This document shows, piece by piece, positions 1 through 64,000 of a DNA stretch of 64,000 nt. Within the stretch, counting starts at the first letter, position 1. Each line of letters opens with the position of its first letter. The position numbers and the translations under genes are program-made. The notes under the pieces were generated by a model, which saw nothing but the letters and a program-made list of their open reading frames with translations, did no database searches and was not told the origin of the DNA. Source of the stretch: Branchiostoma floridae (lineage: Eukaryota > Chordata > Leptocardii > Amphioxiformes > Branchiostomatidae); NCBI RefSeq assembly GCF_000003815.2, contig NW_023365820.1, forward strand, positions 156,451 to 220,450, read 5' to 3'.

Positions 1-1683
1 ACAACACACCGGTAGAAAAACGACAACAAACGACCGATTTCAACACTAGATAAATCCTTATGGACGTGTTCAATAAAAGTATAGTATATCATGTAAATTG
101 TAATATCGTATACATTCTTTTTGACTACTAGAATGATATGCAAGGTGTGTGCGTGAACGAATGAATGGGTGTTGTTGTTGCATGGCGAACTTGGTCAACA
201 GACTCAAGTTCTGCTTGGGTTAGCTTCCAAATAACAGGCCTGAAAAGAAACGTGGTTTGGTTTTCTCAGTGACACTCCTACTAGTGTTAACTCAACAGTA
301 AATAAAATGAGCTAGGCTTGTTTTGAACTCCTCAAATTGAGTAATCACTTTAAGGTTGGTTTATGAGCGGAAGGCATTTGCAACTGTAGGGTACTAAACA
401 ATATGAGTCGTTAATTTATTCATGTGTCCCTGATTTCTAAACTCTTCTGCAATCTACCCTACAGAACCATGTTTGTAGACCTACCAACCTACCTACCTAG
501 TCCCTTGACCTCCAGGTCCTTGGGGGGGACAAGGTAGACACCGAGTCTTATTACATCTTCCACCTTTGTCGAGTTCACGGGGTTAAGTCTGCTCTTGACG
601 TGCCACCCTCCCACCCCTAAAGCATTATTCTACGTGATGACAAATCCTGTGAGGGAAACATTTTTTTAATTTTTTTTATTTATTGATCTCAAAACATGTG
701 GGTAGCCCCTTCAACTTGTTTGAAGTTGATTTCCAAGGGGGCCCACTACATAAATAACAAAAACGAAACGTGTTACATTCGGTAAGACAACCAGAGGACA
801 CCAAACAAAATATACAAATAAACCGATGCGTCTTTACCAAGAACAGTTGTCGAGGTCAACAAAAAACGTCAACGGTGGAGGTCAGAGGTCCATGTGCGGA
901 GGAGTGTGTCTTAGGGCAGCTTTAAACTGCCGTAGAGTTGGTGCATGTCTTATGTCCATTATCATCGAGAGGAGAGACAAACCTCGGGCACGTTAAAGAA
1001 CCCAGTACACCTATTGAGAAGAGAAGGAGTCCTACCCAGTGTGACTGGATCAAATAAATCTGTGCAGATATGCAGCTTGTACGTCCATAGGAATTTTTAC
1101 TGAGTATGCAACACAGTTATACAAGCCAAATAAATCATCATAATTACTGAAACATGTGACAAACCACATTCAGATTAGGCCTACATGCCACCATCAAATA
1201 CAAACCTAGTGCGTATAGCGTAAGGTCTTTCCTCACATTGTTATAAAAGAAAAAAAGCCAAATGTCTCTAAAATCGGTCTCTTTCTAAGATATTTTGTTC
1301 TTTTTTGTTGTTGTTGCGTGCAATCTCATATAACCCATACCAAGTATTGCATAAAAACAGGGTTAGTTGCTTTAATTAGGAAACTGAAATACAAACAATA
1401 ACTACCTTGGTCTATGTGTTATCATAAAACAGAAGCATAAATTATATAAGTTTTCCTTTCAATTTTGAATACAAAACATTTAGTAACATTTATGAAAGCA
1501 CATTTAGGCCATAGGATACCATGAACACTCAAGGGTGGCTAGTTAATGATAAAGCAATTATCCTCAACCGGGGTGAATCCTAATACTCTTTCTGAGCTCG
1601 TGGTAGTTTGTTTGTTTCATCCTTTGCTTATTCATAAAAGCTCAATTGTTGTATAATTGAATGTAATATTTCTTTATCTTCAG
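1..1683. other. Upstream flank or intron of mini-membrane gene 1
   Basis: I see no convincing exon here. If gene 1 is built like its two neighbours, its signal-peptide exon lies to the left of the window and this stretch is its first intron. About 655-1085 is a dispersed repeat: a T-rich start followed by a stretch around 980-1030 (TTAAAGAACCCAG) that reads like the reverse complement of a LINE 3' untranslated region also seen near 11820-11900. Confidence 0.5.
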
Positions 1684-2127
1684 ACTCATTTGCTGACCCC
1701 AGCATCATGCGTCCGGCCGGCTTGGACAGTGTGGGGCTGAACGTTGTGGTCGGGGTGTCCGCGTGTGTGGGGCTCTTCGTCATCGGGGTGATGGCCGCCA
1801 TCTTCTACCACCTGGTCACAAAATCACGCAGGTAAAATCACACAATAGACACTGAGTGTTGATAATAAGAGATGAAGATCTACGACCGTTCGACAGTGGC
1901 ATCTAGCGATAGCAGTGAGTACTGCAGCGTGATTGTTAAACTGATGATAACAACCAAACGCTAATGGATATTGTTCTACCCACAATGGCGCTTGTACTGC
2001 AAAGTCATGATAATGAAAAGAAACATTTTGAATTTGTGGCTGATGTATATATTTCATGTTTTCTTTAAAATGTTTTCTTGTTTCCAGGAGTGAATTCCGT
2101 CTTCCTAAAACCCCAGAACATGGCTGA
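1684..2127 (+). CDS. Mini type I membrane protein, gene 1 (3' part, two exons)
   Basis: The exons are 1684-1831 and 2088-2127, joined at a phase-2 GT-AG intron, with a TGA stop at 2125-2127. The first exon enters in phase 1 after a pyrimidine-rich acceptor and encodes a short ectodomain (SFADPSIMRPAGLDSVGLN) running straight into a hydrophobic helix (VVVGVSACVGLFVIGVMAAI). The second exon encodes a basic tail ending RLPKTPEHG. It aligns with the TM exon of gene 2 (FADPSI.RP.GLD.VGLNVV), so the two are tandem paralogues. No signal-peptide exon is visible within the window; by analogy it should be a phase-1 exon further upstream. The function is unknown. Exon calls are firm because phase, splice sites and homology agree. 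Confidence 0.72.
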
Positions 2128-3153
2128 CACCGAACATCGCAGAGGAACGTGATACATCACAATGAAGACAAGATATGACCGCCATTTTGTGGACTGAAAG
2201 TCTTAATCTGCGTCAGCGATGGAGAATAGCTCTACACGCATAGAAATTTAACAATTGCAAGGTTTTCACTTGTGTAATCCTTAGGTACATTTCGGTTAGA
2301 AAATCAGCATCTATTAACGTTAAATGCATTATGAAAAAAAACTTTATCTTAGTTTTGACATATCTCATGTCAACCGCAGATACACTTTGGGTCTCATGGG
2401 CATTAAAAGCATGATTGCAACTTTGAAAATACACTACTTACTCGCTGTACAGTACTAAGACACTATACGGTTTGTCATCACAATATAGGTAAACAGAATA
2501 TGCTTTTTAATATAAGGTCAGATGTACCACATCTAAAAATGTACCAGTGCAAGTACAAGTTTTTTATATTTCACAAAAGCATAATATCTAAAATGTAATT
2601 TGTTGCGGAATTGGTTCTTTTACTCCTTTAAATACACTGCTTTTTGTGTGTGTGTTTTTTTTTTTTTTTCAAAAAACACCGCTTGTCTTTATGTGAGTTT
2701 TCTTTCCAATTTGGGTACTATCTATGGTCATTTAATGTAACAGTTGTTTTTTTGATTATATTTTTCCAACAAACTCTTATAATGTGTCGATCAAATTCGG
2801 CAATCGATCTACACATAAAGAGTAATGCACTGTAATGTTATTGCAGACAAAAAAAACTCACAATAGTCTCCGGCTTGTCAATATATCATTACGTCCGTTA
2901 AGAAGAGGTACAGTTTTCATTGTGTCGTTTTATTGCATAAGTGTCCGTCGTAGTTATTTGACTTTTATGAAGAAGCAGGATGTGAGTGAATGGAGACTAG
3001 CGGGATAACGAGTTGTTAGTAGGCACACTAAGGAAACTAACAGCTCCGAAAAAGGGAACAATTACAACAGAAACTCACTTAAAATTATGTTCAGATCTCT
3101 ATTTTCTAATTTGTTGTTGTAAATGCTAACCATTGGTAAATAACATGACAGGC
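2128..3153. other. 3' UTR of mini gene 1 and intergenic DNA
   Basis: AT-rich sequence without a supported exon. It begins with the probable 3' untranslated region of gene 1 and includes a poly-T run near 2657-2670. Confidence 0.5.
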
Positions 3154-3422
3154 TAGCCTCCGTTGCAGTCTTCGGAACGGGGCTTATTTTTGTGTGTATG
3201 TGTGGGGGGGCGGGGGGGGGGTGGGGGTTCGCGATATTCGTCCGCTGGATGGTGCAAAGACTCGCTATCACGGCAAACTCCCTTTTACAGCAAAATCCCT
3301 TCCTCAGCAAAATACCTTTTTCAGGCACAAGAGAACATAGCCAATGTTGAAAATCGCGAATCAGTGACCCCCTCCCCCCCCCCGCAAAAAAAAAGCCCCG
3401 TTCCGAATACTGTGGAGGGCTA
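3154..3422. mobile_element. MITE with terminal inverted repeats, copy 1
   Basis: The left end reads TAGCCTCCGTTGCAGTCTTC and goes on GGAACGGGG; the right end is close to its reverse complement (CCCCGTTCCGAATACTG, then TGGAGGGCTA). The interior is G-rich on one side and C-rich on the other. The ends are consistent with a TA target duplication flanking a GCCTCC terminus, as in Tc1/mariner-type MITEs. A second copy lies at 39207-39382. Confidence 0.7.
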
Positions 3423-3561
3423 ATGGCAGGCCCTGTTTAAATGTTTGGTCAGCTACTTACGTGGACTCAACCTTTGACCCTAACAAACGGAATGGTTACT
3501 TCAAACAAGTCAAACAACCTGTCTGGAACGACTAGTGGTGGTTGACAACAGGAGGTACAAA

Positions 3562-3634
3562 ATGTCCGCATTACAGTACGTGCTAGCAGTGTTTGGGGCG
3601 ATTCTGGTGTGGTGTGGTGAATCTTTAAGTCAAG
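3562..3634 (+). CDS. Signal-peptide exon of mini gene 2
   Basis: The ATG at 3562 follows GGAGGTACAAA and opens 24 codons with a continuous hydrophobic core (VLAVFGAILVW), ending CAAG before GTAAGT. It splits a glycine codon in phase 1, as do the signal exons at 15234, 20262 and 54623. Confidence 0.72.
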
Positions 3635-6600
3635 GTAAGTCTGAAGGAGTATCTAACTTGTATCTATTCTTGCTAGATAAACAACTCGTTGTATTGCCTG
3701 TTGTTATATGCTTAATTTGTATGTTAAGTGCTTTGAAGGGGAGTGGCACTGTTAAAAGATTGGCCGGTCAACGATAGTACAACACTGTGTTTCTGAAAGT
3801 ACAATGATTAAAAGTATACCTCTTCAAAAGTGTTAATTCAATCGTTGTAATGTGGTATCGAGTAGCTCTATAGTCTAGGGTGTCTGACCCAAAACCCCTA
3901 TTTTAGGTCATTGGGTCAAAGCACACGGTATGCTTAGACGTTATGCCATTGGAAAATTCACTTTTCACTATTTTTCTTTTCACTAAGCTGAAAATAAGTA
4001 GTTAGTTCCATAGGAGGAAGTCCCCTTAAACACGTTAACTGAAGACTCAGTGTTTGAATAGACACATCTCGAGCTCGATAAGGGGTCCTTCCAGCACCGA
4101 GGGGATCAATTAAATCTCACCGGATATGCAACGTGTACTTTTCAGTACAAACCTGGTCTGTTACTCCATGAGATGGTTGAAATGTATAACTTTATGTATA
4201 ACTTTATTGCACAACAATTGTACGAGGTACAAAGTATGGCATCTACATAACTACAGTGCTATAACTTAACTTAGGGCTTATCTAACTAATACAGGAGTTG
4301 TAGTATGGGATAAGTTTCTTACAATCATTGGAGGCTTTTACAATCACTTGGGGAATTTCTAATGTCAAAACCTTCTTTGATATATTTTCCTATATCTGCC
4401 ATGCAGGGATTGTCACATGTCATTATGTATCTGAATTTGCACTTCAGGTCCATTGGGATAAATCCTTGTGTACAAAATGACAGCCTTCTGTATAGAGAAT
4501 TGCGTATATCGGAATATTTGGGACATACAACCATAAAGTGATATTCGTCTTCGATTAGCTCTGGACAGAATGGACAAACCCTCTGGTCAATAGGGATTTT
4601 TTGGAATCTTCCGGTTTCTATATTTAATTTGTGACAGCCAATTCTGAGTTGTGTGATTGCCCTACGAACGTCAAGGCTCTTTATGGTTGAAATGTAATTT
4701 TCTTGCTTGTAATGCTTGTTCAATGTAGAAAGAGATGAGAGTTTGGAATTGTTTCGAATAGAGGAATGCCAATTTTGCACGTATATATCTTGTAAACGTT
4801 GTCGTAACTGAGTGGTGATTGTGTCTATGTGGTATGACCTCGGGTTCAGCCATATGTGTCCAAAGCCTTGGTAGTTGAGGATATTTTTTACGTGGACAAT
4901 CCAATCATGTTCTCCGAATGAAACAGTATTGTATGCCTCACGAAGAAGGGCATCTTCGGGCAGATTAACTAAACGATGCCAATATTTCACAAGTTGCATT
5001 TCTGCATCAATCCTAGCTGGGAAAGTTCCCAATTCTCCCCTGACACCATCGTTTGAGGCTTTGGCATGAATGCCTAACAGAAATTTTTGAAAGCGCATGT
5101 CAATGATGTCAAATTCTGGAATTTGTTGATTTGAGTCTAGGTTTATAATTTGGAAACCGTTATCTCGTAAAATATGGCTATTGGCATGACGCAATAGTAT
5201 TTCTTTATCTGTATTTCTTTCCAAACATACAACATAAGTAGTATTCAAAGCAGAAGAGGTGGTTTTTCGAATGGTAGCTGGAAAGTTATCTTGAATATTA
5301 AGTTTTTTAAGTAAAGTAGAAAAAACCTTTGAGGAAGGTTCGCAGATGTTATTGGTATGTGATACAATGATTCTTATACTTTTAGAAAAACGGTCAAAGC
5401 AAGTGATTTCTGAACAGTACATAAAGATGGGTTTTACAAATTTGTCAAATAGATTTTTTCCGAGATTGATTGAAATGTCCTTGTTAGAGAGTAAAAGAGC
5501 CTTGAGTTTGAAAAGTGCTCTCATTGCTTTGGTTTTCAAATATTTCCTGGCGGTTTTGAATTTTCCGGAGAATGTGAAAGGAATGCCGAGGTATGTATAG
5601 CTGTCAGTGATTTCTATATTTTTGCCATAAATATGGAATCGGTCTTTGTTATTCTTGCTAGAACTTTTGCCAAAAACAACTACCTTGGTTTTTGAAACAT
5701 TGACAGATAGCTTCCATTTCTTACAATAGTTTTCTAGGCAGTCAATACAATGCTGTAGCCCTTGTTTTGACGATGAAATCAGAGCGAGATCGTCTGCCCA
5801 GGATAAACAGTTTAGAGATTTTGAGGTTAGGACTGCAGGGTCACATTTTGTGGGGTCAAAGCACTCAGATATATCATTGATGAATAAATTAAATAATAAA
5901 GGACTAAGATTACATCCCTGCCGTACTCCGCATACGGAAGGAAAGGAGTTTGATAATCCATTATCTAATCTAACTGCATAATTCACATCATTGTACATGG
6001 ATTTTATAATATTAAAGAAATTACCTCCGATACCACATTTATGCAACTTATAGAATAGCCCATCTCGCCAAACACTGTCAAATGCCTTCCTCATGTCAAC
6101 AAAGCATACGAATAGTTTTCCGCCTTTTTTCTTGGTGTATTTGTCTATTAGAGATTTTAAGATAAAAACATTGTCGGAGGTTCTACATCTTTTCCGGAAC
6201 CCAAACTGTGTGTCATCTAGAAGTTTGTTTCTTTCTGCAAAGTTTTGTAACCTGTTGTTCAGAATGAGTGTGAATAATTTGGATAGACAACTAGAAATCG
6301 CTATTCCTCGATAGTTGTCTGCATTACTTTTATCACCTGATTTATGTATTGGCGTAAGAATACTTGTATTCCAGTTGGAAGGAAAGGTGCCTTTATCAAG
6401 TATAGTATTGAAAAGACTCACTAAAGGTTGACATAGATGTTTTGCACCATACTTTAACATTTCATTTGAGATTGAGTCGATACCGGAAGCTTTTCCCGTT
6501 TTTAATAATTTTAAACCATTTAAGACTTCCACTGGAGTGAATGGGAAATCTAAGGGATTTGGGGTATGATCATCTAACTGATTAAGGTATTCAGTGACCG

Positions 6601-9600
6601 TTTTTTCGAAGACAGTATCAAAGCTGCTGTCATTTATCAAATTATTTAAACTTGTAAAGTGGTGTATCCATTCTTCAGATGTTATATTGGGATCGCAAGT
6701 ATTTTTGTTGTGTTTTCCACTGATTTCTTTGTCCAAATATTTTAAAAGTGACCAAAATTCCTTTGGATTGTTTTTGTTGAATTCTTCCAATTTTGCTAGA
6801 AGGTCGGAATTGTACTTCTGTTTACGCTGTTTGATGAGTTTCTTGTAATCACGCAAAGCTGTGAAATATTTGCTTCTAATTTCTTTTAGCCAGGGTTCTT
6901 TTTTCAATGCCAGTGACAGTCTTTTTAAACGTTGGCGTGAAGACCAGCAGCATTGATCAAACCAAACTTTGTTTTTCTTACCGCTTTGTGCGGGTTTCTT
7001 TGTTTGTTTATTTGGCTTTGTTTTCAGTGACTTCTTTGCTACATCTAGCAATAACTCTGTAAAGTTTGTAACAGATTTTTCAGTCGAACAGAATGATGTT
7101 TGGCAGAAGTTTTGAAATTTTGAAATTGTATCTCTACTATCTAAAATACTTTTATATATTGATTTTGATTCATCTGTCCAAATGAATGCGGTTGGTTTGG
7201 GTTTTATCTGGTTAGTTGCTTTTTGAAAATGAGCGGAGTAATTTGTTGACAATGAGAAGGAAACATGACAATGATCAGAAAATTCGGAGATTGGGCTAAC
7301 ATTTACATATTGTACATCGGATAATAGAGAATTGCGCACAATACAATAATCGACAACACTAGAACCGTTGTAATGATAACAGGTAAAATCGCCTTTTAGG
7401 TCCCCCGCGAATCTACCATTTAGAATAGTTAAATCGGCTGCTGAACACAAATCTATCAATGTTTTACCGTAGTTGTTAACTTTGATATCTCTGTTCTGTC
7501 TGTTTTTGGTGAAACAGAGACCGTCTGTTATAGGATTGTCAAAGGTGAAAGTGTCAAAATGATTTTCTATCAACTGGCCAGTTCTTGCATTTAAATCGCC
7601 TAACACGACGATATCTCCTAAATTAGAGTATTTACATATGTCATTAGAGAGTATTTCAAAGGGAGATTCATTAGACGATTTAGAAGATGATTCGGGGGGG
7701 ATATAGGCATTACATAAATATAAGTCATTTTCTAAGCCAAAAAATTGCTTGTCAAACTTGCACCAAACAGTATCTACCGTACTACTAACTAATTTGGAAA
7801 TCCCTCTCCTGTACAAACTTTTAAAAATAACTGCTACCCCACCTGAATTCCGTTTAGCCCCTTTACTTCTAATTCTACTGCTAGTGAAAAAACTATAACC
7901 TGGTATGTCTAAATCTACATAACTGTCTAGCCAGGTCTCTTGAACACAAATGATGTCGCTATTTTCTACATATGAAAGAAATTCGTCATCTTTGAATTTC
8001 TTGCAACAGCTTCCCTGGATATTCCAAGAAGAAAATACTAGTGCAGATGTTTTTGGCATCCTCCGTATTCGAATAGGAGTACACAATATCTACATTGGAT
8101 TGGTATTATGACATATGCATACGAAATAGTTGTAAAAAAAAGGAGAATAAACTCCTCTAGAATTGAGAGTGAACATAGTATGAAGATAAGGAATAACTTT
8201 ACCTCTACGGCTTTACATGTCTGTGAAGGATGGTATCAAAGTTCATTTAAGGTCCCAGAAATCAAGATGTGAGAATGTCCCATGCTTTACGGAAACGCTT
8301 TCCAATCTGCTTCCACTGGAGAACTGTCTGTTTGGTGGGTCGTAACTGCAGCGTGGCGATCGGTGAAGTCGGGACTTGTAGAGTTCCATTAGACCGGCTT
8401 CCCGTGGTGATCGGTGAGGTCACGACTTGTTGGGTTCCACCAGGTCGGCTTCCTGTTGTAGGGTTTCGGTTGGATGTCAGACTAGCAGGACTGACAGGCT
8501 TCCTCGATCCAAGTGGAATGGCATTCACACTGTTCTTGAACCAGTCTCGTGTCGGGATGGCATTGTCACGTTTGGTGGCGGCAGTTTGAGGCCTTGGGTG
8601 AGCGTGTTGGTCGGAGGAGCGGTATCCACGTTGTGGGCGCGGCGTCGGAAGCTGTGGCGGGCCCGCTGTTGGTGTAGGTGGCGATGCATTGAGTGTGCGT
8701 TTGACGTCGGCAACTAGTAGTTTGGTTCCACTTCTGGGGTCTAGGTGTATTTGGTCTGGCAGGTAGAGATGTCTGTCCTGTGTTAACTTCCTGTGTTTAA
8801 TGTACGTGAAGCCAGAATTCCTGGATAGTTTGAGTACTTCTTGGTTGTATGATTTGATATTCTCATTCAGGGTGGATCTCTGATTCGGTCCTCTTTGTAG
8901 TACTTGGGACACAGCCACCCTCGCATTTGGGAAGGACTTCTTTGTCGCTTCTAGCAGCCTGTCAGTGTTACGGAGCGTCTTGTGAACTGAGTCTGAGTGT
9001 CCTTTGCTGTTATCTAGATCGTTAGATCCAACGTGTAAAATAACAGTCTTGGTTGTGGAATCCTTGATGTTGCTGATGTTGTCAACGGCCGCACTTATGG
9101 TGCTGCTCCTGTGGATCTTTGTATGGTTTGCTTTAAAAGCGCGATCTGGATCCACATCCCGAAAAAGTGAATCTGAAAAGATTCTTATCTCAACCCCGGC
9201 ATTCTCACTTCGCACATGGTTGTTCACAGATTGGGGCATGTTGGTACAGACAGCTGGTGTCTGGTCGTCGGGAACAATGGTTTGTTTGTTGTGCTTCTTG
9301 TTCACGGGAGTAAAGCCATTGTCATGTGAAGTAGACCTGTCATTGTTATGGGAACTTGGGGCTTTGTTGTCATGTAGAGAGTGCGTCACACCACAATGGC
9401 AGGTAGCAAACATCTGTTCCAAATCTTTATACCTGTCCACCAGTACCTGAATCTCTGAATCTTGCTTTGTTATGATGTCTTGTAGGTCGGCATTTGAAGC
9501 TGCCAAATCATCTACTTTCAGGGACATACTATGAAGTCTCTCTTTCCATAGGTTCCTTTCGATCGAGATCTCTTGCTTTGCTTCTGATTTCTCCTTCATG

Positions 9601-12600
9601 AGCTTTTCTTTCTGTAGAGTCATGTCTTTGCGAGAATTGTTCAGATCTGTCTGGAGTTTTGCGGTAGCTTTTCTGATATGACTTTCAAGTGCCTTCTGAG
9701 CGGCTTCGATCTGTGTGGATATGGCATTCAGACTTTTCATGTGAGCCTTCTCTCGCTCCTTTTCTTTCGCGATTAGCTCGTCCCTGAAGGCGTTGAGTTT
9801 GCCGATCGTATCTACGTATTGTTTTTGTAGATCGTTGAAGGCACTGTCACTCGCTTTTATGGACTTTTCAACAGAAATCACGCGTTCTAGATACACTTCT
9901 ACTGGAGAGTTCGATGTACCTGTTAGTGTTACGTTACGTGTGTCACTTGACTCGTTTGTTTCAGAAGTTACGCCGGATGTCACTGGGGGGTCGCGTGAGT
10001 CACCGGTTATGGCGTCACCGGCACTTTGGGCGCCATTTACAAAATCCTGTTGCAGCTGTTCTGTGAAACTGCTACCAGTTGGGGTTTCAAGACCCTCTAA
10101 TGTTCGTGGAGCGGTGGATTTGGGCATAGTCGGTGTCTCAGTCACATTGGATGGACATGGTGTCTTGGGCAAGGGCTGTTCTGTAGAGATTGTCTGGAAG
10201 CTATTGACGGCGTCCCTCACGCGTTGGACGCCATCTTTGGCGCTTGCCCTTGTACGTTTGTCAAGCATTGTTACATTGTTTTTCAGTTCAGGGTACAGTA
10301 AATCTACCCACCACTTGGTTCTTTGACCCTGAACCATTAGACCATTCTTCTTGTGGTAAAAGTGAACTGATAGAAGGCTTTTACCTGTCTTTGTTGCCGA
10401 TGAGAAGTTGACGGACAAGCTTGTTGTGCCTTGCGTGGATTTCCAGGTCACTGTTGTTCCTTTGTGGTCTTCAAAGTTCTTGTCAAAGTTGTCCTTGTGA
10501 AGTTGAATCCACTTGTCTAGCTGGCTTGTCCGCAGTTTCACTCCACACAGTCGAGACTTTTCCACGTCTTCGTAGTCGAAGGCCAGGGTTTCGTCCAGCG
10601 GGACTTTGGAGAGATTGATATTCCATGGTTTCGTCGTGGGCGTCTTACCCTTAGGCGTCTTGGACTCGGCTCCCATATTTCAATGTTCCTCTGTCGTTAC
10701 AGATGTTATTAAAAATCCTCAAAATTATAGAATACGTGAGACGTTAAGATAGACTCACATATGCACTAAAATACCTTACTCCATGTAGTATTATGGTACT
10801 CCAAACTAAGTCACATACGGAGAGCTAACGACGCGTGTCCGCGTCCGTCCGCCATCTTGATAGAACCAGTCCGTTGAAATGCAAACAAGATTAGAAACAT
10901 TCCCTCCCAAAACACTTGAAAAGCCCTACCAGGCCGCATATGTTTAGACAAGTTTCACACGTAATTATAATGGATTTATTAATGATTAACAAAGCAGAAC
11001 AAAGCAGATTTAGAGATATAAGTGACTAACAAAATGGCGCCTTGGGGGACCATGCATAGATAAGATTTCCTTGGGGGGGGGGGGGGTTCTTGCGTGCTGT
11101 GCTGATAGCATTAAAGATTTTCCCTTACAAATCTTTGAAATATTATGTACAATGTTTTGAGAACGCAACTGGGAGGATGTTATTACAGGTTGTTTTGTAG
11201 GGACCGTTCATTATACATATCCACTAGATTTTATTGTCATAAATCAAATGGAAACCAATGATGGCTGGGGTGGGGGCAGTTGGGCTGACGGCCATATTCT
11301 TTGATACTACTATGTCACACAGATCACCTGATTGATTGTTTGAGTGCCCATTTCTTTGTCTAGCACAACCGGTAAGCTTCATGTGCAAAATATGACCATG
11401 ACGTAAGACACCAGGATTGTACTGTAGAGTGCAGATTGTACATCTTACTTTACTTTACTTTACTTACTTATCCTCTTCATCCCATGTGGGACATAAGGCT
11501 GTGATAAGTTTCCTCCACTGGGGTCTGTTCTGTGCTAGGGGCTGAGCAGCATCCCAGGGGATCCCTATGGCCGCTAGGTCCTGAGCCACAGTGCGTTTCT
11601 TATTGACAAATATTGACGTGGCAGTAAGTAAATGGTCACACCCAGCTCTTGCCAGAAGTACTCTTAAAACTGCCTGTCACTAATGACTGAAGTGATAGGA
11701 AAGTTTTATATTTCTATATTACTGATTATTACTGTAGGACGTCCCCGTTTTCTTTTCTCCTCAGGGGCCCAAAGATTGTACATCTGTACATCTAAGACAT
11801 ATTTATTTGATCCACTGACATGTACACCGGGAAGGACCACTACCCTTTTCGATGAGTGTGATGGGTCTTTCATGCTCGATGTGTGGCTCTTCTCGGGGTC
11901 TTATTGTTGTATAACTCCGAGTGGCTAAAAGAGATCAGAGCCAAACGATAAACCGCTGCATGGTCGCGTGTTTTTAGCGGTGAGAAATTTCCTTTTAGCC
12001 AGCGGAACTGATCCCGAAAGTTAGATTAGTGAAAGTTTGTTTGTAACTAAAGAAATTAGCAGGTAAGGTTTTGCAGCCGCGCGCTAGGTCGGAGGTACAC
12101 AGTCGTGGGTTCTGAGTGGTGCTGTTGTACACTAGCAGCGAAAAAGTGCTTTTTTGTGGGGATTAACTAATCGTAGTTTGTAATTGCTATAAAAAAGGAC
12201 CTACGTATAGTTGACGTTGGCAATTTTCCCCACGATTCAGGGTAAATGTGCTCAACATAGAATGAAAAATCTGCTAAAATGTCACGTAGCTTCATTACGA
12301 ACGCGCCCATGCAAACAACGAATTATATCATAGAAGTCTATGGGAAGACAAAACTCATCAACAAGACCTCAAGCACAAGAATCTCTATGTAAAATCCTAT
12401 ACTATATGACGAACATTCCTAACCCAGCTAATTTTCATCCAACTGAAGTTATCAAATTCGAGTGAATTTTCTATCCCAAATGCACAAAGCCGTGTCATAC
12501 CAGGGGAATCGAACCTACGACCTCTGGATTTAAGCCAAACACACCGCAATTACGATACGACGTCGCCAAAACATCTTATGACCACTAAACCACAATAATT

Positions 12601-13534
12601 AGCTAGAAAACCAGAGTGTTGACAGTAGTGAACTAGTTACATTTCTAATATAATTTTTTTCAATAGGCTTTGCCGATCCATCCATCGTGCGCCCTCCCGG
12701 ACTTGACCGAGTGGGACTGAACGTTGTTGCTGGTGTGGCAATCGTGACTGGTGGCTACATAGTGATCGTAGCAGGGGGCGTCTTGTTCAGCAAATGGCGT
12801 GCCAGAAATAGGTAACGACTGAATTATTTACTTTCATAAAGACTTGATCTAGTGCAATGAATTGTTTTATTTTGGCGACGCCACAGAGGCGAAGCCTTTT
12901 ATATCTTTCTGGGATTTCAGTAATTGACAGAATCACAACTGACCTCGACATTTTACTATTAATTATCGTCGCTGATTGACTGAATAATTCCTTAGTTTCT
13001 TCATTCCTAAATGTTTTCCTCCCTCCCTTCCTTCCTTTCGTTCCTTCTTCCTTCTTTCCTTCGTTCGTTCGTTCCTTCCTTCCTTCCTTCCTTCCTTCCT
13101 TCCTTCCTTCGTTCCTTCGTTCGTTCCTTCCTTCCTTCCTTCCTTCCTTCCTTCCTTCCTTCCTTCCTCCCTTCCTTCCTTCCTCCCTTCCTTCCTTCCT
13201 CCCTTCCTTCCTTCCTTTGTCCGTTTCTCCCTCCGTCCCTCCCTCGCTCCTTCCTTCCTTCCTTCATTCTTTCATGCATTTATTCTTTCATTCTTTTATT
13301 CCTTCATCCATTCATTCATCCATGCATCCATGCATCCATCCATCCATCCATCCATTCATCCTTCCATTTATTCATTAAATGAACTTAATCAAATGTTTAA
13401 ACACAACTTAAGGGCACAACTAAAAATACTGCTATCTTAGCAATGCCATTTTTTTTTCATTATAGGTAATGAACTTATTTATAATCCACAGGAGAGATAA
13501 AACTACCGAAGATGAAGAAGAAGTGACTACATGA
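3562..13534 (+). CDS. Mini type I membrane protein, gene 2 (three exons, 86 aa)
   Basis: The exons are 3562-3634, 12667-12811 and 13492-13534, total 261 nt including the TGA. Phases match at both joins (phase 1, then phase 2). The product is a signal peptide (MSALQYVLAVFGAILVW, then CGESLSQ), an ectodomain of about 18 residues (GFADPSIVRPPGLDRVGLN), a glycine-rich TM helix and an acidic tail (RDKTTEDEEEVTT). No folded ectodomain is present. A full-length LINE lies in the 9-kb first intron on the opposite strand. It is paralogous to gene 1 at the TM exon, and its first exon resembles the first exons of the large MAM genes in length, phase and the ending SQ-G. Function unknown. I cannot exclude that an additional ectodomain exon was displaced by the LINE, but none is visible in 3635-12666. 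Confidence 0.65.
4060..4150. repeat. Dispersed repeat fragment also seen near 1000-1085
   Basis: The segment GATCAATTAAATCTCACCGG followed by ATATGCAACGTGTAC parallels GATCAAATAAATCTGTGCAG followed by ATATGCAGCTTGTAC near 1048-1083. The shared order of words shows two copies of one dispersed element, probably a LINE 3' fragment. Confidence 0.45.
4325..8086 (-). CDS. LINE ORF2: APE-type endonuclease and reverse transcriptase
   Basis: An open frame of 1253 codons. The N-terminal third is an exonuclease-endonuclease-phosphatase fold with recognisable catalytic blocks: SWNIQG near residue 20, a glutamate in IICVQETW, VLGDLNAR, and a final SDHCHVSF with the Asp-His pair. The middle is a reverse transcriptase: GKASGIDSISNEML, TPIHKSGDKSNADNYRGIAI, FVDMRKAFDSVW with the first catalytic Asp, VRQGCNLSPLLFNLFIND, and SWADDLAL as the YxDD-equivalent box. 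The C-terminus carries a zinc-knuckle-like CPFC...H...C pattern (CX2CX8HX4C). All catalytic residues I looked for are present and no stop interrupts the frame. It would nick target DNA and reverse-transcribe the element's RNA. The ATG at 8086 is the first in frame; a second Met lies nine codons later. Confidence 0.93.
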   Translation of the reverse strand: MCTPIRIRRMPKTSALVFSSWNIQGSCCKKFKDDEFLSYVENSDIICVQETWLDSYVDLDIPGYSFFTSSRIRSKGAKRNSGGVAVIFKSLYRRGISKLVSSTVDTVWCKFDKQFFGLENDLYLCNAYIPPESSSKSSNESPFEILSNDICKYSNLGDIVVLGDLNARTGQLIENHFDTFTFDNPITDGLCFTKNRQNRDIKVNNYGKTLIDLCSAADLTILNGRFAGDLKGDFTCYHYNGSSVVDYCIVRNSLLSDVQYVNVSPISEFSDHCHVSFSLSTNYSAHFQKATNQIKPKPTAFIWTDESKSIYKSILDSRDTISKFQNFCQTSFCSTEKSVTNFTELLLDVAKKSLKTKPNKQTKKPAQSGKKNKVWFDQCCWSSRQRLKRLSLALKKEPWLKEIRSKYFTALRDYKKLIKQRKQKYNSDLLAKLEEFNKNNPKEFWSLLKYLDKEISGKHNKNTCDPNITSEEWIHHFTSLNNLINDSSFDTVFEKTVTEYLNQLDDHTPNPLDFPFTPVEVLNGLKLLKTGKASGIDSISNEMLKYGAKHLCQPLVSLFNTILDKGTFPSNWNTSILTPIHKSGDKSNADNYRGIAISSCLSKLFTLILNNRLQNFAERNKLLDDTQFGFRKRCRTSDNVFILKSLIDKYTKKKGGKLFVCFVDMRKAFDSVWRDGLFYKLHKCGIGGNFFNIIKSMYNDVNYAVRLDNGLSNSFPSVCGVRQGCNLSPLLFNLFINDISECFDPTKCDPAVLTSKSLNCLSWADDLALISSSKQGLQHCIDCLENYCKKWKLSVNVSKTKVVVFGKSSSKNNKDRFHIYGKNIEITDSYTYLGIPFTFSGKFKTARKYLKTKAMRALFKLKALLLSNKDISINLGKNLFDKFVKPIFMYCSEITCFDRFSKSIRIIVSHTNNICEPSSKVFSTLLKKLNIQDNFPATIRKTTSSALNTTYVVCLERNTDKEILLRHANSHILRDNGFQIINLDSNQQIPEFDIIDMRFQKFLLGIHAKASNDGVRGELGTFPARIDAEMQLVKYWHRLVNLPEDALLREAYNTVSFGEHDWIVHVKNILNYQGFGHIWLNPRSYHIDTITTQLRQRLQDIYVQNWHSSIRNNSKLSSLSTLNKHYKQENYISTIKSLDVRRAITQLRIGCHKLNIETGRFQKIPIDQRVCPFCPELIEDEYHFMVVCPKYSDIRNSLYRRLSFCTQGFIPMDLKCKFRYIMTCDNPCMADIGKYIKEGFDIRNSPSDCKSLQ
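8262..10676 (-). CDS. LINE ORF1: coiled coil plus SGNH/esterase-like domain
   Basis: An open frame of 804 codons upstream of ORF2 on the same strand. The N-terminal part has a basic, Trp-containing segment around residues 50-150. A long charged helix rich in Glu/Lys (about 265-410) is a probable coiled coil for trimer or RNP assembly. At about residue 500 an SGNH-hydrolase pattern begins: IFSDSLF carries the nucleophile Ser, HVGSNDL is the block III G-x-N, and LPDQIHLDP is the D-x-x-H block V. Esterase-type ORF1 proteins are known from CR1/L2-group LINEs. The C-terminal 130 residues are Pro/Thr/Arg-rich and look disordered, with an internal repeat around TTGSR. It is predicted to bind LINE RNA; the role of the esterase is unresolved. 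Confidence 0.88.
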   Translation of the reverse strand: MGAESKTPKGKTPTTKPWNINLSKVPLDETLAFDYEDVEKSRLCGVKLRTSQLDKWIQLHKDNFDKNFEDHKGTTVTWKSTQGTTSLSVNFSSATKTGKSLLSVHFYHKKNGLMVQGQRTKWWVDLLYPELKNNVTMLDKRTRASAKDGVQRVRDAVNSFQTISTEQPLPKTPCPSNVTETPTMPKSTAPRTLEGLETPTGSSFTEQLQQDFVNGAQSAGDAITGDSRDPPVTSGVTSETNESSDTRNVTLTGTSNSPVEVYLERVISVEKSIKASDSAFNDLQKQYVDTIGKLNAFRDELIAKEKEREKAHMKSLNAISTQIEAAQKALESHIRKATAKLQTDLNNSRKDMTLQKEKLMKEKSEAKQEISIERNLWKERLHSMSLKVDDLAASNADLQDIITKQDSEIQVLVDRYKDLEQMFATCHCGVTHSLHDNKAPSSHNNDRSTSHDNGFTPVNKKHNKQTIVPDDQTPAVCTNMPQSVNNHVRSENAGVEIRIFSDSLFRDVDPDRAFKANHTKIHRSSTISAAVDNISNIKDSTTKTVILHVGSNDLDNSKGHSDSVHKTLRNTDRLLEATKKSFPNARVAVSQVLQRGPNQRSTLNENIKSYNQEVLKLSRNSGFTYIKHRKLTQDRHLYLPDQIHLDPRSGTKLLVADVKRTLNASPPTPTAGPPQLPTPRPQRGYRSSDQHAHPRPQTAATKRDNAIPTRDWFKNSVNAIPLGSRKPVSPASLTSNRNPTTGSRPGGTQQVVTSPITTGSRSNGTLQVPTSPIATLQLRPTKQTVLQWKQIGKRFRKAWDILTS
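10849..10860 (-). promoter_or_regulatory. YY1-like site near the LINE 5' end
   Basis: On the minus strand the element reads ATCAAGATGGCGGACGG starting about 10 nt from its 5' terminus. AAGATGGCGGC is the YY1 core, and in mammalian L1 such a site near the first bases positions transcription start. Function here is inferred from position and sequence only. Confidence 0.5.
10882..12481. other. Intron 1 of mini gene 2, left of the SINE
   Basis: No coding exon is supported. It holds a G run near 11071-11087, a TTTAC microsatellite near 11450-11470, and a LINE 3'-UTR-like stretch around 11800-11910 (ACCGGGAAGGACCACTACCC and GTGTGGCTCTTCTCGG). Some TE-derived sequence near 11460-11600 (CCCATGTGGGACATAAGG) is also visible. 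Confidence 0.5.
12482..12600 (-). repeat. tRNA-derived SINE head
   Basis: On the minus strand the sequence reads TGTGGTTTAGTGGTCATAAG, an A-box-like stretch, followed about 55 nt later by GGTCGTAGGTTCGATTCCCC, a near-consensus B box. A and B box spacing is larger than in most tRNA genes and no clean cloverleaf forms, so a tRNA-derived SINE is the better reading. Confidence 0.55.
12667..12811 (+). CDS. Transmembrane exon of mini gene 2
   Basis: The acceptor is CAATAG at 12661-12666 after a T-rich tract; the donor is GTAACG at 12812. The ectodomain stub FADPSIVRPPGLD is followed by the helix VVAGVAIVTGGYIVIVAGGV. It is the closest match to exon 1684-1831. Confidence 0.75.
13011..13375. repeat. 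Long TTCC/CTTC microsatellite grading into CATC
   Basis: From 13011 to about 13265 the sequence is almost pure CCTT repeats with GTTC interruptions, then ATTC and CATC repeats to about 13370. It lies in the last intron of mini gene 2. It creates open frames of Phe/Leu/Pro/Ser and Lys/Glu/Gly on opposite strands that are not genes. Confidence 0.95.
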
Positions 13535-15233
13535 TGTCATAAAGATCACCAACCCTGTGGAACTGAGAACAACAGAGGTCGATCAAAAACAGTTTAAGAT
13601 ATGCTTCTGATAATACATACTCAATGAGTACGGATGGTTTAGTCCACTTAAAGCTTTGCTTTGCTGAGCGCACTATTGTACAGTTTTATTGTACGTTACC
13701 TATAGTGAATACATCTGCAAATGGGAGTATGTTTTCTATTGATATTCCATTTCAATTAATAAATGAATGAAATAAACAAATTTCAATGGACTATACAGAT
13801 TTTGATACTCGTATGTATGTAGATTGGAATAGGAAATAATTTACGCTCATATTAGTTATTTCACGAATGAAATGCAAAGTCATTAAAGCAGTTTAAAGTG
13901 CATGCATGCCGGTGCCACCTAAAACGACGAAACAGATCTGAACCCCTAGCGGATTGCTTTGTTACTGCTGCTAAAACTACAGATGCCCAGGTGGATACAA
14001 ATTTATTGTGTATCAGAAATGTGCATGTAAACAATTACAATTGCGTTGAAAAAGATTATTTTCTATAGACCATATGTTCATTAAGGTTAATGAAACATGG
14101 AACAGTGTTTATCGCGTTTTAATATTCTTGTTATTATTTCTTTATAATATCAAATAGGCTTAGCTTATTAAAGTATCGCAAAATGGTTACTAATGTCATG
14201 CAAATGCCAAAGTAAATTCTAGAAGTCAAAGAAGACTATCATATCAAACAAAAATAAATAATTTTCTGTTCAGTTAATACCTGTGTCTTTTATTTTTAGT
14301 TTGTTCTACCTTTCTAACCACTAAGATTTCATAAAGAGTTTCTAGCAACGCTTTCAATCAAACACTCAAATTCTGTTTTAGGCCTCATGTGGGTAGGAGT
14401 CATCGAATCACCATTGCCTTGTATCACAACAACACATGCTACACCCTAGCAAACATTAATTCTATCTCTCCACACCCCTACAAAAACGTAAAATGGAACA
14501 GCCCTAATTCAAAGATGACATATTAAATAGGCTATGATCACAAAACGCCCCTCAGCATTGTTCTATTACTAAGTAACAACAAAGAGGTCCTGTTAACACT
14601 AGATAACTTTTTAACCCAAAACAAACATCTAGCCAAACGCCCAGTATTATATGGTGTGGCACTCTTTTAAGTTCTCATAGATTCTCATAGAGTTAGAGGC
14701 AAAACTTTAGGCAATATTAATGTATAATAAATGTTCTTTAAAGGAAACGTATTTTTTTTCATTGCAAGCTTGTACACAGAATGACAAAGCTTTTTTTGCC
14801 AAAAATATGCATGTTGGTCTAACTACCTCGTTCTTTGTAACAATGACGCCATATATGTACTCCGCCCATTTGCTCATGACTAATATGTCACCAACATAGC
14901 CTCGTATACAGGTTTTGAAAAGGGGCCTGTACAAAACGCCTTTCTCTGTCATTCATATAAACCCCCGTAGTTTGCAGCCATAGCCAAAAAATGACCACAA
15001 TAGAATCAATCTTTTTGATATTCGTCTATTTTTTAGCCAATAAAACAGTATTTTCTGATGTAGCGTTGTTTGCGCACCCCTTAGTAACGCCTGTGCATAT
15101 AGGCTACATTCTAATCAAACATACACCAGAGGGGAAAAAAGCCCGAGAGTGCAAACCTGACAGAAGAAGCTAAGACTCAACTTGGTACTATCAACTTTAA
15201 CATTGTAATACCAAGATCGTAATCTCCGTAAAG
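13535..15233. other. 3' UTR of mini gene 2 and intergenic DNA
   Basis: Two overlapping AATAAA hexamers at 13758-13763 and 13771-13776, about 230 nt after the stop, are the likely polyadenylation signal of mini gene 2. The remainder up to 15233 is AT-rich and shows no exon I can support. Confidence 0.55.
13758..13776 (+). promoter_or_regulatory. Polyadenylation signals of mini gene 2
   Basis: AATAAATGAATGAAATAAAC contains two AATAAA hexamers at a suitable distance downstream of the stop at 13534. Confidence 0.5.
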
Positions 15234-16595
15234 ATGTTTCCTGTGCAAGAGTTTAACACCAGGAGGCTTCTGATTGTGCTTGTGTTTGGAATGATGTGGA
15301 CATTTTCAACACAACAAGGTAAGAGAAAAACATTGCATCAGAAAACGGAATAGAGAGAGGTTTTTGCTTCAAGTACTTGTCTAGTGTTACAGTAAAATTG
15401 ATTCAAATCATAGTGTTTGTCAGTTTAACGACTATAAAACATTACAAAGCGACTGTTTTAAATCTGTTTTGTTTAAAGAATACGGATAGTAATCATTTTA
15501 CCGGTTGTGTGTTATGTTTACTTCAGGTATACACTATTTAAGCTGTTACTTTCCAAATTCATTGTCAAGAAATGGAAACTTAAACTAAGATTCAAAGACA
15601 GTTCGCCTAATGTCATCCTCGTAAATTCGGCTTGCTTTTCTTTGATATTTTGATTGTGATACGTGTATACTGTTGTAAACAAAGATTCGAAAGAAGATTG
15701 GCTCCGCTGAAGGTAAAACATGTTGAACTCAAGTATATTGTGATTAACAGAGGTGTCAAACAGAAAATGTTATATGTTCAATCATTTTGTTTAGAACTTC
15801 ATGAATTTCTTATTACTTTTCCAATTTTTGTGTGTAGTTTTACTTAGTTGCTGTGTGCCACGCCACATGTAAACAAACCGACACAAGGAGATATTCAGAA
15901 TGTCTAGGGGACTGTTTATTCAGCACAAAAATATAACACTTATGACAGAAATTTGTGTCTTTATCATGACAGAAGTTGATAGGGAACAAGGCCCTCTCGG
16001 ACTGAAGCGTACGGAGTTTAACGTTGTTGTCGGCTCGGCGGCTGTCATAGGCGTCGTCCTCCTAGCGGTCATCGTCGTCACATGCAGGAGCGTATACGTC
16101 AAGAACAAAAATGGCGGCGACCGGTAAGGGGGGAGGGGGGCAACATTTGTATTAGTAGTGTACTTTGTTTTTGGGTTATAAACCATTTTGGGGGATGTTA
16201 ATTGTTGTCCTGATATAAATTTTCACACTATGAATGAACCGTCAATATAAATTCTAAAAAAAATACGGGAAAAATATGATAAAGAATATGGAATGATCAT
16301 GACAAAAATCAGTAAGAAAGGAGGTATATACTTTATATACACTTACATATTACAAGTGATCCGAATGATACAACTGGTTAACAATGGGAAATAGATTGAA
16401 GTAATACTACTGTTTTAAGATAAATTCATCACAATCTATTAGTTGCTAGCCAAATATGGTGTTTGGGGGCTGAGAAATGTCTTGTGTACTTTTCATGACC
16501 TCATCGCAATGTTTTTGTTTACTCTGTACACAATGACTGTATGTCTCATCGCTGTACTTTTCCGTTGTTTCAGGGAGGCATCAACACACCTTTGA
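15234..16595 (+). CDS. Mini type I membrane protein, gene 3 (three exons, 85 aa)
   Basis: The exons are 15234-15318, 15973-16123 and 16574-16595, total 258 nt with the TGA at 16593-16595. Joins are phase 1 and phase 2, identical to gene 2. The signal peptide is MFPVQEFNTRRLLIVLVFGM, continuing MWTFSTQQ; it resembles the signal peptides of MAM genes A and B (LxLVF...WT.S.QQ). The ectodomain is about 17 residues (EVDREQGPLGLKRTEFN), the TM helix VVVGSAAVIGVVLLAVIVV, and the tail ends NKNGGDREASTHL. It is the most diverged of the three minis at the TM exon but keeps the GL...NVVVG core. It lies about 3.7 kb upstream of gene A on the same strand. Function unknown. Confidence 0.68.
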
Positions 16596-16849
16596 AGGGA
16601 ACGGATTTCAAGACGCACAACGATTCACAAAAAAAACACACAAAGATGTTTAAGTATTGAAGGAGGATAAACAATTTCTCGTTTTAAAGTTTCCACCAGA
16701 ATCCTCTAGATAGTGATGAAGCCTTCGTTTTCTTGAGCATCTAACATACAGATTTTAAAGATTTAAAAGCAAATAGAAGCAGTAGAAATTTACAAGTTCC
16801 TATGATATACAAATATTTAATTTCAAAATAGCAACCATTTAGGTACTTA
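16596..16849. other. 3' UTR and flank of mini gene 3
   Basis: AT-rich sequence after the gene 3 stop; no exon seen. Confidence 0.4.
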
Positions 16850-17216
16850 GGCCACACCGATTTAATTTCTTGGTTCACGGATTCGCTCGCTCCTATTTTT
16901 TGGGAAAAAAAATAAAAATAAAAATTACCACTCTGCAAATTTTCACCATTAATGAAACCATTCACCAACTTTCTGGTGTAGCAAATTGGCCTTTATATTA
17001 TAAGCTCCTTAAAGTGTGGGTACAGGTGCTGTTATTGTACGAAAATAGTGTTTTTGTACTTTTTTCAAGCTGAAAACTTTTTTTCTTTATGTTTTGGATT
17101 AGCCGTTACCTTTACCGCAACCATTTTACAATTTTTATTTTTATTTTTATTTCGCCCTCTCGCTCCATATTTTTTATGAAAAAATCCGTGAACCAAGAAA
17201 TTAAATTGGTGTGGCC
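16850..17216. mobile_element. Harbinger-type MITE with TTA target duplication
   Basis: Terminal inverted repeats of about 34 bp: GGCCACACCGATTTAATTTC at the left, continuing TTGGTTCACGGATT, and its reverse complement with one mismatch at the right. The flanks are TTA on both sides (ACTTA before, CCTTAT after), the 3-bp duplication typical of PIF/Harbinger elements. There is no transposase inside. A related single terminus is found at 38636. Confidence 0.75.
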
Positions 17217-17884
17217 TTATATATAAAATTGATATGCTAGATTGCTAAAGATAGCAATAACAATGCAGTTTATTGCATATACATAAGATAGCTGAAATGA
17301 CAAATCTTATAGCCACGCTACACAGTTAAACAACACTCATTTGTTACAGAATGTATAGAAAAGTATCAACTACCTTATAGTATTTAATGTGTTTTATTGG
17401 GTATGCTATAGTACCTTGGAGCTGTTCATATAGTACTTTGGTAGGAACACGTAGTAATACGTAATATCAGTATTGAGCACTAATGTAGTAATACATAATG
17501 TTTACTTCTATGTCCACCACTTATATTACAGGGGTGTTTTGTAATCTGGATACATCTTGCCAAAATGATTTGTGATGTTTTCTAACCAATATCTGAATCA
17601 CCGTATCTAGCCAAGTAATACAAATAGTGTAAAATAATTATACGACAATGGTATGTGAAGTCAATAAATATCGGCTTAATAGATATGATTCTGATATTAC
17701 ATTTATGACTGAAAAAGAAGCACACATAAATGCCAAATCTATAATGAATTTTGCAATATAGAGTGAAACGTAATTTATTTGCACTATAAACTATGTTCGT
17801 TAGCAGGAAATAGACTGCCATTAGATTCTTTTCTGAATAAATTTCAAAGAAATTGTCTATGAATATTTTATATCGTGACCAAAA
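17217..17884. other. Intergenic DNA between MITE and RTE remnant
   Basis: AT-rich with no recognisable exon or repeat. Confidence 0.4.
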
Positions 17885-18084
17885 GTCCAGAGCAGCGAGT
17901 CAGTGCCTTCAATCGGTCGCCGATATCACTACAATAACAAACAACGGCTAATGGGAGACCATCACGGCCAGATCACCCCCAGGCAGCTTCACCAACTCGC
18001 TGCCGATAGGCGGAACTGGAGAAGGCTTGCAGTCGCCTGCTCTGCAGCCGAAGGATGATGATGATGATGATGACAATAACAAAT
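17885..18084 (+). mobile_element. RTE-like LINE 3' end
   Basis: A short frame translates as GQITPRQLHQLAADRRNWRR followed by LAVACSAAEG and a stop, the usual C-terminal signature of RTE-type reverse-transcriptase ORFs. It is followed immediately by a GAT repeat (18053-18079), the usual RTE tail. The element is strongly 5'-truncated. Confidence 0.7.
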
Positions 18085-20261
18085 TCTGTTACCTATATTT
18101 AAAACCAACATTGCTCAAAATCATTTGTTCTTCTTTGAACACTGCCACAGCACGATTCGATGTTGGACTTGAAAGTACATTGACTTAACGATATAGTTAG
18201 AAATGACGTTGCAAATAAGCTAAACGTAGCAAAGCCTTTCATGAAATGAATTGAAATAAGATCAAATTTTCACGAAATTATCACTGTGGTGTATTCCTTG
18301 TTTTCACTGTGCCATGACCTAGCTATGGTATACCAGGAATACCACAATCGACAAGAAAGTGGCCACATGAAAACGTGAAAAAAATATTATGATAATTCAT
18401 GTTTCATTACCAAATGCACTGGCCTTTTTCATTTTTGCTGGACTTTTATTTAGAAGCACATTTATTGTGATGAAAAACATAGCGATTTTATAAGTAAATC
18501 TGTTTTATAGCTATTAGATTTGGATTGTCGTCGATCTGATGCAACTCAAATGTTAGGATCCCGCGATCCTGACTGTCACAATTAAACGTTCGACCATACG
18601 TACCAATTAAACGTACCAAAGAGTACGACATAGCTGCAGGTCCGTCACACATTTCTACGTATACGTTCTGACGGAGGTGGGCGTGGCAATGGGATTGGTC
18701 TAATTGGTGATTGATTTAAGAACATTTACGTCATTTCCTAGATACACCCACAGTTTGCTAATTATGTGATGACCTTAGGAAAGGGTATCAAAGCACGTAA
18801 GGTTTAGCAAAGTTCAACCAAACGGTAGAGGTGGTCTAGTACTACAAATAAAGCTACGTACAGCGCGTTGCGTACATTTGACAAGAATTTGAACGTTTAT
18901 GTAGTATTGCTGAAGAAAAGGAATAATGGAACTTGGTTACGTACTGCTTTCAAACCAAAGAAGTAAATTATCATATCAAACAATTATAATGAATGTAAAA
19001 GTCGTTGTGATTCTATACATATGCTTGTGTGATGCATTTATAAATTGCCTTAATTGGGCAAACAACTATTCAAAGAACTCAACACAGCTACCCAATATCA
19101 TTCTACAAATTACAAAAAAAAAAACCGTATAGATTCTACATAAAGAATAAAACATGTTGGTAAATATATGTAACACATGGGTTGAGTACCAACGAATAGT
19201 TGACAGATACATGATATACAATTTCAAAGTAACAGAAGAATTGTATTCCACTTAAAGTAAACTAAGTAGACTTCTTTTAGCTTCTTAGTGATGATAAAAA
19301 CGTATTACTACTAAGTGAGTGACAATTGAAGGTAGTAAGTATGACATATACACAGATGTACAATATTGATACAGGCTGTATGGATGAAAACTCTCAAGTT
19401 TTTAAACTAGCAATGTCATTAGTTAGGTCAGTAAACCACAATATAGGTGGACTCTCACTGCACTTTGGGCACCGGTGCGACTTCGTAGATGACTCAACGA
19501 ATTTCAGAGATAACGAATTTTCTTCTTTTTGTGTATTTTGTTGTCTTCTAAGTCATACATTTATGTATTACGCAATATCTAGATTATTAAAAAAAATCGT
19601 GAACATAACATAACAAAACAGTGCCGCAGTGAACGAACCCCGCAGTGCCACACCGGTGCCAAAAGTGCAGTGAGAGTCCACCTTATGTAGTACGGAGCGT
19701 GCGCTATCGGGATTTTCGTTACCGGGCTACGAGATAATGCACGTGTTTGTTCTGAACCATATCCGCTGTGTGTGAAGGTGTGGTTTTTGGGGGTGGGGTG
19801 ACTTAAGGATTACTTCGAGGTCTAAAGGTCTTTAACTGAATGAATGGTAACCTCGATTCGAGGACATCTGCTCAGGCTTTTGTTATATTGCTCTAAGATA
19901 TGGCAAAAATAGCCACGAAATCCAGTCACTAACATTTTAATTTTGACCCTCTCTACGAAAAGAAAAAAGTCATTGTCACAAGTTTCATTGTATAGCCTAC
20001 TTACCAGGCAATTGGTTAGGGCTCATAAATGCATAGTTACCGAAGAATTTTGGGCTTAGGTTGAAGCAGAGAAGCCTGGAGAGCAAGACTTTAGTGGCGT
20101 GATCTTAAAAAGTCAACAAAAAGGGCGGGTTTACTTGTATATATGAGTTGCCTTGCGATAAAGTCACTTAAAGTAGATACAACCAAGACGTGGATGCGTT
20201 TCTCAATGGTGGTTTGAACTATTTTGTGAAGTAAAGAAAATAACAAATTGGATTCATAAAG
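18085..20261. other. Upstream flank of MAM gene A
   Basis: No exon supported. About 18660-18760 has a cluster of promoter-like words: GGTGGGCGTGGC (Sp1/KLF-like), two inverted CCAAT boxes (GGGATTGGTC, TAATTGGTG) and TTACGTCATTT (CRE-like). It could be the promoter of gene A with an untranslated first exon, but no TATA box or start is evident. Confidence 0.35.
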
Positions 20262-20349
20262 ATGTGTTGGACTGTTTTCTTGAGGAATGTGAACTGTGTG
20301 ATGCTGGGACTGGTGTTTGCCCATCTGTGGACCTTATCTATGCAGCAAG
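20262..20349 (+). CDS. Gene A signal-peptide exon
   Basis: The ATG at 20262 starts [20 protein letters not shown], continuing HLWTLSMQQ, ending phase 1 before GTAAGA. Its length of 88 nt equals the signal exon of gene B (54623-54710), and the sequence is alike (LGL.FA..WT.S.QQ). Confidence 0.82.
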
Positions 20350-23300
20350 GTAAGATCAATCGCTTAACAATAGACATATTTTCTTTAAATCGAATAAGAC
20401 TTTAGTACTAAAACATTCGGTTTGAAACAAAACGAAAAAGGTTTTAACTTCATCTTTACCACAAAATATTTTAGACGCGAATTTTGATGGTTTTGTTTAA
20501 CCGTAGGGGTCATATTAAGATATTAAAATGTAAAGACTTTATCTTTGTGGATATACAAAAAGCTTTCGACATATATAGAATCACAACCGTTACCAATTGA
20601 AGAGATAAAGAAAGTATCATTATTGTATTGTCAGGATTGGATTTAGGATCATAGACATACAATCATAGCCCGACAAATTTTACACTGATCCTCAAAATCC
20701 TCAACATTTTTATTGATGTTTTATGACTATTTATGACTATTACGAGGCTAAGCTGACAGAAACATGAAATATGAAGAAAAAAATGAACATTTTACAAATG
20801 AGGTATATTTGACATCCTTGAAAATTTTCAATATACTGAAATCGCTATATGATACATGTAGGTACTACATACAATTACACTAACCCTATATACATATAGT
20901 TGCAATATAACGACTTCGCTATTTCGTTCCGTTACCGTCATTTTTATGTAAACTTCAACGTCACCTTAAATAAATGTTTAACTCAAAAGATAACGTCACA
21001 TTTCCAAACAGGGCGGGCTGTTTGTGGAAACGATAAATAGAAATGTACGCGCACAAATATACACAAATAATTATCTTTACGTCTTGTGTAGTTCGGTGTC
21101 TTTTACATCATACTTTTTAAACCCGAAAGCTGCCCGGCCGGGCCCCGGTTTGGAAATGTGAGGTAGCTTTAAGATGTTTTTGTTTGTACTACAGGGGACT
21201 GCGACTTCGACACGACGTTGTGTGGTTACCAACAAGACAACACGGATGACTTTGACTGGACACGTCAGCAGGGTTCAACAGCAACCACAAACACTGGACC
21301 TTCTTTTGACCATACTACTGGCTCTGGTAATTCTACATTGTTCTAGACTTCTGTTGTCATATATACGTTCTGCTACAAGGCTTGTGAATCATAATTTCTT
21401 GCTTAAATCTTTGCCATATACAGGCAATATTATAGTGGTGAAAGCAGAGCTCATTGAGGCAAGGGCGTCTTAGCGTGTGCTTTTGATGATGCACTAAAAT
21501 TATATAATGTTTTTCTTAATCATCGAACGATTGATGTTTTCTAATTGTTTATGGATTGACTTATGGATTTAATGTTCAAATTCCTCCTATATATAAATAT
21601 CATCACCAAGAGACAAGAAAAATTTGAAATTTTTTATATGTTAATCTATAAATACCTTTATACCTTTAATATACCTTTATACCTTTATTATACCTTTAGT
21701 ATTAAAAGCAGTTTAACTATAAGTAGCTAACTAAGTACTTTTAGATCGGTACGCCTGTATGGCTGAATGTAGAAAAGAATTCATTGTGACTGTTATGATT
21801 ATTGTCATTTATCTCCATCACATATCAAACCTTGTACATGGTATACAATAATTCGTCGATAATCAGTATACATGATAATTCATAACTATTTAAAGATAAT
21901 TTTCCCTTATGCTTAGAAATGACTTTAAATTCGTCTAAGTCGAAGTTTTCAAATCTACCCAATTGGTAGGCTATAGGATTTTACACTTTGTGCATTCATG
22001 CTGCAGTAGATATACTGAAGGCTATGGCACACTTTTACACTCATCGCAGTTGATTCCGATGTTGATTTGGACTTTGCTCAACCATTGAACAAATCCATTC
22101 TAGGGTACTACATGTATATTGAGACATCGCGCCAGGAGAGAGATGACGTAGCACGACTGATCAGCCCCACTCTGCCCAACAACATCAGATGTCTGGAGTT
22201 CTGGTACCACATGTATGGTGATCATACAGAGGAACTCAAAGTCTACACAAAGCCAACAGGAAGCTCACTGCCTGGTGATCCGATTTGGTCTAAAACTGGA
22301 GACAAAGGTGACGTCTGGCAACGGGCTAGGGTTCATCTTGAAGTCAGTAGCGACTTTAAAGTAAGTAGAAAACAATCACCCATCGATCAGAATATGAGAT
22401 CATGTCTTGTTATACATGTCTTGTTAACACAATTGTCATTCAAGACTTAAACCTTTTAATGTTGTATTTGAGTAAGAATGTGTGTAGCTAGTCATGTTGT
22501 GTATATCTCATTGTTTGTGTACTCATTCGAATCCAGCATAATATGCACTTTGACAATCTGTTCATCTTCTTTTACTGACTAGGTCGTGTTTGAAGGCGTG
22601 CGAGGTACCAGTTACCGGGGTGACATCGCCATTGATGACGTCAGTTTCGGGACAACACCATGTGGAGGTGTGTGCTTCCGCCAGCTTGGGAGACTTACAT
22701 ATCATTCTGTAGTGCCAATAAGTCTTAATAAATGGGCAATAAAGTCATTCTTTTTTTGGCTGAAACGTTTGCAAGCCGAATAATCCGTGGTATCACTGGT
22801 GTATAGGAGTTTCAATTCATTAAAATCAATCAACAAACAAGTCAATTAAACAATCAATCAATACTATAACATTTCTATGTCCTTAATCATCCGTTTGCCA
22901 TGTTTCTATTCCTTTCATTATTCGGATATTGCGTTATTGACTTAACTTACGTGATTTATCATAGCGTATGCCTCATAATATAATATGATATGTATATTTC
23001 CTTCGATTGTTTATATCCAGGAGACTGTGATTTTGACGAGAATCTGTGTGGTTACCAACAAGACAACACGGATGACTTTGACTGGACACGTGACCAGGGT
23101 AGTACAACGAGTTCGGGCACCGGGCCTTCGTCGGACCATACCACTGGCTCAACCATCGGTAGAAATGATCTTTATCCATAATTTTGCTTCAAACAGATGA
23201 AATCCTACGTCTGGTTGGAAAATAGAATAACAGTTTTTGTTCGTGCTAGTCACACCTACTTGGGACTGTACGTCAGGACTGTTTACTAGTATCTACAGAA

Positions 23301-26300
23301 ACTAGCTGTATCTGGGTCTAAATTTTATGATGTATCTGGGTCTAATTTTATGAAATGTGACGTTAATGTTTTTAAACGATTTTAATCTGTCATTGTACTT
23401 CTTTTAATATCTTGCGCCCTCCTGGAGAACAGACAAAGGGCTGTCCTGGGTCTTAGCCTGTAATATATACATGTATGTATTCATCTTGTGTGAAATAAAT
23501 ATGATCTTTAATGTATGTAAATATTAATTGGCAGTTCTTCATTTTAGGTTCCTACATGTATATTGAGACTTCGGGTCAACAGCCAAGAGACGTCGCACGA
23601 CTGATCAGTCCTGTACTGTCTACCGACTCCAAATGTTTGGAGTTCTGGTACCACATGTACGGCGAGTCTACAGAGGAACTAAGAGTCTACCAAAGCTCCA
23701 CAGGCAGCTCTCAGCTCGGCACACCGATATGGTCCCTAACGGGGGACCAGGGGGATGTCTGGTACAACGCTACAGTGGACCTTGCAGCAGGCAGCAACCT
23801 CTATGTACGTACATGGTCATAACAAATTCAAACCACTGCCTCACGTTTGAAATCGTTGCTTTGTTTTGTTGTGACCCGGAAAATCTACAATGCTACCAAA
23901 AGAGATCTAGACCGATCTTTGTCTCTATCTATATTTTGTTACTCAAATGTTATTGTACTGTACGTTGTTAATGTTATTTGTATGTGAGGGAGGGCAACTT
24001 ATAAAAGTGTTATAAAAGGACCTGTTTTGCCCTCCCATCACTTTGTGATGAATTCAAATAAACAAAATTTAATACTAAGTACTTTATAAAAAGGACTGCT
24101 TTGCAATGCACATGTCATCAAGCAAGGTAATCATGACTCTGAAATTTCGTCACTAGCTCGTGTTTGAAGGCGTGCGAGGGTCTAGTTTCCAGGGTGACAT
24201 CGCCATAGACGACATCAGTGTACGAACAACATCGTGTGGTGGTAAGTTCCTTCTTCAATAGATCTATAGCTTTTTATTTGTGGAGGAAATAACACATATT
24301 CTGAAAATGGTTTTAAAATGTGAGGATTTGCAATATTGATGTAAAAACTGGTTATTTCATCGCGATGTTACGAGACTGCTGCACTTACATGCATTGTCAT
24401 CCGCACGTCATAANNNNNNNNNNNNNNNNNNNNNNNNNNNNNNNNNNNNNNNNNNNNNNNNNNNNNNNNNNNNNNNNNNNNNNNNNNNNNNNNNNNNNNN
24501 NNNNNNNNNNNNNNNNNNNNNNNNNNNNNNNNNNNNNNNNNNNNNNNNNNNNNNNNNNNNNNNNNNNNNNNNNNNNNNNNNNNNNNNNNNNNNNNNNNNN
24601 NNNNNNNNNNNNNNNNNNNNNNNNNNNNNNNNNNNNNNNNNNNNNNNNNNNNNNNNNNNNNNNNNNNNNNNNNNNNNNNNNNNNNNNNNNNNNNNNNNNN
24701 NNNNNNNNNNNNNNNNNNNNNNNNNNNNNNNNNNNNNNNNNNNNNNNNNNNNNNNNNNNNNNNNNNNNNNNNNNNNNNNNNNNNNNNNNNNNNNNNNNNN
24801 NNNNNNNNNNNNNNNNNNNNNNNNNNNNNNNNNNNNNNNNNNNNNNNNNNNNNNNNNNNNNNNNNNNNNNNNNNNNNNNNNNNNNNNNNNNNNNNNNNNN
24901 NNNNNNNNNNNNNNNNNNNNNNNNNNNNNNNNNNNNNNNNNNNNNNNNNNNNNNNNNNNNNNNNNNNNNNNNNNNNNNNNNNNNNNNNNNNNNNNNNNNN
25001 NNNNNNNNNNNNNNNATATATATATATATATAATTATCTATATATGTATATATATATATATATCATTGTTGTAGAAATTAGTGCTATGACATCCGTCTGT
25101 CTTTGCCACATCAACTCTAAGTCTGTAACTGCTCCAAGACGAGCGTGAATTACGTTGATTCTTCCTCATCACAGCGCCCCGAAAAACAAAGATGGCGGGG
25201 CTGCAGGAAAAAAAAGCACGTTGGACAGACTCCTCCCCTAAAAACACTAAGCTCCGCCCCAAAGCACAGTATGGGACACGGTCCCCTGTGTGCCCAGAAC
25301 TGTGCGCGATTGGGCACGATACGGGGCAGTCCCCGCGTGTCCCAAACCGTGCTTTTGCCCCAGGCACGGTTTGGGGTACGCGGGGACTGCCCCGAACCGT
25401 GCCCGGGTACAGTTCGGGGCAGTCCCCGCGTGTCCCAAACATTGTTTTTGCCCCAGACAATGTTTGGGGCACGCGGGGACTGTCCCAAACCGTGCCTAAG
25501 CATGGTTTCGGGCAAAGCACGGTTCGGGGCACAATCTGTGCCTCAGATTGTGCACTGAGGTCTGACACAACGAACTGAATCATTAAGGCTTGGAGACTTG
25601 ATCAAGGTGCAGCTGGACGTTGTCATGTTTATATGTGCAAGGAGGTGATATAACCTCCTTAATAAGTGGTATATTTCGTAACATAAATGGGATGCACTAT
25701 AACGTGAGACGTGCTAAATTCTGTGTCTTCGATGCACAATTTTATGGATAAAAATCATATAGTGGGAATCAAAAAGGACAAGATGTTTAACCTGCATTCT
25801 AATTTGATAAATTTCCCGCTAAAAGTCTCGAAACAAAATATCGCAAGATCTCGCTAGATCAAGCCTTATTTGGAAACATGGGCGTGAATAATCAGTTATC
25901 ACTACCCCGTCAGTCATAGTGATTGACAGCGCTTCTGGGCACAGACCTGGGCAGTCGGCCTGTGCCCCGTTCCGTGCCTGAATTGGGCACGGAATGGGGC
26001 AGGCACGGGTTGGGGCATAACACCCTTCATAATATGATGCACACTAATGTAAGAAAGGTAGAACTTTTGCTTTGCTTTTAACACACAGTGTATGATTTGT
26101 ATTCTACAGCACAAAAATGATCTGAAATTTTCTTCTCTTTTATTACAGGGTCAATAGGGACCACCACAGCAACGGCTGCAGTTACACCTACAACGGTAGC
26201 TGAAAGCACTACACATCCGGCGACAGCTGCAGCTGAAACGACGGCATCCCTACAGGTCACAACACCTGCGCCAACTACACAACGTGCAACAACAGAGGGA

Positions 26301-26914
26301 GTCACGACTCTAGGTGGTACAACAACAGAGGCTGTACCATCTGAAAGTACAAAAAAATTCTATTTCTTCTATTTGTTTATCTTCTTGCATGCCATAAACA
26401 GTTTGATGTCTTGTTTGTTTGTTTGAATCTTTGTTTATTTATGAAACTTTAAATCGGCCTGCTGGCCGCTTTTAATTGAGGTCATGAGGGAAGATACAAG
26501 GGTTAGATAACAAAGATATAGTATTTAAAGTCCTAATGAGTCTGATAAGTCTAGATGTACAATGTTGTATCTAACAATGGCAACACAAATAAACAGTGTA
26601 AATACGATGCGTCTTTTATTCTTCTTCTTTATTTTACACGTATACTCTATTTAGATATTGCACCATATATTTGCTGATAGAGATATATGTTTTGTTTACC
26701 TTTCAGGGGACTGTAACTTCGATGACAGGGATGTGTGTGGTTACCAGCAGGATGATACAGATGACTTTGACTGGTCACGGAAGTACGGTTCTAGCGGTAC
26801 TACAGGCACTGGTCCTTCATCGGACCACACTGGGAATGGTAAACGTATTTTTTATTTTCACTCCGCGTACCGTAGGTACGCTTCGAGTGAAAATATTGTT
26901 TTCATACTGTTTCT

Positions 26915-26953
<39 letters not shown>

Positions 26954-29900
26954 CCTGTCGCGACCTTTAAAGTGATTCCTCTCCGTCGTTCCTGGACCAA
27001 ATGGCCTGAAATTTGGCACAAGGGTACAGTGGGCCAATACCCAGACCCGTTTTTCTCATTTTTTTGATAGATACCTTTACAATGATTTTAGGGATGTTTT
27101 AAGGTCATTTTCTGGCCCGGCAGTATATTCATGTCTCCCGTGCCCAGGTATTACGTCCAGATGACTTGAAAGTTGGTATGATACTGCGTGAGATACTTAT
27201 TAAAAGGACCCCGGTATTATTTTTGGCCAAACGTCACTTCAAAATCATTTAAAAGCCAATTTGGCGGGGTATCTTCGCATATTTTCACCGAGCTCGCGTT
27301 TCGCGCGTGTAACCATATATGGTCACGTTTGCACGTGCGTCCGTTGCACCATATATGGTTATGGACGTTTCCGCGCGTGACGTAAGCTGTTTACCTGCAG
27401 CTGTGCATTGTGGCTAATTGAATTTAGAAGGGAACCAATATGCGCCCGACACTTAGCGGAAGCGATGACCTGATTGGTCAGCTCGGGTACAGCCAATGAG
27501 GAAGGGTTTTTCAACTTAGCGGCTGGGAGTACATATATGTCGCCGGGAAGAAGTCCGTTAAAAGTAAGTGAAAAATTGTACTGTTTATCTTAAAATTGGC
27601 AACAATACACAAACGCAGTAACAAATTTGGGTAACTTGTCGTCGTTATTGTGTAGTTTTTGTTTGATTTACCCACGTTTAGAGTGTCTGGATAAGCGATA
27701 CCGTAGCGTCAGAATGCCGCGGTAAGTGGGAGCGCATGCATGGAATATTGTTGCGCTTTGCAGTGACTGATGAGACAGTACTAGTATTGTATCATCAAGC
27801 TTTATTGACACGACAAAAAGTACAGTCAATTTTGTATGGCCAACTTTAAACTGCAACGAAAAAAGAAAGAATACAGAGTATATCTTACAATTCTACTGAT
27901 TAAACATTATGATATGATTCTACTAATTATCAGTGAAAAGTGTACAGTGGTTCTCTTCCATAGTAACGTTATATGATAGTACAGATTTTCAAGGGCAAAT
28001 CTACTAGTACAAACGTTACACTATGTTGTGAATTGTCCATTCAGGTTGGTTGTACAAGAATATATGTAATCAAGTGTGGCTTTTTTTCTAATCAACAAAC
28101 AAAAAGGATCTTCCTTTTACTCTGGGTGGCAGTACATGAAATTACACAAAGGAAATACTAATTATTGTATTCTATTCTATTTTCTACTGGAGGAAGATGA
28201 AACACCAACTGTTGTGCAGACCGGTGAGGTTGTGCCTTGATAGAAAGTGTCAATTTGACAGTGCTAAATTCATTATTGGTCGGGTGCTCGAACTCAACTA
28301 ATTTCACAAAGTCTGGCCTGTCAGAGAACACAATAGTCAACTGGCTACAAAGGTGGCATCAACAGACACCAAGGAGAGGATAGCAAAGTCACGTACAAGA
28401 AGTGTTACTGTGACAGAAACACCAGCTTTATGTATGATTAGGCTATTTTTTGACAATATTGTAACTATTAAACTAAGTGACAATTAGAGATATTATTATA
28501 CCAACCATGAGTTCAAACATTGTATTTCATGACAGACATGAATAAGTTTTTATGACTTTTCAGCACGTCATGGTATATGCTGTGTAATTTAGTAATGCAC
28601 TGTACTACAAACAGTTAATCAGAATAATTAGATAATCATAAACTGATTAGTTTATGTGGAAAATAAATGGGACGTTAAGTTTATAACAGACGTATAATAA
28701 CTGCAATTGCTGCATCCTTTTTCAGACAAAAAGCATACAAAACATTTAGATATGCAAAGCAGACTCCGTGCAAACATACAGTCGCTAATTAGCTTTGTTC
28801 ATCAATATAATGTATTAGCTGATTAACTCTAAGTATAAAAACAGAATGCGATCCTTTTTGTCTGAATACAATGTGCATACATTTATATGTATTTGTAATG
28901 ATAATGTAATTGCAGTGCAGCCATGATATCCAATTGGATTTTTTTTAAATTGCACTTCGCTAAAAACGGCTAAGAAGCATATCTTGGTAAAGAGTTAAAA
29001 GTGTAGTGAAGTTTGTTTGGAGAGGTCTGCTTGTATGAAGATTAGTTATGTTTGTGACAACCTTGAATAAGTGCAGTAATTGCCCTTGCCTTGTGTGAAT
29101 AAGCAGGAAAACTTTAATCATAACCACGCTATTGTCTGCTGTGGGTACGTAATACCAACGTTTAGGGTCGCAAAACGTGTTGCATCTGTAGAAAATTTCC
29201 GTTTGTGACATAATTTTTTTTCTTGAAGTAAAACGGTGCTTGCTTTGTTAATGTGTGAAACATTAGCATACTGTGTGCGTGTTGTAATAAAGAAATAAAA
29301 GTTTGATTACCGTACAGTACTCACATTGGATTTTTCAAGTTCAATTTTGGAAAAGTCCATTTTTGCATAAAGGGGAGAACGGAGTGAAAATAGCTGAATT
29401 TGCTCCTAAGCAAATACCGGCCTTTCTAGTCTTTAATATCCATTCTTCAGCACATTAAAAATCGTTTTGGATATACAATACTCCATAATGTGACTACTGT
29501 CTGCTAATTCCATACGCACATATGGTCGGGCTCCTTTTTTATTGAAGGACAAAATGGCGGCAATTTTGATAGCACTTGCATAATCAAGAACATTGTGATA
29601 ACTTGGCATAAAATGATTATGAATCAACTATTACGGTATGCATAAGTTAGGTTATAAAATGAATAATCTTTATGATTTTATCTTAGAACGAAAGATACGG
29701 TATATTTGGCGAGTTGTTCTTGCGTAGAAAACCCATTGTCATCACTGCATATATTTATTCCAGGATACTACATGTACATTGAGACGTCCAGTCCACGTAC
29801 ACAAGGAGACGTCGCACGACTGATGACCCCTGCTCTGCCTACCAACACCAAATGTCTGGAGTTCTGGTACCACATGTACGGTAGTACCATAGGACGACTC

Positions 29901-32900
29901 AACATCTACCAGGCACCCACAGGTAGCTCTCAGCTAGGACCTCCGATATGGTCTTTGGCAGGGGAACAGGGGGATGCCTGGAACCGAGCTAGGCTGAATA
30001 TTGTGGCAAACAAAAACTTCCATGTAAGTAGAAGTTCCTCACCACACCTCATCTATCCCTTGACCTTCTAGTAGAAGTTCACTTAATCCAAATGTAGAAA
30101 TCAGAATAGAAACTAAATCAAGCTAAGATTGAAACGTTTAAGCTATCATAAGACAAAGGCTAAGATCGAGGATGTGCTGCTATCAACATGTTTAAATCAG
30201 TTTCACATTATAACGCAGTTTGGAAAAGTTTCATTTGATCCACATCTTCTGTGCTAGATCGTGTTTGAAGGCATCCGAGGATCTGGTATTACTGGTGACA
30301 TCGCGATAGATGACGTCAGTTTTAGATCAACACCATGTCCGGATCCACCTGAGGACGGTACGTAGTTTTATTGGTTGTAAAATATGTCGTTATTGTTATG
30401 ATCTTTTGTGATTAGTATAGCAACGTTCGCACACGTTTAAGTGATCGGAGGTTATTCTCGTTAACCCGCTGATTTCATTTCCAATTATAAAAACTGTTTT
30501 AAGAGATTTGTTATCTTCAATATATCTATTGCTCTATGAGTATTTTGACAGCGTTGCATGCAGAAAATGCTTCACCCCATCATCTATTTCTACTTTAGAA
30601 AACTGTGACTTCGACTCTTCTTTGTGTGGGTATCAACAAGACAACACAGATGACTTTGACTGGAGACGCCAGCGGGGGAGCACATTGACTGATAACACCG
30701 GACCATCATCGGACCACACCTCTGGTTCTGGTAAGGACTTCTAGCCCATTCTTTTCATTCACAATGAAACACCCATGCATACAATTGCACACCGTGCGTT
30801 GTATATGTAAATTTATGTACTGGTTTGCAAGAATTTCATGGCGCGCATTGTTCAGCTACGATACCGCAACAGAATTTGTTTGAACGTCTTGTGAGTTGTT
30901 TTGCTGAACTAGAAAATGGATGTGACATGTCGGTAGTTTTCAAGCCATCCAGAACAACTCTCTCACAATGCTCGGTTTTAACATGTTGCGGAAAGTCTTT
31001 GTTCAACTTATCGTCTTCAAATGCAAAGTTTTACGTTGCTAGGAGGTATTAGAGATCTTTCATTTAGTGCAATGCTCATATTCTAAAAGACACGTATGCT
31101 AGTACACAACGTATAACATGAGTGTGCGCCATTGTCCTAATCATGACTGTATTCCAGGATATTACATGTACATTGAGACGTCCAGTCCCCAGCAGCCAGG
31201 AGACGTCGCACGACTGACCAGCCCTAGTTTGTCTACGGACACCAGATGTCTAGAGTTCTGGTACCACATGTACGGTGACTCTACAGAGGAACTCAGAGTC
31301 TATATAAGATCCACAGGCAGCGCCGATCTCGGCACACCGATATGGACAGAGACAGGGGACCAGGGAGACGTCTGGTTACAGGCTACAGTGGATCTGGTGG
31401 CAGACAGAAACTTCTATGTACGTACCTTTATTTAACAAATCCTTACTACATTGAAGGTGACATTACACTTTTTTCAGATGCACAATTGCAGTTTATTTCC
31501 AAACATTTTTTAATTTTACTTTTCACTTACTGTGCATGACAAAACAGTTTACTGATAATCTATCCTCTAGGTCGTATTTGAGGGCGTACGAGGAACCAGT
31601 TTCCGGGGTGACATCGCCATAGATGACATCAGCTTTAGAAGAACATCTTGTGTTGGTAAGTGCTCAATCCGTTTATTATACGTCATTCTTGCTGCCCCCA
31701 TTTAGATTGCTATCTTTCAAAAGTGTCAACATGTGTACTTAGAGTATGAGCTCTCACGCCTGTTTCGTAATTTTATTGCGTATCTGTTGCATATTAGTAG
31801 CAACTGTGGCGACTACAACAACGACGGTAGCTACAACACCTAGCACAGCAACAGACAGGACAACCACAACTCCTGTGACAACAGAAGCTGCAACCACGAC
31901 TCCTCTACAGACAACAACATACGAGCCATCCACGAAAACTACAACTACACAGGAGCCTTCAACCACCTACATTGAAACAACAACATCTGCTAAAACATCT
32001 GCAAGTGTAACAACAGACGTTGAAACTACAACTCCTATGACAACAGAAGTTACAACCACGACACCTCTACAGACAACAACATACGAGCCATCTACGGAAG
32101 CTACAACGGCATCATTTGAACCCTCAACAACCTACATGACAACGACAAAGCCTGCTACAGCATCTCCAAGTGTAACAACAGACATTGTAACTACAGATAC
32201 TGTAACAACGGCAGCTACAACACTTTTACAGACAACAACATTTGAGTTATCCACGGAAGGTACAACAACTACATTGGAGCCTTCAACTACCTACTTGGAA
32301 ACGTCAACAGCAATTACAACACAGGAGACAACGCAAGAGGCCACCACAGCAGCTGCTACAACGTTGGAGTATACAACAACACGGCCTACAACTTCAACAA
32401 CTATCACTACTAGTACGCAACAAGTGTTTATGACAACGGAACCTATAACAGCCCCTGTTGTAACAACTGACGTAACAACACTTGAACGTACAACAGAATC
32501 TGAAACAACTTCGGCTGTACCAACAACGATCGCTACAACTCAACAACCGTCTTCTCCAGAACCAACTTCAACATTAGAAGAAACGACAGAAGACTTGTCC
32601 ACACATTCTCCAACTACAGTCGATACCACTACAGAGATCACTACAGACGAGGCTACAACTCATGTTACAACAACCGCCTCGCCAATAGTTATCTCATCAG
32701 TATCTACAACAACAATTTCGCAGTCAACAGTCGCGAAAGAGACTACAACCGCATCGCATTCACCGTCTACAGCAAGCACAGACGTCGACGTCCCCACTAC
32801 ACAACCACCAGATACAACGTCATTGTCTACAACAAAGCAGCCCCAAATTCACACAACCAAGCAAAGTACAAACAAACCTGAAGCGTCCACAGCAACCCGA

Positions 32901-34563
32901 TCTACCCCAAGGCCTGGACCAACAAAGCCGTCAACGGGAAAGCCGACCACGGGAAAGGCGCCCCCGTGCGGAAAAGACTGTACGACAGTGCCTGATTACA
33001 AAGTGACGGGGAAATCGGAGGCACAGGGGGGTCTGTCTATAGGGATCATCGTTGGGGCAGGAGCTGGCGGAGCGGTAGTGGTTATACTGGTCGTTGTGAT
33101 CATCATCGTCGCTGTCAAGTGTAGAAGAAGGTTAGTAGAGAGTACCCTATGTCAGATTTTCATAGCTTACTTGTAGTAATTGCAGCATATTGAATAATTA
33201 TTGTGAATTGAAAGTTTTATAGCTTTGAATGCCACGATTCTCTTCATACAACATAGTGCTTAATTCTACGGACGTTATGTAGGTAAATTTGACTGGTTCA
33301 CATTGCACTGCAGCATAGGTGCCGCTGCTTACTGATGTGATCCCAAATGTATAGTGTTTACATACACATATTTTTCACATAAATTAATGCATGAACATTG
33401 TAAACAACGCATTAACAAAGCATGTACAAATGTTAATACATAACGTGTAGGACTGCATATGTGCATGTAAAGACCAACACCTGTACTTAAGTGCAACGGT
33501 CACCGAAACGTCTTTTGAATTAAGCACTCAGTTGTGTATCAAAATATTGTTATTGGGTGACTTACCTGTCTGATGAAACTACCAGTATCAAATTGGATGA
33601 AAATCTTGTATCATTCATTACATTCAATAAAACCTCTTCATTAGCTTATGGCTGTCTTAAGTTTACAAGGCATCTACTAACAATCTGAAGCAAAATTAGT
33701 AGATACAAGAACGACATCTGGATATTGATATGAAGATGTGTTTTTTTGTTTGTTTCAGCAACACTAACAGACAGAAGGATTCAGAATGGGAAGTCGCCAA
33801 CCCGATGTACGATGTATCTATGGGGCCGACGAAAAATGGAAACAACAACAACAAGAAAGGGTTCGTTCAGACCCTTATCAATAGTTAGGCCACATTGACA
33901 GCGCTTTGTTCTTTGCTCTTTCATATAACATACTTTCATATAACATAACAATAATCATCATTCTTATGACGAACAGTCATCAAAATCATTCATTAGTATG
34001 CATAAAGAAGCTCACCATGTTTAACACTTTTATTATTGTTTCTCAATCAAAATAAAAATGCAACAATATTATCAAGCACTTGAGGACCGTCCCCTTAACT
34101 CAAGTGATGTCTTTTTTGCAGAGGAAAGACGGACGACGATTTCTACACCTTCAAGTAAGTATAAACTTTTAATACTATCCGCTTTTGAGTGTCATTCTCA
34201 TCTGGTACATTGAAATATTGACAATAATGTTTTTTGCCCATGTCAAAACCACAATTCCATTTGTATTGTCTATATAAGTAGGGCTAACAGCTTTTTCGTA
34301 CTAATAGCAACGGGCTAGTTATGCTATACCCTGGCTGTGAGTCCTAGATAACAAAACAAATAAATAGATGACTTGATAAATACTACATTTTGCTGTGTTT
34401 TGTGAGTATTTTTATTAACAAATCTCCATCACTGTTTGTTATGCATTTCTCTATGTATATTGACAGTACTTAATCATTGTACGGAAGTTTTTTTTTTATT
34501 TATGTTGTAATATATGTTCTGTGTGTTTATTTCTTGAACAGTATGGACACAAGCAACGTATAG
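20262..34563 (+). CDS. MAM gene A: four-MAM mucin-like type I membrane protein
   Basis: I reconstruct 18 coding exons: 20262-20349, 21195-21326, 22104-22360, 22583-22667, 23021-23158, 23548-23804, 24157-24241, 26149-26346, 26707-26838, 29764-30023, 30258-30357, 30599-30730, 31158-31417, 31571-31655, 31798-33130, 33759-33860, 34122-34154, 34542-34563. They sum to 3699 nt, divisible by three, with compatible phases at every join, giving about 1232 residues. Order: signal peptide (1-29), MAM1 (about 30-187), MAM2 (188-347), Thr-rich linker (348-413), MAM3 (414-577), MAM4 (578-736), Thr/Ser/Pro-rich mucin region (737-1125), TM helix (about 1150-1176) and a cytoplasmic tail with NPMY. MAM domains mediate extracellular adhesion or dimerisation in meprins, neuropilins and receptor phosphatases. 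No enzyme or LDL-A domain is present, so an adhesive or epithelial-surface role is inferred. An assembly gap lies in the intron after MAM2. Confidence 0.85.
21195..22667 (+). CDS. Gene A MAM domain 1 (three exons)
   Basis: Exons 21195-21326, 22104-22360 and 22583-22667. The first has [20 protein letters not shown] with two cysteines; the second has YYMYIET and [10 protein letters not shown] with the third cysteine; the third has [18 protein letters not shown] and the final PC. These are the four conserved MAM cysteines and core strands. The phases are 1, 1, 0, 1, the pattern repeated in every MAM unit here. It matches MAM1 of gene B ([15 protein letters not shown]). Confidence 0.92.
23021..24241 (+). 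CDS. Gene A MAM domain 2 (three exons)
   Basis: Exons 23021-23158, 23548-23804 and 24157-24241. The four-cysteine pattern is kept ([21 protein letters not shown]). The second exon ends [15 protein letters not shown], which pairs it with MAM2 of gene B (WHNATVGLVAGSNSY). The third exon begins LVFEGVRG and ends at GTAAGT. Confidence 0.9.
24414..25015. other. Assembly gap (602 N) within gene A
   Basis: Run of N between MAM2 and the Thr-rich linker. The flank on the right is an (AT)n repeat. The homologous intron of gene B is only about 250 nt and holds no exon, so a missing exon is unlikely but cannot be ruled out. Confidence 0.98.
25323..25486. repeat. Tandem GC-rich palindromes (foldback element)
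   Basis: Two consecutive inverted repeats with 30-bp arms and 11-nt loops: 25323-25352 pairs with 25364-25393, and 25416-25445 with 25457-25486. The arms share GGGGCAGTCCCCGCGTGTCC and differ at their tips (AAACCGTGC versus AAACATTGT). Related words (GCACGGTTCGGGGC) continue to about 25560 and back to 25260. The composition differs sharply from the AT-rich surroundings. It resembles a foldback or MITE-like insertion. Confidence 0.8.
25935..26020. repeat. Third GC-rich palindrome of the same family
   Basis: TGCCCCGTTCCGTGCCTGAA at 25963 is mirrored by GGGCACGGAATGGGGCA ending near 26001, with CACGGGTTGGGGCA following. The vocabulary is that of the 25323-25486 palindromes, so the two blocks may be parts of one element spanning about 25250-26020. 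Confidence 0.55.
26149..26346 (+). CDS. Gene A Thr/Ala-rich linker exon
   Basis: 198 nt, symmetric phase 1-1, between MAM2 and MAM3. It encodes a low-complexity O-glycosylation-type linker ([17 protein letters not shown] and similar). The donor is weak (GAAA followed by GTACAA), yet this is the position that restores phase into the next MAM exon and gives Arg rather than the usual Gly before DCNFD. Gene B has an equivalent linker at 58397-58546. Confidence 0.68.
26707..30357 (+). CDS. Gene A MAM domain 3 (three exons)
   Basis: Exons 26707-26838, 29764-30023 and 30258-30357. The first exon has the variant [20 protein letters not shown] and SSDHTGNG, matching MAM3 of gene B ([15 protein letters not shown]). 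The second has [19 protein letters not shown]. The third is longer than usual (100 nt), ending TPCPDPPED. The intron between the first two exons is about 2.9 kb and contains repeats plus a promoter-like segment. Confidence 0.9.
26912..26952. repeat. TTTC microsatellite
   Basis: About ten tandem TTTC units inside the first MAM3 intron of gene A. Confidence 0.95.
27313..27569 (+). promoter_or_regulatory. Promoter-like segment in a gene A intron
   Basis: Two perfect CArG boxes CCATATATGG (27313-27322 and 27349-27358) flank CACGTG at 27332-27337. Downstream come CCAAT boxes in both orientations (about 27474 and 27492), a TATA-like ACATATATGT at 27531-27540, and a short GC-rich stretch ending in a consensus donor (AAAA before GTAAGT at 27564). 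The order resembles a small promoter with a first exon. No coding sequence follows that I can link to it, so an alternative gene A start or a TE promoter are both possible. Confidence 0.35.
30599..31655 (+). CDS. Gene A MAM domain 4 (three exons)
   Basis: Exons 30599-30730, 31158-31417 and 31571-31655. The four cysteines are present ([22 protein letters not shown]). The middle exon is nearly the same as that of MAM4 in gene B ([27 protein letters not shown]), the closest domain pair between the two genes. The third exon, [20 protein letters not shown], ends phase 1 into the mucin exon. Confidence 0.92.
31798..33130 (+). CDS. Gene A mucin region and transmembrane exon
   Basis: A single 1333-nt exon. 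Almost 390 residues are dominated by Thr with Ser, Pro, Glu and Ala and contain loose repeats ([19 protein letters not shown]), expected to be densely O-glycosylated. It is followed by a short Cys pair (PCGKDC), then [20 protein letters not shown] and a run of Val/Ile as the TM helix, then the stop-transfer KCRRR. The acceptor may be ATTAG at 31797 or TAG at 31800; both keep frame. The donor is GTTAGT. Confidence 0.85.
33759..34563 (+). CDS. Gene A cytoplasmic tail exons
   Basis: Exons 33759-33860, 34122-34154 and 34542-34563. The tail reads [20 protein letters not shown] and ends DDDFYTFNMDTSNV. NPMY fits the NPxY motif recognised by PTB-domain and clathrin adaptors, and FYTF adds a second tyrosine. 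The first donor (GG before GTTCGT) is non-consensus; if it is not used, translation runs on for eight residues (FVQTLINS) to a TAG in the same exon, giving a shorter tail without the second tyrosine. Confidence 0.72.
34255..34368 (+). repeat. LINE 3'-end fragment, copy 1
   Basis: A fragment containing GGGCTAACAGC, GGGCTAGTTATGC and CCCTGGCTGTGAGTCCT with an AAATAAATAG tail, inside the last intron of gene A. The same order of words occurs at 51450-51575 and, inverted, at 56284-56330, so it is one dispersed family ending in (AATA)n. Confidence 0.6.
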
Positions 34564-34689
34564 ACGATGGATCAGTCCATCTCTTCAACTTTCTCAAGTT
34601 CACGTCAAGAAAAATCGCAAATTCTATCAGCACAGACACAATCTTTTCATTTATGATAATTCTAGCATCACAATGCAGTTAGATAGTCC

Positions 34690-35290
34690 ATTACAAATAT
34701 TATATTTCCATGTTTTGCTTAATTCGACTATAAACTATTAACAAGTAAGACTAAACATCTTGTTTGGCAATGTGTTTTATGCTTGTACATAACATGTTTT
34801 ATACTGCAATACAGCTAGTTGTCTTGTTACGCACTTAGCTTTGTACAATATTGCAAAGACCTCTATGGACGGCCTAGTCACTTCTCTTTATATGTCCCTA
34901 TACATGGCATCGTCTTAACACATTTTTACGTATACATTATATCCAGCTAGTTAACTACAATATCAAGCTTGTATGGGAATTTGTAAATATCACTGTTTCA
35001 ATGCATGTGTGCATTCACCTTTTATTAAAATGTTTGTAACAGTTTGTATCTCTGACTCATTCATTTGTTATGACTAACAATTGTCATTGGGACGACAGAT
35101 GCGTTAGTTAAGTAGAAGTTAATGATCAGCCGAACGTGAGTTAATTGTTTGCTTCCACCAGATAACTTATATGTTAGGTCAGCGAGAGGTAGCCAGTGTA
35201 TATGTGTATAGTATAAGTGACATAAGGGCGGGCTATGTGTGCATTCTGTCAAATATTATCAAACATTGTAAACAGCTTTTTCAAACAAAT
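34690..35290 (+). repeat. 3' UTR and flank of gene A, duplicated at 52690-53060
   Basis: From TATATCCAGCTAGTTAACTA through ATTAAAATGTTTGTAACAGT to TGTCAAATATTATCAAACAT this sequence is closely matched at 52690-53060 in the same order and orientation. It includes the ATTAAA polyadenylation signal (35024-35029). The homology is too long and colinear to be a simple repeat and points to a segmental duplication including the end of a MAM gene. Confidence 0.75.
35024..35029 (+). promoter_or_regulatory. Probable polyadenylation signal of gene A
   Basis: ATTAAA about 460 nt after the stop, followed by a T/G-rich stretch; retained in the duplicated flank near 52801-52806. Confidence 0.5.
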
Positions 35291-35504
35291 GACGTAGAAT
35301 TATCCTACAGCCACAAGGCAAACAACACAATGCTATATACAAGGAACGTACACGTTGAATAATGTTAGAAAACAATGCGCAGCTATATCTACCAGTACCT
35401 GTCAACATTTGTTCCTTAATTTGACAATACAATTATGCTATTCATCAAATCTCAGAAAGGCTTCGTGTTTAGCAAGTATTATAATTTTCTCACCCAGCGC
35501 CTTG

Positions 35505-35690
35505 CTACAAGCTCATCTTTACAGCCTATAGGTGCGTGTTGTAGTTCGAAACGGTTACTCATTACCTAGTACTGTAGTAGAAAACTCTTAATTGCACAAC
35601 GGATTAAGGCAAACTTCCTTCAATTGCATAAAATCCCAAAATCTCGAACCGTATCCAATCCACTCCTTAATTTTGGCAATAAAGCCCGTC
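35505..35690 (+). repeat. SINE-like dispersed repeat, copy 1
   Basis: Contains TTAATTGCACAACGGATTAA and CATAAAATCCCAAAATC, matched at 52500-52620 (TTAATTGCACGACGGATTAA, CACGGAATCCCTAAATC). The copy at 52430 is preceded by a tRNA-like A box and B box; here a B-box-like GTAGTTCGAAACGG remains. Confidence 0.45.
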
Positions 35691-38635
35691 CCGGCATTAC
35701 TCCGGGAGGGCACTGTTTTGGGCTGACCCGTCACGACGAAATGTTTGAAACTTTCAGTGTAATTTGTCGACACAAGGGGACAAGTTTATCTCTGACAGAC
35801 TTAAAATTGTGAGACCAATGTGACTATTGTCGACATACAGACGTAGTTCGACGTACATGTATGTGTGCATAAGTCGAGAAGCTGTTGACGGATCTTCATG
35901 ATATTTATTATCACCCATACAGTGTTATTCCATAACACCACATTAAAGGTACTATTCTTTATACTGCTGGAAGATCTGAAGCAGAGATACTTGGATTTTG
36001 TGACCAGACATGTCTTGAACTTGTCTATGTTACTATTTTACATGAGATGCACTGGTAGTGTCCATTTTGATAACCGATAGATCCCCAAGACTTACAGGTA
36101 CATGCTGCTTTTTAACCTTCAATCGTTTAACGTTTTGTATTTAGCGTCACATATATAGGGTAGCAAGTTTTCGACCTGTTTTTGTAGTATATGGAGGGGT
36201 TGCTAGTCTTACCGCCTTAAACGTGCTTGACACACTCCGTCGTACACGGGACACACCCACCCGCCCATTTAATGTATCTTACGAAAGACTGCGCTGCCAC
36301 AATCGCGGTTCCTTCCCCAGGATTTGAACTGGTGTCTCCCAGTTACCAATTTTCAATTCAATTCCATACGTAATTTAACCAGAAATCGATGAAAACATTC
36401 ATTAGTCACGTACGTAAACAGTTAATAGAATTTTTCTCTTCTAGCAGAAAGTTGTGAATATCTGACTGTTAGCAGAGCAAGTTGACCAGCATACGTAATC
36501 AATTGTAAACGTGTTTTCCCCTCCGTCTAATCTAGCGTTACTGATCACACCGGTTCGAACCCCTAAAAGGATCAAGTTTATACTCTATTATCGGCTCCGA
36601 AAGTTGATTTGAGGCCTAAAACTTACTGATTACTTCTCGTATATAGATACTCCCAGTCACATTCCCAAGTGTACAAAGTTACTGGTATAAAGTAATAAGT
36701 GATCTATTGTATTGCGTCATGGTTAATTCGCGATCATAAGACTGCTGACTGTTGACTTAAGCATGACTGCATAGAAAGTCCCGGCAGTGCTACAGGAAAA
36801 GAACCACCTGAGTCAGAGGAAAAACCCAGAACCCTTGCAGACTGAATGAGAAGCAGGTAAGTCTTTATCCAGGTAGGTTCACAGCTATGGATTCTCAGAA
36901 ATATTGGTGAGATTTAGATGTGTTGACAGGTCACAGGGTATATGAAAATCATAAAAGACTTGCGTTGTTAAATATATAGAATTGAGGGCACTAAGATTCA
37001 CAGACGAGTGACTATCGTCACCCAGGTACCCTTCTTTGTAACGACACATTTTGCTTATGACCAAAACAATGCTTACTAATCACCGATTCTTAGTTAATAT
37101 GTGACAATGCTGCCTGAACAAAATATTAAGATACCTTATGGCTAAAATATACGTTTATTGTGTATTCGGTATTGATTCCCAGCATATAAACCCTACGACA
37201 TATCATATTATGTGCTATGTTTTACCACTATATGTAGTCATATTATGATCGTTTAAACTTGTCTATTTTACAAGGTGTGCACTAAAAGCGTCAATTCTCA
37301 TAACTGATAGATCCCCAATACCAATATGTGCATGCTGTATTTGTCGTTATCTATTAATTAAGTATGTTGATGAGTCAGCCTCACAGTGTTGAGACGGCAC
37401 GAAAACGCCTGTCTTCAGTTTTATCAGTGCCTAAAACTGTGTTACAGTGCATTACTTATTAAAAACGTGTTGCCTGACTTAAGTCCCGGTCATAAATTAT
37501 GGCAATAATTTAGACCAACAAAATCAAGTGAAGGAGTTTGATCGACTTGTACTCATATCATATCTGTCCCCACTTCAAAACTGTCTAGAGTTTTATGTTG
37601 CACTATGTTACCGACACGGTAAATCACTGAAAAAAATACACTTTCACGAAACTTGTAAGTCAATTCTGTCAGCTAGCTTGTATGGTAAATAGCATTAAAG
37701 ACACTAAAAGTAAAAGAGAATATATCCTTAATACTGCAAGAATAACAACAACGTTCCCCAAAGACTCCAAACCCCTGGGGGTTGAACGCATCAATATGTA
37801 GCTTTTGCTGGGGTTCCATTTTAGTAACCACCTTAAAGTTTATTTTTGTCAATATCTGATAAATACTAGGCCAATATCTGTAACATTCAACATCTTGAAG
37901 TCGTACCCAAAGTAGTAAGTGTACCACGTATATTGTAAGCTCCTATTTTCGCAATGTGACGTTAGAATATGGTATTGGACCGTTCTGAAAACGAGGTCAC
38001 CTGCGGTCACAGAGTGGTTCAAAATTTACGTTCAACGGACATTGTTACTGGACTTAATCCACGTCTCGCATTTTAAAAGGTTAGAATGGGGGCAGTATGG
38101 GCAATTGAATGAACTTAATCCGTAAATTGACGCCCTTTTTCTCATGGAAGGGGAATAATTCAACACAAAAATTATCATATTGTGAATAGAAATATACGTT
38201 AGTAACCACGCTGTTTTACCGGAGGTTTTTGCGTCGGTAGAAATTGTAACAAGCTTATAATGTTCAACATTTCTGCAGACAGATTCAGAGCGTGTGATGC
38301 ATTGTATGAAATATGACATGTTTTGGTGTGCTTCTGGTAAAAAAAAATCGTAAAAAAACGTAGTAAACGTGCTAATTTTAATCACCAATACATAGACTTA
38401 CAATTATACTTCCTAGATTTGCAGTCGAAAAATGCCTTCTGGCCAGTGTAGTCGCCGTTGTGATGTTGAGATGAACGGACCTGTTCAATTCATGCCAAAC
38501 ATTTGTATACCTGTTAAAACAGGCATTTCTTCAACATGTTCGCACTAGCGAAGTGGTAAAGTTTACGCATTCTAGATTTTTTTCAACTTTTTTCTTCTTT
38601 TTTACATCCATTAAAATACTAATTTTTACATCCAT
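35691..38635. other. Gene-free AT-rich stretch
   Basis: I find no supported exon. Scattered tRNA-like words occur near 36320 (minus strand, CCAGTTCAAATCCTGG) and near 36548 (GGTTCGAACCCC) and are probably SINE relics. A possible non-coding exon edge (GAAGCAG before GTAAGT, about 36858) has no open frame upstream. Confidence 0.4.
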
Positions 38636-38700
38636 TTGGCCACACCAATTTATTTCTTTGGTTAACGGATTTGCCGCTTCGTTTTTTTGCCGAATAGAAA
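38636..38700. mobile_element. Single terminus of the Harbinger-type MITE family
   Basis: GGCCACACCAATTTATTTCT, continuing TTGGTTAACGGATT, matches the terminal inverted repeat of the element at 16850-17216. I could not find the opposite terminus nearby, so this is a truncated or rearranged copy. Confidence 0.55.
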
Positions 38701-39206
38701 TAAAAATTAAAAAAAAAAACTTAAAAATGCCCCACAACAGAGCTCACTCAAAAACAGGCAATGTGTAGTGAAATTTGCTGCAGTTCACGCAAATTTTAAT
38801 AGGTGGCGTCTAGATCTGCTGCAGTTCAGGCACATATGTGAATCTCTCCATGCGCCAATATCAGGTTTAGTTACTCTGTTCTATTTATATGACATTCTAA
38901 TAACTAGAAAAAAACGTTCACACACGCAAACATTGGCAAAATGCCAGCTTTTTTTCAAAAGCACTTGTTTTATTTTCGGCCAACAAAGTTTAACTTCCCA
39001 AAGCTGATGGCTTCATCAGATAAATAAAACTTGACCTAGGCCTGCTCTTCTATGCCGCTTTACTCCCGGGCCCCCCATTTGATGGGCTTTACAACATTTA
39101 CCCCAAACTCATAATAATACAGCTCATCATGACAAGGGTTAAATATGTCCATCCCCTATATAAACGGGCTCATCAGAACAATGCGCAGAGTATCACGTAA
39201 ATAGAG

Positions 39207-39382
39207 TAGCCTCCATTGCATTCTTCGAACGGGGCAGGTTTGTATTTCATGGGGTGGGGACGGGGCGTTGGTTCGCGATTTTCAACGTTGGCTGGGTTCT
39301 CTTGTGCCAGGGAAGGAAATTTGCCGAAGGGAGTTTCGCCCTCCTAAAAACCAGTCCCGTTCGAAGACTGCAACGGAGGCTA
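39207..39382. mobile_element. MITE with terminal inverted repeats, copy 2
   Basis: TAGCCTCCATTGCATTCTTC, continuing GAACGGG, at the left, and the matching CCCGTTCGAAGACTGCAACG, continuing GAGGCTA, at the right. Same family as 3154-3422 but shorter (176 bp), with TA at both edges. Confidence 0.72.
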
Positions 39383-39585
39383 TAGATATAGTAGCTAGCG
39401 CTTGTTTTCACATAGATGGTGCAAAGACATTTGCAAAATAGGGCTCACATGCCATGACACAATACAAGCCAGTGGCATCTCTTTCTCACAACATCTGAAC
39501 CATCTCTCTCGCCAACAAAGGTAATCAACAACTAGCATATGTAGAATGTCTCAGGAAAATAGGTCAGAGCCAACCCGACGGAGGC

Positions 39586-40046
39586 ATGTCGAAACACTTC
39601 CGCATACGTAGAACATTAACCCGGAAGCAGAAGCCCCGACCTAGTACTCCCCACTCATCCAAGGTGAACAATAGACAGGTGCCTATTAAAGAAGGTGAGA
39701 TCAGGATCCAATCAGATGCTACAAAAGAATATCACAAAAAGAAAAGAAAAAAAGACAGTAGGGAAGAAACCACTCAAGAACAACTCACTGATCGAAGACA
39801 ACGAGCCCAAGTGGGTAACCAAAAAATGCCGCACCTCCACAACAGAGTGGTACGACCTGAGGCTAGTCTCTGGACTTCCGGCATGTCAATCTTTCCCATA
39901 CAATGTCTCCCATATCGAACTGGACTGGACAAAACCATGGGTTTCTGGATTATTGACAGTTTGCTCGGCTTTGCAAAGCCGCAATATAGACGTGACGCAA
40001 AAACGACACTAGTTGTTCACCAATGGAAAGTAAAACGAGTCAAAGG
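39586..40046 (+). other. Unrecognised coding-like stretch
   Basis: An open frame from the ATG at 39586 reaches a good splice donor (AAAG before GTGAGT at about 40047). It encodes a basic, Lys/Arg-rich first half (KKKRKKDSREETTQEQLTD). A second frame over 39695-40012 is also open and looks more protein-like (EWYDLRLVSGLPACQ, HIELDWTKPWVSGLLT). Two overlapping plausible frames suggest a decayed transposon gene with a frameshift rather than a host gene. No family recognised. Confidence 0.25.
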
Positions 40047-40131
40047 TGAGTGTTTTACGCCTCATTGTCTCATTTTGTCAAATGACCTGTGGAACATGCG
40101 GAGTCCTGGGTTTGTGATACGCTGTTCGTAA

Positions 40132-41780
40132 AAATCAACAAAATGCACAAAATCAAAATTTATTTACCATCAATATGAGCTTCTTTCAAATATCTTTCGA
40201 GGACTCCGCGAGAGAAAAAAAAGTACAATACTTTTATGTGTGACAAAAAAGCACAAGACATTATAAGATTCCTCCAAGAAACACATCGCCACTGACGCTA
40301 AACATGTCCAGACTCAAGAATTAGGCAAGGCGGTGGCATGCTTCAGACCTTCAAATCAGATTGTAGCAAATAACTCGCAATACTAAGATTAAACCAAAAA
40401 TGACTTTGTTCGAGTGGCATGGGATGTTATTATTCCTTAGACTGTGATAAACACCTCTATTAAACTGTACTAGTAAGGGTATAGAACATTGTCTCCTTAA
40501 CATATCTAACCCAAACAGAAACAAGAAAACAACTAGAAAGGCCGACATTTGCTTAAGAGCAAATACAGCATATTTCAGGCATACCCCTTCCCACGCAACA
40601 TTGGACTGTTCCAAATCACCCCTGCGCAAAAATGGGGATTCACGCCGCATTTGCGTTCATGATGACAGTTCGCAAATGCCGGATTTAAAAAATCCGTTTC
40701 AAATCCACCTCCCGAGGTGGTCCCGAAAAATCCGCATCAAATCCGTTTCGGAGCATTCATGATGAGAAATTTATCCGCATCGGCCAAAAATGCGGATGCA
40801 TCCGCATTAATTTTTGCATCATGAACGGGGCCTAGGTGTAAGTTTAAAAAAGTATAAGCTCCTTGTGATGTGGGTACATTTATTGTTGCTGTGAACTTTT
40901 TTTATTCAAGTAGGGCATACGATTTAATAATTATCAAGCAGGTGCAGGTACTGTATGAGCGTTTGTTTTCTTCAAGCTGTAAAACTGTTAAACTGTTTTA
41001 CTTTGTATGCAATCAGCCATCGAGCCTATTCTTATTTTAGTTTAACAACTTCCTGCCAGACCCGGAAGATGCGATTGAACCTTGTTCGAGGATTTATTTT
41101 CGTCTGTCTGGTCAGTCTGTTCATACCCTGGCGCTGAGAGTGTTTTATTGGGCTGAAACTCTGGCAGTTTAAAGTTACTTACAATTTAAATGTTCAAAGT
41201 TTATGTCAAACAACAACAGCACTAGGAAATGTGGCCACTATAGACAGGTGGTTACTATAGAGAAAATGCTGATCTATTGACTAGGAGCCATACGTTACAC
41301 ATGATTTCAGTACACTGATTATTAATCATATAAACATTGCACAGGTAAGCCAATTGTTTAGATGTACAATTAAGTTCAAATAATTCTGAAGAGAAATATT
41401 GATGAGAAAATAATCATTCTCGCCACTGTCTAACTTATAATTACGTATCAAAACTAAACGCAGATTTTCTAACTAACGCACCCTTCGCCGACTTCGTATC
41501 AAAGGACCGCCGGCTATCAATCAAACACGGCTGTTGATTAGACTTAGAGTTTCAAACAGTCATGTGCTGTGTGCCAGTTGACAGCGAACTTCATGCTACG
41601 TGATGTTTTACATTGCTTGGACCTTCTTTCCTACAGCGGTGCTTCTACAAAATATTTAGACTGTAACACTGAGTCCCACATGTTTTATAGAATAGAATTT
41701 GACGCAGAACAGCGTTTTTTGCTGGGTATTTTTCTTGAAACATGTCAGTGGGAATATCAGCGAGGCGGCGACGTAGGGAT
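40132..41780. other. Gene-free stretch with short internal repeats
   Basis: No supported exon. About 40640-40835 repeats AAATCCG and ATGCGGAT words in both orientations and contains TTCATGATGA near both ends (TTGCGTTCATGATGA and GCATCATGAACG), which looks like a small non-autonomous element. Confidence 0.35.
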
Positions 41781-43160
41781 ATCAGACCGTCAACAAAAGT
41801 CGCACGGCGGCTAACGGCGCAGCGAAGATACTAGCGCTATAAATAAGCGCTTCAACTAAGGATGGCATCCCGTACAATATTTTTGTATACTGTTGAGCTA
41901 AGTAAAGTTTGTTGTTTATGAGGTTTTAGTTGTCTTTGAAGCTTTGACCCGAAATATTTTAAAGTCAAACTGCTGAAGAGAAGTAAGTGACTGCTACGAT
42001 TATCGTAGATATGGCCCTAAAAAAACTGATAAAAGAAGCCTTCTCAATAGTCTAAAATGCAAGAGCTTCCGGGGGGGCTTCGCCCACCTGGGTCTCGCCC
42101 CCCCCCCCCCCACCCCCCAACGGTGGCCCTGCCCCTGGACCCCGCCAGGGACATTCGGCGGCCCCCGGACCCCTGTCCGACGCTTTGAAAAAATCCTGGC
42201 GAGAAGTCTGTACGGCCTGAGTCTTCAAGTTAACGTATTGTGTGGTCCCGCTTATGAATATTAATTAGCCTTCGCTTTCCTCTTCGCTGATTGGCTGAAC
42301 CATTAATTGAATTAACTCTTCCTGCCAGCTAGACGCAGGTGCAGATGTCGGTTCTGTGGGGTGAACGTCCGAAAGGTCATGGCATGGAGAACGGAAGAAA
42401 ACCAATTTCCCCTAAAAAAAAGTGCTGTAATTAAGCCTTTTACAGTACTTTATGCCAAAAATTTTACTTGGATCATTTTACCAACTATCTTATGCCTATC
42501 TATACCAAATGTTACTCATACCAGGGAACAGGGGTGCAAAATATACCGTTATAAGACCGTCAACAACAGTCGCACGGAGCTAACAGCGCAGCGAAAATAC
42601 CATCGCTAGCGTTTCAACTTCGGATAACAAGTTATAAGTACTGTTGAACTCAGTAACGTTAAAGTTTGTTTTTAGTTGCCTTTGACGGTTTGACCTGAAA
42701 TAGTGTTACGCTAAACTCCTGAAGAGAAGTTAAGTGACTGCTGCGATTATCATAGATATGCCCCTAAGAACTTATACAATATAAAGCCTTCTGAATAGTC
42801 TAAAATGCGAGAGCCTTAGGCGGGCTTCGCTCCCCCTGGCGGGAACACTGCTATATACGGGATCATGAGGCCCCGCTTATGAATATTAATTAGCCTTTGG
42901 CCTCCTCTTCACTGATTGGCTAGGTCTTTGATTCAATTAACTCTCCGGCTGACGCGCACAGGTGTGGCTCTGTGCGGGGTCACGGAAGGTCACGTCAGGA
43001 GGCCAAAAGAAAACAAATTTCCCCTCAGAAAAGTGCCAAAATTAATCATTTTAAAGTTGTTTATGTCAAAAATTTTACTTGAATCTTGTTACCAAGTATA
43101 TAATGCCTATCTATACCAAATTTCAGGTCATTTAATTGTAATACCAGGGAACAGGAGCCA
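41780..43160 (+). repeat. Tandem duplication, two diverged copies of about 600-750 bp
   Basis: Copy 1 (about 41780-42540) and copy 2 (about 42555-43160) share a colinear set of words: GACCGTCAACAA, AAAATGC, GAGAGCTT-like, GAATATTAATTAGCCTT, TTCCCCT, and TGCCTATCTATACCAAAT. Copy 1 carries an extra C/G-homopolymer block near 42072-42175. The duplicated unit has no conserved frame. Confidence 0.7.
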
Positions 43161-43690
43161 AAAGTGTCCTTTTTTGGTCAAAAATTGGCCAAAAATCGCA
43201 AAAATAAGCATTTTGTTGCACTGTACACCAAAAGTGTTATTGAATTTATATGAAGGGATTATCAAGGCACATCTGTGTCAAATTTCAGCTCATTCGGTTG
43301 CAATACCAAGGTACAGGAGCCAAAAGTGTCCTTTTTTGGTCAAAAATTGGTCAAAAAATCGCAAAAATAAGCATTTTGTTAAACTGTACACCAAAAGTGT
43401 TATTGAATTTATATGGGGGCATTATCGAGGCACATCTCTGTCAAATTTCAGCTCATTTGGTTGTAATACCAGGGTACAGGGGCCAAAAGTGTCCTTTTTT
43501 GGTCAAAAATTGGTCAAAAAATCGCAAAAATAAGCATTTTGTTGTACTGTACACCAAAAGTGTTATCGAATTTATATGGGGGCATTATCAAGGCACATCT
43601 CTGTCAAATTTCAGCTCATTTGGTTGTAATACCAGGGTACAGGGGCTAAAATATACAGTTTTGGTCTAAAATTGACCAAAAAATCTCAAT
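43155..43690 (+). repeat. 162-bp minisatellite, about three units
   Basis: GAGCCAAAAGTGTCCTTTTT starts units at about 43155 and 43317 with a third (GGGGCC variant) near 43479, and a degenerate fourth at about 43640. The period of 162 bp is a multiple of three, so open frames recur in two registers; they are a product of periodicity. Copy 2 of the flanking duplication runs into the first unit. Confidence 0.8.
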
Positions 43691-44746
43691 AAAATCATTT
43701 TAGAGGCAGATATGAAAAAACTGAGAAAAAAGGATCAAGGTATTGGCCCATTATACCCCTGTGCCAAATTTCAGGTCATTCGGTCCAGGAACGGCGGAGA
43801 TGAATCACTTTGAAGATTTGACAGGAGAAAGAAGAAGAAAGAAAGAAGAAACATTACGAATACAATATATTTCACCATACTATGTATGGCTGAAATATAA
43901 ATACATTCTTTGTAAAGGTATAAATTTGATTAAACAAATTAATTTGATATGAAGTGGACTTATGAATTGTGTACACAATCACAAAAGGGGGTTAACGCAG
44001 ATCAGTTACAGCTGTGAAAAACATATGTTCTATGTGAATCCTGACATCCGACAATGTATCTGGAAAAACTTGGCCCAAAATGTGGCTTGTAGGCTTGATT
44101 ATTTATAAAAGACTGGTAGAAAATATTTTTAAGAGGGACATTAGACCTGAAATTCTTACTGATCACCAGGCGGTCTTCCTATGGCTCTGAATGACAGGTT
44201 CAATAGAAGCTCTATTGGCCCTGGGCTCTTTGGATTAAATGTGAGCCTTCTGGAAGAGTTGGAGTCGTTAGAATGATAATAGAACAACAGAGAAACAGTA
44301 GCATTGAATCAAGCAGAGATAAGCTAGATTTTATGTATGTTAGAGTTCTCTAGACAGTATTGGGCGAAGAAAGCAAGAAAAGAATAGGATATAAAAAGAT
44401 ATATTCCTTCAATATCTTTAGTAACAACTTGATAACAAAGTCGGACATCTAGAACGTCTGGTAAGTAAACCTCAGATTTTAATCTTGTTGTAGAGATTAA
44501 ACTGTATTTGAATACTGTTTACCTGTATGTCTAACTTTCATAAACGTATAAATGGTGTATAAAAAATCTAAGTTATATGTACGGGGTATTCTAAACGTCT
44601 CGCTTTGAAGGCCACCGCTCTAATTTATATATTTTTATACAAAACTCTACATTGTCCTATTACTTAAGCAGAGAAAAATGACTATACTAGATACTAAGTT
44701 CATGATAATTCAATTCTATTCTTGTTGTTACATGTTCGACATCAGA
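43691..44746. other. Upstream flank of the TPR-nucleotidyltransferase gene
   Basis: No coding exon. A possible untranslated first exon ends at about 44460 (GAACGTCTG before GTAAGT), with the coding exon accepting after GACATCAG at 44745. Confidence 0.4.
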
Positions 44747-45546
44747 ATGACCAGCCTTGCAGACAAGTTACAAGACTTGGAGCTGTGTCTCAAGAGTCGA
44801 CACGGCCAGTCGCATGTAGTAGGCTATGGGCGGGCACTTAGAAAAGCCATTCTTCAGATGGATCTGTTTTTGGAGGCAGAAATCTTCAAAAGTCTTGGAG
44901 ACCTGCATCTTAAGGAAGGTATGCTTAGTAAAGATTCAGCAGAGCTTGACAAGGTTGCTGCCATGTATACTGCTGCCCTGCTACGATGCAATGATTCAGA
45001 CATTAGACAAACACTGGAACATCGTATCGGCTACATGGAGAAACTGTCCAGACAACTTCTGCAGGGGTACACTCCGCAGTATCAGTCACTAGACTCCTGG
45101 AGTATAACTGACATCAATGTCTTAAGGGTGGCAGAAACTTGTGAAAAATTGGACAGAAGTACTAGTATCTGTCAACCCCCAGCCTGGCAATCCGTGGATG
45201 TGGAGACTGTTTATACAGAGGCATTAGTAACTGCAGTAGAAAATAGGGATGTGTTCTTGGAGATTGAGATTTTAAAATCTCTAGGAGATCTCTACATCAA
45301 GAAAGGCAGGGAAATATGTGGTGTTTCAGAGTTCTCAAAGGCAGCTACGATGTACGGCAGGGCACTGACAATATGCAGGGATCCTGGGGTCAAACAGACT
45401 CTGCATCATCGTGTTTTGTACACGGTGAAGATCTGGGGAGCAATTAGAATGGTGAGTTCTTTGGCTTGTGGCTATAATTTGCACTAACCATAAGCAATGA
45501 ATTCTGGTTCATAAGGATGGCAACAATATATGACGTATTGCACACT

Positions 45547-45603
<57 letters not shown>

Positions 45604-48600
45604 TATCTTACCGGAAAACCATTTCGTGACAGAAAATTCTGGCCATTAAACTTACGCTTTTTTTAAAACTTTTTAAGCACATAATCACGATTTGGTAACG
45701 TCAGTGTTCACGATTTTAATGCAGAAACGACCTCTTTATATGTATATACTTATTAGCTGGATGATGAGAAGTGCAGCAAAGAAAAAAAATCGTAACAGTT
45801 GGGGATTGAATCTTGCAGCGACTGGAATCAAAGAAATCAAGGCAGAGAGAAAGAAGATCACCAGAGGGGCACCAGGTTGGGGAAAACAGTGGAGCTGACG
45901 TCCATCCAGGCACAAGAAGCCTAAGGTGAAGACTTGCGATTTTGCAAACATAGTCAAATCAAAGGTCGACTACACAATGCATGTTTATTACACTGCAGTT
46001 GAAATGACAACTTCAACATGGTAGCCAGAGCTAAATATTTTTGTATGAAATAATATCATTTGAAGAAGAAACATTTTCAGAGTTGAGAATAAGACTCATC
46101 TCAGCTAATCTCACTGGGCTCGGTACAAATACAAATGCATAGAACAGATAAACACAAAAGTGTATGATACACATTACACAGAAATGCAGACCAGCTTTAC
46201 AATGACTAATACTGATTTAGAATTAAGAGACATTTTTTAATAATGACTTTATTCTTATTTACAGCTCGTCAAGCGAGCAAGGAATGGCCACTGTTGCAGG
46301 AGGGGGTATTGAAGAGGAAAGACTCAGGGATAGGTGTGTGAGTGTTTTCTTTCGGGGGGGGGGGGGGGGGGGTGTCATAGATTAAGAACATCAATCTATT
46401 CAATACCCTAGCTTAAATTTGTAAACAAAGTGCTATTGCTTGTGACTTGCATTGCTATAAAACATGTACTACAGCGAGTTGAAAAATCCCCCATATAAAA
46501 GAAATGTTGTTGTTTTGCATCCCTTCTTGTAGTATTCATATTGGTTCATTTTCCCATTTCTGCCTTCAATAACCTCAAAGTACGCACCCGACTCTGGCAT
46601 TTTTAAGTATCTTTTGGATTAAAAAAAAAAGAAAAGCGTACCTAATCAAGAAAATACTCAAATAACTATATGTCATTCAAAACAAGAAGACAGCAAAGTC
46701 TGAATAAACAGAATTTGAGTTATAATATTATGTAAAGGAATTCAACATACTATAGATATGAAAGATGAATGCTCTATGTTCAAGTCCTAAAACAACAACC
46801 ACAATCTTTTCTCTTAAGTAAGTACAAAGGTCACTTGAAGAAAGGTAAATCATCCCTTGCCAAGGCAGACCTGATCTCAGCAGAGCATCACTTTGCAGCA
46901 GCACTCAAGACAGTGCACATATCAGGTAATGGAAATCTTGCTTTTATGAATATTTTTCGTCTCGTTCAAGAAGTTTTTTTTAGAATAAATGGACTTGTTT
47001 ACATGGGCGCGTTCGTAATGGAACTACAAGAAATGCAACAAGGTTTTTCATTATGTTTTCTGATTTACTGATTTAGCCAACACTCTGTAAAAATTACCTA
47101 CTCCCTAAAAGCACAGAATCCTTGTTTCTGGCAATCTCAATCTCCACTTTGATACATCCACCAAGGCATTTTACAGTTGCAAGCGTAGGGCCCAGCCACT
47201 CAATACCCAGGACTTTGAAGGTCTGCACCGCGTGTCTGGCTAACGTATACTGCTACTTGCTTCAGTTAAAATCATGCTTTAATCTGTTTGATATGCGATG
47301 AGGTGGGATGGATGAATGGGAATTTTCAACTGTTATAAACAACGTTCATGTGACCGTTTTGGGAGGGGGGTGGGTACTCTTTTAGTAATACATGAGAGGC
47401 ACTCATCATAATGAGATTTGTTTATTTGATGAAGGTATATGTGTTTAAGTTTATATATGAGGCTTACCACTTCTTGTTGGCTTTCGAAAATAAGGGAGAC
47501 AAATACAGATCGTACATGTTTATATGTCCGTTGTGACAGTTTTCAATACGAATTGGAGAAAAGTAATTGCTAGAAGTTTTTGATCAAAGAAAAATAGTAT
47601 TTCCAGTAATACCGTTACCCAAAATCATGATTGCAGGGCAATGTTTTACTAATAAAGTTATTCTAACAGGATAGAATATCCAATATCCTTTTTCAGATCC
47701 TACAGCCGAGCAGTGCCAGAGAGAGGTGGAGCCCCTGTGTAAGTTGGGGGATGTCTACAGTAAGCGAGGTCAGCAGACAGGAGACGGGGGAGACTTTGTC
47801 AAAGCAGCAGCACTCTACAATGCAGCAATAGTCAGGTCAAAGAATCAAGTCCTAATTGGTAACATAGTAAAAGCTATTGAAGAAGTAGAGAAATCATTCC
47901 TTAAATCGATATTAAGAATTCATAGTAATGTAAGCCATAAGAACACAAATCGTCATAAGAAACAGCTAAAGGAGATGCGGGACCAGATCAAGCTGGAGAT
48001 GGAAACCATTGACCAGCAGCTGGATCCCTATGTGCATGATGAGGATGACCCATGTGTCAAAGATATAGAGGCAAGGCGAGCTCAGGCTGTTAGGCAGTTG
48101 TTTGAGAGAATTGCACGAGAAAGGAAGGGATTTATCAGCCAGCTTGTAGAAGAGTGTATTGGGTTAATGGGTCCCCCTCCCTGTAAGTATGCCCTCATAG
48201 GTTTAGGTTCACAGGCCACTGGGCTAGTAACTCCATATTCAGATCTGGAGTTCGCCATCTTGCTAGAAGATGAAAGTGAACGTTGTGTGGTGTATTTCCG
48301 CAACCTCACCCACTATCTACACCTCAAGGTTGTCAACCTGGGAGAAACCATTCTCCCATCAGTAGGGATAGAAACGCTAAACAACTTTCATTCTGGGAAC
48401 CCCGTTGACAACTGGTTCTATGACTCTATTACGCCTCGTGGGTTTGCATTTGATGGCTCCATGCCAAAGGCAAGCAAGACTCCACTAGGCAGGCAGGAAA
48501 CTATGAACAAACCGTCCAGTGAACTCATTTGTACCCCAAAGAACATGGTTTCAAAACTGCTAAAGGATGTCACGTTGTACCTGAAGGAAGGATATCACCT

Positions 48601-50914
48601 TGCCACAATCTTAAGAAATCCATGCCTGATAGCAGGGGATCAGAAATTGATCAGCACATATATGGCCATTACAAGAAAGATACTGCAAGCTGATCGGGGT
48701 AAAATTGCTCAACAACTCGCACAGGAGACACTAAGAGAAAACTATAAAAGCTGCAATTTTAAGGAAACAATCACAGCAAAGATGATCGATGTAAAGAAAA
48801 CCCTTTATCGCTTCCCTGCTGTAGCGGTGGATTACTTATCATTGTCTGTACATATTGTACCTACCACAGTTTGGGAGACAATAGAAGAAATGAAAAACAA
48901 ACAAGCGATCAGTGACAGCAATGCACATCACCTCACAGTTCTCGCCAGTATCTCAGCAGAACTCAGGCTCAAAACCTACATTGCCAATGGTGGGCAAAAG
49001 GAAAAATTGTCAGCTATGGCCTCAATGGAAACAATGCAAAATAGTCAGGAATCATACTTACAGACCAATAATCATGATGTACAAACAAATGCACTTAAAC
49101 TAGTTTTTTATTTACCAAATGAAAAACAGCTTCTCAGATACTACCATACAGCAGTTCCTCTCAAACGTGTTCTATCTGCCATTAAACAGTCTGGCGTTGA
49201 ATGGTCTGGAATGAAGAAAGTTTCTAATTCTTTCCCAGAGTTCTATGATAGTTCTCCAAAAGTACAAGCAGAGATGTACTTCAAGTTATGCAAATATAGA
49301 CAGGCTATCAGCTACCTAAATGAGGCCCTTAATACATCTGAGGGAACTGAAACTGAAGAGGTTGTGGGTCTGCTTAACAGTATTGGACACGCTAGTCTCT
49401 TCGTTGGTGATCATGACAAAGCTATCAGCTTCCTTGAACAGGCACTGAAGATGCATGAAAAAATCACTGAAAAGAGTACCGTACCGAGTACCCCAACAAG
49501 TCATACCCTTGGAAGTATTCTCAGTAACCTAGGGCTAGCATGGGGAAAGGCAGGAGATCACCGGAAAGAAATCTGCTATCTTGAACAGACACTACAGATC
49601 GAAAGAAATACTTCTGGTCAGAGTGAAGCCAATTCTGTCATTGCTATTTCACTTGCCAACCTAGGGTCAGCTTGGTATTTTGAAGGTGATTTCAGGAAAG
49701 CAATCAGCTACTATGAACAAGCACAGCAAGCTGTTGTGAAGGCCAATGATGAGTCTTCACCACATATTGACATTTCTAGTTTACTAGGCAACCTGGGTGA
49801 AATCTGGGGTGATCTGGGTGAACACAGGAAAAGCGTTAGCTACCACGAGCAGGCACTCCAGATGAATAGGCGTATGTACGGTCAGCACACAGCACATCCA
49901 GACATTGCCTTGTCACTAGGTCGTCTGGGGAAAGCCTTTTATCGTGAAGGTGATTACAGAAAAGCGATCAGCTACAATGAACAGGGGCTGCAGATGTACA
50001 GGGCTATCTATGGTGAGATTTCGCCACATCCTGATATTTCGAAATTTCTTAACATTCTAGGGCTGGCCTGGGAAGGACTCGGTGAACATAGGAGAGCTAT
50101 TAGCTACCATGAACAGGCACTGACGATTAGAAGGAGAATCTATGGTCAGAGTGCACCACATCCTGACATTGGGGAATCACTAAACAATATGGGATCAGTA
50201 TGGCACAAGCTGGGGGATTTTAAGAAATCAAAAATCTACTCTAAGCAGGCACTCAAGATATACATGAATGTCTATGGTCCGACTAGCGCACATCCTTTCA
50301 TTATTCCAGTACTAAACAGCATAGGGTACTCTTTGATCAGTTTGAATAAAAGTAGAAAAGCTATCCCCTACTTTGACAGGGCACTGCACATGTTGCGCAT
50401 AAACGGGCAGAGTAAAACACATCCTGTCATTGCTACAGTACTGAACAACCTTGGACAAGCTTGGGGTAAACTGGGTGAACACAGGAGGGCAGTTTGCTAC
50501 CATGAACAGGCAATACAGATGATAAGGAGTATCTATGGTCAGCAAATAGCACATCCTGACATTGCCACATATCTTTGCAACCTAGGGTTAGCTTATCAGT
50601 ATCTGTCTGATTTCAACAAAGCAATCAAATGCCATGAAGAGGCACTTAAAATGTTTAAAAGTGTCTATGGCCCCCAAACAGCACATCCTCTAATTGCGAT
50701 ATTACTCAATAACTTAGGAATTATTTCGTATAAATTCCGACATTTCAGGGCAGCTAAAAGAACCCTCAGAGAGGCCTTGGCTATGGCAAAGCGAATCCAT
50801 CCCCAGGATCAAAACCATCAAATGATAAAAGTAATTGAAATGGGCCTTGCTTCGTTAAACGGTAAATTACACACAACAGAATTCTTATACACGATGACAA
50901 TCCCACTGCTCTGA
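44747..50914 (+). CDS. TPR protein with GlnD/DUF294-like nucleotidyltransferase domain
   Basis: The exons are 44747-45451, 46282-46337, 46819-46925 and 47697-50914, total 4086 nt (1361 residues). I start at ATG 44747 ([12 protein letters not shown]) because an acceptor-like CATCAG lies directly before it; an in-frame ATG at 44678 is the alternative. N-terminal repeats [18 protein letters not shown] and LGDVYSKRG with KAA.MY..AL are TPR-like (residues about 45-330). A Lys/Glu-rich helix precedes a nucleotidyltransferase core: G460-S461, ten residues, then D472-L-E474 ([19 protein letters not shown]), fitting hG[GS]x9-13Dh[DE]h. [16 protein letters not shown] and [18 protein letters not shown] match the helical part of GlnD-type uridylyltransferase-like proteins. 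About twelve 42-residue TPRs (about 815-1320, YGQ..AHPDIA..L.NLG.AW) resemble kinesin light chain. Probably cytosolic: no signal peptide or TM helix. Exon 2 is the weakest call. Confidence 0.8.
45541..45600. repeat. CA then GA microsatellite
   Basis: CACACA repeats run into GAGAGA repeats within the first coding intron of the TPR gene. Confidence 0.95.
46354..46373. repeat. Poly-G tract
   Basis: A run of about 19 G shortly after the donor of exon 2 of the TPR gene, preceded by TTTC. Confidence 0.9.
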
Positions 50915-51449
50915 GTCACAAACCATTAGCAACTCTATACTTGATTTCGTCAAACGATAAACCAGATAGTATATTTGAGTCAGTTTAGACGGACTTATCC
51001 GTTAGATAGATCCATCTATTTATCTATGTCAAAACGGGTGGGTAGCCCCTACAACTCAACTGATATAAATGTAAGAAATGAGTGATAACTTATTGGCAAG
51101 AAGAAATATGAAAATCGTAAGATTTATGTGATAGATATTCATGTATTGTTTCTTTTGAATAAAAAAATGCACAGTTCAGTAAATAAACTGTAAAACTTGG
51201 CATAAAGACAAAGTTGTGTGCTGCATATTACTGTATCTTTGACATTTTGTTATCTCATAAATAAAGAAATCCTGCAACAAGTCATAATGCAGTTCTGTAG
51301 TGGATGAATGAATTAGTAAAATGCCCAAGAAAGAATGCAAAAACCTGCCGACCCTAGAATTTATTTAGTGTTAACATAAATGTTCTTTTTGTTTTTCATC
51401 TCTATCCTTTACGAACTTAGAAAATTGTTATTGATAAGTATCCTGTTCA
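50915..51449. other. 3' UTR of the TPR gene
   Basis: AATAAA occurs at 51158-51163 and 51260-51265, about 250 and 350 nt after the stop; either can serve as the polyadenylation signal. About 50990-51065 contains a dispersed-repeat piece (GTGGGTAGCCCCTACAACT) also present near 701-720. Confidence 0.5.
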
Positions 51450-51575
51450 AATCCACATGTATTGTCTCTGTTTCTGTCAGCAGGGTTAGCCCTTTGTAAT
51501 AGCCATAGGCTAGTTGGGCAGCCCTGGCTGTGTATCCTGTACAGCCAAACCAATAAATAAATAAATAAATAAAGT
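51450..51575 (+). repeat. LINE 3'-end fragment, copy 2, with (AAAT)n tail
   Basis: TAGCCATAGGCTAGTTGGGC followed by AGCCCTGGCTGTGTATCCT and an (AAAT)n tail. Best preserved of the three copies in the window. Confidence 0.7.
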
Positions 51576-52429
51576 GTTAACGGCATACGCTGGCTCGCTG
51601 GCACTTTCTCGCTGGCGATAGTCGGGACAAGCTTTTCGAAGATGTTTCACATAATGTTAGGACATACAAAAAAGTTTGAAGACTATCCTATCTTTATTAT
51701 TAATAGGATACAGAGATTTGGGCACTTTTGACGTAAAATGGCAGCGCAAAAACTGCTTGTATGACCGACGTCGAAAATAATTTTTCATTAACAGTTGGGT
51801 TGCTATGCTAATAAAAGTAGTTTAGTGACTATCAGATATTAATGAAGGTACACAAAAAGTTATTTGGAGACTTGCAAGTAGCTCCCCTTGGGATGTACAC
51901 GCTGCTGCCTAAAAAGACCAATCTGTACATGGACAAATTACTACAGAATGACCCAAAACCGTGTTGCTGTCAGTTATGCTGATGCTTGTGTAAACGCATT
52001 TCGTCTACTCAAGAAATAATCACAAACATCAAAGTATTATTATTAATACCAGCGTCAACCGATACCTGAATCCTTTTGTACCTGTCACGAGTCACGTACT
52101 CCCATTACAAGGGTACTTAGGGGAATTAAGACCTCGATCGCTACAATTTTCGCCATGCGCTTAAGTTTCAACTTATGGTAAATTTAACAAAGCAAACTTG
52201 ATTCAATCAAGTATTTGTAATACCCGCTTTTAAAGAGGATTACCCCTTTAAGACTAAAGTCAGTCAAATCTATGACTCGGGACAGGGTAATATTGAACCT
52301 GACGGAGATGAGCAAGAGCTTAGGCTTATACAGTGTTAATGTCTAATGGTGAAGACCCCTGAGACATAAACAAAACTTGTGGATACACTGTTATGCAGAG
52401 CTACCGACGGAGGACATAAATGTACGGCA
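51576..52429. other. Gene-free stretch
   Basis: No exon or clear repeat seen. Confidence 0.4.
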
Positions 52430-52680
52430 TCGTGTGGCGTAATTGGTAGGTATTTGATACAGACCCCAGAAGTAACTGGTTCGAGCTGCATTTCTCTTCA
52501 AGCCACATACTAGTACTGTAACATTAGAAGCCAGTTAATTGCACGACGGATTAACGCACACTTCTGTTAAGTGCACGGAATCCCTAAATCCAAAGCCAGT
52601 GCGATTCAGTTGGATAGCTTCGCATTGCATTAGCCGAATAATGGCACGAAATACTCTGGCAAATAGGCTGTGTAATTAAA
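52430..52680 (+). repeat. tRNA-derived SINE-like repeat, copy 2
   Basis: GTGTGGCGTAATTGGTAGGT is A-box-like and AACTGGTTCGAGCTGC is B-box-like, followed by a body shared with 35505-35690. The acceptor stem is degenerate, so it is not a functional tRNA gene. Confidence 0.5.
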
Positions 52681-52689
52681 CGGCTTTTA

Positions 52690-53060
52690 CTGTACATCAT
52701 ATCCAGCGTAAATACAATGGCGCTTCCAGCTAGTTAACGTTGAAGTTTATGGGTATTTGTAAATAGCACTGCTGTTTCAATGCATTTGTGCATCTATGTA
52801 ATTATTAAAAATGTTTTCAACAGTTTGTATCTCTGACTAATTTATTTGTTAGGACTAACAATCGTCCTTGAGACGACAGATAAGTTAGTTAAGTTAATGA
52901 TCAACCTAATGTAAGTTAATTGTTTGCTCTTACCAGATAACTTATTTGTTAGGTCAGGTAGCCAGTGTATATATGTACAGTATATGTATCGTAAGGGAGG
53001 GTTATGTGTACATTCTGTCAAATATTATCAAACATGGTAAATATCTTCTTTAAACAAATG
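52690..53060 (+). repeat. Diverged second copy of the gene A 3' flank
   Basis: Colinear with 34930-35290: ATATCCAG, CTAGTTAACGTTGAAG, TATTAAAAATGTTTTCAACA, CAGTTTGTATCTCTGACTAA, CCAGATAACTTAT, TTCTGTCAAATATTATCAAA. It includes the poly(A) hexamer. No MAM or mucin exon precedes it here, so it is the relic of a lost or deleted MAM gene copy, about 1.6 kb upstream of gene B. Confidence 0.72.
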
Positions 53061-53492
53061 CCTTGGTTAAACCCTAACACGGCTGTACGACACTGCACTT
53101 AGGACGATTATGACTTTTATAGCGTAAAAATTAGACTGTGAGGAATAAAGTTATGATTTTCCATGTGATAATGTAACATGATGTTTAACACAATCATGAT
53201 AAACTTTCATGTTTTTGCGCACGTATTCATTTTGATTAAATGACATATTTCAATCCATTATCCATCATTATCTGCATGATATCAAGATTCAACATGATAT
53301 GCACATCTAATGAATTGTGCTAATAATTCAAATATGGTTATAGGTTTTACCACAAGAACGAAGTTTGTTTCAAGATGAATAGCAGTGTAAATCCCTGTGT
53401 AGAAAGTCTTTATGTTTCCCTTGGGAAAATGCTACTAGTATTCGTTTTGCTGTTGTGCCCTTCTTTTTATTTTGTCTTCTTCTTATTTTGTC

Positions 53493-53826
53493 TTAAAGCG
53501 CACTTTCTTCTAGAATGCTCACTGTATAAAGATATACGCAATACCTTTGTTAACAGTACTACGCTTGCAAAACAGAAATATGCACAACTAACAAAAGAAG
53601 ACTTTTTCAAATATATAATGACATCAGTTAACTATGATTTGATAGAAGAACTCTGTAAGTTCGTCTTCACGTGTTTTAAGAAGAGGGAGGAAGCATGTAG
53701 AAATATAGTCGTAAGTAGAACATAGAATAGCTTACTTATCAGACTCTTTGTATTCGACCTACTGCATTTAGCCCTAGGAGGGCATGAACATGCAATAAAC
53801 TTCATTGTCATTGCCATTGTCTTAAA
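53493..53826 (+). mobile_element. 5'-truncated CR1/L2-like LINE, ORF2 C-terminus
   Basis: The frame HFLLECSLYKDIRN, followed by FFKYIMTSVNYDLI and KFVFTCFKKREEA, aligns with the end of the intact LINE ORF2 at 4325-8086 (HFMVVCPKYSDIRN, FRYIMTCDNPCMADI, YIKEGFDIR). It stops shortly after and ends in ATTGTCATTGCCATTGTC-type repeats. The open frame to the left (from 53375) is chance. Confidence 0.72.
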
Positions 53827-54622
53827 GGTTCAATAGACGCAACCGTGCAATACTTGTCTACGTTTTATTTTTCACGTTCAACTTTCCTTAACACTATTCA
53901 GACCGGGCTTTTATGGTCAATCCTGGAAGATACCCCATCTTTAAGGCCCGCCCCTTCTAACTCCTAGAACTATCTAACGACTTACTATGCGACCACCAAA
54001 TTTTCAATAAATTAAGTAGACATAATATATCAAAACTTGTAAACATGTAACGCTAATAAAACGAAATTTGACGTATTTGACTTTTTTTCACTTTTTTAAA
54101 GATAGCATTGTTAATATGATTGAGCAGTAGCTTGTAGTTCAAAGCGTTTTGTTTGTCATACCATTAACTCCTGTGTGCGCTAAGTATGTACTAAAGTCCA
54201 GAGGTCTCGACCTAATCTAGAAATCAGTGTTTTCTTCCTGTAGTTCTCTTGCAGCAGACATACATAAGATATTTGTAACTCGAAGATAATCAAATTAAAA
54301 AGTATTACTAGAACTCACAAACATGGCCTTTTGATATCTCATGCGCAGTTTAGAGTAGATTGGGATAACTTGTCTATATATTTCCTGAAATAACTTTCGA
54401 CGATTCATTTTGGATACAGAAGAATCAAAAGTCAGACTGTTTTATTGTATCCAAGAGAAAGATAAATGACATATTTATCTTGATGGCGTGTTTACAGATT
54501 GGGTTCGTGCACTAAGTGCATTGTATACGTATTTAGGGCGTAACTCTATGCGTAGCTCTGAATTTTAATCGTGATTAGCCTCAATAGTAGATCAGCGACC
54601 CCGAGGATTGCAAACGGCTAAG
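53827..54622. other. Upstream flank of MAM gene B
   Basis: No coding exon. I see no convincing TATA box or initiator. Confidence 0.4.

Positions 54623-64000
<9,378 letters not shown>

Follow-up and report, generated by a model that had tools for sequence, protein, structure and literature searches.

The locus studied here raises the question of whether a row of very small predicted membrane-protein genes, lying beside two genes for MAM proteins, is a family of its own or consists of pieces, relics or accessories of larger genes. The window, i.e. the whole 64,000-nucleotide stretch of Branchiostoma floridae DNA that was analysed, sits within a 602-kb contig (C262), and the genome-wide searches covered a 513-Mb genome. 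A preliminary description had proposed a tandem family of about 85-residue proteins with a signal peptide and a transmembrane (TM) segment but without an ectodomain domain; our analysis confirmed such a family and found it to be larger than noted.

Gene models and extent of the array

A signal-exon scan of 304 kb revealed eight small genes (m1 to m8, hereafter minis) in tandem on the same strand of C262, genes 1, 2 and 3 of the window being m6, m7 and m8, the final three of the array. The tandem arrangement described earlier is thus retained, with the number of genes corrected from three to eight. The scan returned 27 rows. The signal exons of the eight minis and of MAM genes A and B, some of them listed repeatedly, account for 14 and other sequences for 13. 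All minis have three exons: one for the signal peptide, ending in phase 1, one for the TM segment, ending in phase 2, and a short one for the tail. For all eight TM exons a separate signal exon lies 0.65 to 9 kb upstream. The features of the three genes are as follows.

C262:155631-155703 (window -819 to -747), outside the window: signal exon of m6 (gene 1)
1684..1831, + strand: TM exon of m6, DSFADPSIMRPAGLDSVGLNVVVGVSACVGLFVIGVMAAIFYHLVTKSR
2088..2127, + strand: tail exon of m6, SEFRLPKTPEHG then stop
3562..3634, + strand: signal exon of m7 (gene 2), MSALQYVLAVFGAILVWCGESLSQ/G, phase-1 donor GTAAGT
4328..10679, - strand: non-LTR retrotransposon in intron 1 of m7
12667..12811, + strand: TM exon of m7, GFADPSIVRPPGLDRVGLNVVAGVAIVTGGYIVIVAGGVLFSKWRARN, phase-2 donor
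13492..13534, + strand: tail exon of m7, RDKTTEDEEEVTT then stop
15234..15318, + strand: signal exon of m8 (gene 3), MFPVQEFNTRRLLIVLVFGMMWTFSTQQ/G
15973..16123, + strand: TM exon of m8, EVDREQGPLGLKRTEFNVVVGSAAVIGVVLLAVIVVTCRSVYVKNKNGGD, phase-2 donor
16574..16595, + strand: tail exon of m8, EASTHL then stop

For gene 1, the TM and tail exons stood as first modelled, and the gene gained its own signal exon 0.8 kb upstream of the window. The four junctions predicted for genes 2 and 3 (3634/12667 and 12811/13492 in m7; 15318/15973 and 16123/16574 in m8) are all present, with canonical GT/AG borders and the expected phases; three of the acceptors are middling, their scores by a generic consensus table ranking at the 90th-95th percentile among the AG dinucleotides of the window. 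The retrotransposon in m7 carries ORF2 (4328-8089), with endonuclease and reverse transcriptase, and ORF1 (8265-10679), which matches a GDSL-like esterase.

The predicted protein has 85-86 residues in seven of the eight minis, the exception being m1 with a premature stop at 77 residues. At 77-86 residues, with a hydrophobic N-terminal run (the signal peptide being judged by hydrophobicity only) and one uncharged 21-residue hydrophobic segment, the minis fit the description of small type I microproteins with a single span, a grouping not based on homology, by having a predicted signal peptide, fewer than about 100 residues and one predicted TM helix. Genes of this size made of three small exons are easily overlooked by gene prediction.

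Among the 2,819 ORFs in the window, the m6 TM exon found that of m7 at E=4e-11, and the link to the m8 TM exon was weaker (E 0.007-0.011 against m6, 0.08-0.11 against m7). Genome-wide, the m8 TM query matched itself and then only the TM exon of m3, at E=1.47. The only off-array copy of the TM exon located genome-wide was one frameshifted relic on contig C9, and these searches found the mini TM exon in no other gene; judged by sequence similarity, the family was found to be confined in the searched genome to the array locus plus this relic. The m5 signal query gave nine places genome-wide, namely m1-m6, an inverted fragment with the signal exon of m6, a C9 copy and a decayed copy. No full-length ectodomain relative sharing the signal exon was seen at m1-m6, the inverted fragment or the decayed copy: the inverted fragment contained no mini TM exon or known domain in the following-strand ORF list inspected by eye, and the decayed copy, read for stops only, carries one. 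Pfam searches of m5-m8 at E up to 1 gave no family at the cut-off and only Mid2, Rep_1B and FeoB_associated below it, and two PDB matches to m7, the one mini searched, were judged due to chance (E 0.28 and 1.3). No published description of the family was found among titles and the beginnings of abstracts, a literature mostly outside subscription journals.

Candidate exons in the first introns and the adjoining MAM genes

The minis could be short isoforms or 3' ends of larger genes, with overlooked ectodomain exons joined to their signal exons. Intron 1 of m7 is 9 kb long, insertion of a phase 1-1 module there would preserve the frame, and the TM-to-tail phase equals that of MAM gene A. Intron 1 of m7 and m8 was scanned twice with generic splice consensus tables, first at thresholds that the weakest splice sites of the minis themselves would not pass and then down to zero with the retrotransposon included. 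No candidate exon outside the retrotransposon was obtained in the stricter scan, and the scan at zero gave no open phase-1-to-1 exon in m8 and only two in m7, 10 and 11 residues long, of which one falls within the retrotransposon. Intron 1 of m1-m6 contained 24 candidates in total, the sole one common to at least four genes being 15 residues long and uncalled in m2 and m6. The supposed absence of ectodomain exons was thus upheld, intron 1 candidates being at most 15 residues if shared by at least four of m1-m6 and at most 11 residues in m7 and m8. These results, together with a separate signal exon for each of the eight TM exons, make it very unlikely that the minis belong to larger genes.

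The preliminary description also held that the minis were built on the chassis of the MAM genes downstream, for which the following signal exons served as comparison.

20262..20349, + strand: signal exon of MAM gene A, phase 1
54623..54710, + strand: signal exon of MAM gene B, phase 1

In gene A, the signal exon is followed by MAM exons, a combined stalk/TM exon with a phase-2 donor near 33130 and a tail exon at 33759. All ten MAM exon pieces of genes A and B matched PF00629, and no MAM domain was found by Pfam in m5-m8. The MAM proteins and the minis are alike in strand, in the phase-1 signal joint, in the phase-2 joint after the TM segment in A and in the m8 signal exon; they differ in that the MAM proteins have MAM exons and Thr-rich stalks, and the TM sequence of A is unlike that of the minis. 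The score of the m8 signal exon against A and B was reached by one of 2,000 shuffles in each case, whereas those of m6 (740 and 1,577 of 2,000) and m7 (1,979 and 1,766 of 2,000) were reached often, so that, among the four mini signal exons compared (m1, m6, m7 and m8), only that of m8 resembles A and B. The chassis proposal is accordingly only partly supported, by the m8 signal exon and not by those of m1, m6 and m7, and a phase-1 boundary close to where the signal peptide is cleaved is a generic feature (PMC1626468). It was further suggested that the minis could be regulators, decoys or assembly partners of the adjoining MAM proteins, and in this reading both would go back to one ancestral gene, with the minis having lost the MAM exons. 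Adjacency, the common strand, the agreement in phase of both joints in A and the m8 signal exon speak for this, but the other three signal exons are unlike those of A or B, genome-wide queries starting from the A and m8 signal exons gave no link between the two families, the phase is generic, and the TM exon of A carries a Thr-rich stalk and no mini motif. We consider this relationship improbable; apart from adjacency, no observation marks the MAM proteins as partners.

Selection and divergence among the copies

The TM exon of m6 differs from those of m1-m5 at 12-13 of 148 sites (8-9%), while its intron 2 differs at 70-72 of 244-255 sites from m1, m2, m4 and m5 and at 120 of 239 from m3 (range 28-50%), the exon being the less divergent with Fisher p from 7e-7 to 1e-18. 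All 15 pairs of m1-m6 align without indels over the TM exon and the final 73 columns of the signal exon, as against 10-58 indel events in the initial part of intron 1. Within m1-m5, 6 of 148 columns vary in the TM exon versus 227 of 1,507 in introns (p=3e-5), and the 8 of 91 variable columns in the signal exon are not significantly below intron 1 (p=0.06). The TM exon is not the sole conserved stretch, since m6 also matches m2, m4 and m5 at 80-91% in stretches located around the signal exon and inside intron 1, and gene conversion could account for part of the low exon divergence within m1-m6.

At the protein level, the clearest pattern lies between m6 and m7. In the outer motif FADPSI-RP-GLD-VGLNVV, which m1-m7 carry, 17 of 20 residues are identical versus 4 of 27 in the rest (p=3e-6), and the outer block has 7 nonsynonymous changes at 46 sites versus 11 synonymous changes at 17 sites (p=3e-4). 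Judged from these substitutions, at least a short outer segment of the minis has been kept by selection between m6 and m7. The recent copies m1-m6 show little protein-level constraint by dN/dS, because the TM exon of m6 against m1-m5 has dN of about 0.07-0.09 and dS of 0.11-0.15 (dN/dS near 0.5-0.8) and the signal exon within m1-m6 has dN (0.23-0.28) exceeding dS (0.09-0.18; dN/dS above 1); for m6 versus m8, dN is 0.75 and dS 0.99 (NG86), with no protein-level constraint shown. The comparison of dN/dS among copies proposed earlier thus gave constraint in the m6-m7 outer block, little within m1-m6 and none between m6 and m8.

These data bear on whether the minis are expressed stubs, cut-down relatives of larger membrane proteins that decay slowly and are carried along by TRIM-containing duplications with no present function. 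Partial decay is evident in the m1 stop, the frameshifted C9 relic and the stray signal exons, and the dN/dS values of the TM and signal exons agree with it. Against it are the purifying selection on the m6-m7 outer block, the lack of exon indels in 15 pairs, the full open frames in seven of eight minis and the far lower divergence of the m6 TM exon than of its introns, although an open TM frame by itself is weak evidence, being retained in 50% of neutral simulations. We regard functionless stubs as unlikely. The view that the genes are not simply decaying, first based on open frames and kept phases, is in this way sustained, with partial decay also present.

Predicted mode of action and comparison with known small membrane proteins

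Between m6 and m7, conservation runs from the outer motif into the first membrane residues (NVV) and includes two TM glycines, the second of which is preceded, at a distance of four residues, by a small residue in each of the eight proteins; a small-xxx-Gly pattern occurs in the TM segment of 8/8 minis. The remainder of the helix and the tail differ among m6, m7 and m8, and m1 has no tail. The predicted structure of the 48-residue m6 TM exon is a single helix at residues 11-47 (block pLDDT 81-97 from residue 11), and since this helix begins directly past the RP, the motif part GLD-VGLNVV would prolong the TM helix to the outside.

We propose, at about an even chance, that the minis are tandem small type I membrane proteins with a regulatory role, which dock laterally via the outer motif and helix and evolve by birth and death. 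Once the signal peptide is removed, the protein would have about 20 outer residues (fewer than 20, as first estimated, is not clearly so), a single TM helix free of charges and an inner part of 6-22 residues. The docking surface would comprise the juxtamembrane segment together with the glycine-bearing face of the TM helix, and the target would be a larger membrane protein (channel, pump or receptor) or another mini. Because the helix remainder and the tail vary in m6, m7 and m8 and m1 is tail-less, lateral docking is considered most likely and the action would not pass through tail signalling.

The conserved 20-residue outer segment might itself be the active part, as a membrane-tethered display or as the precursor of a short, possibly released extracellular peptide. 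Conservation is concentrated in this segment, and a dibasic KR separates motif from helix in m8, but sequence inspection found no dibasic pair at that position in m1-m7, the kept block extends into the membrane, and the model places GLD-VGLNVV within the TM helix; this alternative is highly improbable.

Birth and death of the docking proteins proposed here would have proceeded partly jointly with the neighbouring TRIM-NHL genes. In four of the eight copies the mini and TRIM-NHL reading frames start about 1.0 kb apart, head-to-head. We consider it improbable that each copy arises and is expressed as a head-to-head pair with one of these ubiquitin-ligase genes, forming one co-regulated, expanding module in which the micro-membrane protein would tune a surface receptor or channel via its outer motif, e.g. 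in immunity. With selection measurable on a 20-residue outer motif, the array is well suited to the study of membrane microproteins in an invertebrate chordate and of how small genes are born and lost beside larger receptor and TRIM genes.

DAP10/DAP12-type adaptors have a signal peptide, a very short outer part and a single TM helix, all of which the minis share, together with a charged TM residue and a YxxM or ITAM tail. Membership was rejected, as 0/8 minis have a charge in the 21-residue TM window and m5-m8 gave no DAP10 match; by eye, no YxxM or ITAM was seen in the mini tails YHLVTKSRRSEFRLP, YHLVTKSRRSEFRLPKTPEHG, FSKWRARNRRDKTTEDEEEVTT and RSVYVKNKNGGDREASTHL.

The FXYD family (PF02038) comprises Na,K-ATPase regulators of about 60-95 residues with a removable signal peptide, a short conserved outer motif by a single TM helix, conserved glycines and a variable tail, the hallmark being a PFxYD motif before the helix. 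The minis are alike in size, signal peptide, outer motif beside one glycine-containing TM helix and variable tail; they differ in their two-intron coding structure and eight tandem copies. FXYD membership was rejected, given no Pfam match in m5-m8 and, in m1-m7, the above motif instead of PFxYD.

SERTM2 is a type I TM micropeptide that interacts with the TASK1 channel (PMC12019361); like the predicted minis it is a small type I single-span protein, and its own interactor is a channel, though the two are likely unrelated in origin. By analogy, the action of the minis would most likely resemble that of the FXYD proteins or SERTM2.

Gene inventory and neighbourhood

The preliminary description had listed three small genes (genes 1–3), reading genes 2 and 3, and gene 1 as far as visible, as a signal exon, a transmembrane (TM) exon and a tail exon. 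Fetching 304 kb of the window's contig (C262; 602,090 bases) and searching the genome (513,431,437 bases in 431 contigs) revealed five further copies upstream of the window on the same strand. The window is C262:156451-220450, so that adding 156450 to a window coordinate gives the contig coordinate. The eight genes are called minis m1–m8, genes 1, 2 and 3 being m6, m7 and m8. As only the best candidates from a loose first look were scored in the genome search, copy numbers are lower bounds.

Exon starts of the minis on C262 (signal, TM, tail; all on the same strand)
61540, 64054, 64451: m1
72514, 75499, 75884: m2
82233, 88581, 92884: m3
119613, 122295, 122685: m4
139112, 141008, 141395: m5
155631, 158134, 158538: m6
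160012, 169117, 169942: m7
171684, 172423, 173024: m8

The structure first described for m7 and m8 was confirmed, with a phase 1 signal exon, a phase 2 TM exon, a tail exon carrying the stop, and GT-AG at all joints; m6 has the three-exon form too, its signal exon (MACFNHLLTVFGTLLALAVTTWGE|G) lying about 0.8 kb upstream of the window start. The proteins are 86 residues long in m2–m7 and 85 in m8, and m1 has a stop at 77 residues, directly past the helix; signal cleavage was predicted by eye, with the run of hydrophobic residues and the rule on small residues as guides. Among the 2,819 ORFs of the window, the m6 TM exon matched that of m7 (E=4e-11) and next that of m8 (E=0.011), and the m8 TM exon as query matched m6 at 0.0071 and m7 at 0.079; genome-wide, it scored only itself and m3 (E=1.47). 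Since this similarity is weak, the kinship of m8 to the other minis rests on it together with position and structure. Judged from sequence, the family is real and larger than first noted, its genes being predicted to encode small membrane proteins of type I.

The minis had been described as lacking any ectodomain domain, and scans of intron 1, between the signal and TM exons, bear this out, giving only tiny candidates for m7 and as shared among m1–m6. With splice-site scores down to zero, m8 contained no phase-1-to-1 open exon and m7 two (10 and 11 residues), one inside a retrotransposon. A separate scan of m1–m6 gave 24 candidate exons in total, the sole one common to at least four genes having 15 residues and not being called in m2 or m6. 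The non-LTR retrotransposon in m7 intron 1 (window 4328–10679, minus strand) has two long open frames of 1,254 and 805 codons; ORF1 matched a GDSL esterase profile, and ORF2 contains endonuclease and reverse transcriptase.

A head-to-head TRIM-like ORF was found at four of the eight minis, with ORF ends 1,007–1,070 bases apart, and none at m1, m4, m7 or m8.

TRIM-like ORFs
C262:70044-71507, minus strand: by m2, short (488 codons)
C262:79117-81216, minus strand: by m3
C262:135980-138076, minus strand: by m5
C262:152498-154561, minus strand: by m6; RING, B-box and NHL by Pfam (only neighbour so checked)

The approximately 250 columns before the mini start were 84–89% alike between m6 and m2, m4 or m5. 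An LDL-receptor class A repeat array with Thr-rich linkers lies between m3 and m4 on the minis' strand (C262:106453-107292).

Contig C9 (25.4 Mb) carries one copy whose TM exon is frameshifted by one base (within C9:5061581-5071580, minus strand). Its alignment with m5 and m6 stops before the tail, exact-pattern search of the 10 kb fetched found no tail, and about 5.5 kb upstream, beyond that stretch, there is a signal exon match (E=0.45). Next to this relic, the opposite strand has a TRIM-like ORF. On C262, an inverted stray m6 signal exon with the same protein read (46708–46622, minus strand) lies in a 312-base fragment of 90.7% identity, and a decayed signal exon is at 134187. The sequences point to birth and death of copies.

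Exon conservation and protein-level selection

Between m6 and m2, m4 or m5, the TM exon was 91% alike and intron 2, directly after it, 67–76%; conservation was likewise high around the signal exon (80–91%) and, in places, within intron 1 (up to 88%). From m1–m5, m6 differed at 12 or 13 of 148 TM exon sites; in intron 2, the differing sites numbered 70–72 of 244–255 against m1, m2, m4 and m5, and 120 of 239 against m3 (p below 1e-6 for the exon-intron contrast with each). For closer pairs the contrast gave p=0.018 (m4-m5), 0.087 (m2-m4) and 0.007 (m2-m5). In the 15 pairs among m1–m6, no indel occurred in the TM exon or the last 73 signal-exon columns, against 10–58 events per pair in the first part of intron 1. 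Variable columns among m1–m5 numbered 6/148 in the TM exon, 8/91 in the signal exon and 227/1507 in introns (p=3e-5 and 0.06, respectively, for TM and signal exon versus intron). In 20,000 neutral simulations at the m5-m6 intron divergence, mean residue identity was 24/49 (maximum 37; observed 42), and the TM frame stayed open in 50% of the runs, so that an open frame alone says little.

Comparison of dN and dS among copies, as had been suggested, indicated purifying selection in the outer block of the TM exon (FADPSI-RP-GLD-VGLNVV) between m6 and m7, with 7.0 nonsynonymous changes in 45.8 sites versus 11.0 synonymous in 17.2 (p=3e-4; p=0.004 over 40 codons), but no clear difference in the second 20 codons (24.3/43.5 versus 10.7/16.5). 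Pointing the other way, m6 and m8 gave a dN of 0.75 and a dS of 0.99. Within m1–m6, too, dN/dS was only about 0.5–0.8 in the TM exon, and dN exceeded dS in the signal exon; the variable codons among m1–m5 were, in the TM exon, 4 nonsynonymous (one being the m1 stop) and 2 synonymous and, in the signal exon, 6 and 1, respectively. Recent copies are therefore constrained when set against introns, though dN/dS shows little of this, and part of their low divergence may stem from gene conversion.

Relation to MAM genes A and B

The minis had been proposed to share the chassis of the adjacent MAM-domain genes A and B, whose ten MAM exon pieces match PF00629. This holds in part: gene A has the same phases as the minis at both joints, and in 15 shuffled comparisons among six signal exons (m1, m6, m7, m8, A and B; 2,000 shuffles each), m8 resembled both A and B (1/2000 for each), but m1, m6 and m7 did not (score reached in 250–1979/2000). 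Scores were reached in 0/2000 shuffles for m1-m6 and for A-B, 2/2000 for m6-m7 and 1766/2000 for m1-m7; m8 was not significantly like m1, m6 or m7 (455, 446 and 126/2000, respectively). Genome-wide, the A signal exon matched only A and B, and that of m8 only itself. Phase 1 is generally common close to where signal peptides are cleaved (PMC1626468), so these data do not establish that the family as a whole derives from a MAM gene. It may be that m8 is a hybrid or link between the minis and the MAM genes.

The gene A tail (window 33759–33890) holds NPMY, which we take to be a possible NPxY adaptor-binding motif. At the end of gene B (window 63800–64900), the ORF list gave no TM exon between its Thr-rich exon and the following gene; the product of B may be secreted, or its final exons may have been missed. 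By eye, that following gene looks like one for a GDSL esterase. A long TPR ORF lies between A and B (window 47675–50911); its nephrocystin-3-like TPR match fell narrowly short of the cut-off.

Constrained segment and proposed action

Residue identity between m6 and m7 was 17/20 in the outer block versus 4/27 in the remainder. In all eight minis the TM segment has no charged residue, and the position four residues ahead of the second glycine in NVVxGxxxxxG always holds a small residue. Modelling of the m6 TM exon, based on just three aligned sequences, predicted a single helix (residues 11–47) starting just after RP, by which GLD-VGLNVV would extend the TM helix outward. Tails differ among m6, m7 and m8, and m1 has none. 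The kept outer motif and glycines, the predicted helix extension and the variable tails suggest that the minis act through this motif together with the glycine face of their helix, perhaps by docking on a different membrane protein or on their own kind. No earlier description of the family was found in the resources searched; its kind, the small type I membrane proteins, is known.
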